Source: a virus. From it: 59,153 nucleotides of DNA. The notes beneath the pieces were generated by a model. That model made no database searches. It saw only the letters and a list, made by a program, of their open reading frames with translations, and was not told where the DNA came from. How positions within the stretch are numbered: position 1 is the first letter of the stretch; every line of letters starts with the position of its first letter. This document shows, piece after piece, positions 1 through 59,153 of the stretch. Both the position numbers and the translations under genes were made by a program. The stretch covers positions 1 through 59,153 of IMG/VR virus record IMGVR_UViG_3300017917_002520; one strand, given 5' to 3'.

Positions 1-470
1 TCCATATAATCACCCGCGTTTAAGGTATATACATAGTTCCACCCTAAAATAATTCTTGATGGTATAACAGCAGAAGGTGTTCCTACCTCACCCGTACTCC
101 ATTCAATATCTTCACCATTAATTCTTAACCAAATCGCAATAAGTGAAGGTTCGTCATAAAATGTTTTATCCATCTGTACACTAAAAATTAAATTATATGT
201 ACCCGCTGATGCAACAGTAAATTTAGTACCGTCAACGACCGAAATTCCTTGAGAAATGTCAGTTACTTCAGTATACATTAAATAAGGTTCCTCAGTAGTT
301 CCTGTTATTGTTTGAGTTTCTGTCGAATAAAAAGACCCTTTTAAAAATCCTGAAGCAGTGTTAGATGATTTAACTTGATATGTTGTTCCAGATAATTCAA
401 CAACAAACGCAGCATCTTGACTAATTTGTGTAATTTCCGGTAATTCGTTAATTGTTTTTCCTGTTATCAT
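1..470 (-). CDS. Tail-fibre-like structural protein, partial
   Basis: This open frame starts at ATG 470-468 and runs off the left edge after 156 residues. The translation begins MITGKTINELPEI and continues with SQDAAFVVELSGTTYQV, an opening common in phage fibre and virion decoration proteins. A later Gly/Thr-rich beta segment (TVASAGTYNLIFSVQM, then an IAIWLRING stretch) looks like a C1q/TNF-type jelly roll. It follows the 486-2531 structural gene on the same strand with a 15-base gap, so the two are probably co-transcribed. The fibre role is inferred from composition and context; the receptor or binding partner is unknown. Confidence 0.6.
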   Translation of the reverse strand, partial: MITGKTINELPEITQISQDAAFVVELSGTTYQVKSSNTASGFLKGSFYSTETQTITGTTEEPYLMYTEVTDISQGISVVDGTKFTVASAGTYNLIFSVQMDKTFYDEPSLIAIWLRINGEDIEWSTGEVGTPSAVIPSRIILGWNYVYTLNAGDYM

Positions 471-485
471 AATATTTTATTTTTT

Positions 486-2531
486 TTAATTAAAACTTAA
501 GTAAGTTTCATTCCCAACCAAAATGTATTCGTTAGGAACATTAGTTAGTATTGGGTCTACAAAATCATAATTTGGTCCAATAATTTCATAATACAAATCA
601 TTGTCAGGTATTATACTATAAGTTAAATCATTATTAGGGATGTTAATATAATTCAAATCATTTATAGGAATTGTAATCATACAATTCGGACAATTCGGAT
701 TTAATAAATCGTATTTTGATTTTAACAATAAAAAATTATGCATTACTTGTGACGCATTTAACGGTTCAGTATACATCCTAAATGAACTGATGTCCCCAAT
801 TAAACTTCCACCAAAATACTCTTCTAATTTAATATTAGTGGTTAAACCTGAATAAATTGTGTTATCCAAGTCATGTGTAGTCAAACACTCCGGGTCTTGT
901 TGATAAACAATTTCATCAATTGTTTCAGGACATCCTCCTGAAAAAGTTAAATTATCTTTAAGTCCTTGGGTCCCCCCTCCTAATGAAATATTATATCCCA
1001 CCCCAATTTGTTTTTCTTTTGGAGTATTCAACAATCTCGGTATAATTTCTTCAAAATTTTCGGCAACCATGAATAATTTCCCATTCACATAAAATTTTAA
1101 AGTCCCTAATCTATATTTTTCTTCCGCAGTCCAATTGTCATTAAACACAACCACTTCAGTAGTTGCAGGGTCATATGGTAAATCATGAGTTATTGGAGGT
1201 TCAATTAAACTAACACTGTTATTCGCACTTGTCGCAGTATAAACTTCTTCAGTTATTAACCCTAACCCACCTTTTAAACTTAAATCACAAGTGTCAAACC
1301 ATTCATTTCTTTGGAAGACGGCATCAATTTGAACCCAATGTTCCACATTAACATAAGTAGTTCCACTACATTCATCAAAAATACCTCTTGTTGAACACCA
1401 CTCGGTTACTGATGTTCCTGTTGTATAAGTTATACCAGTCAAACAAGTTCCGGTAGTTTCACACCCTCCTGTGATTCTATAAGTTTTAACACATAATCTT
1501 GGATTTCCGGTGTCACCACTTAATCTTAATGATAATCCGTTTGATACACCGTCATATAATGGGTCTAACTCAGGGTATTGGACATTTACTTGACAAGCAC
1601 AATTACACCCACAACTACAATTTGTTGAGGTCCCTCCTGATTGTTGGTATACCGGTAAACAATCGTGTGGATTACTACCTAATAGACTACAAGCACAAGT
1701 ATTCATACAAGTTAAACCTGATGTAACTCTTGTGTAACCTGAATCTTGTTTTGGTGAACCATCGGCATAATGATAGAATTTGTTTTCAGCTCTTGAACCT
1801 AAATAAAAGAATGTTCCTTTATTTTCAGGATATCGAGCGTTTAGTCCAACTGAAGTGTCTCCGGTCCATCTATATTTTAACATGAATTCCGCAGTCCAAC
1901 CTAAATTAGGTCGTTGTGGAAATATTTGATAATCGTATCCCGCAACTTTATAAAATCCTTGAAAGAATCCACCATTTAGTCTGGCAACATACCCAATATC
2001 ACCACCGGTATTTACATAATCTAAATCGTATGTGTATGAATTATCATTCCATAACCTATTTTCAGGTGTTGTAAAACCTGTAATAGGATGCATTTTCATT
2101 CTTCTATCGTATTTGTATCTACTAAATTTGTCAGATTGTGTTGTGTATAAACCAGTATTGATTTGAATTGTTTCTCCTGACATTTTTTTAACTAAACCAT
2201 TATCAATCCCTGTTAAACCAACATCACACAAATCTGTTATTATTGGACAGAAGTTTGGGTCAGTATCTGTTGGATTCCAATAATTTTCAGAAACAATAGT
2301 ATCATAATCAAATGTACAAGCACTTGTCGTACAAATTGTGGTCGCACTACTATTAAAATCGAATTTGAACGGCATTCTATTCCCATCCAATTCTCCGATT
2401 AGTAAAGGCGAAAAAACAACCTCTTGGTCGTAATCTTTTTCGTCCGAAGCAAGGCAAATGTCCGTGATTTCATTCGCCGGTTTTAGACCCCATCGTCTAA
2501 AATTATACTGATTTATATTTTGATATGCCAT
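486..2531 (-). CDS. Large LamG-like, Cys-rich virion structural protein
   Basis: A protein of about 681 residues. I place the start at ATG 2531; a TTG six bases upstream would add only two residues. The C-terminal third has features of a LamG/concanavalin-like beta sandwich: a GTLKFYVNGKLFMVAENF strand pair and ISSFRMYTEPLNASQV near residue 590. Residues about 275-313 hold nine cysteines, including CSCGCNCAC, which is unusual for a phage structural protein. The last 50 residues contain three degenerate repeats of the form PxNDLxYxII. It lies directly upstream of the fibre-like gene on the same strand. A tail or fibre component that binds glycans is likely but not proven. Confidence 0.6.
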   Translation of the reverse strand: MAYQNINQYNFRRWGLKPANEITDICLASDEKDYDQEVVFSPLLIGELDGNRMPFKFDFNSSATTICTTSACTFDYDTIVSENYWNPTDTDPNFCPIITDLCDVGLTGIDNGLVKKMSGETIQINTGLYTTQSDKFSRYKYDRRMKMHPITGFTTPENRLWNDNSYTYDLDYVNTGGDIGYVARLNGGFFQGFYKVAGYDYQIFPQRPNLGWTAEFMLKYRWTGDTSVGLNARYPENKGTFFYLGSRAENKFYHYADGSPKQDSGYTRVTSGLTCMNTCACSLLGSNPHDCLPVYQQSGGTSTNCSCGCNCACQVNVQYPELDPLYDGVSNGLSLRLSGDTGNPRLCVKTYRITGGCETTGTCLTGITYTTGTSVTEWCSTRGIFDECSGTTYVNVEHWVQIDAVFQRNEWFDTCDLSLKGGLGLITEEVYTATSANNSVSLIEPPITHDLPYDPATTEVVVFNDNWTAEEKYRLGTLKFYVNGKLFMVAENFEEIIPRLLNTPKEKQIGVGYNISLGGGTQGLKDNLTFSGGCPETIDEIVYQQDPECLTTHDLDNTIYSGLTTNIKLEEYFGGSLIGDISSFRMYTEPLNASQVMHNFLLLKSKYDLLNPNCPNCMITIPINDLNYINIPNNDLTYSIIPDNDLYYEIIGPNYDFVDPILTNVPNEYILVGNETYLSFN

Positions 2532-2540
2532 ATACAATTG

Positions 2541-2549
2541 ATAAATACC
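2541..2549 (-). promoter_or_regulatory. Candidate late-promoter element GTATTTAT
   Basis: Reads GGTATTTAT on the minus strand, 9 bases upstream of the ATG of the 486-2531 gene. It lies nearly back to back with a plus-strand copy at 2560-2568, so the two would drive divergent transcription. Confidence 0.35.
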
Positions 2550-2559
2550 TTGATTCGTA

Positions 2560-2568
2560 GTATTTATA
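2560..2568 (+). promoter_or_regulatory. Candidate late-promoter element GTATTTATA
   Basis: GTATTTATA lies 14 bases upstream of the ATG at 2583 and diverges from the element at 2541-2549. The same word recurs before many structural genes in this window. Confidence 0.4.
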
Positions 2569-2582
2569 GATAAAAAGAACAG

Positions 2583-3395
2583 ATGATTTCAGTAAATGAA
2601 GAATTTTATTCATCACCTTATTACTTTTTCCTTAGAGATAAAGGGGATAAATACTCTCTATATTTCTCTGTAGAGGAAACATTAAGTGAGGCTCGTAAAA
2701 AAGATGAAGTAATCCACTTTGATAAGAAAAAAGGGAAAAAAGTTAAAAATTATTTAGAAAAAATCGCAAAAGAAAAAAAGAAAAAATCAACCAAAACAAT
2801 AAAAACTGATTTGGAAGAATTGGTTAATTCTGATGGTGCGATGTCAAATTCTGCAATTCCAATTTTAGACCCTAGACTTCATCCTAAGAAAACTATGGAC
2901 CAAACAATTGCCATGGCTAGTATCACAAATGACCCTATTTCTCGTGGTTATAGAACATATTATGGTGAATCAGTGGAAGAAATTGAAGAGATTGATATGT
3001 CAGGAGCTTTCGGTTATGAAGAAACTGAAGATATGGATGGTAAAGATACTTTCAAATTTTTAGTTAAAAATATGGGTATGGAACCGGATGATGCAAAGGA
3101 AAGAACAAAACAACAAGGTAAAGACCCTTCAGGTAAAAAAGACAAAAAATCAAAATATTATAAAGACCCTAATTTTATAACAAGAGCAACATTATCTGAG
3201 ATTCAAAAACAAAAAGCAATTAAAGTGGTTGAAGATATGTTGGCAAAAAAGAAAAGTTCAGATTCTGCCGACATTAATAAAAAAGATGTTGAAGTTTCAA
3301 GAATGTTAAAAAGAAACTTATCTGTATTAAAAAAACAGGCGGAAAAAGAAGGTGTTTCATTATCGGAATTAATTAAAATGTTAAAACGTGAATAA
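2583..3395 (+). CDS. Conserved phage hypothetical, Lys/Glu-rich
   Basis: 270 residues, highly charged, with no signal peptide or membrane segment. The N-terminal 50 residues (FYSSPYYFFLRDKGDKYSLYF) look folded. Then come a Lys-rich linker (KEKKKKSTKTIKTDLEEL), an acidic middle (ESVEEIEEIDMSGAFGYEE) and a Lys-rich C-terminus predicted to be helical. It starts a run of four tightly linked genes; its stop overlaps the GTG start of the next gene. I do not recognise a function. The charge pattern and the candidate late promoter would fit a virion or assembly protein. Confidence 0.7.
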   Translation: MISVNEEFYSSPYYFFLRDKGDKYSLYFSVEETLSEARKKDEVIHFDKKKGKKVKNYLEKIAKEKKKKSTKTIKTDLEELVNSDGAMSNSAIPILDPRLHPKKTMDQTIAMASITNDPISRGYRTYYGESVEEIEEIDMSGAFGYEETEDMDGKDTFKFLVKNMGMEPDDAKERTKQQGKDPSGKKDKKSKYYKDPNFITRATLSEIQKQKAIKVVEDMLAKKKSSDSADINKKDVEVSRMLKRNLSVLKKQAEKEGVSLSELIKMLKRE

Positions 3396-3864
3396 AGATT
3401 TATATAATTCACCCAAGGGAGAAATTGAGTTTCCTAATGATAAAAGGGAACATATGAAAAAATGTTTTCATATGGTGAAGGGCGCGGATGAAAATACTGA
3501 AGGATTTAATAGAAATAAAGAATTACAGACTCAAAAATTCATTGATTACAAACAATTAAAAAGAATAAAAAACTTTTTTGATAATTTTAAAGGAAAACAC
3601 ACCGACCCTTCATTTATTTTAAATGGTGGTGTTGAAATTAAAAATTGGGTTAATGATGAATTAAGAAAAATGAGGGAATACGGACATCTAACAAAAAGAA
3701 ATAAAATGGATGCCGGAATGCAAAACGCATTTATTAAACCTCATGAGAAAAAAGATTTTACTAATGTAAGAAAATCTCAAGAACATTCTAAAACCGTTGA
3801 AAGATATAATGAGGCGGTTACCGAAAGTTTAAGAAGAATAAATGAAATAATGTTAAAATTATAA
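3388..3864 (+). CDS. Conserved phage hypothetical
   Basis: 158 residues from a GTG start that overlaps the previous stop (GTGAATAA), which implies translational coupling. The protein is basic and mostly helical. Recognisable blocks are DYKQLKRIKNFFDNF, LNGGVEIKNWV and ESLRRINEI near the C-terminus. I recall similar blocks in other marine T4-type phages, without known function. The next gene begins two bases after this stop. No catalytic motif is visible. Confidence 0.7.
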   Translation: MNKDLYNSPKGEIEFPNDKREHMKKCFHMVKGADENTEGFNRNKELQTQKFIDYKQLKRIKNFFDNFKGKHTDPSFILNGGVEIKNWVNDELRKMREYGHLTKRNKMDAGMQNAFIKPHEKKDFTNVRKSQEHSKTVERYNEAVTESLRRINEIMLKL

Positions 3865-3866
3865 TT

Positions 3867-4166
3867 ATGGCAAACGAAATTGTAGTAGATTTATCACAAA
3901 ATGTTGAAAATCAATTAACGGCAATTGCTGAAATGGAAAGAGCAAAGTTAATACCTAAAAATGACTATAACGCAGTAGGTAATGAATATTCATCTGTGAA
4001 TCGAGATGCAGTTGCGGACGGTGATTCAATGGGTAGAGGAACTGGGTCATTTCTTGATGTTTACAATGTTAATGCAGGGACAGTAACTGACATCACTGAA
4101 AGAAAAAATGAAATAAAAATTAATAAGTTTAATTCATCTAATACTTATCCGAACTTCCAACTATAA
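3867..4166 (+). CDS. Small hypothetical protein
   Basis: 99 residues, with no cysteines and no membrane segment. The N-terminus (MANEIVVDLSQNVENQLTAIAEMERAK) is predicted helical and the rest is Asn/Ser/Asp-rich and probably extended. Its stop overlaps the next ATG (TAATG-type junction at 4164-4168), so it is coupled to the WYL-like gene. A small structural or assembly component is possible. Confidence 0.6.
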   Translation: MANEIVVDLSQNVENQLTAIAEMERAKLIPKNDYNAVGNEYSSVNRDAVADGDSMGRGTGSFLDVYNVNAGTVTDITERKNEIKINKFNSSNTYPNFQL

Positions 4167-4798
4167 TGAAATTACAAAACTCTCTTAAAAGTTTAATATT
4201 GGAAATTGCTTCAATCGAAACGGTTATTGACGCAATTAAAAATAAACGAGTGATGGGAACCAGTTATGATGGTGACGAACCGGGTGGTAAAGGTCAACGA
4301 CTTATCGAACCTGTTTGTGTCGGTATCAGTAAAGCAGGTAACCGAGTTGTTCGTGCTTGGGAGAGAGAAGGTGCGTCTCACACCGCGACTATTGGTAGTC
4401 AACCACTACCGGGATGGAGATTATTCAGATTAGATAAAACATTTACATTTTTACCAACATCGGAAACTTTTAATGAAATGAGACCAGGGTTTAATCCAAA
4501 TGGTGATAAAAGTATGGTTTCAATTGAAGCAATCGCTAATTTTTCGACACCTGCAAATCCTACAATCATACCACCACAATTCCAAACACCAAGTGTTGAT
4601 TCAATTATTGATAACACAATTAAAACATTAAATGATGAATTCACCAAAAAGTATGGTGAAGAAGGTTTTGATTTATCAAAATCTGCAGAAGCATTTAAAA
4701 GAATATATTCATCAATTGAATCCGGAACTAATAAAAAATTAACGGATTCTGAAAAAAATAATTTAAGAACAACAATAACAAACAAACTAAATCAATAA
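4166..4798 (+). CDS. WYL-like domain protein with leucine-rich N-terminal helix
   Basis: 210 residues. Residues about 20-95 resemble a compact WYL/SH3-like beta domain: IDAIKNKRV, then RLIEPVCVGISKAGNRVVRA, then LPGWRLFRLDK. This fold is best known as the effector-sensing part of WYL regulators, but here there is no DNA-binding domain. The N-terminus (LKSLILEIASIE) is a short amphipathic helix with an I-L-E step, comparable to the leucine-rich tags on other proteins here. The C-terminal half is helical. Regulatory or structural roles are both open. Confidence 0.5.
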   Translation: MKLQNSLKSLILEIASIETVIDAIKNKRVMGTSYDGDEPGGKGQRLIEPVCVGISKAGNRVVRAWEREGASHTATIGSQPLPGWRLFRLDKTFTFLPTSETFNEMRPGFNPNGDKSMVSIEAIANFSTPANPTIIPPQFQTPSVDSIIDNTIKTLNDEFTKKYGEEGFDLSKSAEAFKRIYSSIESGTNKKLTDSEKNNLRTTITNKLNQ

Positions 4799-4860
4799 TT
4801 TAAAACATAATAGTGACAAACTAATAAGTTTTATTATGATTATAGTAAATTTTTAATATT

Positions 4861-5472
4861 ATGAGTGATTTAATGGCAAAATTAGCCCAATCAAACGCAA
4901 GGGCTTTAATGACAAACGACATAAAACCAAGTAGAGGAGATTCCTTTTCAACCCCAACTATGGATAATTTTGACATGCCAAATGTAAAATACAATATACC
5001 TCAAGAATTTTTACAAGAAAGTCCATCTCAAGTACAAACTCCGTATCTTTCATCTTTACCGGTTGAAAACACAAAACCTGTTGGGGTTCCTACTGTGGAT
5101 GCTATTAAAAATTCAAAACTTCCTGACGAGATAAAAAAACTTATGATGGAACACCCAATCTCTCAACCTCAACAACAATCACCAACATTATCAAATGATT
5201 TAATTGAGAGAGCATCAAGATTAATGGGTAATCAACCAAAAAATAATCCAATTACGGAAACCGAAAAAAAACAATCACCAACTCAACAAACATCAAATAC
5301 AGGGATTGATTATAAATTAATTCAAAAAATGATAAATGAGGCAGTTACTAAAGCATTAAAAGAAAATGGTTTAATAACCGAAAGTACTGAAAAATCAAAT
5401 GAAAGTTTTTCATTTAAAGTTGGAAAACATGTATTTGAAGGTAAAGTAACAAAAATTAAAAAATTGTCCTAA
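4861..5472 (+). CDS. Hypothetical protein, Pro/Gln-rich with C-terminal helix and beta domain
   Basis: 203 residues. The first 130 are low in order and rich in Pro, Gln and Ser (PISQPQQQSPTLSND). A helix follows (IDYKLIQKMINEAVTKALKENG), then a small beta C-terminus (FSFKVGKHVFEGKVTKIKKL). This layout suits a phage assembly or virion protein with a disordered N-terminal arm. It follows a 62-base AT-rich gap in which I see no clear promoter. Function unknown. Confidence 0.6.
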   Translation: MSDLMAKLAQSNARALMTNDIKPSRGDSFSTPTMDNFDMPNVKYNIPQEFLQESPSQVQTPYLSSLPVENTKPVGVPTVDAIKNSKLPDEIKKLMMEHPISQPQQQSPTLSNDLIERASRLMGNQPKNNPITETEKKQSPTQQTSNTGIDYKLIQKMINEAVTKALKENGLITESTEKSNESFSFKVGKHVFEGKVTKIKKLS

Positions 5473-5527
5473 CCACTTTCTTTCTACGACATAAATTATT
5501 ATATTTTAGTGAATATAATATAAAACT

Positions 5528-6739
5528 ATGTCAAAAATAAAAGTATTAGTAGTCCCTTCAGACAGAACGGGAGTTGGTAAATTCAGGTCAGTTGACCCTC
5601 ACATTTTCTTACAAAATCTATATGGTGATGATTTCCATGTTGATATTGTCTATGAGCCATCATATGATGATATGAATTTTTGGAAACAATATCAAATAGT
5701 ATCTTTCCACAGAAGTATTGGACCTGATTTTGAAAGAGCACATCAATTAATCAATACCTTAAACAGTATGGACATTATCACTGTATGTGATATTGATGAT
5801 TATTGGATGCCCGGAAAAGAACATCCAATCCACGATGTTATCATGTTTAATAAAATAAACGAAAAAATTACCGCAAATCTTAAAATTGCAAAATATGTTA
5901 CAACCACAACAAGTTTATTTGCAGATGAAATTAGAAAAATAAACAAAAATGTTTTTGTAATACCAAACGCGATTAACCCTAATGAACCTCAATTTAAAGA
6001 ACCTACATTAGAGTCAGATAGATTAAGAATTGGGTGGTTAGGTGGTTCTTCTCACTTACATGATATTCAATTACTTAATGACTCATTCAGTAAATTAGTA
6101 AGTCATAAAGACAAATTACAATATGTTCTTTGTGGATTCGACACTCGCGGTACTGTAACTGAAATTAATTCTCAAACAGGTGAACACAAAAAAAGAGAAA
6201 TTAAACCTGAAGAAACTGTTTGGGCTCAATATGAAAAAATATTCACACAAAATTATAAAATAATCTCAGAAGATTACACCAAACATCTATTAAATTATAA
6301 TCAGGAATCTTTTGCAAATGAGATGAATGAATCTTATTTAAGAGTGTGGACAAAACCTGTAACTTCTTACGCCAAAAATTATTCAAAATTTGATGTATCT
6401 TTGGCACCAATTAAAAATCATATGTTTAATAGAATGAAATCTCAATTAAAAGTGATTGAGGCAGGATTCTATAAAAAAGCATTAATTGCTTCAAACATTG
6501 GTCCATACACTTTAGACTTAAAACATTGTCTTAAAAATGGAGAATTTGTCGATGGTAATGCAATGTTAGTCGATGAATCAAGAAACCACTCTGATTGGTC
6601 TAAAAACATTGAGAAATTAATGAAAAACCCGAACTTAGTAATAGACATGGGAGAGAGATTATACGAGACCGTAAAAGACAAATACGACTTAAATATAGTA
6701 ACAAAATCAAGAGCAGAATTTTATAAATCAATATTATGA
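5528..6739 (+). CDS. GT4-type (group 1) glycosyltransferase
   Basis: 403 residues, GT-B style. The N-terminal half holds alternating strands such as KIKVLVVPSDRTGVGKFR and IVSFHRSIG, plus CDIDDYW. The C-terminal half starts at RIGWLGGSSHLHDIQLL, a usual opening for the GT4 donor-binding domain, and later has EAGFYKKALIASNIGPY and a closing MGERLYETVKDKYD helix. It would transfer a nucleotide-activated sugar. It opens a long operon of sugar genes and overlaps the next start by four bases. Donor and acceptor cannot be read from sequence. Confidence 0.8.
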   Translation: MSKIKVLVVPSDRTGVGKFRSVDPHIFLQNLYGDDFHVDIVYEPSYDDMNFWKQYQIVSFHRSIGPDFERAHQLINTLNSMDIITVCDIDDYWMPGKEHPIHDVIMFNKINEKITANLKIAKYVTTTTSLFADEIRKINKNVFVIPNAINPNEPQFKEPTLESDRLRIGWLGGSSHLHDIQLLNDSFSKLVSHKDKLQYVLCGFDTRGTVTEINSQTGEHKKREIKPEETVWAQYEKIFTQNYKIISEDYTKHLLNYNQESFANEMNESYLRVWTKPVTSYAKNYSKFDVSLAPIKNHMFNRMKSQLKVIEAGFYKKALIASNIGPYTLDLKHCLKNGEFVDGNAMLVDESRNHSDWSKNIEKLMKNPNLVIDMGERLYETVKDKYDLNIVTKSRAEFYKSIL

Positions 6740-7437
6740 TAAACATACCTTTAACTAAAATTTTATTTTTAGACATTGAAACCGTTGGTATTGAACCAAC
6801 TTGGGAGGCACTACAACAAAACAGACCTGAATTAGCATTTCAGTTTGAGAAATATTTTGATTGGTTCCAAAAACGATTCCCTGAGGATGGTGATGAGGGA
6901 TTTGGTAAAATGTTTGTTAACCGAGCTGCGTTAGTACCTGAGTTTTTACGAATTGCATGTGTTAGTGTAGCGTTTATTGACCCAAAAGGTGAAATGAAAA
7001 TGCAATCATTTAGTAATCCTGATGAAAAAGAATTATTGTTGGAAGTTCAAAAATTACTTTATAGAGTCGGAGAATTAGGTTTTTTCCTTTGTGGACATAA
7101 TGTAAAAGGGTTTGATATTCCGGTATTAGCCAAAAGAATGATTATGAACGGTATTCTACCTCCAAAAATCTTACCAGGTCATGACACAAAACCATGGGAA
7201 ATTAAAGCTCTTGATACAAAAGAAGTTTGGCAATATGGTGGATATGGTTCAATCGCATCCTTAGAACTAATGTGTGTTTGTTTAGGAATTGAATCTTCCA
7301 AAAATATGGAAGTAACCGGAAATAAAGTACATGAAGCGTTTTGGGATAAAAAAGATATTAAAGGAATTGTTGAATATTGTGAAAAAGATGTTGAAGTACT
7401 TGTTGAAGTAATAAAAAAATTAACAGAATTGAAATGA
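6736..7437 (+). CDS. DnaQ-like/PolB-type 3'-5' exonuclease (DEDD family)
   Basis: 233 residues with the three exonuclease motifs in order: ILFLDIET near residue 10 (Exo I, D-x-E), GHNVKGFDIPVL in the middle (Exo II) and IVEYCEKDVEVLVEV at the end (Exo III, with Y and D, so DEDDy type). This is the form of stand-alone predicted exonucleases related to the proofreading domain of family B polymerases. It overlaps both neighbours by four bases. A role in DNA replication, repair or host DNA turnover is likely. No polymerase domain is fused to it. Confidence 0.8.
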   Translation: MINIPLTKILFLDIETVGIEPTWEALQQNRPELAFQFEKYFDWFQKRFPEDGDEGFGKMFVNRAALVPEFLRIACVSVAFIDPKGEMKMQSFSNPDEKELLLEVQKLLYRVGELGFFLCGHNVKGFDIPVLAKRMIMNGILPPKILPGHDTKPWEIKALDTKEVWQYGGYGSIASLELMCVCLGIESSKNMEVTGNKVHEAFWDKKDIKGIVEYCEKDVEVLVEVIKKLTELK

Positions 7438-8060
7438 TAAATAATTTAGATGGATTAGGGGTTGACCCTGAAATGTTAAAACAAATTCAAGAGCAACTTG
7501 AAAGCTTACAAAAAGAGGCCGGTGTTGAAATTGATGATGAATATCAAAAAGAATTAGAAGAACTTATCGGTATGACTTATGATGAAATGAATGAGGAAAT
7601 GATGATGGCAATGAAAAGTAAAACACTACAAGTTGAACTTCTTAATGAAAATGCAAAATTTCCTGAATACGCATACCCATCTGATTCAGGATTCGATTTA
7701 TATTCAACCGAAGATTTAGAAATAGGTCCGTTTGGAAGAATATTAGTTCCAACAGGTATTAAATTATCAATCCCTGAAGAATATGAAATTCAAGTTAGAC
7801 CAAAAAGTGGATTGGCAATAAATTACGGATTAACCGTATTGAATACTCCGGGAACCGTTGATTCAGGTTATAATGGAGAAATTAAAGTAATAATGTTTAA
7901 CACTAATAACCATTTTGTAACCATACCAAAAGGAATGAAAGTTGCCCAAGCGGTATTATGCCCAGTGGTTAATGGAAAATATGTGAACCTAATCGAAGTT
8001 GATAAAGTTAATGATGGTGAAAGAGGTGATAACGGATTTGGAAGTACGGGAATAATATGA
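7434..8060 (+). CDS. dut: dUTP diphosphatase (dUTPase) with N-terminal extension
   Basis: Hydrolyses dUTP to dUMP and pyrophosphate, keeping uracil out of phage DNA. All five trimeric dUTPase motifs are visible: SDSGFDLYS (I), RPKSGLA (II), NTPGTVDSGYNGEI (III), GMKVAQAV (IV) and the C-terminal arm RGDNGFGSTG (V). The first 60 residues are an acidic, Met-rich helical extension absent from ordinary dUTPases of about 150 residues; its role is unknown. The gene overlaps the exonuclease before it and the glycosyltransferase after it by four bases each. Confidence 0.93.
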   Translation: MINNLDGLGVDPEMLKQIQEQLESLQKEAGVEIDDEYQKELEELIGMTYDEMNEEMMMAMKSKTLQVELLNENAKFPEYAYPSDSGFDLYSTEDLEIGPFGRILVPTGIKLSIPEEYEIQVRPKSGLAINYGLTVLNTPGTVDSGYNGEIKVIMFNTNNHFVTIPKGMKVAQAVLCPVVNGKYVNLIEVDKVNDGERGDNGFGSTGII

Positions 8061-9685
8061 TAACAGTAGGATATTCAACTAGAGAACATAAACCTGAGTT
8101 TATTGAGTACTTAAAAAAAAGTTCAGGATTCAAAAAAATCGAAGTTATTGAAAAAATAAATAATGGAGAAAAATCACTTACTGAAGTTTACAATGAAATA
8201 TTATCTGAATCTAAAACCGATATTGTAGTTTTATGTCATGATGACATTTATTTTGATACAAACGCTTGGTATCCAAAATTATTAAAACATTTTGAAAAAT
8301 CTGATTTTGGTATTATTGGAATGGCGGGAACTACTGAAATACCCTTAAGTGGTATGTGGTGGGAAAATAGAAAAAAAATGGTAGGTATTGTAAACCATGA
8401 ACATGAAGGTAAAAAATGGGAATCGAAATATTCTGATAGTTTTGGAAATGAAATTCATGAAACCGTTATTGTTGATGGTTTATTTATTGCCGTAAATAAA
8501 AAAAGAATCAAAAAAAATTTTAATGAAGATTTTAAGGGGTTTCACTTTTACGACATTCCATTCTGTTTTGAGAATTATTTAGAAGGTGTAAAAGTTGGTG
8601 TTATAACTAACATTAGAATCACTCATAAATCCATCGGTCAAACAAACGAACAATGGGAAGAAAATCGAAAACTATTCTCAGATAAGTTTAATTTGAATCT
8701 TCCAGTCAAATTGCCATTTAATAATAAAAGAAAAATAAAAGTTTTATTATCTTCTTTGTTTTTTAAAACATTTACAGGGTCAGAACTTTATGTTTATGAA
8801 TTGGCCAAGAATTTAATTAAACAAAATTGTGATGTTACAGTTATGTCTCAAATTGGTGGTCCTTTAACTGATATGGCAAAAAAACAAGGAATAAAATGTA
8901 TTTCATTTGAAGAAGCCCCCGGATTCAAATTGGGAGATGGGAAATGGGGTCACAATACTGAAAAAGGATTTCAACCATCTCAACCCGGAGTGATGTACCG
9001 CATTTCAGAAGTTAATTTTGATTTAATTCACATGCAACATAAACCAGTTGCTGAAAGAATGATTCAATTTTACCCTGAAATTGATAAAATTTATTCAATA
9101 CATTCTGAAGTCATTGAACTTGAAGACCCAATAAAACACGAATCAATAAAAAAATACATTGCCATCAGACCGGAAATTAAAGAACATATTGTTGATAAAT
9201 TTGAAATTCCGGAAGAAATGGTTGAAATTATTTATAATCCGGTTGATAATGAAAAATTTAAACCAAACTTAATGAATGAAGAAAATTATTTATTATTTGT
9301 TGGTACAATAGATTATTTAAGAAGAGAAGCTATTATGGACTTAATCGATTACACAAGAGAAAATGATAAAGAATTGTGGTTAGTAGGTGAGGACAAATCA
9401 AATTATTTACCGTCGATTTTGGAAAATCCACATGTAAAACATTTTCAATCAACATGGAATATAGAACCTTACGTTCAAAAATGTAGCGAAACCGCCGGAA
9501 TTCAATTAGGTCGAACAACAATTGAAGGGTGGTTATGTAATAAACCTAGTTGGATTTATAAAGTCGATTCTGGTGGATTTATTTTATCGAAAGAAAAGTT
9601 TGATGTTCCGTCTGATTTAGAAAAATATCATTCTTCATATGTAACCAAACAAATAAAAGAACAATATATTAAAATTTTATCATGA
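8057..9685 (+). CDS. Two-domain glycosyltransferase (GT2-like plus GT4-like fusion)
   Basis: 542 residues. Residues 1-215 form a GT-A type domain: early ITVGYSTREHK, then DIVVLCHDDIYFD (the H-D-D resembles the DxD metal site), then GLFIAVNKKRI. Residues about 225-542 form a second, GT-B type domain beginning KIKVLLSSLFFKTFTGSELYVY and including YNPVDNEKFKPN and LLFVGTIDYLRRE. Such fusions can add two sugars in succession. It overlaps both neighbours by four bases, so it is part of the glycan operon. Substrates are unknown. Confidence 0.75.
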   Translation: MITVGYSTREHKPEFIEYLKKSSGFKKIEVIEKINNGEKSLTEVYNEILSESKTDIVVLCHDDIYFDTNAWYPKLLKHFEKSDFGIIGMAGTTEIPLSGMWWENRKKMVGIVNHEHEGKKWESKYSDSFGNEIHETVIVDGLFIAVNKKRIKKNFNEDFKGFHFYDIPFCFENYLEGVKVGVITNIRITHKSIGQTNEQWEENRKLFSDKFNLNLPVKLPFNNKRKIKVLLSSLFFKTFTGSELYVYELAKNLIKQNCDVTVMSQIGGPLTDMAKKQGIKCISFEEAPGFKLGDGKWGHNTEKGFQPSQPGVMYRISEVNFDLIHMQHKPVAERMIQFYPEIDKIYSIHSEVIELEDPIKHESIKKYIAIRPEIKEHIVDKFEIPEEMVEIIYNPVDNEKFKPNLMNEENYLLFVGTIDYLRREAIMDLIDYTRENDKELWLVGEDKSNYLPSILENPHVKHFQSTWNIEPYVQKCSETAGIQLGRTTIEGWLCNKPSWIYKVDSGGFILSKEKFDVPSDLEKYHSSYVTKQIKEQYIKILS

Positions 9686-10389
9686 ATATACGAATATTAG
9701 TTGTTAATTTAAACAACAAAGAATACACCAAAAATTGTGTAAACAATTTATTATCTCAGACCTATAAGAATTTTATACTAACAATCGTTGACCAAAACTC
9801 ATCAGAAGAAGGAACTCAAGAGTTTTTAGAAACACTAACAGATTCAAGAATTGAAATCGTCAGAAATGAGGAGAACCGTCCATTAAATCATGTTTGGAAT
9901 TGGTTTCATCAAACATATAACGAAGAAATTTTATGTTTTTTAAATAATGATGTAATCATTACCGATAATTTTATTTATGATGTTATGGAGGTTTTTAGTA
10001 AAGAACCCCAAGTAGGTATTGTGGTTCATTCAACAAATCACGATGATTACACAGTAAAAAAACTTCAAACCGAATATACAATAGTTGAGCGTGGTAGATA
10101 TATGCAAGGATGGGATTATAGTATTAGAAGGAATTTATTTATGACAATTCCTGAACAATTAAAAACATATTGTGGTGATGATTTTATTTTTCACAATTTA
10201 TACAAACAGGGTTATGATGTTGCATACGTAACAAGTTCACCAATGATTCATTTTGAGGGACAAAGTAAAAAATTCATGAAAACCAGTGGTGTTGAAGATA
10301 TTCATACCTATGTTAAAATGGGATTCCCACATAATTTAAGAATTAACGAACAATTTTCTAAATTAAGACCTTCAAACATATTCTTATGA
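9682..10389 (+). CDS. GT2-family glycosyltransferase
   Basis: 235 residues with the GT-A fold pattern of family GT2: RILVVNLNNKEYTKNCVNNL at the start, VDQNSSEEGTQEFL, and LCFLNNDVIIT as the DxD-equivalent (N-N-D). CGDDFIFHNLYKQGYDVAYV matches the acceptor-side region of rhamnosyltransferase-like GT2 enzymes. It overlaps its neighbours by four bases in the glycan operon. Confidence 0.82.
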   Translation: MNIRILVVNLNNKEYTKNCVNNLLSQTYKNFILTIVDQNSSEEGTQEFLETLTDSRIEIVRNEENRPLNHVWNWFHQTYNEEILCFLNNDVIITDNFIYDVMEVFSKEPQVGIVVHSTNHDDYTVKKLQTEYTIVERGRYMQGWDYSIRRNLFMTIPEQLKTYCGDDFIFHNLYKQGYDVAYVTSSPMIHFEGQSKKFMKTSGVEDIHTYVKMGFPHNLRINEQFSKLRPSNIFL

Positions 10390-11051
10390 TTAAAATAGCA
10401 ATTTCAACTAACAAAAATTTTTATAAATTATCACTACCGGTCATAATACCATCATTATTAGATGCGGGTATTGAGTCTAAAGACATATTTGTTTTTAATT
10501 CGGGGTTTGATAAATTTGAAGTTGAAGTCATTAATGATATTACTCATTACTTTTTAGACCATAATTCATACGAATATAGTCCTTTAATTGAAATCTGTGA
10601 TAAGGAATTATCATCAGAATATTGGTTTCTAATTCATGACACTTGTAAAGTTGGTCCACGATTTAAAGAACTTTTATATAATATACCAAACAGTAACCCT
10701 GAAAAAATTTCTTTAAAATCTACACCCGCAATGTCTATTGGTCTTTACAGTTATACTTATTTATTAACAGTAAAAACCAAACTACTTCAGATTAAAAACA
10801 CTGATTACAGTGAAAATTCGTTGAGAAATTGGAAAAACTGGGGGGTACATAATGAAGATTATATATTATGGAAAACACACCCATCTCCATTAATTTATAA
10901 TAATAACAATAATTGGACTGTTGTCGATTATAATAATTGGTATAACACAAATACAGTAAGGAGAACAGAATATTATGAATCATTAGATTTGTATAAGAAT
11001 AAATCCAATTGGGGTCAAACCAATGGGGGTACTATGATACTTAATTTATAG
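10386..11051 (+). CDS. Putative glycosyltransferase-like protein
   Basis: 221 residues. It opens with IKIAISTNKNFYKLSLPVII and has WFLIHDTCKVGPRF in the middle, where a GT-A enzyme would have its metal site, but only a single Asp is seen. The YNNNNNW stretch near residue 172 is Asn-rich. Position inside the overlapping sugar operon is the main evidence for a glycan role. It could also be a non-catalytic GT-like protein. Confidence 0.5.
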   Translation: MIKIAISTNKNFYKLSLPVIIPSLLDAGIESKDIFVFNSGFDKFEVEVINDITHYFLDHNSYEYSPLIEICDKELSSEYWFLIHDTCKVGPRFKELLYNIPNSNPEKISLKSTPAMSIGLYSYTYLLTVKTKLLQIKNTDYSENSLRNWKNWGVHNEDYILWKTHPSPLIYNNNNNWTVVDYNNWYNTNTVRRTEYYESLDLYKNKSNWGQTNGGTMILNL

Positions 11052-11052
11052 A

Positions 11053-12039
11053 ATGAAAATAGCAATAATAGGTGGTGGTTGGGTTGGTTGTCATCTGGCA
11101 ATGAAATTAAAAGACATCCATGAAATTACAATTTTTGATAAAAATAAAAAATTATTTACTGAAACATCATACAATAATCAAAATAGATTACATCTTGGAT
11201 TTCATTATCCTCGCAGTTCAAAAACAAGAAATCTTTGTTTAAACACATTTGATAGGTTTATTAAAGATTATGGGTTTATTGTTAAGGATGTACCAAATAA
11301 TTTATATTGTATACCATCAAATGAATCTATTATTGATTTTGAAACTTTTAAACAAATATTCAAAGAATATAATGTTGAAGACCACCCTCATTCGTTAAAA
11401 AATATTGAGGGTTGTGTTAACACAAATGAAAAACATATCAACTATAAAAAAATTCATGATTTTTTCAACGAGAAATTATCAAATATATTTGTTCAATCAG
11501 AAATTAGTAATAAGAAAATATTAAAACTACAAAGTGAATACGACTTTGTAATTAATTGTACTAATAATCATATAACAGATAAAATTTATAATAATTCATT
11601 TTATGAAACAACATTAACTTTAATTTATAAAAAAATATCCGAAACTGATTTTGACGGATTAACATTAGTTGATGGTAATTTATTTTCAGTTTATCCTTAT
11701 AACAATGATTTATTCACATTAACTGATGTGGAATACACACCTCTTGGTAAATTTAAAACTTTAAAACAATTAAAATCATATAATAATAAAATAACCGACA
11801 AATTAATTCAAAAACAAAAAAAACTGATTGAGAATAAAGTGTTAAAATATTATCCGATGTTTTTTAAACATTTTGAATATGATTCATATTTTATTTCAAC
11901 AAAAACTAAAATACATAATATTTCGGACGATAGGTCTCCCATAATAACAAAAGAAAATAATTTAATAAACTGCTTTACAGGTAAGATTCAGGGAATATAT
12001 TTGATAGAAGATTATTTAATTAAAGAATTATCACTATGA
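11053..12039 (+). CDS. FAD/NAD(P)-binding oxidoreductase (DAO-like)
   Basis: 328 residues. The N-terminal Rossmann motif is MKIAIIGGGWVGCHLAMKL (GxGxxG-type), followed by an acidic end of strand 2 (ITIFDKN) that would bind the adenine ribose. NQNRLHLGFHYPRSSKTR resembles the early region of DAO and UDP-galactopyranose-mutase-like flavoproteins. Its place among glycosyltransferases suggests nucleotide-sugar modification. The reaction cannot be determined. It overlaps the next gene by four bases. Confidence 0.65.
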   Translation: MKIAIIGGGWVGCHLAMKLKDIHEITIFDKNKKLFTETSYNNQNRLHLGFHYPRSSKTRNLCLNTFDRFIKDYGFIVKDVPNNLYCIPSNESIIDFETFKQIFKEYNVEDHPHSLKNIEGCVNTNEKHINYKKIHDFFNEKLSNIFVQSEISNKKILKLQSEYDFVINCTNNHITDKIYNNSFYETTLTLIYKKISETDFDGLTLVDGNLFSVYPYNNDLFTLTDVEYTPLGKFKTLKQLKSYNNKITDKLIQKQKKLIENKVLKYYPMFFKHFEYDSYFISTKTKIHNISDDRSPIITKENNLINCFTGKIQGIYLIEDYLIKELSL

Positions 12040-13079
12040 CAAGAAATGAATTAACTGATATTTTTACCGGATATTTAAATAGAGATTTTACAGAAGAAGA
12101 ATGGTTAATACACGGACATAAGACCGTTTCTTCGTTTACACGAGAAATTTCAAAATGTGACGAATACATTGAATTAATGAAATCACCTGAAATACCATAT
12201 AAAATAGGTATTTTATTAACAGGTCATATTCGTAAAAAAAACATACTTAATGGATTTGCCAAGTTTTTAGAAAAATTGGATTACGATGTTTTTATTCACA
12301 CATGGGACACAATTGGTATTAAAGGACAAGAGACTAATCTAAATAGTAAAGAATCATATGATGAAGTCGTTAACTCAATAAATCAAATACCTAATGTAAA
12401 AAAATTTTTAATCGAAAGTAATAAAGAATTTATTGAATCCTTGGATGATGTTAATGGTTATTTCAATTTCTCATCTCCGGAAAAATTTATAAAATCTCAA
12501 CTATATTCCGTTAATTCGGCGTTCAAATTACTTGAGGATTATTCAATAGGCACAAATACTAAATATGATGTTATTTTTAAATTCAGATTTGATAATGAAA
12601 TAACTTCATTTCATTTACCTAAAAACCAACTTAGCGACATTTTAAACCATGACATTATTTTTGTACCAAATAGTGATTGCGGTCATTCTCATTTAGACAA
12701 CGGAACTTCATGTTATGCTTGTGATAATATGTATTACAAACATGATTTAAAAAATGTTCATATATTTCCTCACAGTAATGTTATTTGTGATTTATTCGCC
12801 TACGGTAGTATGGTTTCGATGAAATCATATTGTTCATTATATGAATATTATGATAGTTTAAATAAATCTTTTTTAAATGATAATTTAAAGTCACTAGAAA
12901 TTAATAATAACTTAATCGAATTCATTGATGGTGATTATATTTTAAAAGGAGGAAATGAGGGACATTTAGAATCCTTATATTATTTTTACTGTTCGTACCC
13001 TGAAAGATTATTACAAATCCATTTAAAAGACTATATGTTAGTGGAATCTAAAACAATTAAATTATTATTTAAACGATGA
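12036..13079 (+). CDS. Hypothetical glycan-cluster protein, possibly transferase
   Basis: 347 residues. The core begins at residue about 57 with IGILLTGHIRKKNIL and DYDVFIHTWDTIG, a layout seen in phage and bacterial proteins of capsule and LPS clusters. YDVIFKFRFDNEI near residue 180 supplies a possible metal-binding D/E site. A HSHLDNGTSCYACDNMYY segment contributes two cysteines. No family is firmly recognised. It overlaps both neighbours by four bases, so it is translated with them. Confidence 0.5.
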   Translation: MTRNELTDIFTGYLNRDFTEEEWLIHGHKTVSSFTREISKCDEYIELMKSPEIPYKIGILLTGHIRKKNILNGFAKFLEKLDYDVFIHTWDTIGIKGQETNLNSKESYDEVVNSINQIPNVKKFLIESNKEFIESLDDVNGYFNFSSPEKFIKSQLYSVNSAFKLLEDYSIGTNTKYDVIFKFRFDNEITSFHLPKNQLSDILNHDIIFVPNSDCGHSHLDNGTSCYACDNMYYKHDLKNVHIFPHSNVICDLFAYGSMVSMKSYCSLYEYYDSLNKSFLNDNLKSLEINNNLIEFIDGDYILKGGNEGHLESLYYFYCSYPERLLQIHLKDYMLVESKTIKLLFKR

Positions 13080-13843
13080 AAATATTAATAGGACATACCG
13101 GATTAATTGGAACAACTTTAACCGAGTCCATAGAATTTGATTTAACCTTTAATTCTAAAAACATTAAAAATTTTAATGAATTGGTTAATGAAGATGGACA
13201 TGAATTATATTTGTCTTGTCTACCAGCAACTAAATGGATGGTAAACAAAAATCTTACAAATGATTTAGATAACATACACAATATCATTAATATTTTAAGA
13301 AAACAGACTTATTCAAAAATCATTCTGTTCTCCACAATTGATATTTATAACGATTCACCCCTCGGAGTTAATGAGTCTTACAAACCAAATTTTGGTAATT
13401 TAAGTTATGGTAATAATCGGCACTTGTTTGAATTAATGGTTAAGGAATATTTGGAATTTGATGACTTAAAAGTGTTTAGACTACCGGCACTATTCAACAA
13501 ACACATTAAAAAGAATGTTTTATTTGACCTAATCAATAATAATAATGTTGACCAAATAAATTCAAACTCAATGTTTCAGTGGTACAATTTAGATAATTTA
13601 CATAACGACATTATCAAATATTCAACTGAGTTCCCGAAAGAAACAACCTTCAATTTATTCACAGAACCATTGGAAAGTGAGGAAATAATTAATTTATTCC
13701 CTGAACATAAAGAAAAAGTTTCTTATTCGGATACTAAAATAGTTTATGATTATACAACTAAGTTTTCACCATCAGGATATATAAAATCTAAAGAAATAAT
13801 TTTAGAGGAAATTAAAAACTTAATCACCGAAATGATTTTATAA
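13076..13843 (+). CDS. NAD-dependent epimerase/dehydratase-like protein
   Basis: 255 residues. The N-terminal MKILIGHTGLIGTTL is the GxxGxxG dinucleotide site of extended short-chain dehydrogenases. IILFSTIDIYNDSP carries the Ser/Thr position, and NLSYGNNRHLFELMV provides a Y-x-x-x-x-H in place of the usual YxxxK, so catalysis may be altered. FRLPALFNKHIKKN corresponds to the substrate-binding segment. It ends tail to tail with the inverted GT47 gene, their stop codons directly adjoining. Confidence 0.65.
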   Translation: MKILIGHTGLIGTTLTESIEFDLTFNSKNIKNFNELVNEDGHELYLSCLPATKWMVNKNLTNDLDNIHNIINILRKQTYSKIILFSTIDIYNDSPLGVNESYKPNFGNLSYGNNRHLFELMVKEYLEFDDLKVFRLPALFNKHIKKNVLFDLINNNNVDQINSNSMFQWYNLDNLHNDIIKYSTEFPKETTFNLFTEPLESEEIINLFPEHKEKVSYSDTKIVYDYTTKFSPSGYIKSKEIILEEIKNLITEMIL

Positions 13844-14932
13844 CTTCATCATATGATTATGTTTTATTTTTTCAATTGATATTTTAATTGGTAAAGATTC
13901 ATCACTAAAATAGTTTATTTGATTAAATAATATTTCATGATTTTTAATTTTATCGTAATAATTATTAGTCATTGATAATTCATCCTCCAATAACTTATCA
14001 ACAATTTTAGAGTATTCTTTATCACACATACCATTTTTATCAGGTAAAACTAAACAACTTTCTCTCAAATCAATATCATCCGTGAATATTTTTTGATAGA
14101 TAATCAATTCATTTTCAAATATAATAGGAACAATATTATATGCCAAACATTGATAAAAAGATATTCGTGTTGGGGTGTCACCTCTTAATACGAATAGGTA
14201 TTTTGTCTTTATTAATTCCTCCTCAATTTTTGTCATATCTCCGATGTAAACATTTGAATTTAAATTAAGTATGAATTTTCTTATTCTATTCATTAATGGT
14301 CGTTCTTCTGAGTAGAGAGAACCAATAAATGTTAAATTTCGAGTTTTTTCACAATTTATAATTTTGTTAATTAAAGGAAGAGAAGTTGAAGTGTTTTCAT
14401 TTAATATATAAGGGATTGTAATCATCCTATCGTAGGTCCCCATTTTAAATGTTGTTGTTGTGTTAAATAAAGAAACTTCATTTTCATAACTCAAAATAAA
14501 AATGTCTTTATCTATGGATTCAAACGATGTCTCAAATAATACGTAACTATATAAAATAAAATGAGGAACTTTTGAATTAGATAAAAGATTGTCTTTAATG
14601 AAATTATTCCAATAAAATTTTATTAAATTATCTTTATGACCTACACCAAATGTTGGTGGTTGTACTGTTGGTAATAGGTCAGAATATCTATCGTATTTTT
14701 TTAAATAAGTGTAAAGTCTATGATGTTTTAATGGGCTTATTTCTCCGTATATTAATCTAACAAAATCAACAGGTATGAATGCAATATCAGAATCTTTAAT
14801 ATCATCAACTACTTCGTATTTAAGTTTTAACTTACTTAGAAACATGTCATATAAATCCATTTCGGGAGGAATAGACTCAAAAAATGACATGATTTTTTCT
14901 ATTTTTTTAATATTATATATATAAATCTTCAT
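13838..14932 (-). CDS. Exostosin-like (GT47) glycosyltransferase, inverted gene
   Basis: About 364 residues from ATG 14932; a GTG at 14947 would add five. Features of the exostosin family: KIYIYNI at the N-terminus, SDIAFIPVDF, NLTFIGSLYSEERP, and the C-terminal YLFVLRGDTPTRISFYQCLAYNIVPIIF, the nucleotide-sugar site. It is the only minus-strand gene in the 5.5-20 kb operon and sits head to head (21-base gap) with a related gene at 14954-15964. The pair looks like an inverted duplication. The promoter must lie inside its neighbour or the short gap. Confidence 0.7.
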   Translation of the reverse strand: MKIYIYNIKKIEKIMSFFESIPPEMDLYDMFLSKLKLKYEVVDDIKDSDIAFIPVDFVRLIYGEISPLKHHRLYTYLKKYDRYSDLLPTVQPPTFGVGHKDNLIKFYWNNFIKDNLLSNSKVPHFILYSYVLFETSFESIDKDIFILSYENEVSLFNTTTTFKMGTYDRMITIPYILNENTSTSLPLINKIINCEKTRNLTFIGSLYSEERPLMNRIRKFILNLNSNVYIGDMTKIEEELIKTKYLFVLRGDTPTRISFYQCLAYNIVPIIFENELIIYQKIFTDDIDLRESCLVLPDKNGMCDKEYSKIVDKLLEDELSMTNNYYDKIKNHEILFNQINYFSDESLPIKISIEKIKHNHMMKL

Positions 14933-14953
14933 ACTTATTAAATACACTTATAT

Positions 14954-15964
14954 ATGTTCAACAATAAATGTTTTCATGTTTTAAATATTAGTACTGAATT
15001 TAATTCAGACATCTTACCCATCTACATAAATGACAATGAAATAATTAAAAGTCATTCTGTTAAATTTAATGACGGAAAATTTTTACGGTCACAATATTCT
15101 TTAGAAATAGTGTTACACGATATGTTTAAAAATCACAAAAATTCAATTAATGATTATGAAAATTCTGATATTATTTTTATACCAATCTATCTATTTTGTA
15201 CCGCATGGACTAAAAAACACTTTTATGATGTGAATCAAATAATTAATAATATAAACCAAATCTTACCATTAGTAAACAAGTGTGTCAATGACGGTAAAAA
15301 AGTCATCATTCCATATTCAGATGTGATGTGGGAAGACAATAGATGTTTTTTAAATTATTTTGATTTTCACGAGAATGTTTATTTTGTTTGTTATGAAGAC
15401 GTATTAAGTAATAACAACCAAATCCCGGTTCCTTACTGTACACATATCAAAAAAAATCCAAAAGATTATAATATCCCTAAAAACCCAAACAAAAAACACT
15501 TAATAAGTTACGCCGGTAGACATAGGAAAGAAATTGATTACTTCACAAATATTGAAATATTAAACACCAATAAAGTTGTTGATGACAAATGGATTAGTTT
15601 AAATAATGAAAACACTTACAACGAAATAGATGAACTTTATCTGAATAGTTATTTTTCATTACAACCACATGGAGATAAAAAATCAAGAAAAGGATTTTAT
15701 CATAGTTTGTTACTTGGATGTATTCCGGTTGTATTTGACGACAATTATGACATATATAAAAGAGTTTTAGACGGGATTGTTAATCTTGAAGAAATTGCCA
15801 TTATACTAAATAAAAATGAAAAAAATTATGAAAATAAACTAAAAATGGAGTTAGAAAACATCGAGTTAAAAATTGAAAATATTAGTAAAATAAAAAATTT
15901 GTTACTATATGATGAGAATGATTTATCAATTGTTGATTTTATTTTAAATAAAATTAAATTTTAG
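14954..15964 (+). CDS. Exostosin-like (GT47) glycosyltransferase
   Basis: 336 residues, a diverged paralogue of the head-to-head gene on the other strand. Shared positions are SDIIFIPIYLF, HLISYAGRHRKEIDYF and YFSLQPHGDKKSRKGFYHSLLLGCIPVVF. These match the exostosin layout in which the final block binds the nucleotide sugar. GT47 enzymes are best known from eukaryotic heparan sulfate synthesis but also occur in bacterial capsule clusters. The gene is followed six bases later by a TIM-barrel isomerase-like gene. Confidence 0.72.
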   Translation: MFNNKCFHVLNISTEFNSDILPIYINDNEIIKSHSVKFNDGKFLRSQYSLEIVLHDMFKNHKNSINDYENSDIIFIPIYLFCTAWTKKHFYDVNQIINNINQILPLVNKCVNDGKKVIIPYSDVMWEDNRCFLNYFDFHENVYFVCYEDVLSNNNQIPVPYCTHIKKNPKDYNIPKNPNKKHLISYAGRHRKEIDYFTNIEILNTNKVVDDKWISLNNENTYNEIDELYLNSYFSLQPHGDKKSRKGFYHSLLLGCIPVVFDDNYDIYKRVLDGIVNLEEIAIILNKNEKNYENKLKMELENIELKIENISKIKNLLLYDENDLSIVDFILNKIKF

Positions 15965-15969
15965 AGCAT

Positions 15970-16728
15970 ATGAAATTATCAATAAGTAACTTGGCTTGGG
16001 ATACTTCGGAAAGTGACCAAATATTTTCTTTTTTAAAAACTGAAAAAATATCTAATATTGAGGGTGTTTTAACTAAAATTGATAATTGGGATAAATTATC
16101 CGATAATATCTTATATGAATTTAAGAAAAAATTAGACACATACAATATAAAAATAGAATCGATTCAATCCATTTTTTATAATATAAAATGTGACGGAATA
16201 AGAGATTCTGAAGTTGTTTTTAATCACTTCAAAAGACTCATTGAAATATGTAAAATATTAGAGGTAAAAGTAATGGTTTTTGGGTCACCTAATATGAGAA
16301 CAGGAATCATTGATGAATCACTATCCGTAATATTTAAACAATTTGATGAACTATTAAATAACACTGGAATCACACTGGTTATTGAACCTAATGCCAAAAT
16401 TTACGGAGGAAATTATTTTTATAATTTAAGTGAAATTGTGGAATTTATTGAAAATAATAAGTTAATCAATATTAAAACAATGATTGATACTCACAATTTA
16501 GAATTAGAAGGTTATGACTCAATTAGTGAATTAATAAAATATTATAACTATATCAACCATATACATGTTTCAGAGGTAAAATTAACACCTATCATAAATT
16601 CTGAAACACATGTAAAATTTTCAAATGAACTGAAAAAAATAGGATACGATAAAATAATCACATATGAAGTTTTAAATTGTGATAATATCGAAACCGAATT
16701 GAAAAAGTTTATTGAAATTTATAACTAA
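15970..16728 (+). CDS. Sugar phosphate isomerase/epimerase-like TIM barrel
   Basis: 252 residues of the xylose-isomerase-like/AP endonuclease 2 superfamily. Typical blocks are MKLSISNLAWDTSESD at the start, VMVFGSPNMRTG, LVIEPNAKIYGGNYF (conserved E), IKTMIDTHNLELEG (D and H metal ligands), YINHIHVSEV (H) and ITYEVLN (final E). The ligands are in the expected order, so a divalent metal site is likely. It probably interconverts a sugar or sugar phosphate for the operon. Substrate unknown. Confidence 0.72.
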   Translation: MKLSISNLAWDTSESDQIFSFLKTEKISNIEGVLTKIDNWDKLSDNILYEFKKKLDTYNIKIESIQSIFYNIKCDGIRDSEVVFNHFKRLIEICKILEVKVMVFGSPNMRTGIIDESLSVIFKQFDELLNNTGITLVIEPNAKIYGGNYFYNLSEIVEFIENNKLINIKTMIDTHNLELEGYDSISELIKYYNYINHIHVSEVKLTPIINSETHVKFSNELKKIGYDKIITYEVLNCDNIETELKKFIEIYN

Positions 16729-16745
16729 ACAGTTAAATAATTAAA

Positions 16746-17495
16746 ATGAATCAAAAACCATCAAGAGGGGGTAAACCAAAAATAACTCCTACACCTACAA
16801 CTGAAAAAATAAAAAATAAAACAGTTAAGGAAATTATTTGTTCAATCGTTAAAAAGAAAACTAAACAAAAATTTTTAACAACAAATCAAAAAAAATACTA
16901 TGACACTTTAATTGATAGTGAAATTACAATTTGTTCAGGACCGGCCGGTGTAGGTAAAAGTTATATTACCATGAAAGCGGCAATTGATTTAATATCAGAC
17001 CCTGAAACACCTTATGAAAAAATAATAATTGTAAGACCCGCGGTTGAAGCTGAAGAGAAATTAGGTTCATTACCCGGAAATGTAGAAGAAAAATTAGACC
17101 CTTATATCTTTCCTTCTTATTATTTGATGAATAAAATTATTGGTAAAGAGGCTAGAGAAGAATTAAAAAATTTAGATATTATTGAAGTTTTCGCACTAGC
17201 GTTTATGAGAGGTATGAATATTGACAACTCTATTTTAATTTTTGAAGAGGGTCAAAATGCAACCCCAAGTCAAATGAAATTATTACTAACTCGTATTGGA
17301 TTTAACAGTAAATTTTTCATTTCAGGAGATGTTGAACAATCTGACAAATTCAAAAACAAAACTCATAGTGGTTTATACGACGCAATTGAAAAATTTAGAA
17401 ATGATAGTGATATTTCAGTTTTTGAATTCACGGATGAGAAAGATATTGTAAGAAATAAATTAATTAGTAAAATATTAAAAAAATACGAAGAATGA
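16746..17495 (+). CDS. phoH: PhoH-like ATPase
   Basis: 249 residues. Walker A is SGPAGVGKSY near residue 64. Walker B is SILIFEEGQN, where the more usual FDEAQN has become FEEGQN. IIVRPAVEAEEKLGSLPG and LLTRIGFNSKFFISGD are hallmark PhoH blocks. The first 45 residues are a basic tail. PhoH-like proteins are common in T4-type and marine phages, where their function is debated (RNA-linked ATPase or phosphate response). It overlaps the next start by four bases. Confidence 0.9.
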   Translation: MNQKPSRGGKPKITPTPTTEKIKNKTVKEIICSIVKKKTKQKFLTTNQKKYYDTLIDSEITICSGPAGVGKSYITMKAAIDLISDPETPYEKIIIVRPAVEAEEKLGSLPGNVEEKLDPYIFPSYYLMNKIIGKEAREELKNLDIIEVFALAFMRGMNIDNSILIFEEGQNATPSQMKLLLTRIGFNSKFFISGDVEQSDKFKNKTHSGLYDAIEKFRNDSDISVFEFTDEKDIVRNKLISKILKKYEE

Positions 17496-18088
17496 AAATA
17501 GGTGTAGAATTAAATGGAGTGTTAAGAGATACCCTTAAAAAAATACAACAAGAATATGAAAAGTGGTATATTGATAATCCATTTAGAGACACGGAAGAAG
17601 AGTTTGAATATGAGGTAATTTCTGATTTAACAACATTAGATATTATGAGTCATTTAAAATTTAAAGACGAGGATGAACTTTATAATTTTTTATATAAAGA
17701 ACACACCATGGAAATATTTGGACATGCGGGTTCAGTTGAAATATCCAGTATGATGGATTTTAATGAATTTTATTTAGATATGAGAGATGAACACGACATT
17801 AGTATAGTTTCAGATGAAATGGGTAAATCAAAACCAGCTTCATTATTTTTCATTTCAAAATTTGGATGTTTGGTCGAAAGTGTAAAATTTTATAGTGAAT
17901 CCACAATTAATTCGATGTGGGACTCAATAGATGTTTTACTTACGGCAAATCCTAAACTATTATTAGAGCATCCTGATGATAAAATTGTGATAAAATATAA
18001 CACAACATATAACTTGGATATTAAATCAGAACACTCAATATCAAATATTAAAGAGTTTAAAAGTAAAATTAAAGAAATTTATGATTAA
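17492..18088 (+). CDS. HAD-like protein lacking the nucleophilic Asp
   Basis: 198 residues. The N-terminus MKIGVELNGVLRDT aligns with the DxDGVLRD motif of HAD phosphatases/5'-nucleotidases, but both catalytic Asp positions are replaced (E and N). DISIVSDEMGKSKPASLFFISKF resembles HAD motif II-III, and VLLTANPKLL the final strand. A non-catalytic HAD relative is the best reading. It lies between phoH and a small gene, overlapping both. Confidence 0.5.
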   Translation: MKIGVELNGVLRDTLKKIQQEYEKWYIDNPFRDTEEEFEYEVISDLTTLDIMSHLKFKDEDELYNFLYKEHTMEIFGHAGSVEISSMMDFNEFYLDMRDEHDISIVSDEMGKSKPASLFFISKFGCLVESVKFYSESTINSMWDSIDVLLTANPKLLLEHPDDKIVIKYNTTYNLDIKSEHSISNIKEFKSKIKEIYD

Positions 18089-18359
18089 AGTATTAGGTGA
18101 AAACTACTATGTTGACTTGGATTTAGTCGAACAATACATTGGAATTCCAAACGAAACTGAACCAATGTCAGGTGAAACCCCTGAAATAAGAATAAACATA
18201 ATTAAATTCGACTTGGTTAAAATGTTATTAGACACAGTACTTACAGAACATGAAGAGCTTGATGAAACTTTAGGAATGAAACAATCATCGTCAACAAGTA
18301 TACCTTTTAGAATCGCATTTAACAGCTTATTAAATAAAAAACTTATAAATCATTATTAA
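18081..18359 (+). CDS. Small hypothetical protein
   Basis: 92 residues starting MIKVLGENYYVDLDLVEQYIG. It is acidic with no cysteines or membrane segment. The C-terminal half is predicted helical (FDLVKMLLDTVLTEHEELDETL). It overlaps the HAD-like gene by eight bases and is followed by a GT-like gene after four. Function not recognised. Confidence 0.6.
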   Translation: MIKVLGENYYVDLDLVEQYIGIPNETEPMSGETPEIRINIIKFDLVKMLLDTVLTEHEELDETLGMKQSSSTSIPFRIAFNSLLNKKLINHY

Positions 18360-18363
18360 TAAT

Positions 18364-19416
18364 ATGGAAAACCAATTAGAAGAAAAAGTAAAAAAGTCCA
18401 TTGAAATTTTAAGAGACAAACAAGCAAGAATTTATCTATTAGTACAAGACACTAAAGGTAATGCAAAAGCGTCTGTTAGATACATTTATCAAATGGCAAA
18501 AACATTAAAAGACAACGGATTTAATCCGATTATTCTACATGAAAAAAATGACTACGCAGGTGTGGTTGCTTGGTTAGATGAAGAATATATGAGTTTACCA
18601 CACAAATCAATTGAAGGTCAAAACTTAGAAATTTCACCTGAAGATTTTATCGTGGTTCCTGAAATTTTCGGATATATCATGGAACAAATTAAACAATTAC
18701 CATGTGCCAAGATAGTTTTAACACAATCTTACTCATATATGTTAGAAACTCTACAGCCGGGTCAAACATGGTCACAATTTGGATTTATGAAATGTATTAC
18801 AACAAATAGTAAACAAAAAGAATATATCGAAAGAGTAATGAGAAATTGTTCTTTTGATATTATTGAACCATATATTACAGACTCATTTGAACCAAAGAAA
18901 TTACCTCCGATGCCAATAGTTGGTGTTCACACAAAAGACCAAACTGATGCAATTAACATCATTAAAACATTCTATTTAAAATTCCCTCAATATCGATGGT
19001 TCACATTTAGAGATTTAAGAGGATTATCTGAAAAAGAATTTGCTAATTCATTGAAAGATTGTTTCTTAAGTGTATGGATAGATAATGAAAGTGGTTTTGG
19101 TACATTCCCATTAGAGTCTATGAAATCAAATGTTCCGGTAATTGGTAAGGTTCCAAACCTTGTACCTGATTGGATTAATGAAGAGAATGGTATATGGATT
19201 ACGGACCAAACTTTAATCCCTGATGTTATTGCTGACTTTATACAAAATTGGTTAGAAGATAACATTAAACCTGAGATGTATGAAGAAATGAAAACTACAG
19301 TTGAAAGATACTCAGATAAACAGAAGTTTGAATCGACGGTTGTTGAGTTATTTCAAAATTATTTAAACACAAGAGCAGATTCATTTGAACAACAAATCAC
19401 TAAAACACAAGAATAA
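18364..19416 (+). CDS. GT4-like glycosyltransferase
   Basis: 350 residues with GT-B topology. The N-terminal domain includes ARIYLLVQDTKGNAKASVRY and GFNPIILHEKNDYAG. The C-terminal domain starts near IVGVHTKDQTDAIN and contains SVWIDNESGFGTFPLESMKS, where the E/D-x-x-x-G-F-x-x-x-x-E pattern is the GT4 nucleotide-sugar site, then NVPVIGKVPNLVPDWI. It is followed one base later by a GT2 gene. Confidence 0.65.
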   Translation: MENQLEEKVKKSIEILRDKQARIYLLVQDTKGNAKASVRYIYQMAKTLKDNGFNPIILHEKNDYAGVVAWLDEEYMSLPHKSIEGQNLEISPEDFIVVPEIFGYIMEQIKQLPCAKIVLTQSYSYMLETLQPGQTWSQFGFMKCITTNSKQKEYIERVMRNCSFDIIEPYITDSFEPKKLPPMPIVGVHTKDQTDAINIIKTFYLKFPQYRWFTFRDLRGLSEKEFANSLKDCFLSVWIDNESGFGTFPLESMKSNVPVIGKVPNLVPDWINEENGIWITDQTLIPDVIADFIQNWLEDNIKPEMYEEMKTTVERYSDKQKFESTVVELFQNYLNTRADSFEQQITKTQE

Positions 19417-19417
19417 T

Positions 19418-20224
19418 ATGGAAAATAAATTATCAGTATCAATTATATTACCAATTAAATCTTCAAAAGCAAAAGATTTTGAAGATTATTTTAAAAAAGC
19501 AATCGATTCAATCAATAATCAACAAATTGATGTTGAAGAATTAGTTATTGTTCACACCAACGAAGAATCATTAATATCTTTTTTAAATTCTTATGATTTT
19601 GGAAAATTAGAAGTTAATAAATTTGTTTGGGATAAAGAACCGAATTATTCAGACCAAGTTAATTACGGTATTAAAAATGCCAAAGGAAAATGGGTGTCTT
19701 TATTTGAATTTGATGATGAGTATTCATCTATTTGGTTTAAAAATGTTGCAAAGTATATTGAGTCATACCCTGAAACCCAAATGTTTTTACCTGTGGTTGT
19801 TGAAACCGATGAAAAAGGTGTTTTCGCAGGATTTACTAACGAAGCAACTTTCGCAGCAAACTTTACTCAAGAAATGGGTATTTTAACAAATGAGACATTA
19901 CAAGATTATCAAAACTTCCAAACCGCAGGGTCAGTAATTAGAAAAGATGTAATTGAAGATTTTGGAGGATTTAAATCTTCTATTAAATTAACATTTATTT
20001 ATGAATTTTTATTAAGATTGACTTATAATTCAACGACTATTATGACTATACCAAGATTGGGATATAAACATACTAATATGAGAGAGGGTTCAATTTTTTG
20101 GAATTATAAGTATGGAAAATCAGTTATGACTGAAGACGAAGTAAAATTTTGGATACAAACAGCAAAAAGAGAATATTTCTTTGTTGAAGATAGAACCATA
20201 AAATACGAATCAGAAAATGTATAA
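19418..20224 (+). CDS. GT2-family glycosyltransferase
   Basis: About 268 residues from ATG 19418; an ATG at 19385 inside the previous gene is less likely. SVSIILPIKSSKAKDFEDYF and VEELVIVHTN give the GT-A start, SDQVNYGIKNAKGKWVSLFE gives the core, and FEFDDEY is the DxD equivalent. AGSVIRKDVIEDFGGF is the typical mid-domain block. It is the last gene of the glycan operon and its TAA directly precedes the ATG of the sigma factor gene. Confidence 0.75.
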   Translation: MENKLSVSIILPIKSSKAKDFEDYFKKAIDSINNQQIDVEELVIVHTNEESLISFLNSYDFGKLEVNKFVWDKEPNYSDQVNYGIKNAKGKWVSLFEFDDEYSSIWFKNVAKYIESYPETQMFLPVVVETDEKGVFAGFTNEATFAANFTQEMGILTNETLQDYQNFQTAGSVIRKDVIEDFGGFKSSIKLTFIYEFLLRLTYNSTTIMTIPRLGYKHTNMREGSIFWNYKYGKSVMTEDEVKFWIQTAKREYFFVEDRTIKYESENV

Positions 20225-20971
20225 ATGCAAGAAACACTCTCTGCGTCAACAGAAGATGTTTTATCAAAGAAAAGAGGTCGAAAAACTACCAACTTAAATT
20301 ATTTTGATGTTAAAGAAGAATTGGCCGTTAAAAGATTTTTAATGGCCGATACTTTTGAAGAAAAAAACAAAATATATAACGAATTTTTAAGAGCGCCTTT
20401 GGATAAAATGATATCTTCTATTATTAGACGATATAAGTTATACCGTAAAGATATGAATTTCACTGAAATTCACACCGACACTCATTCTTTTCTTATGACT
20501 AAAGTTGATAAGTTCAAACCGTCAAAAGAGAAAAAAGCCTATTCATATTTTGGAACTATTTGTAAGAATTATTTGATGGGTCAAATCATTAAAGACCAAA
20601 AAGAAATCAATCGTAAAATTTCTTATGAAGACATTTCAATGAGTTTGGAAGAAAGACCTGACATGATATATAGAATTGATGAGGATGTTATTGACACGCA
20701 TGCAATTATTAATGAATACTTAAAAGAACTAAAAACTTTTATTGAAAAAGAATCTTTAAATGAAAATGAGAAAAAATTAGGTTACGCATTAATTGATTTG
20801 TTTGATAACTATGAAGAAATATTTTCAGGTGCAGATAACAATAAATTTAATAAAAATGTAATCTTGTTGTCATTACGAGAAATGACTAATTTAAGTACTA
20901 AAGAAATTCGCAGTTCAATTAAAAGATTCAAAAAACTTTACCTATTTATTCAGGTAAAAATGAAAAACTAA
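20225..20971 (+). CDS. gp55: gp55-like late-transcription sigma factor
   Basis: 248 residues. The middle contains a sigma-70 region 2-like block: FKPSKEKKAYSYFGTICKNY followed by LMGQIIKDQKEINRK, comparable with T4 gp55 and the ECF/sigma-70 core-binding and -10 recognition helices. Regions 3 and 4 are not evident; the C-terminus (LSTKEIRSSIKRFKKLYLF) could be a short helix-turn-helix. T4 gp55 directs RNA polymerase to late promoters. It sits between the glycan operon and the tail genes, where a late switch would be expected. Confidence 0.75.
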   Translation: MQETLSASTEDVLSKKRGRKTTNLNYFDVKEELAVKRFLMADTFEEKNKIYNEFLRAPLDKMISSIIRRYKLYRKDMNFTEIHTDTHSFLMTKVDKFKPSKEKKAYSYFGTICKNYLMGQIIKDQKEINRKISYEDISMSLEERPDMIYRIDEDVIDTHAIINEYLKELKTFIEKESLNENEKKLGYALIDLFDNYEEIFSGADNNKFNKNVILLSLREMTNLSTKEIRSSIKRFKKLYLFIQVKMKN

Positions 20972-20978
20972 ACGGAAA

Positions 20979-20987
20979 GTATTTATA
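20979..20987 (+). promoter_or_regulatory. Candidate late-promoter element GTATTTATA (close to start)
   Basis: GTATTTATA ends three bases before the ATG at 20991. That is very close for a -10 box unless the message is leaderless, so this copy may be chance. Confidence 0.2.
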
Positions 20988-20990
20988 GTT

Positions 20991-21353
20991 ATGGCAAGAC
21001 CGACAAGAAAAGAAATTAATTTTTCTAAAGAATCTATATTATCACTCATGCAAGAAATCTATAACGAACTTGTTGAGCAAAGACAAACTGCTATTAGAAT
21101 CCAAAATAAAATGTTAGCAATGTTAAAAGACCCTGCTGACATGGTTACTATTGGGCCTGTTATTGAAAAACAGCAAAAAATAGTCAACGATTGTGTAGAG
21201 AAAAAAATAAGTTTATCTAAACTCCAATCAACTATTTGGGAAAAATCAAATAATAACACCGAATCTTTCTCTATGGCGGATTTGGACGATGATTTGTTAC
21301 AAAATTTAATAGAGAAAGATGTTTCTGATGATTTAGAAAAATATAAAATGTAA
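20991..21353 (+). CDS. Small acidic-tailed hypothetical next to the sigma factor
   Basis: 120 residues. A helical N-terminal region (KESILSLMQEIYNELVEQRQTA) is followed by an acidic C-terminus (MADLDDDLLQNLIEKDVSDDLE). The position directly after the gp55-like gene, and the acidic tail, are reminiscent of small T4 transcription co-factors such as gp33, but I see no firm motif, so I leave it unnamed. A tail assembly role is equally possible since tail genes follow. Confidence 0.6.
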   Translation: MARPTRKEINFSKESILSLMQEIYNELVEQRQTAIRIQNKMLAMLKDPADMVTIGPVIEKQQKIVNDCVEKKISLSKLQSTIWEKSNNNTESFSMADLDDDLLQNLIEKDVSDDLEKYKM

Positions 21354-21359
21354 TCTAAC

Positions 21360-23447
21360 ATGATGCAAGCAATCACCGATTTAACCAACTCAGAAGATAA
21401 AATACAAAGTCGTCTTAATGCACTGAAAACTTTTACAGAAGTTTCACAGTCAGAAAAACAATTAAGAAAAACTAAAGGAGACTCTTTATCGAAATCTACT
21501 GCTCAGTTGGCAACTCAACTTGATAAAGTTAAAGATTTACAAAAAAGATATTTAAAAGACCCACCAAATTCAACAGATAAATTGTTGGATTTTTTAGGTA
21601 CAACTAAAGGTAATGGTAGTGAATCTATCAGATATCTTCGTACTAAAGTCCTTGAGGTTGCCACTAAGTTGGAACCTAAAATGGCCGCAATAATTAAAGA
21701 GCAGACTATAAAGGCGTTAGGGTGTTCTCAAGAACAGACATATAAAGGGTTGTCCGCAAATTTTAACCCACAACTTACACCATTATCCTCTTTAGACCAA
21801 ACTGAGGGTATTTATATTCCTGTACAGTCAATTGACTTATTTTCAAATTTAACAAAATCACCTGACACACCTTTTGGTAAAATTTTTTACGAAAAACCAA
21901 CTCCATCTGCAAGCCCTATTTTTAGACCTTACGGAGGTACGAAGGCTTTCCCGATGAACAAACAATTGTATGAGTTAACCAAAACACAATATCAAAATCA
22001 ATCATTAGGTCAAATTAATGGTAAAGTTTATACCGGTAAATCAGGAAAAAATTTATTTGATATTCAATACACCACAACCAATAGTTTTGGTGTGACCGGA
22101 AATTATTATCGTGTCGCATTAATTGATAGGTTAAACTCAAACGGTAGTTTGTCGAATAATGTTGGTGAATTTTTATCGGATTATTATAGTACCATAAAAC
22201 TTGTAGATTCAACTGATATTCAAATGCAGTTAGTCAACATACTTTCAGGTGCAATCAGTATTAATTCACAAATAGGTAGTGGAGCAATATCAAATCAATC
22301 TAAGTTTTTTTTAATCGCACAAAGAATCTTAGGTTTATGTTTTGATTCCAGACAGGAAATTGATGTAAGTGGTACTGCTAAAATCGCCGAACTTGATGGT
22401 GTAGATGATAGTTTTTTTGAATTAACCGAAGTTGATTTAAGAAATATTGATTTGGAAATATCAAATGTTCAAAACGGTGTGATGGAGTTTGTGGATTGTG
22501 AAAATGTTAAATTACCTGTCGATAGTCAAAATTTGGTAGACCAATTAATAATATTTAGAGATGAATTAGACGACCAACCAACACAAGACCAAGTTTCGAC
22601 AATGTCTAATATTATAAACTCTATATCACAAAATCCTCAGTGGGCACCTATCGTACCCTCTAATTTCAATGCGTCAGTCGCTATTGATAAAAATGTGATT
22701 AAACAAATACCTTTAGCGGTTGCCGCCGCGGTATTGTCTCCTAAAGTATTATTACCATTATATACTTTATTATCAACTGTTCAATCAGGTGCAACTTATA
22801 CTTATAACCAAGCAGTAACAAGTGCTAATACACAAATACAATCAGGAAACACTGTAGGTGGTAGTGCAAGTAATGTTGTAACAGGTGGTGTTGATTTTAT
22901 TAACAAATATCGAAGTTTTGCAATACAAACGATTTCATTAATCAATAATGAATTTTTGAAAATTTTATTTCAAGAATTAAAAAAAGATATTTTAAATTTA
23001 GTAGCATTAATTATTGGTGATATTAGTAAATCTCAACGATTAAAAAAATATGCAATAATATTAAAACTAATCCAATTAGCTTTAATATTATCTCAGTTAA
23101 TTAGTGATTACCGAAAATGTAAATCTTTAATGAGTAACATTTTATTATTGTTAAATACTATCAATAATTTAGGCCCTAAACCATTGATAAGTCAAAGTTC
23201 GATTCCACCACCACTTTTATATTTAACAAATTTACTTCCGGGTTATTCACCTGAAAGAGCGACAATAAATACAATAGAACTTTTACAAGGGTTAGGAATC
23301 CCAACAGGTGCATTACCTGACGGAACACCAAATTTAATGTTACAATTTAATTTAGCCGCCAATAAAGGAGTTGATATTGAAAGAGCTGAAAATGAAAAAG
23401 TTGAAGTAATTACCACTTTTGGACCAGGATATGGAAAATGCGTTTAA
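21360..23447 (+). CDS. Large virion protein, probably baseplate/tail
   Basis: 695 residues. The N-terminal 110 residues are coiled-coil-like (LRKTKGDSLSKSTAQLATQL). A beta-rich central region follows (GKVYTGKSGKNLFDIQYTT, GNYYRVALID). Hydrophobic helices occur near residues 455-475 (IPLAVAAAVLSPKVLLPLYT) and 555-590. The C-terminus is Pro/Gly-rich. It sits with a gp5-like gene and another structural gene in one operon, so a baseplate component is the best guess. No enzymatic motif is seen. Confidence 0.6.
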   Translation: MMQAITDLTNSEDKIQSRLNALKTFTEVSQSEKQLRKTKGDSLSKSTAQLATQLDKVKDLQKRYLKDPPNSTDKLLDFLGTTKGNGSESIRYLRTKVLEVATKLEPKMAAIIKEQTIKALGCSQEQTYKGLSANFNPQLTPLSSLDQTEGIYIPVQSIDLFSNLTKSPDTPFGKIFYEKPTPSASPIFRPYGGTKAFPMNKQLYELTKTQYQNQSLGQINGKVYTGKSGKNLFDIQYTTTNSFGVTGNYYRVALIDRLNSNGSLSNNVGEFLSDYYSTIKLVDSTDIQMQLVNILSGAISINSQIGSGAISNQSKFFLIAQRILGLCFDSRQEIDVSGTAKIAELDGVDDSFFELTEVDLRNIDLEISNVQNGVMEFVDCENVKLPVDSQNLVDQLIIFRDELDDQPTQDQVSTMSNIINSISQNPQWAPIVPSNFNASVAIDKNVIKQIPLAVAAAVLSPKVLLPLYTLLSTVQSGATYTYNQAVTSANTQIQSGNTVGGSASNVVTGGVDFINKYRSFAIQTISLINNEFLKILFQELKKDILNLVALIIGDISKSQRLKKYAIILKLIQLALILSQLISDYRKCKSLMSNILLLLNTINNLGPKPLISQSSIPPPLLYLTNLLPGYSPERATINTIELLQGLGIPTGALPDGTPNLMLQFNLAANKGVDIERAENEKVEVITTFGPGYGKCV

Positions 23448-23448
23448 T

Positions 23449-23661
23449 ATGAAAAAAGAAGAATTTGAAAATATAATTAAAGAACAATCAAATCTAAAAA
23501 ATTTACCTAATCAAAAATTAGTCGAATTTATGGATTTATTATCGTCAGATTTTGAATCGACGAAAGAAAGTATAATAAATTCTACTCGTTATTTAGATAA
23601 AGTGGAAGAATTATATAATAATACATTAAAAGTTTATCAAGAAAGAAATAACAATGAGTAA
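23449..23661 (+). CDS. Small helical hypothetical protein
   Basis: About 70 residues from ATG 23449, one base after the preceding TAA; in-frame ATGs upstream overlap the previous gene. It is entirely helical and charged (FENIIKEQSNLKNLPNQKLV). It overlaps the next start by eight bases. It is probably a small tail assembly protein or chaperone, judged only by position. Confidence 0.6.
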   Translation: MKKEEFENIIKEQSNLKNLPNQKLVEFMDLLSSDFESTKESIINSTRYLDKVEELYNNTLKVYQERNNNE

Positions 23662-25183
23662 ACCATTATTTTATCAGTGTGTTGTTTTAGATAATCAAGA
23701 CCCATTAATGTTGGGTCGTGTTCGTGCTAGAATAGTAACCGATAATTATGAAGATATTTTAAAGAGTGTTGAAAATTGGAATCCTTTGACCGACCCATGG
23801 TCATCAAGAGACCCTTTAATTTTTAACCCACTATTACCTTATTTTGTATATCAAGTACCAAAAAATGATGAGTTGATACAAGTATTCTTTCTTAATAGAG
23901 ATTTTAAATATCAAAATCAATACTATGTTCAAAATGGGTTTTCAACACCAACCGCAACATTTCAAGAATTTAATTTTGGTGGTAATAAATACACAGGAAC
24001 AGGTCTTCAAATTGCACCTGCAAATAATTTAAAAAATAAAGACGGTAGTTATTCATCACAAGTAACTAAAGGTGTGTTTCCTGAACCGGGAGATAATGCA
24101 ATATTAGGCCGTGGTAGTGCCGATTTGATTGTTAAACAAGATGAAGTATTATTAAGGGCCGGAAAATTTAAAGGGGATATTTTACAACCAAATGTCTTTC
24201 CAACAGGTAATGAAAAAAGAGGGTTTTTACAGTTATCAAAATTTGGTAGTACAAAAGAAACTTTAAACCCAAAAACATATTTTGAATTAAAAGAAAATGT
24301 ACAATTAGTAAATTATTTAATCGAATGGTCAGTATCTAACCCTGAAAATACTCAAGATAAATTTACTGGTTCGGTTTATTTATACCAATTGAAACCGGAT
24401 GCATCTGTTAATACTAAAAATTTAACAGTTGGGAGTGTTGTTAATGAAAACCTTAAAAAAATAGTCTATACTCAAAATTTTACATTATTATCAAAAGCCG
24501 AAACAATAAAATTCATAAATGATTTTATCAAAACCTGTAATTCAAGTAATGTTAGTACAACAGGTGATAGGTTATTTCCAAACAATTCAGAAGGTAGTAA
24601 GTTTCCAATATTTTTTAGACCATCAAATTTGATGTATAATAAATTAAAAAATATCCAACCAACATCTTCATTATCGACATTTAATGAAGTAAAAAATATT
24701 TCGGAGATTTATAAGTCTATAAAACTTAATAGTGCAGACCAAGGGGGTTATGGTTTTATTGTTACTAAAGGTATTGTCACTTTAACAACACCTTTAACAC
24801 CTGTCAAAATGTTTTTACGACAAAGTAAAACAATTCAAGGAGAAACTACTTACGGTGCACTTGCAAGTGATAAATTATTTTTATTATCTCACAATTCACA
24901 AATTCCGGGTAAAGATAAAATCAATTTGAATGACACATTATATGGAATTTCTTCAGAAGTATTTGCTGACCAAATCATACCAAACACTTCAAGTATGGTG
25001 AGAGGTGAGGAACTTTTAGAGTTAATCAATTTAATTGTAAGATTCTTGGTTAGTCATACTCACGCGTATCCTGGATTAGCTCCTGTAAGTGTAACTGAGG
25101 ATGGTTCAACCGTTTCAAACATCTTACAAGAACTACAAAATGCATATACTAAAATATTAAATGCAGATATTCGACTTAATTGA
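23654..25183 (+). CDS. Baseplate hub-like protein with gp5/gpV-type OB fold
   Basis: 509 residues. The N-terminal YQCVVLDNQDPLMLGRVRAR is the characteristic opening of the OB-fold domain of T4 gp5 and related spike/baseplate proteins. GDNAILGRGSADLIVKQDEV and LLRAGKF near residue 160 resemble the beta-stranded part of such hubs. No lysozyme domain is present. The C-terminal segment (LEELINLIVRFLVSHTHAYPG) is helical. Role: probably the central spike or hub of the tail. Confidence 0.6.
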   Translation: MSKPLFYQCVVLDNQDPLMLGRVRARIVTDNYEDILKSVENWNPLTDPWSSRDPLIFNPLLPYFVYQVPKNDELIQVFFLNRDFKYQNQYYVQNGFSTPTATFQEFNFGGNKYTGTGLQIAPANNLKNKDGSYSSQVTKGVFPEPGDNAILGRGSADLIVKQDEVLLRAGKFKGDILQPNVFPTGNEKRGFLQLSKFGSTKETLNPKTYFELKENVQLVNYLIEWSVSNPENTQDKFTGSVYLYQLKPDASVNTKNLTVGSVVNENLKKIVYTQNFTLLSKAETIKFINDFIKTCNSSNVSTTGDRLFPNNSEGSKFPIFFRPSNLMYNKLKNIQPTSSLSTFNEVKNISEIYKSIKLNSADQGGYGFIVTKGIVTLTTPLTPVKMFLRQSKTIQGETTYGALASDKLFLLSHNSQIPGKDKINLNDTLYGISSEVFADQIIPNTSSMVRGEELLELINLIVRFLVSHTHAYPGLAPVSVTEDGSTVSNILQELQNAYTKILNADIRLN

Positions 25184-25191
25184 TATTTATA
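25183..25191 (+). promoter_or_regulatory. Candidate late-promoter element ATATTTATA
   Basis: ATATTTATA lies 13 bases upstream of the ATG at 25205, in the short gap after the gp5-like gene. Confidence 0.35.
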
Positions 25192-25204
25192 ATTAAAACG
25201 ATAG

Positions 25205-26707
25205 ATGTCAATTTTAAGGTCATACATAGATAAAAACAACACCATCATTTCAGATTCATATGTTAATACAGGAAGAAACCCTGTTATTGAACTGAATTTT
25301 GGTGCGTCAGATTTAATAGTTCCAAATTTTGGATACACAAGATATATCTTCGATTTAGATTTATCATTATTAGAACAAAACATTCAATCAGGTGTAATTT
25401 CAACCGGATGTACTTCGGCAATGACACACACATTGAAAATGACAAATACCTCTTCATTCGATAATGAATTATTAAATACTTTCATGACAAACGAAAGAAG
25501 AAGAGCAACTTCATTTGATTTAATATTATTTAGAATTCCACAAATTTCCGGTACAACAGGGGGAAGTCAATCTTGGGATGAGGGTGTTGGATACGATTAT
25601 AGTAATTTTAACATTACTCAAAATAGCCCAACAGGTTCCCTAACCCCATTAACATATGTGGATAGTAGAGCATATTCAAACAGACCTTCCAACTGGTACC
25701 AAACAACAACTATCAGTAATTGGTCAGAACCCGGAATTTACAACAACAAGAATCAAGGAGTTGTTAATTATTCAGGTTTGACAATTGTCGCACAACAACA
25801 TTTTGAATTAGGTAATGAAGACCTGAATATGGATATGTCGGATGAAATCAATGGAGTATTAAATGGTACTATTACCGGTGTTACAGGTTGGGGTCTTGCG
25901 TATTTACCTCAAATCGAAAACATCACCGGATTAACCGATAGTTATAGTGTTGCATTTTTCTCAAGACATACCCAAACATTCTATCAACCTTTTTTACAAA
26001 CAACATATGATGATTTAATTCAAGATGACCGAAATCAATTTTTAAAGAATCAAGAAAATAAATTATACTTATATGTTTATCAAAATGGTGATTTGGTCAA
26101 TTTAGATTCGGACCCATATGTTAGAATTGAAGATAGGGATGGTGTTGCCGTTAGTGGTATGTCAAGATTAGACACTTGTTTAAGAACTAAAGGAGTTTAT
26201 GAAGTAATAGTACCGAATGGGTTTACAGGAAGTCCATCACCATGTCTTTTCTATGATGTTTGGTCAGGTCTAACAATTAACGGACAAAATATTCCAAACG
26301 TAAGAAATCAGTTTGTTTTACAAGAATACTCAGCAGGAATCCAAATTGGTTCAGTATCTAAAGAACCTCAAAAATATGGATTTAATTTCTATGGTATTTT
26401 ACAGAATGAACAAATACTGAATACCGATATTAGAAAAGTTGGAGTAACAATTAAAAAGGCGTATACCGGTCAGCAATTACTATTAGATGTTTCAGCATAT
26501 TATAGAGTTTATGTTAAAGAAGGAACTACCGAAGTTTTAGTTCAAGATTGGACCCCTATCAATAGAACACCAACTGAATATTATTTTATGTTTGATATGA
26601 GAGATAAAATACCAAATCAATATTATGTAGATATTCAAGTGAATACTTCAGGTGAAAAAGATACTTATAAAAAACAATTAACATTTAATATCGTAAACAC
26701 AAAATAA
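25205..26707 (+). CDS. Virion structural protein, beta-rich
   Basis: 500 residues, rich in Thr, Ser, Gly and aromatic residues and predicted mostly beta. It starts SILRSYIDKNNTIISDSY. A repeated beta-strand pattern runs through the centre (WSEPGIYNNKNQGVVNYSGL). An Ig-like end (TSGEKDTYKKQLTFNIV) closes it. No catalytic residues are recognised. Its stop codon overlaps the ATG of the tagged protein that follows. Likely a tail or baseplate wedge protein or a fibre base. Confidence 0.6.
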   Translation: MSILRSYIDKNNTIISDSYVNTGRNPVIELNFGASDLIVPNFGYTRYIFDLDLSLLEQNIQSGVISTGCTSAMTHTLKMTNTSSFDNELLNTFMTNERRRATSFDLILFRIPQISGTTGGSQSWDEGVGYDYSNFNITQNSPTGSLTPLTYVDSRAYSNRPSNWYQTTTISNWSEPGIYNNKNQGVVNYSGLTIVAQQHFELGNEDLNMDMSDEINGVLNGTITGVTGWGLAYLPQIENITGLTDSYSVAFFSRHTQTFYQPFLQTTYDDLIQDDRNQFLKNQENKLYLYVYQNGDLVNLDSDPYVRIEDRDGVAVSGMSRLDTCLRTKGVYEVIVPNGFTGSPSPCLFYDVWSGLTINGQNIPNVRNQFVLQEYSAGIQIGSVSKEPQKYGFNFYGILQNEQILNTDIRKVGVTIKKAYTGQQLLLDVSAYYRVYVKEGTTEVLVQDWTPINRTPTEYYFMFDMRDKIPNQYYVDIQVNTSGEKDTYKKQLTFNIVNTK

Positions 26708-27168
26708 TGAAAAAGATAATTAAACTTACAGAATCAGATTTAAATAAACTTGTAAAAAAAGTCCTTCAAGAACAAGAAGTTGCTGATTACATGTTTTTTA
26801 GTAATCTACAACAAATTAAAAGACAATGTGAAATGTTGTTAGAATTAGACCCTCAACAAATCGATGAAATTTTAAATGATGGTGGACATGATTGGGCAGA
26901 TGACCATATAACTGAAGCTAAAAATAATATGGACCAAGTTTTTGATTTTTTAATGAATGAAACTAAGAAAGAATTTATTGATTACGAACCAGTAATGGAA
27001 GGTAAGAAAAAAACAGGTACAAAATTATGTGCTCGTGGATTAGCAGCTGCAAAAGGAAAGTTTAAAGTCCACCCAAGCGCATATAGTAATGGTTATGGGG
27101 TTCAAGTGTGTAAAGGAACCAAACCGGGTCTTGACGGGAAGAAAAAATGTTCACCACCTTATTGTTAA
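26707..27168 (+). CDS. Tagged small protein with N-terminal LTESDL tag and Cys-rich C-terminal module
   Basis: 153 residues. Residues 1-25 begin MKKIIKLTESDLNKLVKKVL followed by QEQEV. This tag is shared with the peptide at 54373-54477 and the protein at 56277-57410. Residues L20-Q21-E22 form an LxE site of the kind cut by T4-type prohead proteases. The C-terminal module (KLCARGLAAAKGKFKVHPSAY, cut to LCARG...PSAYSNGYG here) is one I recall in other phage virion proteins, with Cys at VCKG, KKCSPPYC. Ends at a terminator. Proposed: packaged virion protein; function unknown. Confidence 0.65.
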   Translation: MKKIIKLTESDLNKLVKKVLQEQEVADYMFFSNLQQIKRQCEMLLELDPQQIDEILNDGGHDWADDHITEAKNNMDQVFDFLMNETKKEFIDYEPVMEGKKKTGTKLCARGLAAAKGKFKVHPSAYSNGYGVQVCKGTKPGLDGKKKCSPPYC

Positions 27169-27174
27169 AAAATT

Positions 27175-27201
27175 AAAAGAGGATTTTTTCCTCTTTTTTT
27201 T
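27175..27201 (+). terminator. Rho-independent terminator
   Basis: Stem AAAAGAGGA / TCCTCTTTT with a five-base loop and a T-run, just after the stop at 27168. It ends the tail operon. Confidence 0.85.
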
Positions 27202-27233
27202 ATCTTTTAATGTTTTCCCGTATATTTATTAGT

Positions 27234-27728
27234 ATGGGAAAACAATGTAATAAATGCGGGCAAATAAAAGATAACTCTGAGTTTTATGAAACTCAAAGAG
27301 GTAATAAATGTAAACAATGTTTTTTAGAAATTACGAGAGAAAGTAAAAGAAAAAAAAGACAAGACCCTGATTTTAGAAAACAAGAAGGTATTAAACAAAA
27401 AGAGAGAAGAATTCGATTATGGGAAAATACATTACTAAACGATTCTAAACATCGTAAAGGAATTGAACACAATTTAACTGTGAAAGACATTAAAGAACTT
27501 TTTATAAAACAAAAAGGTAGATGTTACTGGTTTAATATTCCATTAATACCTTCATCTAATAAAAAAGACCCTCAACAACCTTCTTTAGATAGATTAGATA
27601 ATAATAAAGGTTACACTAAAGATAATGTAGTATTAACTTGTTATTCCGCAAATATCGGTAGAAATGATAATGATAAGAATAGATGGGAAAACTTCATTAA
27701 ACTATTAAAAGAAAATTTATCACAATAA
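27234..27728 (+). CDS. HNH-type homing endonuclease-like protein
   Basis: About 164 residues from ATG 27234; the ATG at 27210 overlaps the terminator T-run. An N-terminal zinc finger-like C-x2-C pair (CNKCGQIKDNSEFYE, then CKQC) is followed by a basic linker. The HNH-like core is GRCYWFNIPLIPSS and PSLDRLDNNKGYTKDNVVLT with a Cys. The first His is not clearly seen, so activity may be reduced. It stands between the tail operon and the TonB receptor gene and may mark a mobile insertion. Confidence 0.7.
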   Translation: MGKQCNKCGQIKDNSEFYETQRGNKCKQCFLEITRESKRKKRQDPDFRKQEGIKQKERRIRLWENTLLNDSKHRKGIEHNLTVKDIKELFIKQKGRCYWFNIPLIPSSNKKDPQQPSLDRLDNNKGYTKDNVVLTCYSANIGRNDNDKNRWENFIKLLKENLSQ

Positions 27729-27760
27729 AAAACCCCCACTTTAAATGGGGGTTTTATTTT
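27729..27760. terminator. Bidirectional terminator between HNH and TonB receptor genes
   Basis: Stem AAAACCCCCA / TGGGGGTTTT with A- and T-runs on the two sides. It can stop both converging transcripts. Confidence 0.85.
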
Positions 27761-27776
27761 ATATGTTAGTTTCTAA

Positions 27777-30479
27777 TTAGAAGTTGTAACGTAAAGATAC
27801 ATTCCATGTTCTACCTAATCCGAAGAAACCTTGATTACCATCCGCAATTCCGTTATAAACTCTACCGTTTGATTGATAAGTACCTAAAGATGGATTTGAC
27901 GAACTAATGTTGTCTGTTGTTTTAATATTACTTGATAATTCAGATAAATAAACTTCGTCAAATACGTTATTAACATTTACTCTTAAAGTTAAATTATCTT
28001 TTTTATTTTTTCCTAATAATAATTTATAAGAAACACCAGCGTCAACTAAATCATATGTTGGTAATAATAAATTGTCTTTAACCGCGCCAACACTTGCATA
28101 TAACTTGTCATAAGTTCTCCAATCAGCATCAACAGATAAACCTCTTAATACTTCATATTTTGCACCTAACCCCCAAGTAGTTTGAGCAGCGTCACCAACT
28201 TTACCACCATCAACATCAACTAAAGTTTCTGTTAATACATTTTGATTTTCATCAATTTGTCTTGTAATTGAACTACCGTTGTATTCCCAATTTCCGATAG
28301 ACGCAAAACCTTTAATATCTAATTTTGTTGTCGGTTTAACAATAAAATCAACCTCTACACCTGAGTGAATTTGTTCTACACCTAAATTAGACTTATAAAC
28401 TAAATCACCTTGAGTTAATACTGTGGTTCCAATTGTTTCAGTTGGTAAAGTAACTACTCTTGATGATGAAACAACTCTATCTTTCCAAGAAGTTCTGTAT
28501 GCATTAACACTACCACTAATAAATTTAGATTTGAATGTATATCCACCCTCTAAACCAAATATTTTTTCATTTGATGTTAATGGGTTTACTTCATTAGTAA
28601 AATTTAAATAAATGTTATCATGATATGGTTGACGAGAATATAATCCTGTATTTACATAAAACGAGTGTTTATCATTAATTGTATAACTACCACCAGCTTT
28701 AAGGTTATATCCTAAATTTTCAACTTTTTCAGATTTTTCATATTCCGGTAAGTAATCATATCTGTCAAATCTAACATGAGTTTGATTTGATAATGAACCT
28801 TGTACGAATGCAGAAAAATTATCTTTACTATATTCTAATTGTCCAAATATACCACCATAGTTAATTGTTTCACTATAATCATAATCGATTCTTTGAGATT
28901 CACTTAAATTGTTAAATGATGCACCCCATGGATTTGTTGATAATGATTCGGTTACTGTTTGTAACACATTACTACCTTGCATTTGATGGTTAGAACCTCT
29001 TAATCTTCTTGAATCAGTAAAATTTGTTAAACCTAAAAAGTTATTAACTTGTCTGTAATGTGTACCATCGTAAGTTCTTAAATCAACACCTAAATTTAAA
29101 TTAAGGTTTTCAGTTAATTTTGTATTAAGATTAGATACCACACCATACCAAGAATGGTTATTCATTGATGACCTAATTAAATAACTATTAGCAAAAGTTC
29201 CTGCTCCGTTAGCAATTGCACTATTGTTAGCGTAAATTTGGTCAAAGTCAATATAAGTGTTTTGAACTTGGTTAGTATAAGGATTTAATTCTGTTTTGAA
29301 TTTTTTGTTCCCTGACGCACCATAGTTTCCTGTTCCACCACCTCTACCCCAAGATGCATATAACACGGTAGATAAGTTAGTTTTTTCACTAATCTTGTAA
29401 TCCCAGTTAATATTCGCAACCGGTTTGTGATAGAAGTTTACTCTTTCAGATAAAAATTGTCCGTTTAAATAACCATAGTTGTTATTGTACTTTCTACCGA
29501 ACCCTAAATAATCTGAAATTCTTTTACTAAAGTTTTGGTTGTGCCATTGTGGTGCACCTGTAATTAAGAAGTTAAAATTATGTTTGTCATTCAATTTATA
29601 TCCTAAAGAGATAAAATAATTTTGACCTTGTCCTTGAGTTCCGTCATTAAATCCATCACCTTGCCAATGAGAGAACATTGTTGTAACTGCAAGTCCGTTT
29701 TTCATTAAACCGGTACTATATGTCGCAGTAGTTTTTAGATAGTTATCATTACCAACATTAGTTGAAACGAAACCACCTTCTCTTTTATCAATAGTTTTAG
29801 TGATAAAGTTCACAGTACCTCCAACTGATGAAATAGCCAATTTAGACGAACCTAAACCTCTTTGGATTTGAATTGCATTTGCAATATCTCCCATACCTGA
29901 CCAGTTTGACCAATACATCTTACCATCTTCCATACCATTAATTGGTTGTCCGTTTAATAAGAATGCTGTGTTATCTTGTTGGAATCCACGAACTGAAATT
30001 CTTGAATCACCAAAACCTCCTGATTGTCCTGCAACATAAATAGATGGTGTGTTAACCAATGTCTGTGTAATGTCATTAGAACCGATTTTAGCCTGTATCT
30101 CAGCCATTTTAATGGTAGACACCGCAATAGGTGTTTTACGACCTTGAGCAACGTCAATTACCCCTTTACCAACAACAACTACCTCAGCCAATGAATTTTC
30201 TTCAGGATTTAACGAAATAAGAACATTTCCACCGTTAACAGTGTATTGTCTTTTTCCGTAACCCAAATAAGATACTGAAATAACATCATTAGTTTTTGCG
30301 GTCTTTAATTCGAACTCTCCTTCAAGACCTGTGGTTGTATGTTCAGTTTTAAATTGAACATGAGCCCCGACCAATGGTTCATTTGTAGATTGGTCAACTA
30401 CCTTTCCTTTTGTTTGGGAGAAAGCCCCCAACGAAAATGCTAATGTTAATAGCAATGCTCCGATAAACTTTGTTTTCAT
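27777..30479 (-). CDS. TonB-dependent outer membrane receptor
   Basis: 900 residues, full length for the family. Signal peptide MKTKFIGALLLTLAFSLGAF, then a CarboxypepD_reg-like domain (residues 25-105: KGKVVDQSTNEPLVGA). A TonB-box-like EVVVVGKGVIDVA follows near residue 98, then a plug (ISVRGFQQDNTAFLLNGQPI; IQRGLGSSKLAISSVGGTVN) and a long beta barrel ending in an aromatic RYNF. This family imports siderophores, cobalamin or glycans through the outer membrane using TonB. No SusD-type partner is present, and the ligand is not readable from the sequence. A phage carrying it is unusual. Its downstream end meets the HNH gene tail to tail. Confidence 0.92.
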   Translation of the reverse strand: MKTKFIGALLLTLAFSLGAFSQTKGKVVDQSTNEPLVGAHVQFKTEHTTTGLEGEFELKTAKTNDVISVSYLGYGKRQYTVNGGNVLISLNPEENSLAEVVVVGKGVIDVAQGRKTPIAVSTIKMAEIQAKIGSNDITQTLVNTPSIYVAGQSGGFGDSRISVRGFQQDNTAFLLNGQPINGMEDGKMYWSNWSGMGDIANAIQIQRGLGSSKLAISSVGGTVNFITKTIDKREGGFVSTNVGNDNYLKTTATYSTGLMKNGLAVTTMFSHWQGDGFNDGTQGQGQNYFISLGYKLNDKHNFNFLITGAPQWHNQNFSKRISDYLGFGRKYNNNYGYLNGQFLSERVNFYHKPVANINWDYKISEKTNLSTVLYASWGRGGGTGNYGASGNKKFKTELNPYTNQVQNTYIDFDQIYANNSAIANGAGTFANSYLIRSSMNNHSWYGVVSNLNTKLTENLNLNLGVDLRTYDGTHYRQVNNFLGLTNFTDSRRLRGSNHQMQGSNVLQTVTESLSTNPWGASFNNLSESQRIDYDYSETINYGGIFGQLEYSKDNFSAFVQGSLSNQTHVRFDRYDYLPEYEKSEKVENLGYNLKAGGSYTINDKHSFYVNTGLYSRQPYHDNIYLNFTNEVNPLTSNEKIFGLEGGYTFKSKFISGSVNAYRTSWKDRVVSSSRVVTLPTETIGTTVLTQGDLVYKSNLGVEQIHSGVEVDFIVKPTTKLDIKGFASIGNWEYNGSSITRQIDENQNVLTETLVDVDGGKVGDAAQTTWGLGAKYEVLRGLSVDADWRTYDKLYASVGAVKDNLLLPTYDLVDAGVSYKLLLGKNKKDNLTLRVNVNNVFDEVYLSELSSNIKTTDNISSSNPSLGTYQSNGRVYNGIADGNQGFFGLGRTWNVSLRYNF

Positions 30480-30503
30480 TTAAATTTAATTTTGGTTTAT
30501 AAT

Positions 30504-30536
30504 AAAAAAGTCCCGAAGACACTTGTCCTCGAGACC
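30504..30536 (-). terminator. Terminator-like hairpin in the leader of the TonB receptor gene
   Basis: On the minus strand a 12-base-pair stem (GGTCTCGAGGAC / GTCTTCGGGACT with four GU pairs) with loop AAGT is followed by six T. It lies about 25-55 bases upstream of the receptor ATG. There is no other minus-strand gene to terminate between here and 31141, which has its own terminator. It is therefore a candidate attenuator, or a stabilising 5' hairpin. Confidence 0.55.
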
Positions 30537-30598
30537 TTTGTTATATTCGATTTAATAAATAATTCTTCGTATATTTCATAATTAATTTTTATACCTTG

Positions 30599-30607
30599 AT
30601 AAATATA
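30599..30607 (-). promoter_or_regulatory. Candidate late-type element upstream of TonB receptor
   Basis: TATATTTAT on the minus strand, about 120 bases upstream of the receptor ATG and above the hairpin. It matches the element seen before structural genes. Confidence 0.3.
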
Positions 30608-30656
30608 ACTAAAACTAACCAAAAAGTAAAATTCAATTATTATTTTTTTGTAAAAT

Positions 30657-30687
30657 TTTGGTAGTTCAAAAAAATTATTTATCTTTG
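30657..30687 (+). promoter_or_regulatory. Bacteroidetes-type promoter TTTG-N19-TATCTTTG
   Basis: TTTG at 30657-30660 and TATCTTTG at 30680-30687, spaced 19 bases, match the Bacteroidetes sigma consensus (-33 TTTG, -7 TAnnTTTG). It drives the small gene at 30707. Confidence 0.75.
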
Positions 30688-30706
30688 TGGAGTTAAAATT
30701 ATAGTC

Positions 30707-31144
30707 ATGTTAAAATTTATCAAAAGAAAATTAAAACGAAGAGCAGTTCGAAAAAAATTATTAGAACTTAAACTATTTTATGATGTAGTTGACCCGAATA
30801 AATTAGCAGACATTAATGACTGTAAATTTATTTTTCGTAACGCATTGAAACACCCTAATTCAATTTATGAAATAGCACCGTTATCTTCTCACAGATTAAT
30901 TGAAAATAAAAAATTAGGTGTGTTTGTAATTTTAGACGATAAAAAAATAACCATAATTAACCACGTATGTTATTATAGTAATATTTCTATGACCGATAGG
31001 GATTGGAATAAGATGGTTAATATGTTTGATAATAAAGTACAAGAAAACCGAATGAGAAGAATTGAACAAATGAAATCTCAAGTAGAATATTCTCTTTCAA
31101 AATTAAAAAACAGAATTGTACAAAAAACAAAACCCCAAATTTAA
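30707..31144 (+). CDS. Hypothetical, basic N-terminus, own host-type promoter
   Basis: 145 residues. The N-terminus is very basic (MLKFIKRKLKRRAVRKKLLE). A compact centre follows (IAPLSSHRLIENKKLGVFVILDDKKITIINH), then a helical end. It is monocistronic, with a host-type promoter and a bidirectional terminator, so it could be expressed early in infection. No family is recognised. A nucleic-acid or host-directed role is speculation from its charge. Confidence 0.65.
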   Translation: MLKFIKRKLKRRAVRKKLLELKLFYDVVDPNKLADINDCKFIFRNALKHPNSIYEIAPLSSHRLIENKKLGVFVILDDKKITIINHVCYYSNISMTDRDWNKMVNMFDNKVQENRMRRIEQMKSQVEYSLSKLKNRIVQKTKPQI

Positions 31145-31159
31145 GTTCGGGGTTTTTTT
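31129..31159. terminator. Bidirectional terminator overlapping two stops
   Basis: AAAACCCC / GGGGTTTTTTT across the convergent stop codons of the genes at 30707-31144 and 31141-31851. Confidence 0.8.
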
Positions 31160-31851
31160 ATTTCTTCTTTTAATACATTTATAATAATATTTCTTATTGA
31201 TTCTTTCCTTGGTTTGTAACTAGTCATAGTTGGTTTATTACCTTTACCTGATTTTGGATTTTTTTTCTCAGCACTTCTTTTTTGTGCACATGCTGATTTT
31301 TTTTCAGAATCACTCATTTTACCGGCAACTCCGGCAGCACGACATTTTGGATATCCTTTTGAATCAGCATCTGGTCTTCCACAAGGTGGGTGTTTTCCAT
31401 CGACTTTTCTACAGATATTAACCCACGGGCCTTTTGGTTGTTTTGAACCTTTTGGTTTTTTCTTTGTACCAAACCAAACCGCCAAATCTTCTTTTAGTAA
31501 TTCTTCTTTCAATGGTCCAACCGCTTTTTTTATTATGGTATTAGGATTTTCGACATCAGCAATATTACTTCCATCCTCATCATTTTGACCTGTATAAAAT
31601 TTCTTTAGATATGTGTCCAATTTACTTAACTTTTTGGTTTTTCTTTCAATTTCAGCTCTTTTACTTGGACTTTCTTTAAAATCACCATCTGCCTCTTCAT
31701 ATGCCAATTCAGCGTTAGTGTAGCTATATACACTATCTGTAAATGGACCTAATTCATCTTCAGTCCACTCTTGAGGTGCCAAAACTATCGGTACTTTAAA
31801 ATGTCCTGAATTTCCAGAACCCGTTACTTCACTTATATTATTCTTTTTCAT
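31141..31851 (-). CDS. DUF5872-like Cys-containing protein with C-terminal helical tag
   Basis: 236 residues. It starts MKKNNISEVTGSGNSGHFKV, an opening I recall in virion-associated proteins of marine phages. The middle resembles DUF5872: WVNICRKVDGKHPPCGRPDA, then GYPKCRAAGVAGKMS, with cysteines that could bind metal. The C-terminus (ESIRNIIINVLKEEIKK) is a leucine-rich helix comparable to the N-terminal tags, with an L-K-E step. A candidate late promoter precedes it. Virion location is inferred, not shown. Confidence 0.6.
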   Translation of the reverse strand: MKKNNISEVTGSGNSGHFKVPIVLAPQEWTEDELGPFTDSVYSYTNAELAYEEADGDFKESPSKRAEIERKTKKLSKLDTYLKKFYTGQNDEDGSNIADVENPNTIIKKAVGPLKEELLKEDLAVWFGTKKKPKGSKQPKGPWVNICRKVDGKHPPCGRPDADSKGYPKCRAAGVAGKMSDSEKKSACAQKRSAEKKNPKSGKGNKPTMTSYKPRKESIRNIIINVLKEEIKKPRT

Positions 31852-31865
31852 ATAATTAACTTAAA

Positions 31866-31875
31866 TATAAATATC
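31866..31875 (-). promoter_or_regulatory. Candidate late-promoter element GATATTTATA
   Basis: GATATTTATA on the minus strand, 14 bases upstream of the ATG of the 31141-31851 gene. The same ten bases occur 15 bases before the tagged transpeptidase at 55352. Confidence 0.4.
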
Positions 31876-31888
31876 CAAAAAAATTATT

Positions 31889-32128
31889 ATGGAACAAGAA
31901 AAACAGCCTGTGGGATTACTTTTTGGTAGTATAGGGTATAATAAACCTGAAGATGTCGATAGTTTAATTGATAATTTAGACATGGCACAATCTTTTTATA
32001 TTCTTACACAATCATTACATTATGTCCATGAATCAAGATTGTTTACACTACAAGAAACAGAATTAGTTTCAAAATCATTAAGATTATTACACAAAATGGT
32101 TTCAGGGGATAAACCTGAAGTAGAATAA
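31889..32128 (+). CDS. Small hypothetical protein
   Basis: 79 residues, acidic and probably helical (DSLIDNLDMAQSFYILTQSL; ETELVSKSLRLLHKM). It lies alone on the plus strand and ends at a bidirectional terminator. Its promoter would lie in the 37-base divergent gap. Function unknown. Confidence 0.6.
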   Translation: MEQEKQPVGLLFGSIGYNKPEDVDSLIDNLDMAQSFYILTQSLHYVHESRLFTLQETELVSKSLRLLHKMVSGDKPEVE

Positions 32129-32157
32129 AAAAAGGGTCTCACGGAACCCTTTTTTTG
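32127..32157. terminator. Bidirectional terminator
   Basis: AAAGGGT / ACCCTTT stem with A- and T-runs, between the convergent genes at 31889-32128 and 32158-33129. Confidence 0.8.
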
Positions 32158-33129
32158 TTAATATATTATCGCTCTTAAATAATCTTCAGATAATGAAGGT
32201 TTGTGTATTACAATTGTTTTACCTTGATTTTGTTCAATCAATTTATCTAAGGTTATTCTAAATGTGGTCATTACCAAACTACGTCCATTGACATTTATCC
32301 CAACCTTATCAGTATATTTAATTTTTGTTTCTTTCGGTTTTGTTAAATCATTACCACAAGTTGGACAAAATTTAAAATTAGATTTCACCTTTGTATTACA
32401 TTCTTCACAATATTGTCTAATATCCTGAGAAGTTTTATTCTTACTACTTAAAGGTTTAATTTTAAAAGTAATTTGATGTGAGGTGAATGGATTGAATTGT
32501 TCGTACGAATTAGTAAAACTTTGATTTGATTTTTTCCCTTTTTCAACTCGACCGGTTTCAATTGACTTTGTTGATAAGGAAGATAATACCGGTTGTGAAG
32601 AACTACTTGTAAAAGTAGATGAAGTATTTAATGAATTAGTTGAAAAAGTAATTCCGTGGTCATTTGTAGTCGTATGACAAGTATTTATGACTCCTCCCAT
32701 TATATTTTGAGCCCAAGGACGGTATACCGCACCTGTAGAGGTCGAACCTAAACTTAAGAATGAGTTGTAAATTATTTGTTCATCGTAGAATTCTATTCTA
32801 ACATCCCCATTTAACTCAATCGCGTTACGATTCTCGGATGTATTGTTAACTTCATAGGTACTGAACTCAAATTTATTATTTGTGTCTAAAAACCTTTCTA
32901 AAAACATTCTTTGACCCGGTCTCAATACAACACCATTAGATGATATGTATTCACCATTTAATTTGATTTTAACTAAAACAGAATTTTGTTTAGGATTGTG
33001 TAACTCGAATTCAAAATTATCATTGTTTTCTAAAAAAACAACATGTCCATTGTAGACCTTAAGACGAGATTTTTTTTTGGTGATGTGTGCGGTAGGACGC
33101 ATCACACCTTGATTTGAAGTGTAATTCAT
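32158..33129 (-). CDS. Protein with beta N-terminal domain and zinc ribbon
   Basis: 323 residues. Residues about 20-125 form a beta-rich domain with VLVKIKLNGEYISSNGVVLR followed by PGQRMFLERF and FEFSTYEV, a pattern I recall in virus and phage proteins of unknown role. Residues about 239-262 contain a zinc ribbon with two C-x2-C pairs: YCEECNTKVKSNFKFCPTCG. The linker is Ser/Thr-rich. A structural or host-interaction role is possible. Confidence 0.6.
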   Translation of the reverse strand: MNYTSNQGVMRPTAHITKKKSRLKVYNGHVVFLENNDNFEFELHNPKQNSVLVKIKLNGEYISSNGVVLRPGQRMFLERFLDTNNKFEFSTYEVNNTSENRNAIELNGDVRIEFYDEQIIYNSFLSLGSTSTGAVYRPWAQNIMGGVINTCHTTTNDHGITFSTNSLNTSSTFTSSSSQPVLSSLSTKSIETGRVEKGKKSNQSFTNSYEQFNPFTSHQITFKIKPLSSKNKTSQDIRQYCEECNTKVKSNFKFCPTCGNDLTKPKETKIKYTDKVGINVNGRSLVMTTFRITLDKLIEQNQGKTIVIHKPSLSEDYLRAIIY

Positions 33130-33163
33130 TTTTTTTTAATTTTATAATAGTTTTATTGACTAT

Positions 33164-33225
33164 GTTACCAATACCTTCGTGTCCGTGAATACTCAACAGC
33201 CTGTTAGACTGGGGACTGATAAACT
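33164..33225. other. GC-richer non-coding patch with short inverted repeat
   Basis: This 62-base patch is markedly richer in G+C than its AT-rich surroundings and contains AACAGCCTGTT, a short near-palindrome, and CAGTCT near it. It lies in the divergent gap between 33129 and 33305. I see no open frame and no tRNA fold. It may be a leader RNA of the 32158-33129 gene or a remnant. Confidence 0.3.
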
Positions 33226-33256
33226 AAAATCTATTAATAAATATATTTAAAAAAAT

Positions 33257-33287
33257 TTTGCAGTGAAGTAAAAAGTATTTATATTTG
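33257..33287 (+). promoter_or_regulatory. Bacteroidetes-type promoter TTTG-N19-TATATTTG
   Basis: TTTG at 33257-33260 and TATATTTG at 33280-33287, spaced 19 bases. A GTATTTATA word overlaps it at 33275-33283, so the small secreted gene at 33305 could be transcribed in both phases. Confidence 0.7.
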
Positions 33288-33304
33288 TAGAAAATTTATA
33301 AATC

Positions 33305-33559
33305 ATGAAAAAATTATTTGTATTATCATTATTATTAATTGGAACATTTTCATTTTCACAAGAAAATAAAAAAGATTCAAATAAAAAAGTAGACCAAACT
33401 GTCACCAAAAAAATGGATTCTTTATCTTTAGTTTATAAAGTAAAAGTTATTGGTTCATATAAAATAACACATAATGATGTTTATGTCGAAGGAATTGTTT
33501 ATGAAGACAAATCAGGTAATGTACATGATAAAGAAACTAAAAGAATTAAAATTAATTAA
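33305..33559 (+). CDS. Small secreted protein
   Basis: 84 residues. The N-terminus MKKLFVLSLLLIGTFSFSQ is a clear signal peptide with a predicted cut after Ser or before Gln. The mature part is a Lys-rich linker followed by a short beta region (VKVIGSYKITHNDVYVEGIV). It has a host-type promoter and a terminator of its own, so it is an independent unit. A periplasmic or outer membrane action during infection (for example exclusion of other phages) is possible but not shown. Confidence 0.65.
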   Translation: MKKLFVLSLLLIGTFSFSQENKKDSNKKVDQTVTKKMDSLSLVYKVKVIGSYKITHNDVYVEGIVYEDKSGNVHDKETKRIKIN

Positions 33560-33594
33560 AAAAGGGTGGTTAAATACAACCACCCTCTATTTTA
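33557..33594. terminator. Terminator between convergent genes
   Basis: GGGTGGTT / AACCACCC stem followed by a T-rich stretch, after the stop at 33559. It overlaps the end of the minus-strand gene at 33570-34691. Confidence 0.7.
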
Positions 33595-34691
33595 AATCCT
33601 GTAGAACCCATTCCCTTACCACCAATAGGTGCATAAACAAAAAACAAATTATTCCCTTTACTTGCATCATATATAAGTTCATAAGGTGAATTTCTTTTTT
33701 CATATAATACGAATTCACGAACACCTGAATTGAATTGGTCCAATAAATTTTTAAAACCAAGTGATACTTCACCTGTATTGGAGTATTGGTTTAATACCGC
33801 CAATAACTTGTCAATATTTTTTTTATTAACTAAGTCCAAAATAATTTTTTTTACTTTTTCGTCTTTAAAAATTAACGAAATTAATTCCTCAACAGATGAC
33901 ACTGTTTTAGTAATTATTTTACTACCACTAACTGCCGGGGATTTTTGGTTATATATTTTAGTTAAACTATCAACCCATGCAGGTATATAATTTATTTTAT
34001 CGTCCATATATAATTCTGTAGACACATACCCAGTGTCTAATGTTATTTGTTTTTGTGTGTCAGTAACAATTAATCTATCAGGCATAGTACCTGTATAAAA
34101 ACTCAATTTACCTTTATCACTTAAAACATTTTTATATTTTGGGGGTAAAATAGCTATGTAATTATTTACCTGAGAACCTTGAACCCCTTCGTATTTAATA
34201 TCAAATTTACACTTTTCAGCAGAAAGAGATAAAGTCACATACTGATATTTTGTATATTCAGGATTATTACTACCTTTCGAACTATTCCATTCCGGACCTT
34301 GAGCTCCTAAATCATTAATTTTAACCGATATTTTATCACCTAATTTTGATTTAATATATTTTTCAACTTCTGAAGCTCTCAATTTAGATAAATCACCAGG
34401 TTTTAAACCAACACCTTTATTTGGCACTTTTGATTCTGACGAATTAATCACAATAGTATTAAAAGAACCCTTACCTGTTTTCAAGAATTCATTAATTTTA
34501 CTTATCGCATTATCGATTTCAGTTGTATTTGTTAATTGATATTTCCCACTTGGAAACGAATTTGAAATATTAAATTTTATAGGTTCCGTAACATCTTCTT
34601 TAATTAAATAAAGTTTTTTAGTTGCAGTTTCATGAAGATTCAAAATTCTATTTTTTTCATCTTCATTTATATTCCATGTTTGTTTTATCAT
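33570..34691 (-). CDS. OmpA-like protein with N-terminal NRILNLHE tag
   Basis: 373 residues. Residues 8-24 (NINEDEKNRILNLHETAT) form a tag nearly identical to that of the 54483-55352 protein, also at DNA level. It is followed by LIKE, an IxE cleavage-like site at E32. Residues about 70-150 resemble the OmpA C-terminal peptidoglycan-binding fold: VINSSESKVPN, LKPGDLSKLRASEVEKYI. The rest is of unknown fold. It lies just downstream of the capsid gene. Proposed: peptidoglycan-binding virion cargo. Confidence 0.6.
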   Translation of the reverse strand: MIKQTWNINEDEKNRILNLHETATKKLYLIKEDVTEPIKFNISNSFPSGKYQLTNTTEIDNAISKINEFLKTGKGSFNTIVINSSESKVPNKGVGLKPGDLSKLRASEVEKYIKSKLGDKISVKINDLGAQGPEWNSSKGSNNPEYTKYQYVTLSLSAEKCKFDIKYEGVQGSQVNNYIAILPPKYKNVLSDKGKLSFYTGTMPDRLIVTDTQKQITLDTGYVSTELYMDDKINYIPAWVDSLTKIYNQKSPAVSGSKIITKTVSSVEELISLIFKDEKVKKIILDLVNKKNIDKLLAVLNQYSNTGEVSLGFKNLLDQFNSGVREFVLYEKRNSPYELIYDASKGNNLFFVYAPIGGKGMGSTGFKIEGGCI

Positions 34692-34706
34692 AACTTTTAT
34701 TTTTTT

Positions 34707-34715
34707 TATAAATAC
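34707..34715 (-). promoter_or_regulatory. Candidate late-promoter element GTATTTATA
   Basis: GTATTTATA on the minus strand, 15 bases upstream of the ATG of the OmpA-like tagged gene. Confidence 0.4.
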
Positions 34716-34720
34716 TTCAT

Positions 34721-34754
34721 AAAAAAAAAGAGGACAAATATTTGTCCTCTTTTT
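34721..34754 (-). terminator. Terminator after the major capsid gene
   Basis: On the minus strand AAAAAGAGGACAAA / TTTGTCCTCTTTTT is followed by a long T-run, just beyond the capsid stop. The next gene has its own promoter element. Confidence 0.85.
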
Positions 34755-34774
34755 GGTATATCATAAGATATTGA

Positions 34775-36565
34775 TTATCTCAATTCTCTTAAGTCGAATG
34801 TTCTAACACCATCAACTGTGATACGTCCGTAGAATCTGTTGTTAACCATTTTCTTAGCGTAACGTGTCATTATACCTTTAATCGGTGTAAAGTTGAATGG
34901 GTTGTACATTGTTGGAGTTAATTGTAATGGTACGTATGGTGCGTAGATGTAACCTGTATCTAACAATGATGTTCCTTTGTGTCCCATTAACACTTGGTTT
35001 GGTGGGAAGTAAGGGTCACGGTAAACTTGGTAACGACCTGCTAAAGTACCAACTCTTTCAATACCCATGTTGTATTGGTCTTGCTCAGGAGAAGCGTTTG
35101 ATACGTGGAAGTATTCTAAATCATCAAAGATTGCTGAGATTTCAGAAGAAACTACAATCCAGTTAGCTCCACCTCTTAATGTTGATTTGTGGATTTGAGC
35201 AGAAATTTGGTTAATCGCTGTGATAAGCGTTTGGTTCCAGTCTTTTTGAGTGTAAGGAACTGCATTAGAACCTAATCTCTTCCATCCGTTGTAATCCCAT
35301 CTTAAGTTCCATGCCGCACCTTTACGTAAATCTCTTAAGATTTCACGGTCGATTTCAGCCGCAACTTGTTCTGATAATAAAGCTGTTAATTCAGCCTCAG
35401 CATCAATGTTATGGAATGCCGCAACGTCTTGAGCCATTTCAGGAGACCATTGTGCTCTTAATTTTCTTTCTGTAACAGATACAGTAACTGACATTAAGTC
35501 AAAAGAAACCTCACCAATTCTATCTTCAAACTCTAAATTTTTGTAGATTTTGTAAGTAGCAGTAAATGCGTTATTATATGCTGCAGTCGACTCGAATGTT
35601 GAACCTGTATAACCATCTAATGAACCACCACAAGTAATACATACAGGAACTTGTAAGTCAACCTCTAAGTAAATTTTACCTTCAGCGTCACAAACATTGT
35701 CATATTGACCTCCACCTGTTTTACTACCAGGGAAAGTTAATGTTGCGTTATTGTTTCCATATTCAACAATACCTTTACCATATCTTTGAGTCACAACTCT
35801 GAATAAGTAAGGGTTTGAAGTGTTAGCTGATGTTGTAGTATTACCTGATACACCATAAATTGTTAAATCAGCTAAGAAAGATTCGTTATCCATTGGGTTA
35901 CCATCAGGACCAATCAATTTACCAGCTGCGTCAGACGCGAAACCTGTCATAACAACAAGTACTTTTCTATAATTATCTGAAGTATATGCTGAAGGAGTTA
36001 ATGAATCTCCAACCCATGCAACTGTTGCAACACCTGCTGTAATAGCAGAAAATTGTCCTTTTGAATAGTCATATAAACCTGGTGGGTCTAACGCTGGTTC
36101 ATTACCTTCATAGAATCTATCATAAAGGTCTTTAGTGTTGTTATAGTCATAACCTGAGTTAGGTGTTTGGTCAGCCGCAGCATTTGGTGAACCATAAGGT
36201 GCCCAATGTTGGTTATCCGCATTCTCATATGACTGAATGTTAGGTACGAAGTAGAATAATTTACCGATTGGTAAGTTCATAGCTTGTACAGAAACGATAT
36301 CGTTCGCTAATAATTTAGAGAAAACTCTTCTAACGATAGGGAAAACCACAGTTTCAAATGCACCTGTATCAGATGTAGTTGATGCTTCGTTAATTAAATA
36401 CGATGCTTGGTTTTCATAAAGTTGTGCAACGTTTTCTTTCATGTGACCTTTAAGTCCCTCTAAGAAACCTAATTTATCCCATTTGTTGATTGTATCTTCT
36501 TTGATAACTTTTAAATGTTTTAATCCAATGTTACCAACAAGACCTGATTCTAATAATGCTCCCAT
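34775..36565 (-). CDS. gp23: Major capsid protein, T4 gp23-like
   Basis: 596 residues. The N-terminus parallels T4 gp23: NKWDKLGFLEGLKGHMKENV, then YENQ, then LINE-A at residues 57-61, a predicted prohead protease cut after E60 (T4 gp23 is cut after E65 at a similar LxE-A site). The next block (FPIVRRVFSKLLANDIVSVQ, AMNLPIGKLFYF) matches the gp23 family. The late part has RWDYNGWKRLGSNAVPYTQK and TRYAKKMVNNRFYGRI. It lies 36 bases after the scaffold gene, as in T4. Confidence 0.9.
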   Translation of the reverse strand: MGALLESGLVGNIGLKHLKVIKEDTINKWDKLGFLEGLKGHMKENVAQLYENQASYLINEASTTSDTGAFETVVFPIVRRVFSKLLANDIVSVQAMNLPIGKLFYFVPNIQSYENADNQHWAPYGSPNAAADQTPNSGYDYNNTKDLYDRFYEGNEPALDPPGLYDYSKGQFSAITAGVATVAWVGDSLTPSAYTSDNYRKVLVVMTGFASDAAGKLIGPDGNPMDNESFLADLTIYGVSGNTTTSANTSNPYLFRVVTQRYGKGIVEYGNNNATLTFPGSKTGGGQYDNVCDAEGKIYLEVDLQVPVCITCGGSLDGYTGSTFESTAAYNNAFTATYKIYKNLEFEDRIGEVSFDLMSVTVSVTERKLRAQWSPEMAQDVAAFHNIDAEAELTALLSEQVAAEIDREILRDLRKGAAWNLRWDYNGWKRLGSNAVPYTQKDWNQTLITAINQISAQIHKSTLRGGANWIVVSSEISAIFDDLEYFHVSNASPEQDQYNMGIERVGTLAGRYQVYRDPYFPPNQVLMGHKGTSLLDTGYIYAPYVPLQLTPTMYNPFNFTPIKGIMTRYAKKMVNNRFYGRITVDGVRTFDLRELR

Positions 36566-36601
36566 TTTAGTATTTGTTTTTTTAATTTTTATTTATTATG
36601 A

Positions 36602-38194
36602 TTACCCTAATTTACTCATCAAATCTTTCATTCTCATGAATTGAGGATTCTCATAAGTTTTTGATTCAATTAGTGTAGTCGATGAACCTGTAGAAACGGT
36701 TTTTTGAATTTTATTTTCTACTGATTCAGTAATTGATTTTTTTGTTTCCGGTTGAGATAATTCATCCTTGATTGACTTATAAAGATTTTTAGATTCTTTT
36801 AAAGTTTCAACATCGTCAAATCTTCTTAAGATATTAATTTTCTCTTTTTTAGTCGTTGAATGTTCAGTAAATAATCTCGTAGCGTATGCTAAGTTTGAGT
36901 TGAAGATTGCGACTTCATTAAGTTTTTCTCTGAAAACATTTAATGCTTTTCTGTATTCTTCGTTTTTCTCTCTTAACATTTTAACTTCAGCCTCAACAGA
37001 TTCTACTTTAACTCCATTATTTCCGTAGTTATAATTTCTGTTATTAGTAATTCCCTTTCTAAGACCTCGTCCTTCTTTGGAACCCATTCCATAAGTTCTA
37101 GCAGCTTCTTTAGTTTCTTCTTTTTCAAAAGCTTTTCTTTTTAAAGTATCACCTTTTTTAGTAGTGTAATCTTTATCACCTCTATGAGTTTTAGATTTAT
37201 CACCTTTATTCATTCCGTAATCACCTTCTTTTGTTTCTGCCTTAACAACTTTGGATTTTCCTTCCATATTTTCACCTTTCTTGTAATCGAATTTAGCTTT
37301 ACCTGTACCTACAGATTTAGGACCTTCTTTTTTATCTTCTTTGAATCCGCCTGCAGCTTTATCTTTGTAAGTAAATTTAGGACCTGAGCCAATACCAACA
37401 CCTTTAGGTTTAACTGTTGATTTTCCTTCTCTCACAGCTTTTCTTGGGTTGTAAGATTCTTCCAAATCTTCTTCTTCGTCCATCATGTCTTCATCTTCTT
37501 CTTCTTCTTCATCGATGAAATCTTCTTCATCGTCTTCAAATTCAATTTCGAACATAACTTCTTCGTCCTCTTCTGAATACATGTCATCTTCTTCAGCAAA
37601 AATTGCGTCAATAACGTCGTCAGTTGTTTGGTCGTCCATTTCCTCATCCATTTCAAATTCCATGTCGTCTTCTTCCATTTCCTCATCCATTTCAAATTCC
37701 ATGTCGTCCTCTTCGTCTAACATATCCTCTTCAGATTCACCAAGTTTAACTAAATACTCTTCATCAGTATCGTTATCAGTTAAGTGGATGTCATCACCGT
37801 CTTTTTTAACAATGATTCCATCTTCTTCTCCCATAGCTTTGAATACTTTTAAAATTTCTTCGTCAGATGCACCTGTTAAGTCGATTGGAGTTTCGTCAGA
37901 ATCCATGTCCATATCAAAATCCATTTCAATGTCCATATCATCCTCATCTTCATTATCTGTATCCATATCAAAATTCATTTCCTCTTCATCAGAGTCCATT
38001 TCATCATCCATGTCAACATCTAATTCAACCTCATCATCTTCTGTTTCTTGTTCAGAAAGAGATTCTTTTACTAGCTGATTGATTTCTTCCTTCATAGTTG
38101 AAGCAAGTATTCCTTTTGCATTCTCGGCAATAGCTTCTTCAACTTGTTTCATTTGAATAAGTGCCTCCTGTACTAATTTGTTATTTTCTTGCAT
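36602..38194 (-). CDS. Prohead scaffold protein, gp22-like
   Basis: 530 residues. The N-terminal 65 residues are helical, and LSEQ offers an LxE site. Residues about 55-245 are extremely acidic (runs of Asp, Glu and Met), partly made by a 13-residue tandem duplication. A basic Lys/Gly-rich linker follows. The C-terminus (VKMLREKNEEYRKALNVFRE; NLAYATRLFTEHS; INILRRFDD) is a helical region seen in scaffold proteins of T4-type phages. Its place between protease and capsid genes matches T4 gene 22. Confidence 0.75.
   Translation of the reverse strand: MQENNKLVQEALIQMKQVEEAIAENAKGILASTMKEEINQLVKESLSEQETEDDEVELDVDMDDEMDSDEEEMNFDMDTDNEDEDDMDIEMDFDMDMDSDETPIDLTGASDEEILKVFKAMGEEDGIIVKKDGDDIHLTDNDTDEEYLVKLGESEEDMLDEEDDMEFEMDEEMEEDDMEFEMDEEMDDQTTDDVIDAIFAEEDDMYSEEDEEVMFEIEFEDDEEDFIDEEEEEDEDMMDEEEDLEESYNPRKAVREGKSTVKPKGVGIGSGPKFTYKDKAAGGFKEDKKEGPKSVGTGKAKFDYKKGENMEGKSKVVKAETKEGDYGMNKGDKSKTHRGDKDYTTKKGDTLKRKAFEKEETKEAARTYGMGSKEGRGLRKGITNNRNYNYGNNGVKVESVEAEVKMLREKNEEYRKALNVFREKLNEVAIFNSNLAYATRLFTEHSTTKKEKINILRRFDDVETLKESKNLYKSIKDELSQPETKKSITESVENKIQKTVSTGSSTTLIESKTYENPQFMRMKDLMSKLG
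37636..37708. repeat. Tandem 39-bp repeat in the scaffold gene
   Basis: Two copies with a 39-base period, identical over about 34 bases (37636-37669 and 37675-37708), encode the duplicated MDEEMEEDDMEFE block. The reading frame is kept. Confidence 0.8.
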
Positions 38195-38217
38195 GAAAAA
38201 TTATTGTTATTTTCATA

Positions 38218-38226
38218 ATAAATATT
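38218..38226 (-). promoter_or_regulatory. Candidate late-promoter element AATATTTAT
   Basis: AATATTTAT on the minus strand, 23 bases before the scaffold ATG and below two tandem terminators. Confidence 0.35.
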
Positions 38227-38234
38227 ACCCAAAA

Positions 38235-38277
38235 TAAAAAAAGTTCATTTTATCCTACAAATAGATAAAATAAACTT
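38235..38277 (-). terminator. Second of two tandem terminators before the scaffold gene
   Basis: On the minus strand AAGTTTATTTTATC / GATAAAATGAACTT with a nine-base loop is followed by a T-run. Confidence 0.7.
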
Positions 38278-38288
38278 AACTTTAACTC

Positions 38289-38319
38289 AAAAAAAAAGTG
38301 GTAATATTACCACTTTTTT
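38289..38319 (-). terminator. First of two tandem terminators before the scaffold gene
   Basis: AAAGTGGTAAT / ATTACCACTTT, a near-perfect palindrome followed by T-run on the minus strand, after the stop at 38341. Confidence 0.8.
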
Positions 38320-38340
38320 ATTTAAATAATTTAGAATTTC

Positions 38341-38550
38341 TTATTGAATAACCTCATCAATTTTACTTTCAGAAACTGAAGTGATTCTCCATTCATGAGT
38401 AAATCCCTCATATTTCTTAGTCACTTTCGCCTCAACATCGGTTACTGAATAACCTTCAACAAGTTTTTCTTCTCTAATTTTTTTAATTTTACCTGTATTC
38501 TCATCAGGTAAATCATACTGAATTTTTGCTACAAAAAATTTTTCTTCCAT
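38341..38550 (-). CDS. Small DUF4494-like protein
   Basis: 69 residues: MEEKFFVAKIQYDLPDENTG and later EKLVEGYSVTDVEAKVTKKY. This resembles DUF4494, a short family I know from Bacteroidetes genomes and their phages, whose members open with a FFVxKIxY strand. Function unknown. It lies eight bases after the prohead protease gene and ends at a terminator. Confidence 0.55.
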   Translation of the reverse strand: MEEKFFVAKIQYDLPDENTGKIKKIREEKLVEGYSVTDVEAKVTKKYEGFTHEWRITSVSESKIDEVIQ

Positions 38551-38558
38551 GTGTATTT

Positions 38559-39275
38559 TTATTTTCCTAAAAAATCGTTTAATTTTTTCATTAAGTCAAC
38601 TGATTTCTCAACATAATCATCATTTTGTTTGTATTTTTTTTCTTCTTCTAAGTTTTCTTCATATTTCTCTCTATCATTCGCATTTGAAAACAAATATGCT
38701 CCCGGTGTTGACGGTGATGATACTAAGTCAAAACAAATTAATTCAAAATCATCTTGAACTTCATTTCTCTCACCAACTTTTTTTAATGAACCAACACCTC
38801 TTGAAGATATCCCTAAAGTAACTCCTTGTCTCATTAAATTAGCCGCTTGGTCTCCTTTAGTTGAGACAATCCCTCTTTCGTGGAACCCAGGTGATGTTAA
38901 TAACTTAAGTTTACCCATTAAGATGTTTTTATCCCACCAAATATCTGTAATAATATGAGACACTCTATCTAAGTCAATTAATGACGACTCAGGGTGATTT
39001 AATTCAGAAGTAGACAATCCTTTTGCGATTGCTTGTTTGTATCTGTCAGCCTCTCTTTTTAGTATCCTTTCCGGATATGTTCTACCATTTCTATTTGGAG
39101 TATCATACTTTTGAAGAACGGCATAAAACTCAAATGGATTTCTGTAATCCATATCTTTAGCCTCTTTAAGTACTATCTCATTATGTTTGTCTTTAGGTGA
39201 AACCCAACCCGCATCAGTTTCAATTAGAATACCATGCCCAATTTCGTTTGCTTCTAAAATTCTTAATTGTTTCAT
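38559..39275 (-). CDS. gp21: Prohead core protease, T4 gp21-like
   Basis: 238 residues of the herpesvirus assemblin/gp21-type serine protease fold. FYAVLQKYDTPNRNGRTYPE is a conserved early block. LNHPESSLIDLDRVSHII carries the catalytic His (about residue 94). GISSRGVGSL carries the catalytic Ser (157/158). FELICFDLVSSPSTPGAYLF closes the domain. It would process scaffold, capsid protein and any tagged internal proteins at (L/I)xE sites. T4 order gp20-67-68-21-22-23 is matched by its neighbours. Confidence 0.9.
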   Translation of the reverse strand: MKQLRILEANEIGHGILIETDAGWVSPKDKHNEIVLKEAKDMDYRNPFEFYAVLQKYDTPNRNGRTYPERILKREADRYKQAIAKGLSTSELNHPESSLIDLDRVSHIITDIWWDKNILMGKLKLLTSPGFHERGIVSTKGDQAANLMRQGVTLGISSRGVGSLKKVGERNEVQDDFELICFDLVSSPSTPGAYLFSNANDREKYEENLEEEKKYKQNDDYVEKSVDLMKKLNDFLGK

Positions 39276-39290
39276 TTAAATGTTTTAATG

Positions 39291-39298
39291 ATAAATAT
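39291..39298 (-). promoter_or_regulatory. Candidate late-promoter element ATATTTAT
   Basis: ATATTTAT(C) on the minus strand, 15 bases upstream of the protease ATG. Confidence 0.35.
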
Positions 39299-39313
39299 AT
39301 CAATTAGCATTGT

Positions 39314-39754
39314 TTACATAATAACTTCTTTTTTTGTGTTAGAAAAATCAAAATATTTGTTTTTTTGAATATTATTTTTAAAAATTGTTTGGGTGATTTT
39401 TTTTACAGAGTCTTTTATTTCTTGTGATTTAAAGTCCATTTCGTTTAAAGCGTATAAGTTTATTTCTAAGTTTAAAAACGATTTTTTTCCATACAAAATA
39501 CCACTTGTTCTTAGGTCCAAATCAACTATACTTTTTTCTTGGAAGACTGAGGTGTTATTTGATTCATAAACAGAATGTTTAATTTCTCTACTTAAATTAG
39601 AAACTATTCGATTCCAATTATCGTATTCATCTTTTGGTGTAACCCATGATTGAATGTTTATGTAAATTGATTTTAAGTTTTTTGAGTCCACTGTCCCGTA
39701 AACAGTTTTAATTGAATTGTATAAATTTAATTTTACACTTTTTCCCTTTTTCAT
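39314..39754 (-). CDS. Hypothetical, positional analogue of gp68
   Basis: 146 residues, mixed alpha/beta with no motif I recognise: VKLNLYNSIKTVYGTV, INIQSWVTPKDEYDNW, IVDLDLRTSGILYG. It lies between portal and protease genes with the 39887-40585 gene, the place of T4 gp67/gp68 (prohead core), though no sequence likeness is visible. Confidence 0.6.
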   Translation of the reverse strand: MKKGKSVKLNLYNSIKTVYGTVDSKNLKSIYINIQSWVTPKDEYDNWNRIVSNLSREIKHSVYESNNTSVFQEKSIVDLDLRTSGILYGKKSFLNLEINLYALNEMDFKSQEIKDSVKKITQTIFKNNIQKNKYFDFSNTKKEVIM

Positions 39755-39818
39755 TAATTTTTTTCATTATTCCGTTTATTTTGTTTGTTAAAATATATGT
39801 TAAAATAATGATTATGTC

Positions 39819-39867
39819 AAAAAAAAAATGAGTATTATTACTCAATCAAGTTAATAATACTCATTTT
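39819..39867 (-). terminator. Terminator after the 39887-40585 gene
   Basis: A 16-bp inverted repeat AAAATGAGTATTATTA / TAATAATACTCATTTT, followed on the minus strand by a long T-run. Confidence 0.85.
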
Positions 39868-39886
39868 AATATTTTCATTAAAAATG

Positions 39887-40585
39887 TTAAATCGATTCCT
39901 CTAAAGTTTTTAACCTTAAAAAACTAATTTGGTCAAATTTTTCATTTTTTAATTTATCAATAGTTTCAGTTAATTTAGTTTTTACATCCGATTCTTTTTC
40001 ATTTTCCAACATATTATTCAATTTGTTGATTGTGGTTTCTCTCAATGTTTCAAACTTATCTTCTAATGTTTTTGTATCTTCAGATATTAGTTGGAAAAAC
40101 TCTTTTTTTGATGTTTCATCTAAATTCTCAATATAACCTCTTAAAGTTTGGTTTGCAATACTAACCATAGATTTAATTGGGATATTAATAGATTCTTTAA
40201 CGGTTTCTTTTTTTGTTGATAAAACTTTAATTATATTCTTTTTCGCTTGGATACGTTCGTGTAAATCCAATTTATTAGTATTTGTTAATACATCCAAATC
40301 TGAATACTTATTTTCAATAGTCTCTGACAATGCTTTTGGTAACTTTACTGATGGTAATATTTTCATTAATAAACTAATCCCTTCTTCTAAAAACTCTTTA
40401 GCGTCCTGTTCAGATAATCCCTGAGGAGTGCTTAACTGGTCATATAAAGCATACGCTTTTGACATTGATTTATTGTTCAATACGTTATGTTTGAACTCTC
40501 TCAAAGATTTTTTAAATTCTTTCTCGTCAGTATATGACTCAAGTAGATTTTTTTCGATTATGGATTTTATGTTTCCGAAGGTCAT
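39887..40585 (-). CDS. Helical hypothetical, positional analogue of gp67 prohead core
   Basis: 232 residues, almost all helical and charged: FGNIKSIIEKNLLESYTDEK, then EFKKSLREFKHNVLNN, and a long coiled-coil-like end (ETTINKLNNMLENEKESD). The start block is one I recall from T4-type marine phages next to the portal gene. Core or scaffold role inferred from composition and position. It is bracketed by a terminator and its own candidate late promoter. Confidence 0.65.
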   Translation of the reverse strand: MTFGNIKSIIEKNLLESYTDEKEFKKSLREFKHNVLNNKSMSKAYALYDQLSTPQGLSEQDAKEFLEEGISLLMKILPSVKLPKALSETIENKYSDLDVLTNTNKLDLHERIQAKKNIIKVLSTKKETVKESINIPIKSMVSIANQTLRGYIENLDETSKKEFFQLISEDTKTLEDKFETLRETTINKLNNMLENEKESDVKTKLTETIDKLKNEKFDQISFLRLKTLEESI

Positions 40586-40603
40586 TGCTATTAAATTTTA
40601 TAA

Positions 40604-40612
40604 ATAAATATT
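40604..40612 (-). promoter_or_regulatory. Candidate late-promoter element AATATTTAT
   Basis: AATATTTATTTATA on the minus strand, 18 bases upstream of the ATG at 40585. It overlaps the end of the portal gene. Confidence 0.35.
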
Positions 40613-42473
40613 ACGAATTTAGTAACTTGTTCAATTCTTTTGAAATTTCTCCTAAAGATTCTTGTCCATGACCTAAATTTATCATTTCAGCCCCCTCAAT
40701 TAGATTGTTTTCAACTAATATATTTAGGTTAGCAAATCTTGATTCCGGTGTGACTTCCGCCTCACCTCCGACAGGTGGTGCAGTTACTTCTTCACCCGCA
40801 CCCGGAGCAATTTCTTCACCACCACCTAAGTCGGCAGTTTCAAATCCACCACCTCCACCTCCAAATGTGTCTGTCGGTTCAGAAGTTTCAGTTGCAGTCG
40901 CATTAGCTGTAGCACCTGACGGATTACCATAAAGTTTATCAATATTATCGAATAAACCTGTTTTGGTAATAACTGTTGGAGTCGCTTTAAGTTCTTCACC
41001 AACAGCTCTTTCAATTCTTTGTTGTTGTAAATCCAAACGAACTTCTTCGTCTGACCAACCAAAAATATGTTTCTTAGCCCAAGTCGATGAAGTTGCTTGG
41101 ATACCATTACCTGGGTCCGCAACTAAATCTTTATACAATAATACTTTTTCTTTCCAAACATCAATTTTTAATAAATCCGCTTGTGTTGATGGATTTGTTA
41201 ATCCTAAAGTAAAATTCTCTAATTCGTCTTCAAATCCTAATAAGAATAAATGTATAATGGCAATCTTATTTAATTCTGCCAACATACTTTTTTGAATTCT
41301 GTTAATGGTTCTTGCAAAACGAATATCCTGTAACGATAAATTTTTACCATCACCTACCACTTCTTCAAACCCTAAAAACGCTTTAGGAACACGAAGAGCT
41401 GTTAATAATTTCTTTTGGATGTATTCAATATCCGCAATCTCTGATAAGTTAGTTGCACCCGGAAGTGTTGTAATTGGGTCCGGAGCCGCCGGGTCACGAA
41501 CAGGAATGAAATAATCTTGGTCTACCGCCATTTGATTAAATCTCATATCAACATTCCCTGTTTTGTTATCAACAATTTGTTCTCGTTTGAACTTATTGGC
41601 AACCCTTTGTACATAAGCTTCAACATCATCGTCATTCATATTACCAACGAATACTTTAAACATTCTTCGTTCAGGTGCTCTTGATGTACGATAAATTAAC
41701 ATCGCATCTTCTGATAGTAATAATTGTTTCCAAATACGTCTTGCTTTTTCCAACATAGAAGTACCATAAGGAAGTTTTCTATCATCACCCAATAATCTAA
41801 AGTGAGCAATCTCCCATGATTGAAATTCCATGTTTTTATTTTTCCAAGTAAAATGTAACGCCTTTTTATCTTTATCTAATTCTTTTGTGATGTCAGTAGA
41901 TATTTTCGCACTTACCCCAACCTCATGTCGTTCAATTTCAATAGTTGGTAATTGTTGACAACCCACAATACCTTTTTCAGGGTCTAATTTCATATAAACA
42001 AAATTATCACCATACTTACAAGTATTTCTTGTCCACATTGGTAGGTTAGTATTAATATCTAACGCATTGTTAAATAAATCCGCTAAAACACCTTTAATCC
42101 TTTTTGATTCTGAGTAAATCTGTAAAATGAAACCATCTTCATTTGTTGTAGTAGATTCTTCCGCGTAGATGTCTAAAGCCGCTGAAATCTCAGGAGTATA
42201 CTCCATAGATTCGTAATCATATTGAGCCGATAGTCTTGAAGGTTCATAATATATTGCTTGTGAATATAAATTGTTTTCAACTTTAGCCCATTGGTTTGTT
42301 AAATAAAAAGTTTGTTGTGCTTGTAACTTTTCTTTTTCGTATTCTTCTCTACTTTTTGTACGGAGTAATTCTTTTTTATCAAATTTAAATGTTGGGTAAT
42401 CTTGACCCAATAAAGAATTTGGTCCCAATGTTTGGGATAACCTCTGCCATACTGTTAAATTTTGTTCGCTCAT
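40611..42473 (-). CDS. gp20: Portal vertex protein, T4 gp20-like
   Basis: 620 residues. Family blocks: DYESMEYTPEISAALDIYAE early; WTRNTCKYGDNFVYMKLD; APERRMFKVFVGNMNDDDVE; DQDYFIPVRD; LRVPKAFLGFEEVVGDGKNL; LNKIAIIHLFLLGF. These correspond to the wing, clip and stem region of gp20, through which DNA enters and leaves the head. The C-terminal 110 residues are Gly/Glu/Ala-rich and low complexity, ending in a short helix. It lies 39 bases from the terminase gene. Confidence 0.9.
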   Translation of the reverse strand: MSEQNLTVWQRLSQTLGPNSLLGQDYPTFKFDKKELLRTKSREEYEKEKLQAQQTFYLTNQWAKVENNLYSQAIYYEPSRLSAQYDYESMEYTPEISAALDIYAEESTTTNEDGFILQIYSESKRIKGVLADLFNNALDINTNLPMWTRNTCKYGDNFVYMKLDPEKGIVGCQQLPTIEIERHEVGVSAKISTDITKELDKDKKALHFTWKNKNMEFQSWEIAHFRLLGDDRKLPYGTSMLEKARRIWKQLLLSEDAMLIYRTSRAPERRMFKVFVGNMNDDDVEAYVQRVANKFKREQIVDNKTGNVDMRFNQMAVDQDYFIPVRDPAAPDPITTLPGATNLSEIADIEYIQKKLLTALRVPKAFLGFEEVVGDGKNLSLQDIRFARTINRIQKSMLAELNKIAIIHLFLLGFEDELENFTLGLTNPSTQADLLKIDVWKEKVLLYKDLVADPGNGIQATSSTWAKKHIFGWSDEEVRLDLQQQRIERAVGEELKATPTVITKTGLFDNIDKLYGNPSGATANATATETSEPTDTFGGGGGGFETADLGGGEEIAPGAGEEVTAPPVGGEAEVTPESRFANLNILVENNLIEGAEMINLGHGQESLGEISKELNKLLNS

Positions 42474-42501
42474 ATTACAATTTTACTTATTTACTCAATA
42501 A

Positions 42502-42510
42502 TATAAATAG
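42502..42510 (-). promoter_or_regulatory. Candidate late-promoter element CTATTTATA
   Basis: CTATTTATA on the minus strand, 28 bases upstream of the portal ATG, in the gap after the terminase gene. Confidence 0.35.
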
Positions 42511-42512
42511 TT

Positions 42513-44273
42513 TTAACTTCCAAATAACCATCCATATTTTTGGTAATCATCCTTTGTTGGTCCTTGATTTATTGGGAATTGTCTACCCATTTGAGGGACC
42601 ATTGGATTAAAAAATTCTGATGAATTTTTGTTTTCATTTACTGCGGTTGACCAAGAGTTTAACATTGCTCTTGTATGATTTGTAACTTTCTCTAAAGATT
42701 GGAATGATTTTTCCGCAACATATAATGCCATCGCCATACCCATGATACAATCGTCATGGTGACCTTTTTGGTGGTCAGGTCTTCCGTTGATATAAACAAA
42801 TGTATTCATTTCGTTATATAAACGACTTGAATAAATTCTAAATTTATGTCTCATCGCCTCTTCAAACGCTGCAATAATTTGAACCCTTTTTGAATTAAAG
42901 TTTAATCCCGGAATCTTTTCATTTAGTTTTGGGTCGTATTTCCATTTGTTGGTTGTATCAATACCGTCAACATACAATCCTCCTTGATAACTCATCTCTT
43001 GCATTTTTCTTGCCGTAGATACACCCATACCTCCGGTAATATCAATTACCGCGTAAGCGTTGTACATATTACCCCACTTGTAAGCAATCTCTGCTAAAAC
43101 ATCAGGTGGGACTTTACCTACATACTCTAACACTTGTTCTCTCGTATCAAAATCAATAATCTCAATACATGAGAAATCCTCAGAATCCCCACGAGAAACA
43201 TCGACACCCATAACATATTTGTGTCCATTTACCGGTTCTTTAAAAATCCATAAACTACCACCCATCATTTTTGCTTGGGGTTCCTTAATTTGATGCTTCA
43301 TAATGTCTTGCATCAAATCCGAATCAAATACATTGTCTCCGGAACCTAAGAAGTTACATTCTAACTCTTGGGCTACTTTTCGTCTATCGTATTTTAATTT
43401 TTTAACCATCCCCTCAAACCATGCTGAACAAGGTTTGTATCCTTGGTTAATATAATCTGTAACAACACTATGGTCTCTTTCAAATGGATTTTCCATTGAT
43501 AAATCAACGATTACATCATTTAGGTCATAATCCTCTCGATTTAATAGAAAGTGTACTAAATCTTTTGTTTTGACCATATAAAGGTCTTTAGTGTATCGTG
43601 GGTCTCGATACCAAAACATTTCAGAAATTTTGAAATCATTCATTTTTCTTAATGCTTGGTCATAAATTTCGTAGTAGATTGGGTCATATCCGTTTGGTGT
43701 TGACACAACAATCACTTTACCCCCTGTAGATAGGGACGCCATACATGCCGACCAAAAATCTCCGTCAGCCTCGATAAACGCAGCCTCGTCAAATACTAGT
43801 ATAGTAGGTGTATAACCCCTTAACGCGTCTCGTGATGTTGCAACCGCCTTAACCTCACATCCGTTGGTTAATTTAAAATGTCTCTGTGAATTTTTTTCGT
43901 TTGAGAATCCAACTCCAACCCAACTTGGCCATTGTTCAGTAAACCCTCTAATCTTATTCGCCATCTCAACGGATGTATCCAATTTATTGGCAATGATTAG
44001 AATTTTTTCCGGTTTATTTTTTTTGGCAAAAACAAGTTTTTTTGACGCCCAAGCTGCAGTAACTGTTGAAACCCCTGCTTGTCGATACTTTAACGCAATA
44101 TTTTCGTTATAATTGTCGTAATCCTCGATTAAGGAAACTTGGTCAGGGAATAAATCTAACGGAACATATTTTGATACGGTATTATCATATGTCGTTAAAT
44201 AAGTACGAAGTGCATAAGGGGTATTCCTCATACACTTCGTTATTTCTATAATTAATTGTTCTTTACTATTCAA
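42513..44273 (-). CDS. gp17: Terminase large subunit, T4 gp17-like
   Basis: 586 residues. ATPase: ALKYRQAGVST (Walker A, near residue 60), TILVFDEAAFIE (Walker B) and VIVVSTPNG (coupling motif). Nuclease, RNase H-like: MGVDVSRGDSEDFSCIEII (first Asp), YAVIDITGGMG and HHDDCIMGMAMAL (final Asp pair). It cuts concatemeric DNA and drives it into the prohead. The C-terminus is Met/Pro/Gln-rich. Upstream is the acidic 429-residue gene, with a 13-base gap. Confidence 0.93.
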   Translation of the reverse strand: MNSKEQLIIEITKCMRNTPYALRTYLTTYDNTVSKYVPLDLFPDQVSLIEDYDNYNENIALKYRQAGVSTVTAAWASKKLVFAKKNKPEKILIIANKLDTSVEMANKIRGFTEQWPSWVGVGFSNEKNSQRHFKLTNGCEVKAVATSRDALRGYTPTILVFDEAAFIEADGDFWSACMASLSTGGKVIVVSTPNGYDPIYYEIYDQALRKMNDFKISEMFWYRDPRYTKDLYMVKTKDLVHFLLNREDYDLNDVIVDLSMENPFERDHSVVTDYINQGYKPCSAWFEGMVKKLKYDRRKVAQELECNFLGSGDNVFDSDLMQDIMKHQIKEPQAKMMGGSLWIFKEPVNGHKYVMGVDVSRGDSEDFSCIEIIDFDTREQVLEYVGKVPPDVLAEIAYKWGNMYNAYAVIDITGGMGVSTARKMQEMSYQGGLYVDGIDTTNKWKYDPKLNEKIPGLNFNSKRVQIIAAFEEAMRHKFRIYSSRLYNEMNTFVYINGRPDHQKGHHDDCIMGMAMALYVAEKSFQSLEKVTNHTRAMLNSWSTAVNENKNSSEFFNPMVPQMGRQFPINQGPTKDDYQKYGWLFGS

Positions 44274-44286
44274 AAGAATTTAATGG

Positions 44287-45576
44287 TTATTTAGGTCTCG
44301 ATATACCTAAACTCCCCAAGAAATCATCTAAACCATCGTCATCGTCCTCATCTGAGTCAATTCCTTCTTCTTCTTTATAATTTTCAAATTCTTCTTTCAT
44401 TTGTATCGCCTCTCTCATAATTTCGTTAAATTTTGCAGTAGCTTTTGCAACTTTTGACGAATCCTCAGAGATTGCGTTTCCAATGATTTCTAAAAATTCT
44501 TGTGGTTCAATTTGGTATAACACAGTATGAAACCAGTTTATCAAACCTTTATTTTCAGGTTCGTACATTTTATCAGGTAATGCAAATCGAATTCTTTCCA
44601 CAATTTCAGGTCCAATTCTCAATTGCATCGGTTCATTTGCTAAAGTATCTGTTTGACCCATAACTCGTTGAGCCATCTCAGGGTCTTTAGGTAAACCATG
44701 TCTACCTTTAGCCTCTTCTAAACCTTTAATAATTTCATGACATAATATAGGAAAAATTAAACCTTGTGCGACAATAACGGTGTCAGGTCTTTCTTCACCT
44801 TCTTCATCACCGCCTTCTTCGTCGTTGTCTTTTAATTTTACTTTTCCAGCAACTCCTTGACCTGTTTGACTCATCATTTCAATCATTTGTTCCATACTGA
44901 AATATAAGAAGTCATTAATTGCCATTATACCTAAATAATCTCTATATAATGTCGGGTCAATCGCGTCCAATCTTTCTTTAATTTCCGGTTTTTGGAATAT
45001 ATAGTGACCTTTTTTTGCAGCCCCTTGAATAAGAGCATTGATGATATTTCTTTTATGTTTTTCTAATTCAAAAATTTCATCGTCAGTTAAATCTTCGATA
45101 TCGAAAGAAGGTATTTCTAATTCTTCTTCTTCCTCATCTTCTTCTTCTTCCTCATCATCAGGACTCATTCTAAAATCAGAAGTATCAATACCTTGACCTA
45201 AAATCGCCTCAATCTCGTACCAATCAGCAGGAACTTCAGCTTCATCTAAAGATGCTTCAATCGCCAATTGTTCAAGTTCTTCTTTATGAGCCGATTCAAT
45301 TCTCATGATATTAGGTAATCGTCTCATCATTTCTTGAAATACCATACCTTGAACTTGTTGAGAACTTAAATCCTCAATACCTGTAACTTCACTCAATTTT
45401 TCCGCGACTTTTTGAAATCGATTACTAACTAATCTTTGTACATCAGCCTCTTTCTTTTTCATTGCGGGGTTTTGAGCATATAGATTTTCAGGACTAGCCA
45501 ACTTTCTTTCCAAATTTGGGTCCATTCTTTCAGGTCTATTCCCGTAATCTAATTGTTCTTTTATTTTCTTTGCCAT
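44287..45576 (-). CDS. Acidic hypothetical in head operon
   Basis: 429 residues. It has helical segments, an acidic run of about 20 Glu/Asp near residue 140 (DDEEEEEDEEEEELEIPSF), a hydrophobic helix (LYRDYLGIMAINDFLYFSME), and an acidic tail (DSDEDDDDGLDDFLGSLG). No known motif. It lies between the terminase and the 45579-46463 gene, two bases from the latter. Small terminase or internal head protein are possible guesses, neither supported by sequence. Confidence 0.65.
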   Translation of the reverse strand: MAKKIKEQLDYGNRPERMDPNLERKLASPENLYAQNPAMKKKEADVQRLVSNRFQKVAEKLSEVTGIEDLSSQQVQGMVFQEMMRRLPNIMRIESAHKEELEQLAIEASLDEAEVPADWYEIEAILGQGIDTSDFRMSPDDEEEEEDEEEEELEIPSFDIEDLTDDEIFELEKHKRNIINALIQGAAKKGHYIFQKPEIKERLDAIDPTLYRDYLGIMAINDFLYFSMEQMIEMMSQTGQGVAGKVKLKDNDEEGGDEEGEERPDTVIVAQGLIFPILCHEIIKGLEEAKGRHGLPKDPEMAQRVMGQTDTLANEPMQLRIGPEIVERIRFALPDKMYEPENKGLINWFHTVLYQIEPQEFLEIIGNAISEDSSKVAKATAKFNEIMREAIQMKEEFENYKEEEGIDSDEDDDDGLDDFLGSLGISRPK

Positions 45577-45578
45577 TA

Positions 45579-46463
45579 TTATTTGTTTAATATATTCATA
45601 ATTACATCTAAAACCTTGTCTTTAGCGTCTTCCGGAGAAATTTTAGTTTCTTTCTTCGCCTTAGGTTTTGGATTTACTCCCGGATTAGGATTTTTTCCCG
45701 GATGCGCAGGCCTCTTTCCAGGTGTTGGTTTTGTTCCCGGTTTAGTAGTTGGTGCCGGTTTTGTTGGTGCTACTGCAGGTTCTGCCTCGTTTAAATAATT
45801 CATAAGTTCCTTTTTTGTGATTTTTGGTGGTAAATTTCTTTCCACAATTTTAGTAATTTCATTTTCAAGGAACAAAGATAAAGGATTTTTTCCTTCTTTC
45901 AAAGATTTTTTTACATCTTTTACACATCTTTCGTATTTATTATTTTCTTTCGCACTCCATAAGTGTCTTTCTCGAGTACCAAATTCTTTACCTAACTGAG
46001 CTGTACATATAGCCCAAGGATTATCCTCATTTTTTTTCTTTCCTTCGGACATTCCCATCATATTTCTATCATCATCAGAATCATCATCCATACCATCCGG
46101 AGCCATGTCATTAGCCATGTGAGGGGCGTCTTGACCTGTAACTGATTGTAATGCATCAGCACCTAATGCATTTTGATTTGTAACATCATCAGTTTCAGTT
46201 TCTTTAACTTCCCCTTCCGCAGCAGTTGCAATAACTTCTTTAGTATTTGGGTCTTGTCTAACAGAATACCCTTTTGGATTAGGAGGTAAACTACCACCTT
46301 TTGGACCCACTTTATATGTTTTTTTTGACGGTACTTCACTAACTTGTTCACTAACCACAAGTTTTGAATGTAAAACATCTATTTGAGATTCAGTTAACTT
46401 GGCAACTGTTTTAGAAGTTAATCCTTTCTCAATTAATTCTAACGCTTTAATGTTAATTTTCAT
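45579..46463 (-). CDS. Tag-like head operon protein with NPWAICTAQ module
   Basis: About 294 residues from ATG 46463; the track start at 46481 adds six. Residues 1-40 form a helical leader (KALELIEKGLTSKTVAKLTE) containing LTES, related to the LTESDL tag. The middle has an acidic linker, then NPWAICTAQLGKEFGTRERH and KYERCVKDVKKSL, a Cys-containing module I have seen in other phage head proteins. A Lys/Pro/Gly-rich segment and a short helix end it. Overlaps the next gene upstream. Confidence 0.6.
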   Translation of the reverse strand: MKINIKALELIEKGLTSKTVAKLTESQIDVLHSKLVVSEQVSEVPSKKTYKVGPKGGSLPPNPKGYSVRQDPNTKEVIATAAEGEVKETETDDVTNQNALGADALQSVTGQDAPHMANDMAPDGMDDDSDDDRNMMGMSEGKKKNEDNPWAICTAQLGKEFGTRERHLWSAKENNKYERCVKDVKKSLKEGKNPLSLFLENEITKIVERNLPPKITKKELMNYLNEAEPAVAPTKPAPTTKPGTKPTPGKRPAHPGKNPNPGVNPKPKAKKETKISPEDAKDKVLDVIMNILNK

Positions 46464-46845
46464 ATACAACTTTCTTTTCAAATTCTAATACCAAATCTCT
46501 TTCATAGAGTTTGTCTTTTATTTCTTGTTCGGGAGTTCCAAATCTGAACACCATTCTCTTTTGATTTTCATCATCACTTTCCCACGCTAAGGCAATAACA
46601 TCATCAATTGCATCTACCATGGAAAAAAAATCGGAGTTTTGAATCAATTCCAATTTTACATCAGTATCTCTCAAAACTCCTACTTTTTTAATATATTTTA
46701 ATTCCGGTGGTTGAGGATATCCATTAGATGGTTTATTATCCCACGATTCACCCCACACATCCAATTTATCTGAGAATATGAATTCGTAAAGATTATCACC
46801 TTTATAGTTAGGTCCTAAACCATTTACGTAAATCAAATAACTCAT
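46453..46845 (-). CDS. Hypothetical head operon protein
   Basis: 130 residues, compact alpha/beta: YLIYVNGLGPNYKGDNLYEF, then WDNKPSNGYPQPPELKYIKK, and DAIDDVIALAWESDD. It overlaps its neighbours by several bases on both sides, so it is translated with them. I recall similar proteins in other T4-type phages near the terminase gene. Function unknown. Confidence 0.65.
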   Translation of the reverse strand: MSYLIYVNGLGPNYKGDNLYEFIFSDKLDVWGESWDNKPSNGYPQPPELKYIKKVGVLRDTDVKLELIQNSDFFSMVDAIDDVIALAWESDDENQKRMVFRFGTPEQEIKDKLYERDLVLEFEKKVVYEN

Positions 46846-48152
46846 AACAATAAACCTTCTGGTGTAATTTTTACTTCTTTACCTTTATTTTCAAACACTA
46901 AATTATTTTTGTTAGTTTTTCCAATAATTTTAGCATCTTTATTTTCTTCTAAAAATTTTTGAGAAGCCAATTCTTGTTCAATACTTTCAGTTAATTTAAC
47001 AACTGATTTCATTTTTTGTCTAACCTCAGAAATATTTTTAGTTCTTTTTTCAGTATTTTTTTGTTTTGACTCTAAAATTTCTTTTTTAGAAATCTCAAAA
47101 TATTTTGATAAGACTTTATCCACTTTTGATTCACTGAAGATACTATCTAAGATTGCTCCGTTCCCATAATCACCAAATTTCTTCATTGATTTTTTTGGTT
47201 CATAAGACATTTCAAATTCATCAAATTCTAAATCATCCGGGTTTACTTCATCAACATCGTCATACATAAAACCTTCTTCAAATTCACTTTCAACCGGAAT
47301 ATCCATGTCAGCTTGAATATCTTCAACTTCACTATCGTCAGTTAAATCTTCACCGTCCATGTCATCACCACCTAAATCTTCAGATTCTTCATCAAATTTT
47401 GCCAAAATATCTTCTTTATCTTCTTCAGTTAATTCTGTCAAATCAAATGATGATAATACCATATTGATTACATATTTAATATCTTCAGAAGTCATACCTT
47501 CTTTAGAATCTAATGTTCTAATTTTTTGAGTTAATTTACCTGTTAATTTTTGAATAGTTTTGAAAGTAACATTTTCATCAGAATCCGTATCAACTTCAGT
47601 ATCAACATCAACTTCAGTATCAACTTCAGTATCTAAGTCATCTCCACCCATATCGTCAAGACCTAAATCATCTCCACCCATATCATCCATTGGTGATGGT
47701 GGTAATTCCGGAGATGGGACTGCTGGTGGTGCTGAAGGAATATCAACAGGTGATGGTGCCTCTACTTTAGGTTTTGGTGTTTTTAATGTGTATTTTGTTT
47801 GTTCACCAAAAAGTGCAGTACCTTCTTCATTTTCATTAATTCTGTTCAATTCACCAGCGACTAAATTCAATCTTTTTAATGCTTGTGAATATGATGAATA
47901 ATATTTTCTATTTTTCATCGGCTCAATATATTCTGTTTCACCTTCAGTCAAAGTTCTTTTTATAATATAACCTTGTCTTTCTTTAACAATTTCATATTTG
48001 TTTCCGTCAGCAAGACCAACCGAATATTCAGATTTTGCGGTTTCATTTATTCTATTAGGAATAACTTCGTTAAAACGAGCAATTTCCATAATTCTTTTAA
48101 GTTTGTCTTCCCCTGTTAGTTTTTCACTACCAATTGGTCTTAAATCTCCCAT
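46842..48152 (-). CDS. Acidic repeat-containing head operon protein
   Basis: 436 residues. The N-terminal part has helices and a small beta unit (SVGLADGNKYEIVKERQGYI). A Pro-rich linker (SPVDIPSAPPAVPSPELPPS) leads into acidic repeats DDMGGDDLGLDD and DTEVD units, then a helical region and another acidic block. The C-terminus contains VVKLTESIEQEL. This make-up (acid repeats, Pro linkers) fits an internal scaffold-like protein. Overlaps the next gene by four bases. Confidence 0.6.
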   Translation of the reverse strand: MGDLRPIGSEKLTGEDKLKRIMEIARFNEVIPNRINETAKSEYSVGLADGNKYEIVKERQGYIIKRTLTEGETEYIEPMKNRKYYSSYSQALKRLNLVAGELNRINENEEGTALFGEQTKYTLKTPKPKVEAPSPVDIPSAPPAVPSPELPPSPMDDMGGDDLGLDDMGGDDLDTEVDTEVDVDTEVDTDSDENVTFKTIQKLTGKLTQKIRTLDSKEGMTSEDIKYVINMVLSSFDLTELTEEDKEDILAKFDEESEDLGGDDMDGEDLTDDSEVEDIQADMDIPVESEFEEGFMYDDVDEVNPDDLEFDEFEMSYEPKKSMKKFGDYGNGAILDSIFSESKVDKVLSKYFEISKKEILESKQKNTEKRTKNISEVRQKMKSVVKLTESIEQELASQKFLEENKDAKIIGKTNKNNLVFENKGKEVKITPEGLLL

Positions 48153-48172
48153 TGTATATTAATTTAATTTTT

Positions 48173-48367
48173 TTAATTGTTTAGTCCATTAAATCCACCT
48201 AATGCAATAGCACTTAAGTCAGTAACAGTATTACCTGTAAGACCTGTTGAGGTTGAGATTGCAACTGGATGAGGTGCAACTGAACCTGCCGGTGCCGTCC
48301 CACCACTAAAATCACCCAATATTTCTATTGAATAATTATATTGAGTATTTGCGCTTACTTGAGCCAT
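48173..48367 (-). CDS. Small Gly/Ala/Thr-rich protein
   Basis: 64 residues: MAQVSANTQYNYSIEILGDF, then SGGTAPAGSVAPHPVAISTS. It is of low complexity, uncharged and probably extended, which fits a small capsid decoration or cement protein. It has a candidate late promoter 13 bases before its ATG. Function not recognised. Confidence 0.55.
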   Translation of the reverse strand: MAQVSANTQYNYSIEILGDFSGGTAPAGSVAPHPVAISTSTGLTGNTVTDLSAIALGGFNGLNN

Positions 48368-48380
48368 TTAATTTTTTATT

Positions 48381-48389
48381 TATAAATAT
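48381..48389 (-). promoter_or_regulatory. Candidate late-promoter element ATATTTATA
   Basis: ATATTTATA on the minus strand, 13 bases upstream of the ATG at 48367. Confidence 0.4.
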
Positions 48390-48422
48390 ATGATTATTAT
48401 GAATAATTAGTGTGAACAATAA

Positions 48423-49154
48423 CTATTCTTCTAATTTTCTCTCAACAGAAAGTTCTTTATCGGTCCCTTTATTAATTGCGTCGAATAGTTTTTGAATGTG
48501 TTCAGACCTTCTAAGATATTTGAAAACTAAATTTTCATAGGACAATTCACCGTCTCCTTCTAATCCGGATTGTCTATATTTTTTTAATTTATCTTTAAGT
48601 TGTTCCAATTTTTTAACATCACCTTCTTCAACCGCTTTATCAATTTTTTCCACCCAATTTTGGATTTTATCTTCAAGGACTTTTTTATCAATATCTAATT
48701 TTGCTTTTTTTGGTATATTAATCCATGAGTTATTCATAACAGAATATACTCCCGAACTTACATGAGGTTCTTCAGCATCTTGAGCATATAACTCCACATC
48801 ATATCCAAAAATTTTAATATTGTGTTTGTCGTTAAAAACTTGTTTTTTTAAATTGAACAATTCTTTATATAATTCATCTTCATCTCCGTATTCATCCATA
48901 TCAACAACAATATGTAAATCAAAATCCGAAAACTCTGACCAATTAAAGTTAGATAATGAACCAGTTAGAATAACATCTTCAACAAATACATCATCACCCA
49001 AATATTCAATGAACTCATCAGCAATACGCTCAAGAGCTTTTCTCACCTTGGGAACCATGACAGATTTTTTTGGATTATCCGGATTTTCCCAAACTTTAGG
49101 ATTAAGGGTTGGTTTGATAGTAAAACTATCTATTATTTGTTGTAATTTACTCAT
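48423..49154 (-). CDS. Nucleotidyltransferase-fold protein
   Basis: 243 residues. Residues about 60-125 hold the polymerase-beta nucleotidyltransferase signature: LTGSLSNFNWSEFSDFDLHI (G-S then S-D-x-D) and a third acidic residue at YDVELYAQD. The C-terminal half is helical (IQNWVEKIDKAVEEGDVKKL). Such proteins transfer a nucleotide to small molecules, RNA or protein. Its target here is unknown. It stands at the upstream end of the head operon, near a KTSC gene. Confidence 0.7.
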   Translation of the reverse strand: MSKLQQIIDSFTIKPTLNPKVWENPDNPKKSVMVPKVRKALERIADEFIEYLGDDVFVEDVILTGSLSNFNWSEFSDFDLHIVVDMDEYGDEDELYKELFNLKKQVFNDKHNIKIFGYDVELYAQDAEEPHVSSGVYSVMNNSWINIPKKAKLDIDKKVLEDKIQNWVEKIDKAVEEGDVKKLEQLKDKLKKYRQSGLEGDGELSYENLVFKYLRRSEHIQKLFDAINKGTDKELSVERKLEE

Positions 49155-49158
49155 TCTA

Positions 49159-49167
49159 ATAAATATT
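49159..49167 (-). promoter_or_regulatory. Candidate late-type element AATATTTAT (close to start)
   Basis: AATATTTAT on the minus strand, four bases before the ATG at 49154. Too close for a normal promoter unless the message is leaderless; low confidence. Confidence 0.2.
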
Positions 49168-49408
49168 ACAATTTCTTATACTTGAAGGTTTTTGAAATAT
49201 CACTAACGAAAAATTTTCCTTGTGATTCGGCCATTCTGAATTTTGTATAGATTTGATGAGGAACTTCCTCATATTCATACTTGAATCCATTGTTGAACTC
49301 GACAACTAATTTTTTTGTTTCTGTGTCGTATTCTGTTTTTTTAATATTTGAAGATTTTATTTCATTAATAATCTTCGTTCCTTTGATTTCCTCTTTAGTT
49401 ATTCCCAT
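49166..49408 (-). CDS. KTSC domain protein
   Basis: About 80 residues from ATG 49408, with a GTG just before it. VVEFNNGFKYEYEEVPHQIY and the earlier SSNIKKTEYD match the KTSC domain, a small beta domain (Lys-tRNA-synthetase-associated family) found alone in phages and bacteria. Exact role unknown. It overlaps the upstream gene by 14 bases. Confidence 0.75.
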   Translation of the reverse strand: MGITKEEIKGTKIINEIKSSNIKKTEYDTETKKLVVEFNNGFKYEYEEVPHQIYTKFRMAESQGKFFVSDISKTFKYKKL

Positions 49409-49697
49409 CACTTAATGGTGTTATATCGTTTATTTTTTCTAACACTGGTTGAATAAATTCCATAAATTCATTCGGCTCAACATTAAGACCTAAGTCCGTC
49501 ACTTGTTGAAACAATGACTTTTGTTCATACTTAAAATTATCGTATAATCTCATAAGTGTTGGAGTATAATATGGAGGATTCTCCAATTGATTCTCACTCC
49601 ATCCTTCTTCTTGGAAAAATTGTCTTAATTCCAAATACGCTTGAGATAATCGTTGTAATCCAACACTACCCGATAAAAATTTTTCAAATGGTTTCAT
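49395..49697 (-). CDS. Small helical hypothetical protein
   Basis: About 100 residues from ATG 49697; a longer hydrophobic N-terminus upstream is probably untranslated because it crosses the divergent promoter region. Helices: FEKFLSGSVGLQRLSQAYLE, LRQFFQEEGWSENQLENPPY. It diverges from the hydroxylase gene at 49714. Function unknown. Confidence 0.6.
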   Translation of the reverse strand: MKPFEKFLSGSVGLQRLSQAYLELRQFFQEEGWSENQLENPPYYTPTLMRLYDNFKYEQKSLFQQVTDLGLNVEPNEFMEFIQPVLEKINDITPLSDGNN

Positions 49698-49713
49698 ATT
49701 TATAAATATACCT

Positions 49714-50262
49714 ATGAACACAACTGAAACATTTATTAAACACGGAGAATATAATATTGATAATATTTTAAAAATTATCAAGGATAATAATTTGGATTGG
49801 GATGAATTTACCGATAGACAAAAAAGGTTTAATACGGAACATGTTCACACAAAAACAATTCCAATCATTTTTGATAAAACTTTTAATTTCAATCATTTTG
49901 AATTAGTTCCGACAGACCATTACCCTTTATTTGTTGAAGAAATTTCTAATCTTGAGGAAATCATTAAATCAAATACCGGTGAAAATGGTAGGATAATGAG
50001 AGCTATTTTGGTTAAATTAACCGCAGGCAAATCAATAAGACCTCACAGAGACATTGTGGGGATAAGTTTAGTTGTGTGTAGAAGAATCCACATACCTATT
50101 CAAACTAATGAGAATTGTTTTTTTACCGTTGGTGATGATAAGAGGAATTTAAAAATAGGTGAGTTGTGGGAAATAAATAATGATAAACAATTACATTCAG
50201 TTGATAATTTAGGTAATGAAGATAGAATTCATTTAATTGTTGATTGGCATAAAATAGATTAA
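49714..50262 (+). CDS. Aspartyl/asparaginyl beta-hydroxylase-like 2OG oxygenase
   Basis: 182 residues. The iron-binding facial triad appears as PHRD (His...Asp) and HSVDN or RIHLI His near residue 160-175; RRIHIPIQTN is the conserved block that binds 2-oxoglutarate with Arg. GELWEINNDKQLHSVDN is a hallmark block of this family. It would hydroxylate Asp/Asn residues of a protein or an amino-acid-like substrate using oxygen and iron. It directly precedes the sulfotransferase gene. Confidence 0.82.
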   Translation: MNTTETFIKHGEYNIDNILKIIKDNNLDWDEFTDRQKRFNTEHVHTKTIPIIFDKTFNFNHFELVPTDHYPLFVEEISNLEEIIKSNTGENGRIMRAILVKLTAGKSIRPHRDIVGISLVVCRRIHIPIQTNENCFFTVGDDKRNLKIGELWEINNDKQLHSVDNLGNEDRIHLIVDWHKID

Positions 50263-50268
50263 ACGATT

Positions 50269-50937
50269 ATGGTATCAAAAGAATTAAAATTAATATTTTT
50301 ACAACCACCCAAAACGGCATCAAGGTCTTTAAATAATTGTCTTGTAAATAATGGGTTTATAATGTCATATCAATCTGAAAAATATCCGGTTTATAAAATT
50401 CATTTAAAATTAGACGAAATAGTTGAAAAATATGAGATAGAATCTCTTGATGGGTATAAAGTAATTCAAATCACACGAAACCCATATGATAAATTCATAT
50501 CAAGTTATTATCATCAAATAAGAATTTTTGAAAAACCGGAGTTCCAAGGTCATATCCCAATTAGTGGTTATACTTTTGATGAATTTTTAATTCATTTAAA
50601 TTCAACAATAAAATCAGAAAATTTTATTGAGTCATTTTACGGTAATCCCGATTACATTAATTATGTGATTTCAAATAAACCAACATGGGGAGGTTCAAGG
50701 TTTTATCATACACAAACTAGTTGGAAAAATATGGATTGTGATTTTTATCATTTCAAATTAGAAAACCTTGTTAATGATATAACACCTCTTAATAACTTAA
50801 TTGGTCTAAATCTCCCACCTTTGGAATCAATTAACTCCAATCCATTAGAAATAGATTACGAACAACATAAAACAGAAACAAATAAACAAATAATTAAAAA
50901 CTTGTTTTTAGAAGATTTTATAAATTTTTCATACTAA
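50269..50937 (+). CDS. Sulfotransferase (PAPS-dependent)
   Basis: 222 residues. The 5'-phosphosulfate loop is FLQPPKTASRSLNN (residues 10-23). The 3'-phosphate site is ITRNPYDKFISSYYHQI. WGGSRFYHTQTSWKN and FYHFKLENLVND are later family blocks. It would move sulfate from PAPS to a hydroxyl of a carbohydrate, the usual job of this class. Its position six bases after the hydroxylase gene suggests a joint modification of a phage or host glycan or protein. Confidence 0.82.
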   Translation: MVSKELKLIFLQPPKTASRSLNNCLVNNGFIMSYQSEKYPVYKIHLKLDEIVEKYEIESLDGYKVIQITRNPYDKFISSYYHQIRIFEKPEFQGHIPISGYTFDEFLIHLNSTIKSENFIESFYGNPDYINYVISNKPTWGGSRFYHTQTSWKNMDCDFYHFKLENLVNDITPLNNLIGLNLPPLESINSNPLEIDYEQHKTETNKQIIKNLFLEDFINFSY

Positions 50938-50970
50938 TAAAAAACCCCACCGATTGGATGGGGTTTTATT
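50938..50970. terminator. Bidirectional terminator
   Basis: AAAACCCCA / TGGGGTTTT stem with flanking A- and T-runs, between the convergent sulfotransferase and UVR genes. Confidence 0.85.
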
Positions 50971-51357
50971 TTACTTTCTTAATTCTTTCAATTGGTCTCG
51001 AAGTTCAATTGATTTTTCGAAATTTTGGTCTTTAATGGATTGTTTCAATTCTTCTTTCAATTCTTCAATTTGTTTTTGATTGGTTTCAAATTTTTTGATT
51101 TTATCTCTTAATTCAACCGCCATTTCAAAATCTTCATTTTCAATTGCAATCTCCAATTGTTTTTCTAATGATTTTACTCCCGATGGTTTTTTAGTTCCGA
51201 ATGGTTTACTACCTCTATAATAAGTTGTTATTCTTGTTGTACCATCTTCGGATACTTTAGTTTGTGATTTCCATTCCCCTAAACGAGAATCGAACTGAGC
51301 AAACATTTCATCAAACGCTCTTAAGATGTCATTAAAGTTTTTTTCGTTTCCAAACAT
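50971..51357 (-). CDS. UVR-motif protein, possible Clp adaptor
   Basis: 128 residues. Two UVR motifs stand in tandem at the C-terminus: LEIAIENEDFEMAVELRDKI and LKQSIKDQNFEKSIELRDQL. The N-terminus is a short helical region plus a Thr/Arg-rich strand pair. UVR motifs occur in UvrB/UvrC and also in McsA, an adaptor of the ClpC chaperone. It is divergent from the ClpC-type gene, which itself contains a UVR-like segment. A role as ClpC partner is an inference from that pairing. Confidence 0.65.
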   Translation of the reverse strand: MFGNEKNFNDILRAFDEMFAQFDSRLGEWKSQTKVSEDGTTRITTYYRGSKPFGTKKPSGVKSLEKQLEIAIENEDFEMAVELRDKIKKFETNQKQIEELKEELKQSIKDQNFEKSIELRDQLKELRK

Positions 51358-51388
51358 AATTTTATTTTTTTATATCAAATTTATTTTA

Positions 51389-51396
51389 TACCTTTG
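51389..51396 (+). promoter_or_regulatory. Possible -7 box TACCTTTG
   Basis: Fits TAnnTTTG, but there is no clear TTTG 19 bases upstream (TTTT instead). It precedes the repeats in the clpC leader; low confidence. Confidence 0.35.
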
Positions 51397-51426
51397 TACC
51401 ATTCAAATAATATACCATTCAAATAA
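51397..51426. repeat. 14-bp direct repeat in the ClpC upstream region
   Basis: TACCATTCAAATAA occurs at 51397-51410 and again at 51413-51426, a 16-base period. It directly follows the weak TACCTTTG box and could be an operator. Confidence 0.55.
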
Positions 51427-51449
51427 ATATGTCAACATATATGACATTA

Positions 51450-51476
51450 TGTCAGTAATAAAAAAATTTACTGACA
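51450..51476. repeat. Perfect 9-bp inverted repeat upstream of ClpC gene
   Basis: TGTCAGTAA at 51450-51458 and TTACTGACA at 51468-51476, with a nine-base A/T spacer. It lies just upstream of the promoter at 51490, where a repressor or activator could bind. A 20-residue frame at 51449-51511 overlaps it and is probably not translated. Confidence 0.5.
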
Positions 51477-51489
51477 ATTTGTCTAAAAA

Positions 51490-51521
51490 TTTGGATAAGA
51501 ATAAAATTTGATAGACCTTTG
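51490..51521 (+). promoter_or_regulatory. Bacteroidetes-type promoter of the ClpC gene
   Basis: TTTG at 51490-51493 and GACCTTTG at 51514-51521 (one mismatch to TAnnTTTG), spaced 20 bases, followed by the ATG at 51542. Confidence 0.5.
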
Positions 51522-51541
51522 TAAAATAAAATTAGAAAATT

Positions 51542-53557
51542 ATGAACGACTTAATGGACGACAACGAAAAATCAGGTGGTAAAGCACAAAAACAGGCAGT
51601 TGATAGTAACACTCCTGTATTAGACAACTTCAGTAGAGATTTGAACAAATTGGCTCAAGAAGGAAAATTAGACCCTGTTATTGGTAGAGACGCCGAGATT
51701 TTGAGAATTGCTCAAATCCTTTCTCGTAGAAAGAAAAATAACCCTATTATTATTGGTGAACCTGGTTGTGGTAAAACCGCACTTGTTGAAGGTCTTGCCA
51801 TGAAAATTGTTAGTGGGGAATGTCCAAGAAACTTGGTAGATAAAAGAATCGTTAATCTTGATTTAACTTCGGTGGTTGCCGGTACAAAATATCGTGGTCA
51901 ATTCGAAGAAAGAATGAAAGTGATTATCGAGGAATTAAGAGACAACCCAAACATCATTGTATTCATCGATGAAATCCATACCTTGGTAGGTTCAGGTAAT
52001 TCATCAGGTTCAATGGATGGTTCAAACATCTTCAAACCAGCTCTTGCTCGTGGTGAAGTTCAATGTATTGGTGCAACAACTCTTGATGAGTTCCGTAAAA
52101 ACATTGAAAAGGATGGAGCATTAGAGCGTAGATTCCAAAAAGTTGTGGTAGAACCATCAACTGTGGAAGAAACAATCCAAATTCTTAAAAATGTTCGTGA
52201 TAAATACGAATCATACCACAAGGTATTATATAGTGACGAAGTTGTTGAAACTTGTGTTAAATTAGCTGACCGATATATTACGGACCGTGAGTTCCCGGAT
52301 AAAGCATTCGACATCATGGATGAGGTTGGGGCGAGAATGCAAACCGAAGTTAAAGTTCCTGAAATTATCGAGGAATTGAAAAAGAAAGCTGCGGAGATTA
52401 AAGTTGAGAAAATGGAAGTAGTTAAAAAACAAAACTACGAACAAGCAGCTCAACTTAGAGATAAGGAGAAAAAGTTGTTAATTAAACTTGAGGCAGAAAA
52501 AGAAAAATTCGCAAAACAAATGGACTTGGAAAAACAAACTATTGTTTTGGAAACCGTGTATCAAGTTGTTTCAAGTATGACTAAGATTCCTGTGAATAAA
52601 ATGGATGCTGACGATTCTAAGGCATTAATGAACTTGGATAAATCAATCATGGGTAAAGTAATTGGTCAGGATGCTGCGGTTGTTAAAATCGCAAAATCAA
52701 TCAAGAGAAATCGTTTAGGTATTAAAGACCCTAACAGACCTATCGGTTCATTCATCTTCTTAGGTTCAACCGGTGTTGGTAAAACTCACTTGGCAAAACA
52801 ATTGGCGAAAGAAATGTTCGGTAGTGAAGATTCATTAATCCGTGTGGATATGTCTGAATACCAAGAGAAACACACCGTATCTAAATTGGTTGGAGCACCT
52901 CCGGGATATGTTGGATATGAAGAAGGTGGTTTATTAACTGAAAAAGTTAAAAACAAACCATACTCTGTAATCTTATTTGATGAGGTGGAAAAAGCTCATA
53001 AAGATGTCTTTACCGTATTACTTCAAATCTTAGATGATGGACATGTAACCGATAGTTTAGGTAGAAAGATTAACTTCAAAAATACCTTGATTATCTTAAC
53101 ATCAAACTTGGGGGTTAAGAAATTACAAGATTTCGGAACTGGTATTGGTTTCTCAAATGGTTCATACGCAGATGAAGAAGCTAAGAAAGATATTCTTATG
53201 AAAGAAATGAAAAATTTCTTCTCACCTGAATTCATCAACCGTATTGATGATACAATCGTATTCAACTCATTGACTCCTGAGGACATTGAGAAAATCACAG
53301 AAATTGAATTATCTAAATTGATGACTCGTCTGAGTGAAATGAAATACAATGTTACATATGACAATGATGTTGTAAAATATTTGGCTAAGGTCGGATTTGA
53401 TGAAATATACGGAGCAAGACCATTAAAAAGAGCAATCCAAGATAAAATTGAGGATTTATTGTCTGAGGAAGTATTAACCGGAAAAATGGTTGAGGGTAAA
53501 ACCTATAACTTAAAGATGGATGGTGAAGAAATCAAAATAACCAAAAAAGGTAGATAA
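51542..53557 (+). CDS. ClpC-type AAA+ unfoldase lacking the N-domain
   Basis: 671 residues, where host ClpC has about 820-850; the repeated N-domain that binds adaptors is replaced by about 30 disordered residues. First ATPase: GEPGCGKTA (72-80), VFIDEIH (140-146). A UVR-like coiled-coil segment (VVKKQNYEQAAQLRDKEKKL, about 294-313) lies between the ATPase domains. Second ATPase: GSTGVGKTH (408-416), ILFDEVEK (477-484). The IGF loop at 535-537 fits the ClpP-docking tripeptide. It would unfold proteins into host ClpP. Confidence 0.88.
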   Translation: MNDLMDDNEKSGGKAQKQAVDSNTPVLDNFSRDLNKLAQEGKLDPVIGRDAEILRIAQILSRRKKNNPIIIGEPGCGKTALVEGLAMKIVSGECPRNLVDKRIVNLDLTSVVAGTKYRGQFEERMKVIIEELRDNPNIIVFIDEIHTLVGSGNSSGSMDGSNIFKPALARGEVQCIGATTLDEFRKNIEKDGALERRFQKVVVEPSTVEETIQILKNVRDKYESYHKVLYSDEVVETCVKLADRYITDREFPDKAFDIMDEVGARMQTEVKVPEIIEELKKKAAEIKVEKMEVVKKQNYEQAAQLRDKEKKLLIKLEAEKEKFAKQMDLEKQTIVLETVYQVVSSMTKIPVNKMDADDSKALMNLDKSIMGKVIGQDAAVVKIAKSIKRNRLGIKDPNRPIGSFIFLGSTGVGKTHLAKQLAKEMFGSEDSLIRVDMSEYQEKHTVSKLVGAPPGYVGYEEGGLLTEKVKNKPYSVILFDEVEKAHKDVFTVLLQILDDGHVTDSLGRKINFKNTLIILTSNLGVKKLQDFGTGIGFSNGSYADEEAKKDILMKEMKNFFSPEFINRIDDTIVFNSLTPEDIEKITEIELSKLMTRLSEMKYNVTYDNDVVKYLAKVGFDEIYGARPLKRAIQDKIEDLLSEEVLTGKMVEGKTYNLKMDGEEIKITKKGR

Positions 53558-53560
53558 TAA

Positions 53561-53588
53561 GAAAGGGGATGAAAATCCCCTTTTTTTA
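53561..53588. terminator. Terminator after the ClpC gene
   Basis: AAAGGGGAT / ATCCCCTTT with a T-run. It also covers the end of the convergent gene at 53586. Confidence 0.85.
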
Positions 53589-54092
53589 TTTATACACATA
53601 AACTAAACATCCGTTTTTTATAAGATTTATTAGTTTTTTATTAATTTTTTCATTTGTTGAAAAACACCCAAAAGACCATTTTGTTTTCATTTTTTTATTA
53701 GAATGAAAAATAATTTTTCGTTGTCTTGCATTAGAATTAGTTTTTTCTAAACCATTTACTCTTAAAGAATAACCAAATTTCCCATAATATGTTTCTTGTG
53801 TTATATAAACACCCAAACTACTTTTTAAACTTTTATCCTTGTTACTAAAATCGGTGGCGTATTCTTTACCACTATTTATTCCGTGAGCAACTTCAGTAGT
53901 TAAAATCGTTTTTGAAGTATTCATATCAATCACATATAATCTTTTTTCTGAGATTGGTTTGGAATAATCTATGAAAACAACATAATTCTTATTTGAAGGA
54001 TTATGTTTTTTTTGTAACTCTTTTGCAATTTCTACTTTAGATTGACCGTAAAACGATGTTGTAATGATTAGTAATAATGTTATTAGTTTCAT
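53586..54092 (-). CDS. Secreted YkuD_2-type L,D-transpeptidase-like protein
   Basis: 168 residues. Signal peptide MKLITLLLIITTSFYGQ. The mature protein has the order of the YkuD_2 family: RLYVIDMNTSKTILTTEVAHG, FSNKDKSLKSSLGVYITQET, YGKFGYSLRVNGLEKTNSNA, then KIIFHS (His) and SFGCFS, whose Cys is the expected nucleophile. The usual SWGCP is SFGCF here. It would act on peptidoglycan in the periplasm. It is last in a four-gene minus-strand run with a tagged transpeptidase. Confidence 0.72.
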   Translation of the reverse strand: MKLITLLLIITTSFYGQSKVEIAKELQKKHNPSNKNYVVFIDYSKPISEKRLYVIDMNTSKTILTTEVAHGINSGKEYATDFSNKDKSLKSSLGVYITQETYYGKFGYSLRVNGLEKTNSNARQRKIIFHSNKKMKTKWSFGCFSTNEKINKKLINLIKNGCLVYVYK

Positions 54093-54150
54093 ATCTTTTA
54101 TTTTTTACAAAAATATAAAAAAAATTAACACTTAACAAATAATTTTTTAG

Positions 54151-54372
54151 TTATTTAGTTAACTCAAACCATTTTTTATCTAATGGGTCTAACACTAACA
54201 ATTTAGATGGTCTATTATCACCAGGTTGTGTCGGCCCCCAAACAAATATTTTAACATCCGCTAAAGGTTCATCAGTATTCATATTACAAACTCCCTCATT
54301 ACATAATCTTTCAGAAAATGCACCAATAGACATTTTAGGTGGATTTGCAGGAATTTTGTTTTTAACACTCAA
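54151..54372 (-). pseudogene. Body of a tagged small protein, split from its tag by an in-frame TAA
   Basis: 73 residues from a TTG codon, but this codon directly follows, in the same frame, the stop of the tag peptide at 54373-54477. Read together the two form 107 residues interrupted by one TAA, so the TTG start may be only apparent. The body is ADVKIFVWGPTQPGDNRPSK and LLVLDPLDKKWFELTK, a compact beta unit with two Cys earlier (RLCNEGVCN). Function unknown. Alternatives: real TTG start, nonsense mutation, or stop readthrough. Confidence 0.5.
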
Positions 54373-54477
54373 TTATTTACCTTTAGGTGAATTTAATGTA
54401 GTTTCTATATCCTCATTAACAATTCGTCTAACAAGTTTATTTAAATCTTTTTCGGTTAATCTAACAATTTTTTTCAT
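54373..54477 (-). CDS. 34-residue LTEKDL tag peptide
   Basis: Begins MKKIVRLTEKDLNKLVRRIV and ends with SPKGK and TAA. It carries almost the whole tag found on the proteins at 26707-27168 and 56277-57410. The DNA GATTTAAATAAACTTGT is identical to that of the 26707 gene. It lies five bases after the tagged L,D-transpeptidase-like gene. It is either a stand-alone peptide or the front of a split protein (see 54151-54372). Confidence 0.6.
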   Translation of the reverse strand: MKKIVRLTEKDLNKLVRRIVNEDIETTLNSPKGK

Positions 54478-54482
54478 TTTTT

Positions 54483-55352
54483 TTAATATTTGACTTTTAA
54501 TTTCATTATTTTATTTTTTGAGTTATTTTTCCAAGTTTCAAAATACTTAACAAAATCATTCATCTGATTTAATAAATCGATACACCCTATTGAACCTGGA
54601 ATTCCTCCCCCATGAATATAAAAACTACCTCTACCAAAAGTTTCAGTTTCACCAAATTTAGTTATCGGTAATCTATAATCACCCCAAGCCACAAAATCAC
54701 TTTTGGTTCCGGTATTCCAATTATGTCCTTTATCATTCATCATAATATCATAAAGTTCTTTATCCGATTTTTTTTGGATAAAATCTGTGGCATTACCATT
54801 TGTTCGTTTTTGTATTTGACTAACAGTATAATCACCTGCAGGTATTGGTCCTTGTTCTTTTATTTTCATAAACTCAGCATTCTTACCACCATATTTTTTA
54901 ACAAGTTGTTCTGAATTTTTATCACCAAAAGTATTAAATTTAGTTCTACCTGAAACCGCATTCCAAGATTTAACTATTTTTCCATTTTTAAACCATTTTA
55001 ATTTACTACCGTCAAATAATAGATAATCAGATTCAATATTAGATGCATTTTTTTTATCGTTTTCAATTTTATTTACCGGTTGATTTACTTTATTACCTTT
55101 GTCAGTTGTAATTTTAAAAATTTTTGTATCTATTGCTTTAGTTTGATTAGGATTCGCCTCAGTCCAATTAGTTTCACCTTTCTTAACATTTCTAAAAAAG
55201 TATTTACCATCCTTTTTCATATATTCATAAGGGTCACCCATCTCTCCTTTTTTAATTTCTTGTTCAGGTAAATATTGACGATTAGTTGCCGATTCATGAA
55301 GATTTAAAATTCTATTTTTTTCTTCTTCCGGTATATTAAATAAATTTGACAT
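54483..55352 (-). CDS. Tagged DUF2778-type L,D-transpeptidase-like protein
   Basis: About 289 residues from ATG 55352; a start at 55379 would add a hydrophobic leader that is probably not translated. Residues 8-22 (PEEEKNRILNLHESAT) are the same tag as on the OmpA-like protein, followed by YLPEQ with an LxE site at E30. The catalytic domain follows: LFDGSKLKWFKNGKIVKSW, KEQGPIPAGDYTVSQ, and RGSFYIHGGGIPGSIGCIDL with His and Cys as expected for DUF2778/Tlde1-like L,D-transpeptidases. It would modify peptidoglycan cross-bridges or stems. Confidence 0.7.
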   Translation of the reverse strand: MSNLFNIPEEEKNRILNLHESATNRQYLPEQEIKKGEMGDPYEYMKKDGKYFFRNVKKGETNWTEANPNQTKAIDTKIFKITTDKGNKVNQPVNKIENDKKNASNIESDYLLFDGSKLKWFKNGKIVKSWNAVSGRTKFNTFGDKNSEQLVKKYGGKNAEFMKIKEQGPIPAGDYTVSQIQKRTNGNATDFIQKKSDKELYDIMMNDKGHNWNTGTKSDFVAWGDYRLPITKFGETETFGRGSFYIHGGGIPGSIGCIDLLNQMNDFVKYFETWKNNSKNKIMKLKVKY

Positions 55353-55367
55353 AATATTCAGTTTAAA

Positions 55368-55377
55368 TATAAATATC
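55368..55377 (-). promoter_or_regulatory. Candidate late-promoter element GATATTTATA
   Basis: GATATTTATA on the minus strand, 15 bases before the ATG of the tagged transpeptidase, the same ten bases as at 31866-31875. Confidence 0.4.
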
Positions 55378-55378
55378 A

Positions 55379-55411
55379 ATAAAAAAAAAAGAGACCTAAA
55401 TGGTCTCTTTT
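55379..55411 (-). terminator. Terminator after the M20 peptidase gene
   Basis: AAAGAGACC / GGTCTCTTT stem with T-run on the minus strand, between the peptidase stop and the tagged transpeptidase promoter. Confidence 0.85.
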
Positions 55412-55416
55412 ATATT

Positions 55417-56259
55417 TTAGAAGAATCTGTGATTATATCTTGGAATTTCAACAACTTCTTTAAAGTGTAATTTGTTTCCAAGTTTTTCAATCATTTGTTT
55501 ACCCATCTCAATTCCTCTGAACACATCTTCAATAACAACATATTCATTCGGAGTATGGTAATTGTAATATCCAATTGAAAAGTTAATACAAGAAAAACTA
55601 AATTTACTTCTCAACGCATAAACATCAGTATATGGGTGAACCATGTATCTCATACTATCAATGTCCATATTCTCCGTTAATACTTGATTACAAGATTCAA
55701 AAAATTCAGTATCTCTATCGAATAAATCTTGACTATAACACTTTTCAGTAATCATCCAGTTTTCAGGGGCATCAAATTGAATTCCATATCCAACATTTTT
55801 GAAAAACTCCGGGTCAGCCTTTTTGGAGCCATGACATCCGGTTTCTTCCGACACGAAAAACGCCGCTTTAACATTTGGTAATTCTTGAAGTAATTTTAAA
55901 CAAGCAAATACTCCACACTTATCATCACCACCAATTCCGGTTGGTAATCCATTTAAGTTGTAAGCTTTCAACGCATCTTTAATTTGACCTTGGGCATTTG
56001 GAAGTTGTTCTTCATGGACAATAATTGTATCCAATCTATGAACCGTATCGGTATGTGCAATTACACACGGGAAATAAAAATCCTCAGGTAAAGTTTCAAG
56101 TTCTTGTTTTGTTGCATAAACATTGTTATGTTCATCAACATAATGTTCAATATTGTTTTCCGTCAACCAATTCTTCAAGAATTCAACCATAAGGTCTTCT
56201 TGATAAGTAACCGTTGGAACACTCAGAACTTCTTTAAGTAATAATATATCGTTTGTCAT
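55417..56259 (-). CDS. M20-type metallopeptidase (PepT-like)
   Basis: 280 residues. Metal ligands in order: VIAHTDTVH (His, Asp), GIGGDDKCGVFACL (Asp), FFVSEETGCHGS (catalytic Glu pair), IQFDAPE (Asp) and YYNYHTPNEYV (His). This is the ligand pattern of the M20/M28 di-zinc aminopeptidases such as tripeptidase T. The dimerisation lid of PepT seems reduced, given the short length. It would release amino acids from small peptides in the cytoplasm. A metallopeptidase of this class is unusual on a phage. Confidence 0.8.
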   Translation of the reverse strand: MTNDILLLKEVLSVPTVTYQEDLMVEFLKNWLTENNIEHYVDEHNNVYATKQELETLPEDFYFPCVIAHTDTVHRLDTIIVHEEQLPNAQGQIKDALKAYNLNGLPTGIGGDDKCGVFACLKLLQELPNVKAAFFVSEETGCHGSKKADPEFFKNVGYGIQFDAPENWMITEKCYSQDLFDRDTEFFESCNQVLTENMDIDSMRYMVHPYTDVYALRSKFSFSCINFSIGYYNYHTPNEYVVIEDVFRGIEMGKQMIEKLGNKLHFKEVVEIPRYNHRFF

Positions 56260-56276
56260 GGGACAAAGATAATAAA

Positions 56277-57410
56277 TTAATATGTATCTTCAAAGTCAAA
56301 TAAAGAATTTTGGTATAAAAATTTGTTAAAATTTTCCTCACTTAATTTTAACTTTTTAACACTTTTACCATTATTTGGTGTGACATTAACTTTAACTTTT
56401 AATTCATTTGGTTCAAATCCAACTATTATAAATTTGGTCGATTTATCTCTTGGAAGTTCATGCCAAACACCTTGTTTGAATCTTTTCAAGATATTATTTC
56501 TAAGTGAAATATATTGATTAATTTCATTTGAGTCACCCTCTTCTAATTTTTCAATAATTGAATTCAAATGTCTTGCAACATCATAATTATATGATTTAAA
56601 GTCAAAATTTTTATCATCATGATATTCATATTGGTCTTCATACCAATTCCCAATATTTCCGGTATTTGATTGAATCAAACTTGACAACATCTCTCGAGCA
56701 TTCTCATTAAATAAATTTAATTGTAATGCGTTTGAATATAAATCAGCAACACTTATTTCAAATTCATCCATATCATAATCATCGGTAATATCAACCCCAA
56801 TAGATTCCAAAACATCATTAAATTCTTTTTTAACATATTCTAATGCAGTTTTATTCATTTCTCTATTTTTCTCCACCTCAAATTCACTTAAAATATAATC
56901 CATCTCTTTTTCAAACATTTCCAATAATAAACCGTTAAGTTCGATTCTGTAATTTTCCTCATTTAATGTAAATGGTTTGTTGGGTATCAAAATTTCACCA
57001 ATAATTTTCAATCTATCTTTATTATCATCATCTATATCATCCCACACACCATAACCTTGTTGAAAATCGTCATTAATTGTATATGAATCCATAAAGTCAT
57101 ACCCATCATATGAATGTAATAAACGATAAAACCATATGTCATCTTCTGATAAACCAATCTCACTAGAAAAATCATTAGAATCCTCATATTTGATTATTAT
57201 AATTGATTGACCCAACGGGTCACGAGTTTCAATAAGTTTTATAGTATCATCTATATCATATAATTCATCTTTAGATATTTTACCACGAGAAAATGCCCTT
57301 AATCCAAGTAAAGTGTTCATTTTAGGAGTATCTTCTTGGTCCTGTTCGGTTTGAATAACTCTTCGAATAATATGTTTAAGGTCTGATTCTGTTAGTTTTA
57401 CAACTCTCAT
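56277..57410 (-). CDS. LTESDL-tagged hypothetical protein
   Basis: About 377 residues from ATG 57410; an upstream start at 57455 is less likely. Residues 1-22 begin MRVVKLTESDLKHIIRRVIQ, matching the tag on the 26707 protein and the 54373 peptide. The body is acidic and helical (DYILSEFEVEKNREMNKTAL; DDYDMDEFEISVADLYSNAL), ending with a small beta segment. No known domain recognised. The shared tag suggests the same fate as the other tagged proteins. Confidence 0.6.
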   Translation of the reverse strand: MRVVKLTESDLKHIIRRVIQTEQDQEDTPKMNTLLGLRAFSRGKISKDELYDIDDTIKLIETRDPLGQSIIIIKYEDSNDFSSEIGLSEDDIWFYRLLHSYDGYDFMDSYTINDDFQQGYGVWDDIDDDNKDRLKIIGEILIPNKPFTLNEENYRIELNGLLLEMFEKEMDYILSEFEVEKNREMNKTALEYVKKEFNDVLESIGVDITDDYDMDEFEISVADLYSNALQLNLFNENAREMLSSLIQSNTGNIGNWYEDQYEYHDDKNFDFKSYNYDVARHLNSIIEKLEEGDSNEINQYISLRNNILKRFKQGVWHELPRDKSTKFIIVGFEPNELKVKVNVTPNNGKSVKKLKLSEENFNKFLYQNSLFDFEDTY

Positions 57411-57426
57411 TAAAATATATTTTACA

Positions 57427-57434
57427 ATAAATAC
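57427..57434 (-). promoter_or_regulatory. Candidate late-promoter element GTATTTAT
   Basis: GTATTTAT on the minus strand, 16 bases before the ATG at 57410. It diverges from the tmRNA promoter. Confidence 0.4.
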
Positions 57435-57442
57435 TTTTTTTG

Positions 57443-57473
57443 TTTGGAATTTCAATATTTATGTTTATCTTTG
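57443..57473 (+). promoter_or_regulatory. Bacteroidetes-type promoter of the tmRNA gene
   Basis: TTTG at 57443-57446 and TATCTTTG at 57466-57473, spaced 19 bases. It ends 14 bases before the tmRNA 5' end, so the primary start would be near the mature end. Confidence 0.8.
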
Positions 57474-57487
57474 TATCGAAATAATAA

Positions 57488-57875
57488 GGGAGTGACATGG
57501 AATTGACTATTTGTGATAGTTATTCGGGGCACGTCGGAGCTGAATTAACTCTGTTAAACTGATTCAAACAAGTAAACGGAAACGTTTTAGACAAACTTTC
57601 AGCTGTTGGATTTATCCGCACTGAGGAAGTTGCTGTAGCCTAATCGGAAACACAACACGGGGTCGATGGACATATAACCTTGCAACAGAAGTCCCTACAA
57701 AGGTGTGGTTTCTACCCGAAAAGAAACAGGTGGAGGATTAGTTCTCAGTAAACCGAACCACTTAAAAAATAAGGGAATTGTGAAATTTCGGATTGTTAGC
57801 TCAAACAATGTCCTAAGCGTGTAGTCCTTAATAGGTAATACAAGTAACACCGGAGTTCGAGTCTCCGCACTTCCA
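57488..57875 (+). ncRNA. ssrA: tmRNA (ssrA) with a long divergent tag
   Basis: 388 nt. The 5' GGGAGTG pairs with 3' CACTTCC (57868-57874) as a seven-bp acceptor stem with one GU; the T arm GGAGTTCGAGTCTCC stands just before it. No CCA is encoded. The tag reading frame runs from GGA at 57578 to TAA at 57641: 21 codons, GNVLDKLS...EEVAVA. The hydrophobic end is like a proteolysis tag, but it is longer than the common type ending in ALAA. Function: frees stalled ribosomes and marks the product. Confidence 0.88.
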
Positions 57876-57882
57876 CTAAAAT

Positions 57883-57911
57883 AAAACCCCTCAATTCGAG
57901 GGGTTTTTTTA
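57883..57911 (+). terminator. Terminator of the tmRNA gene
   Basis: AAAACCCCTC / GAGGGGTTTT stem with loop AATTC and a T-run, eight bases past the tmRNA 3' end. Confidence 0.9.
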
Positions 57912-57938
57912 TTTAATAATTTTTATTATAATTGAATT

Positions 57939-58361
57939 ATGGGAACAAATTGTAATGTATGTAGTAATAAGTGTTTCGGTATTGATGGATATGACGGAAG
58001 TTGTTGTACCATTGAGGACCGAGATTGGACCATGGGACCAATTCATGATAGTCATGAGTTTATTAAAAACTTATCCGAAAAATTGGGTGAAGAGGTAAAA
58101 CATGAAGACATCTTTATTGAATATGAAGAAGGTAAAAATTTATTTCCCGAAAAAAAAACTTGGCAAACACCTATATCATATCCTGCATTTAGAATTCAAT
58201 TAGATAATAAAAGACTTCCTTGTATATTCTATGATACAAATGAAAAACAATGTACCGTTTATGATATTCGACCTGAAACCTGCAGAAATTATGAATGTAA
58301 TTATTATTCGGTAATAAAATCAATTAACGATGCTAAAAATAATTTAAAAAACAATCAATAG
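57939..58361 (+). CDS. YkgJ-family Cys-cluster protein
   Basis: 140 residues. Cys-rich N-terminus: GTNCNVCSNKCFGIDGYDGS followed by CC. Cys-rich end: CIFYDTNEKQCTVYDIRPET, CRNYEC. This arrangement is that of the YkgJ/zinc- or iron-chelating family. Metal (zinc or iron-sulfur) binding is likely; function is unknown in general. It follows the tmRNA terminator and would need its own promoter, which I do not see clearly. Confidence 0.75.
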   Translation: MGTNCNVCSNKCFGIDGYDGSCCTIEDRDWTMGPIHDSHEFIKNLSEKLGEEVKHEDIFIEYEEGKNLFPEKKTWQTPISYPAFRIQLDNKRLPCIFYDTNEKQCTVYDIRPETCRNYECNYYSVIKSINDAKNNLKNNQ

Positions 58362-58460
58362 TTATGTTTCATATCACTTCAGTCAGTTTTAAACTCACAA
58401 TCCAACTATAAAACATAATAAAAAAATTCAAAATAATTTAATAGTTTCATTTTTTATTCT

Positions 58461-58468
58461 TATTTTTG
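58461..58468 (+). promoter_or_regulatory. Possible -7 box TATTTTTG
   Basis: Fits TAnnTTTG, 16 bases before ATG 58485. No good TTTG lies 19 bases upstream. The 123-base gap at 58362-58484 holds nothing else I can support. Confidence 0.4.
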
Positions 58469-58484
58469 CCTAAAATAATTTTCA

Positions 58485-59120
58485 ATGAAAGGTAAAATTT
58501 ATAAATCAAATGACGGGTGGGTCATTAATTACACCGATGTAAAATATACCGGTGGTAATTCAAAAGTTCTTGGGAACTATAATAGACGAATATCTATTAG
58601 TAGTGTTCCATTACATCCTGATGATGTAAAAACTTTTGATAAACTTCCTCAATATACTCCCGAAGATGGGGCTAAAGTAAGATTCAAAAAAGTTAAACTC
58701 AATCCTATGGGACGAGAAGTTGACCCGATGAATTTAACTCAGAACCAATCCGGTTGTGTTTGGTATGGTAAGTTAATTCCTGAAGTTGAGGATAAGGAAG
58801 AACAAAAACAACATCTAATTGATATTATGAAGGGCGATGAAGAGTTGGGCTTATATGATGATACTGACACTTCTGAATGGGGGATATATGATGAATCCCG
58901 AGAAATCAAAGTTGAGGACATCTTCAACGATGAGAAAAGAGAAAAAGTTAAAAGAGTAATCCTTCAACACAAAACTTTGAAAGATATTGAATTACTAAAT
59001 CCAATTCATTTAACACTATCAAGTGATGGTCACGGAGAATTCCCCAATGGTTATAAATTAACTGAAAAAGGTATTCAATATATTATTGAACAATTAAATA
59101 AAGAACAAGATGGAAAATAG
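58485..59120 (+). CDS. Hypothetical protein
   Basis: 211 residues, charged and soluble. The N-terminal part is beta-rich (KIYKSNDGWVINYTDVKYTG), the middle VRFKKVKLNPMGREVDPMNL, and an acidic helical end holds QHLIDIMKGDEELGLYDD. A WVINYTD opening is reminiscent of other phage proteins but I do not recognise the family. Its stop is overlapped by the next gene. Confidence 0.65.
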   Translation: MKGKIYKSNDGWVINYTDVKYTGGNSKVLGNYNRRISISSVPLHPDDVKTFDKLPQYTPEDGAKVRFKKVKLNPMGREVDPMNLTQNQSGCVWYGKLIPEVEDKEEQKQHLIDIMKGDEELGLYDDTDTSEWGIYDESREIKVEDIFNDEKREKVKRVILQHKTLKDIELLNPIHLTLSSDGHGEFPNGYKLTEKGIQYIIEQLNKEQDGK

Positions 59121-59153
59121 ATTTTCAGTTCAAATAGAAAACAATGGTGATAA
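59110..59153 (+). CDS. Partial gene at the right edge
   Basis: An ATG at 59110, overlapping the previous stop, opens a frame MENRFSVQIENNGD that continues past the window. Its identity cannot be judged from 14 residues. Confidence 0.4.
   Translation, partial: MENRFSVQIENNGD

Follow-up and report, generated by a model that had tools for sequence, protein, structure and literature searches.

In the present study, a complete TonB-dependent receptor (TBDR) was found at a fixed site in the genome of a T4-type phage. The window, that is, the whole stretch of DNA analysed here, is an IMG/VR contig of 59,153 bases. Judged from its phylogeny, the phage TBDR is derived from a core chromosomal, pgi-linked receptor of Flavobacterium, and its codons carry the mark of strong purifying selection, which is strongest in the plug. 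We give about an even chance to the reading that, in the infected cell, it imports the ligand of the host receptor in a TonB-coupled manner.

The window contig is marked as T4-type by its gp23, portal, large terminase and head protease genes. Flavobacterium phage immuto is among its closest cultured relatives when the major capsid proteins are compared (42% across about 56% of the protein), and from this we infer a flavobacterial host, probably freshwater Flavobacterium-like bacteria. The window also encodes a Clp-like ATP-dependent protease (51542-53557; phrog_4871, E 2e-239), a glycosyltransferase (5528-6739; phrog_7162) and a PhoH-like gene (16746-17495; phrog_170).

The receptor ORF (27777-30479, minus strand, as are all its parts given below) encodes 900 amino acids without interruption, and it was recognised by Pfam, by the barrel of its AlphaFold2 (AF2) model and by its presence on six further IMG/VR contigs with 85-97% amino acid identity. 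The signal peptide (residues 1-22, MKTKFIGALLLTLAFSLGAFSQ; 30414-30479) and the TonB-box-like motif LAEVVVVG (residues 97-104; 30168-30191) were called by inspection and conservation. The former is kept in every phage copy, and the latter, which lies in a region of low dN/dS, is retained in all six complete copies with A replaced by T or S at one position in some. The CarboxypepD_reg-like N-terminal domain (residues 24-102; 30174-30410) matched Pfam PF13715 (CarbopepD_reg_2) with E 6.5e-13 and the Plug domain (residues 114-222; 29814-30140) matched PF07715 above the cut-off with E 2.8e-12. The remainder (residues 233-900; 27780-29783) was assigned from AF2 secondary structure and Foldseek as an outer-membrane beta-barrel with 11 extracellular loops and, by our own count, 22 strands. 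The AF2 model showed a long-stranded barrel (mean pLDDT 79, pTM 0.75) in which the plug was poorly resolved, with low confidence. These features bear out the first-pass annotation, which had described a full-length receptor. The best solved structures found by Foldseek included FhuA (E 1.8e-27), PqqU, Fiu, BauA and FecA, and the profile neighbours were likewise FhuA, PqqU, BauA, FecA and Cir-type receptors, with weak similarity. A search for a ligand-specific relative among solved structures returned weak, partial matches only.

The receptor occupies the same site in seven contigs including the window, with no frameshift in any of them. Each of the six complete copies is 900 codons long and uninterrupted by a stop, and L007, which is partial, matches L002 perfectly over the part present; the check for decay that had been proposed found no sign of it. 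Wherever both flanks are present, the TBDR sits between homologues of two resident genes. The left one (26707-27168, plus strand) is conserved in relatives with and without the receptor, and the right one (30707-31144, plus strand) shares a recombination tract with the receptor in L002 and L004. The N terminus of the left gene, MKKIIKLTESDLNKLVKKVLQE, is seen again elsewhere in these phages, for example in 56277-57455, and resembles a head-targeting peptide that is cleaved off; when such N termini were sought more widely by motif, too few turned up. Comparison with close relatives, also proposed earlier, gave six other contigs with the receptor and 42 spanning loci without it in relatives found via the capsid protein. 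A clean empty site was obtained by aligning L005 with the receptor-less L166, whose flanks are 95% and 91% identical. Here the insert is made up of the CDS, preceded by about 153 nt of upstream sequence and followed by about 15 nt, and the terminator lying just beyond its end is already present in L166. The boundaries were similar for L003 against L121. In the window, homology to L166 ends at 30639, so that the 5' part of the inserted cassette is a leader of about 160 nt (30480-30639, minus strand).

A bidirectional terminator (27729-27755), detected by scanning both strands and having an equivalent in empty-site relatives, ends both the TBDR and an HNH/endonuclease VII-like gene (27210-27728, plus strand; phrog_3322, E 1e-25). 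The latter gene had been taken as part of a movable unit together with the receptor. It has instead inserted there independently of the receptor, since the receptor occurs without it in L002-L006, it occurs without the receptor in seven relatives (L097, L098, L100, L101, L106, L119 and L160), and only the window has both. The description of the locus as a moron therefore holds for a single-gene cargo that brings its own upstream region and is followed by a terminator, patchy among relatives, and fails for the membership of the HNH gene. The HNH gene could promote recombination at the slot.

Two comparisons bear on exchange at this site. The 111 kb contig L247 (gp23 94%) has a receptor in the same slot as the window TBDR. 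Between L247 and L006, nucleotide identity is 90-100% from -200 to about +40, beyond which it drops to about 60%; residues 1-19 of the signal peptide are the same in both, and the receptor body (L247:7762-10290) differs, with 38% amino acid identity. This body has closer counterparts on further phage contigs (L252 70%, L204 52%, L253 50%). On these alignments, L247 has retained the slot, the putative promoter region, the leader hairpin and the signal peptide, while its receptor body has been swapped. In the phage-like L204, the TBDR lies near queC-like, queE-like, ThyX-like and phosphoribosyltransferase-like genes, as identified by eye. The second comparison is of L002 and L004, in which the DNA around the locus is mostly 72-83% identical but reaches 92.7% over a 4.1 kb tract containing the TBDR and gene 30707. 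Recombination between divergent phages is the best reading of this tract.

The leader contains a terminator-like hairpin with a T-tract (30506-30539, minus strand), about 27 nt 5' of the start codon, which was found by a scan and by RNA folding (-20.8 kcal/mol, z -5.8). This hairpin is found in all copies, with a sequence differing between lineages. From the T-tract to the start codon runs a near-invariant segment, ATTATAAACCAAAA (30480-30505, minus strand), recognised in the alignment as a possible promoter or start region; the exact motif stands upstream of a TBDR in seven of eight viral-contig matches. A search of all viral contigs with CTTTTTTATTATAAACCAAAA returned the known receptor-bearing phages, L247 and one unrelated short contig (L250). 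The hairpin may insulate the TBDR from read-through, with the promoter within the last 26 nt, or alternatively it may be an attenuator. Further upstream, a weak candidate for a phage promoter element, TATATTTATC (30598-30607, minus strand), was picked by eye from the upstream regions and resembles the ATATTTAT elements. The ATATTTAT element recurs shortly 5' of the start codons of many window genes and resembles the T4 late promoter TATAAATA when this is read as its reverse complement. Terminator-like hairpins immediately 5' of the start codon were also seen for the genes at 33570-34691, 54483-55379 and 57939-58361. The two host upstream sequences inspected bore no resemblance to the phage leader, and an Rfam search near the host and phage receptor genes found no riboswitch naming a ligand.

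The phylogeny against host receptors, which the first-pass annotation had called for, places the phage copies in a single clade (SH-aLRT 100) nested in Flavobacterium, and its sister is the receptor of a Lake Loclat MAG (L008; SH-aLRT 95). The gene is therefore host-derived. In the host, pgi was present in 76 of 80 loci, some of them truncated, and a small membrane protein in 68; TDO, M23 peptidase, DUF3108 and HPPD genes lie upstream of the receptor in most loci. The downstream membrane protein (about 140-148 aa, with four His) looked by eye like a b-type cytochrome, but no Pfam family scored above the cut-off and this hint was left aside. No ligand hint was obtained from the host gene neighbourhood. 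The closest bacterial receptor, L008:5911-8424, is without the CarboxypepD_reg domain present in the phage copies. A Flavo-1 sRNA was noted near the host receptor locus (L008:10003-10088 and L014:3847-3988).

The pairwise dN/dS among phage copies was 0.045-0.13 over the whole gene, at a synonymous divergence of up to 0.78, with synonymous sites near saturation in some pairs. By region, the values were about 0.025 for the plug, about 0.075 for the TonB-box region, 0.078 for the barrel and about 0.09 for the extracellular loops, and the least constrained part was the CarboxypepD domain with the periplasmic turns (0.17). Furthermore, 177 of the 181 residues invariant in 51 hosts are retained in all phage copies. 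The loop/barrel divergence ratio was 1.17 among phages (bootstrap 0.77-1.57) and 1.83 among hosts (1.49-2.64; host pairs up to 22% divergence), with loop borders taken from AF2 secondary structure, few phage lineages and two bootstrap intervals that overlap slightly. For the phage against its sister host L008 the ratio was 0.87. Constraint on the loops is no weaker than in hosts, and together with the retained invariant residues this disfavours a diversifying or decoy surface receptor. The selection pattern thus appears to favour a working TonB-coupled importer over an escape variant or a decoy. It should be considered that strong constraint as such would also be expected for a particle receptor or for a released, properly folded surface decoy.

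In the explanation that we favour, a T4-type phage infecting a Flavobacterium-like bacterium acquired the core pgi-linked TBDR of its host, and the receptor was placed as a one-gene cassette of upstream region, leader hairpin and CDS beside a pre-existing terminator. During infection the phage would transcribe the TBDR, and the secretion and Bam machinery of the host would put the protein in the outer membrane. The phage records searched gave no match to TonB_C, so import would depend on the host TonB; powered by host TonB/ExbBD, the receptor would let the infected cell take up more of the same ligand, presumably to the benefit of the phage. This ligand would most likely be a metallophore- or vitamin-like small solute and not a glycan. 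SusD (PF07980) is absent from the window record and from seven other phage records, which makes SusCD-type glycan uptake unlikely. The slot itself is modular, with recombination between relatives and, in one of them, a receptor body exchanged while leader and signal peptide stayed constant.

The first-pass annotation had offered two roles, namely import of a nutrient during infection and replacement or masking of the host receptor. As far as sequence evidence goes, the former is better supported. The latter is disfavoured, since the phage copies retain both plug and TonB box, and their loops change at little more than the pace of the barrel and, in relative terms, more slowly than host loops do. 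In its general form the second role is superinfection exclusion, in which the phage TBDR would displace, outcompete or alter the host receptor, and competing phages or sister virions would fail to adsorb. We regard this as unlikely, together with its corollary that body swaps alter which phages are kept out. Outer-membrane receptors, including TBDRs, commonly serve as phage receptors, the fold matches include FhuA entries with T5 pb5 and with Llp, an exclusion lipoprotein, and presence, absence and body swaps at one slot resemble specificity changes. However, an extra receptor leaves the existing host receptor in place. An escape variant should differ in its loops, but these are conserved among the phages and against the sister host, and the TonB box is retained together with the plug, the most constrained part of all. 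The known exclusion proteins of this kind, Llp and Cor, are small.

A profile scan seeded with the window family recovered 114 stretches encoding relatives, on more than 100 IMG/VR contigs, several of them gp23-positive and up to 297 kb. Phage receptors of this size had been called rare, and this claim could not be upheld. As the survey was seeded by the window query, it is no measure of phage preference for this receptor family. When 48 of the sequences were treed, most fell in one clade (type B), 36-38% identical to the window receptor. Several type-B contigs are gp23-positive and large (252, 276 and 297 kb), and full-length receptors of the family are thus carried by T4-type phages other than the window's group; the remaining contigs, which showed no gp23 in the portion examined, are presumably also of phage origin. 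Contigs bearing type-B and related receptors include L187, L203, L209, L236 and L272, and GroEL/Cpn60-type chaperonins are also encoded by L203 and L209. A regular-expression check for the TonB box in the type-B set flagged 29 of 48, but truncated N termini and the narrow pattern make this count no measure of how frequent the box is. The nearest receptors to type B in Flavobacteriales genomes are 56-72% identical. One match at 60% lies in the same HPPD-DUF3108-TDO-M23-pgi locus as the host gene of the window's own type (type A), which indicates that types A and B were captured separately from one host receptor family. By eye, a recA-like gene adjoins at least two of the matches at 69-72%. Judged from these trees and loci, the capture of TBDRs by T4-type phages has been a recurrent event, with at least two captures from a single host receptor family. 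In addition, 3 of about 28 partial T4-type records not chosen for a TBDR carry one (L251, L407 and L408), of three other kinds. In the sister phage L251 (G012; 2724-6424) it is an unrelated 833-aa TBDR (type D, OMP_b-brl_3 type), and the next gene encodes a predicted lipoprotein of 400 aa with no Pfam match. The L251 receptor lies near a homologue of window gene 57939, a placement similar to that of the type-B receptor in L292.

The origin of two phage receptor lineages in the same host receptor family agrees with a display or decoy role, in which the extra receptor on lysis debris or vesicles would absorb competitor phages or sensitise receptor-less neighbours. The surface loops remain host-like, as faithful display requires. 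The interplay of vesicles and phages, including the gaining of phage sensitivity, is among the topics discussed in PMC12474301. Yet such a role has no requirement for the strong constraint on plug and TonB box, and there was no sign that these phages bind the receptor; we consider it improbable. Because the two lineages share one host receptor family, it is also conceivable, though slightly less probable again, that T4-type phages of Bacteroidota keep a receptor slot in which different host TBDRs are traded behind a constant leader and signal peptide, the receptor being perhaps the one to which these phages themselves adsorb, shown again on vesicles and debris so that neighbours become sensitive.

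That the TBDR is a neutral or transient passenger, a host gene taken up by chance without phage function, is suggested by the patchiness of such single-gene insertions. We hold this to be very improbable in view of a dN/dS of 0.05-0.13 at synonymous divergence up to 0.78, the absence of any broken gene among the six complete copies, the leader conserved across divergent phages and the repeated capture in other phages. An assembly chimera of host and phage DNA was rejected and has next to no probability, as the receptor is a real part of the phage genome at the same site in seven contigs, of which the six beyond the window have different IMG dataset identifiers, with a clean empty site in a 91-95% identical relative and a leader unlike that of the host.

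Metabolic genes of phages are known, and full outer-membrane active transporters have so far been annotations only in the literature searched. Here, such a receptor is described with strong transport-like constraint, an origin in the core host genome, recombination between phages and a body replaceable at a fixed site. If the import reading is true, lytic phages reshape uptake by the infected cell, and the ligand of a core Flavobacteriaceae receptor would indicate a limit on freshwater phage production. If adsorption or exclusion is true instead, phage competition at the host surface could be tested directly on this locus. The open-licence papers searched included no functional study of a phage TBDR.

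The one relevant precedent in these papers concerns the marine megaphage Mar_Mega_1 and LR745206, which have a full-size TBDR annotated as SusC, for which increased carbohydrate uptake during infection was suggested (PMC9723777), and our search of the literature on them found no analysis of slot, swap or selection. The LR745206 receptor is a different protein of 660 aa, 31% identical to the phage TBDR over about 205 aa, and the best BFVD match of the phage TBDR was an uncultured marine phage SusC entry with 13% identity. The SusC/RagA glycan importers of Bacteroidota share the arrangement of CarboxypepD_reg, plug and barrel, with weak profile matches, but the phage TBDR is without a SusD partner in the phage records. 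No SusC/RagA NCBIfam match was obtained, and the only hit was the sub-threshold MxcH (32 against a cut-off of 925 bits). FhuA, FecA, PqqU and Cir have the same fold, with 12-15% identity in structural alignment, which is too low to assign a ligand class. Among the nearest systems is also the pgi-linked Flavobacteriaceae receptor itself (for example that of Flavobacterium fragile, L011, with the same domain order). The phage copy is about 64-76% identical to its nearest hosts (75% for the Loclat MAG) and differs in its upstream region with a leader hairpin, in being without the chromosomal neighbours and in extracellular loops that diverge relatively less. Finally, phage morons and auxiliary metabolic genes are likewise single host-derived genes with their own upstream region and terminator and a patchy distribution, but the cargo here is a 900-aa outer-membrane transporter with an exchangeable body behind a fixed leader and signal peptide. 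A slot in which receptors can be exchanged extends the known theme of auxiliary genes in phages.

Follow-up and report, generated by a model that had tools for sequence, protein, structure and literature searches.

Phages that carry their own tmRNA raise the question of what becomes of the proteins that it tags. The question is posed here by a 59,153-base virus record from IMG/VR (the window, meaning the whole stretch of DNA that was analyzed), in which a first-pass annotation had placed a complete tmRNA with a Bacteroidota-type promoter and terminator of its own and an unusual 21-residue tag, and had suggested that the tag might redirect the products of stalled ribosomes to a protease of the phage's choosing or sustain translation while host mRNA is being degraded. 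A Gp23-type capsid protein, a portal protein, a terminase, and an S77 prohead protease (38559-39275) identify the window as a fragment of a T4-like phage.

A covariance search confirms the presence of a complete tmRNA gene (ssrA; 57488-57878, plus strand, predicted length of 391 nt), with a full-length match to RF00023 (model positions 1 to 374) that scores 79.7 bits (E=2.4e-29) against a gathering score of 47. The acceptor stem (GGGAGTG/CACTTCC) contains the G3.U70 pair, which is the identity pair for alanine, and the T-arm loop (TTCGAGT) and discriminator A are likewise those of an alanine-type tmRNA. The gene ends in CTA, so that the CCA end would have to be added after transcription; some relatives encode it, but not all. 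ARAGORN reported no tmRNA in the window, and the usual annotation tool therefore misses this gene, as it does nearly all of the relatives described below. When the phage collection was searched by blastn with the tmRNA as the query, just short matches were returned, covering at most 12% of the query.

Upstream of the gene lies a Bacteroidota-type promoter of the form TTTG-N19-TATCTTTG (57443-57473, plus strand), with TTTG at 57443 and TATCTTTG at 57466-57473, 14 nt before the tmRNA; promoters of this type were found upstream of 46 of 78 phage tmRNAs, compared to 0.29 expected in shuffles. An intrinsic terminator hairpin, consisting of a stem and then a T-run, follows at 57883-57907 (plus strand), and three terminator-like sites were found where 0.2 were expected. 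The interval first proposed for the locus (57443-57911) rightly spans both elements, and the phage tmRNA is presumably transcribed and processed. The promoter form, together with the cellular SmpBs nearest to the phage SmpBs, which are almost all from Bacteroidota (∼44 to 59% identity), points to a member of the Bacteroidota as the most likely host.

Related tmRNAs are carried by numerous phage contigs, which are metagenomic and mostly incomplete. An exact T-arm search recovered 17 viral contigs, all of them with a full tmRNA; a search with the window's unfoldase gene added 80 further loci, and a nucleotide profile in IMG/VR yielded 79 phage tmRNAs of full length, counting that of the window. 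The G3.U70 pair is kept in at least 72 of these 79, with neighboring positions of the acceptor stem changing by compensating pairs, and the remaining seven sequences, in which the pair is not clear, seem to be shifted in register or truncated at an end. When 24 diverse sequences were folded together with RNAalifold, helix 2 and the T-arm were supported, both partners had changed in 22 of the 32 consensus pairs, and two further hairpins with covariation were predicted, in a fold that does not treat pseudoknots explicitly. The Rfam score and the covariation rule out a chance or misaligned RNA, and we regard it as close to certain that the window gene is a real tmRNA under selection. A second ssrA copy in Maribacter luteus (L245:7172-7581) was considered as a cellular instance of the phage type and rejected, as it is a decayed host-type gene with the tag GKNNYALAA. 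In two relatives, a GOLLD RNA (RF02032) lies ∼1 to 1.4 kb from the phage tmRNA (L013:1-298 and L018:6529-6935).

The tag reading frame runs from GGA at 57578 to the stop codon TAA at 57641-57643 (57578-57643, plus strand) and comprises 21 codons that read GNVLDKLSAVGFIRTEEVAVA, exactly as the first-pass annotation had proposed. A tag of 21 to 22 amino acids is present in all 79 full-length phage tmRNAs, where it takes the form of 51 distinct peptides in which Gly11 is invariant and Lys6 and Leu12 are almost so; constraint spans the whole length, with Gly11, Leu12, Lys6, and Met/Leu7 as its landmarks. Most tags end in VA and some in AA, and none end in LAA. Those of the 17 contigs found by the T-arm search differ from each other by codon-sized indels and many synonymous changes. 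The ratio pN/pS is lowest in the tag frame, at 0.59 versus 0.84 and 0.90 in the other frames for the 21-amino-acid class and 0.53 versus 1.49 and 1.88 for the 22-amino-acid class; by this measure the frame is under purifying selection.

For comparison, we took 30 cellular tmRNAs from genomes reached via the nearest cellular SmpBs. In 29 of these, the tag is 9 to 10 amino acids long and belongs to the GENNYALAA, DNTSYALAA, or GNTQYAMAA type; in the thirtieth, from a genome labeled Candidatus Saccharicenans, it was called as AEPVAVAA. The earlier estimate that the phage tag is about twice the common length is thus correct relative to the host tags, and the phage tags also lack the LAA end on which recognition by a ClpX-type host protein would depend. 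Length alone does not set them apart, since long tags also occur in mycoplasmas, that of Mesoplasma florum among them. The commonest tag length in the current tmRNA database is 10 amino acids (PMC11915505).

On the same strand, 3.9 kb upstream of the tmRNA, the window encodes a ClpC-like AAA+ unfoldase of 671 amino acids (51542-53557, plus strand), assigned through phrog_4871, Pfam, and its match to ClpC. It has two AAA+ modules with Walker A and B motifs, pore loops, and an IGF ClpP-docking loop. Its best solved match, Staphylococcus aureus ClpC, is covered only at residues 149 to 803; the window protein starts at about ClpC residue 149, so that the N-terminal Clp repeat domain, the adaptor domain, is missing. 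It is thus not a complete ClpC, although it may act as an unfoldase in the way that ClpC does. Across 92 unfoldase loci, the Walker motifs and pore loops recur along with an [IV]GF-type docking loop, and in all 76 of these with enough downstream DNA a tmRNA follows 2.0 to 5.6 kb past the unfoldase on the same strand; the remaining 16 contigs end too soon to show one. Conversely, the unfoldase is present in all 21 tmRNA contigs tested. A tblastn search of the phage collection with the unfoldase matched 166 phage records, nearly all at less than 60% identity.

The two other parts of a rescue and disposal pathway are found among the relatives. In the window, which ends 1.3 kb past the tmRNA, a search for SmpB found none, and no ClpP was recognized among the annotated genes. 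Of 64 related contigs, 14 encode SmpB (G001, with 309 kb, is one of them) and 25 encode ClpP. In 13 of the contigs with SmpB, its gene lies 0.1 to 2.6 kb beyond the tmRNA. Both ClpP and the unfoldase are encoded by a contig whose tag is identical to the window's (G015) and by one whose tag differs at a single residue (G017). No SmpB could be detected in G002, a relative of 321 kb. The aligned proteins look intact, with the C-terminal DKR tail retained in SmpB and the Ser-His-Asp triad in ClpP. We considered whether ClpP might instead be a capsid-maturation protease and rejected this, as an S77 prohead protease is already encoded in the window, and a relative's ClpP scores 226.8 bits with ClpP models versus 61 bits with head-maturation models.

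Searching viral contigs with the phage SmpB returned 80 loci, 36 of which have a tmRNA nearby, and the unfoldase is also encoded in 33 of those 36. All 12 SmpB contigs of more than 200 kb that were tested encode a ClpP and have a tmRNA match, which in three of them falls short of the gathering score, and seven also have the unfoldase (G107, G108, G115, G116, G118, G121, and G125). Together with G001, G003, G004, and G006, these seven make eleven contigs that carry tmRNA, SmpB, unfoldase, and ClpP, although some of the eleven are closely related. In several of the huge phages, including some with all four parts, the tag is of an unrelated type ∼25 amino acids long, such as GKTNVWDAINAFGAPVAEVEYAVAA in L337 (hand-read, in provisional frames), and hand reading of the SmpB-bearing huge phages L329 to L342 gives other long tags of ∼20 to 26 amino acids, in tmRNAs most of which ARAGORN misses. 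A shorter, ARAGORN-style tag was also considered and set aside: in L337, ARAGORN calls EVEYAVAA inside the apparent 25-amino-acid frame, and in the window it calls no tag at all.

We propose that these parts form a phage-encoded pathway of trans-translation and proteolysis with its own degron, a reading in which, taking the whole chain together, we have moderate confidence. The phage tmRNA would probably be charged with alanine by the host AlaRS, given the retention of G3.U70, and would enter stalled ribosomes with SmpB, supplied by the phage in many relatives and otherwise by the host. It would then add the 21-amino-acid tag, whose frame is conserved, to stalled products. The tag may be kept distinct from the host ALAA degron so that the phage unfoldase and ClpP read the tagged proteins, which would then be delivered to ClpP to the presumed benefit of the phage. 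The outcome would be a separate line of ribosome rescue and protein disposal in the infected cell, which would release ribosomes that had stalled on broken mRNA and might also return amino acids for reuse. The original suggestion of a phage-chosen protease therefore stands in part: the circumstantial case for such a machine is strong, with a ClpC-like unfoldase that has a docking loop in the window and ClpP, often with SmpB, in relatives, whereas the role of the tag as its degron is something we infer. A broader form of the proposal, which we hold tentatively and at slightly less than even chances, is that huge Bacteroidota phages run an orthogonal pathway with their own tmRNA, SmpB, unfoldase, and ClpP and a long degron unread by host proteases, in which at least two unrelated tag types would exist in different huge-phage lineages.

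Some caution is needed in reading the neighborhood. TerL and other genes also keep the same order across related loci, so that co-location alone is no proof of functional linkage; conservation of the neighbors may reflect shared descent in one phage clade, and the unfoldase could have a role in assembly or act on substrates that carry no tag. Stronger points than co-location are that the tag is conserved, that the protease parts are intact, and that the set recurs in distant huge phages.

The most serious competitor, which we nevertheless consider unlikely, is that the tmRNA only adds rescue capacity, with host ClpXP, ClpAP, or other proteases degrading its products and the long tag a result of lineage drift with no dedicated reader. 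Many phages do carry a tmRNA for which no protease partner is known (PMC9004378), small hydrophobic residues (mostly VA, sometimes AA) still form the end of the tag, and some large relatives, in which no SmpB was detected, would lean on the host. Against this, drift does not explain protein-level constraint over the whole length of a tag that never ends in LAA, nor the recurrence of an unfoldase and ClpP with it. In another alternative, the tag would be a functional peptide placed on truncated proteins, such as an inhibitor, a localization signal, or a stabilizing label; its conserved features are N terminal and central in a peptide that would be long enough for an amphipathic helix. The tmRNA might also serve to decoy or regulate the SmpB and ribosomes of the host, for which there is a precedent in the tRNA-domain-only tmRNA of phage DS6A, which inhibits host tmRNA (PMC4131195, PMC11915505). 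We consider these non-degron roles improbable, as a decoy alone is insufficient to account for retention of the reading frame, stop codon, and resume context together, and the recurrent ClpP and unfoldase fit degradation better.

Integration at ssrA, a common integration site, offers a further explanation, in which a recently acquired host tmRNA is carried without function for the phage, and a decayed second copy is present in Maribacter luteus. The phylogeny of 136 SmpBs speaks to the contrary: 48 phage sequences form one supported group apart from the Bacteroidota, the other nine fall nearby without firm support, and none are scattered among the Bacteroidota, which argues against repeated recent capture. 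The phage tags and tmRNAs are also far from those of hosts, so that recent derivation from a host is rejected on both counts, and structure, promoter, and tag are conserved over deep divergence. We therefore regard a functionless passenger as very improbable and retain the phage-encoded pathway as the preferred reading.

Complete ssrA genes have been reported on 402 of 18,146 phage genomes (PMC9004378; also PMC4131195). Mycobacteriophages Bxz1 and Wildcat, Bacillus phage G, the OM43 phage Melnitz, and pelagimyophages likewise have a complete ssrA; compared to these known phage tmRNAs, those described here are one-piece genes missed by ARAGORN, with a Bacteroidota-type promoter and a clade-conserved tag of 21 to 22 amino acids, and they are linked to a ClpC-like unfoldase and often to SmpB and ClpP. 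Al-Shayeb et al. (2020) described tmRNAs and SmpB in huge phages (PMC7162821), but the main text of that study does not mention Clp, its passages on these genes give no tags, and the authors used ARAGORN, which misses nearly all of the present class. ClpP, ClpS, ClpA, and ClpX are each present in some jumbo phages (PMC7824862), where they were read as host-directed or assembly factors without mention of tmRNA or SmpB. A published parallel for a long tag read by its own protease is that of Mesoplasma florum, whose ssrA tag and mf-Lon have been put to use in Escherichia coli as a foreign system (PMC9097571, PMC3439342); that system is cellular, has a different tag, and relies on Lon rather than ClpC and ClpP, and its orthogonality was measured, whereas ours is deduced from genes. 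Phage tmRNA, SmpB, ClpP, and ClpA/X have thus been reported singly, and we found no report joining tmRNA, SmpB, unfoldase, and ClpP in one phage, or a linked module with conserved long tags, in the literature searched, which covered few subscription journals.

If the proposal is correct, the virus brings its own rescue RNA, label, and label-reading machine, so that a viral takeover of protein quality control could be tested directly, and the tag and its reader would offer a new degron-protease pair for Bacteroidota. Because a widely used tmRNA finder overlooks the whole class, counts of phage tmRNAs are too low.

Two further genes near the unfoldase might belong to the same disposal line. An M20-type peptidase (55417-56259, minus strand; phrog_4191, PF01546) lies between the unfoldase and the tmRNA, with family members at the same place in 75 loci, almost all of those related, and we speculate that it could recycle ClpP products. 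Divergent from the unfoldase is a gene for a 128-amino-acid protein with two UVR motifs (50971-51357, minus strand; PF02151, E=9.4e-14), relatives of which occupy the same place in 42 loci; since ClpC itself and Clp adaptors such as McsA also contain UVR motifs, this protein is conjecturally a candidate Clp adaptor. Also near the tmRNA is a YkuD/Tlde1-type L,D-transpeptidase-like protein (54483-55379, minus strand), which just 5 of the 91 related loci share. Elsewhere in the window, a 900-amino-acid protein (27777-30479, minus strand) has TonB-receptor plug and carboxypeptidase-regulatory-like domains, a combination seen in outer-membrane transporters of Bacteroidota, and genes for an aspartyl/asparaginyl hydroxylase and a sulfotransferase lie side by side at 49714-50937 (plus strand).
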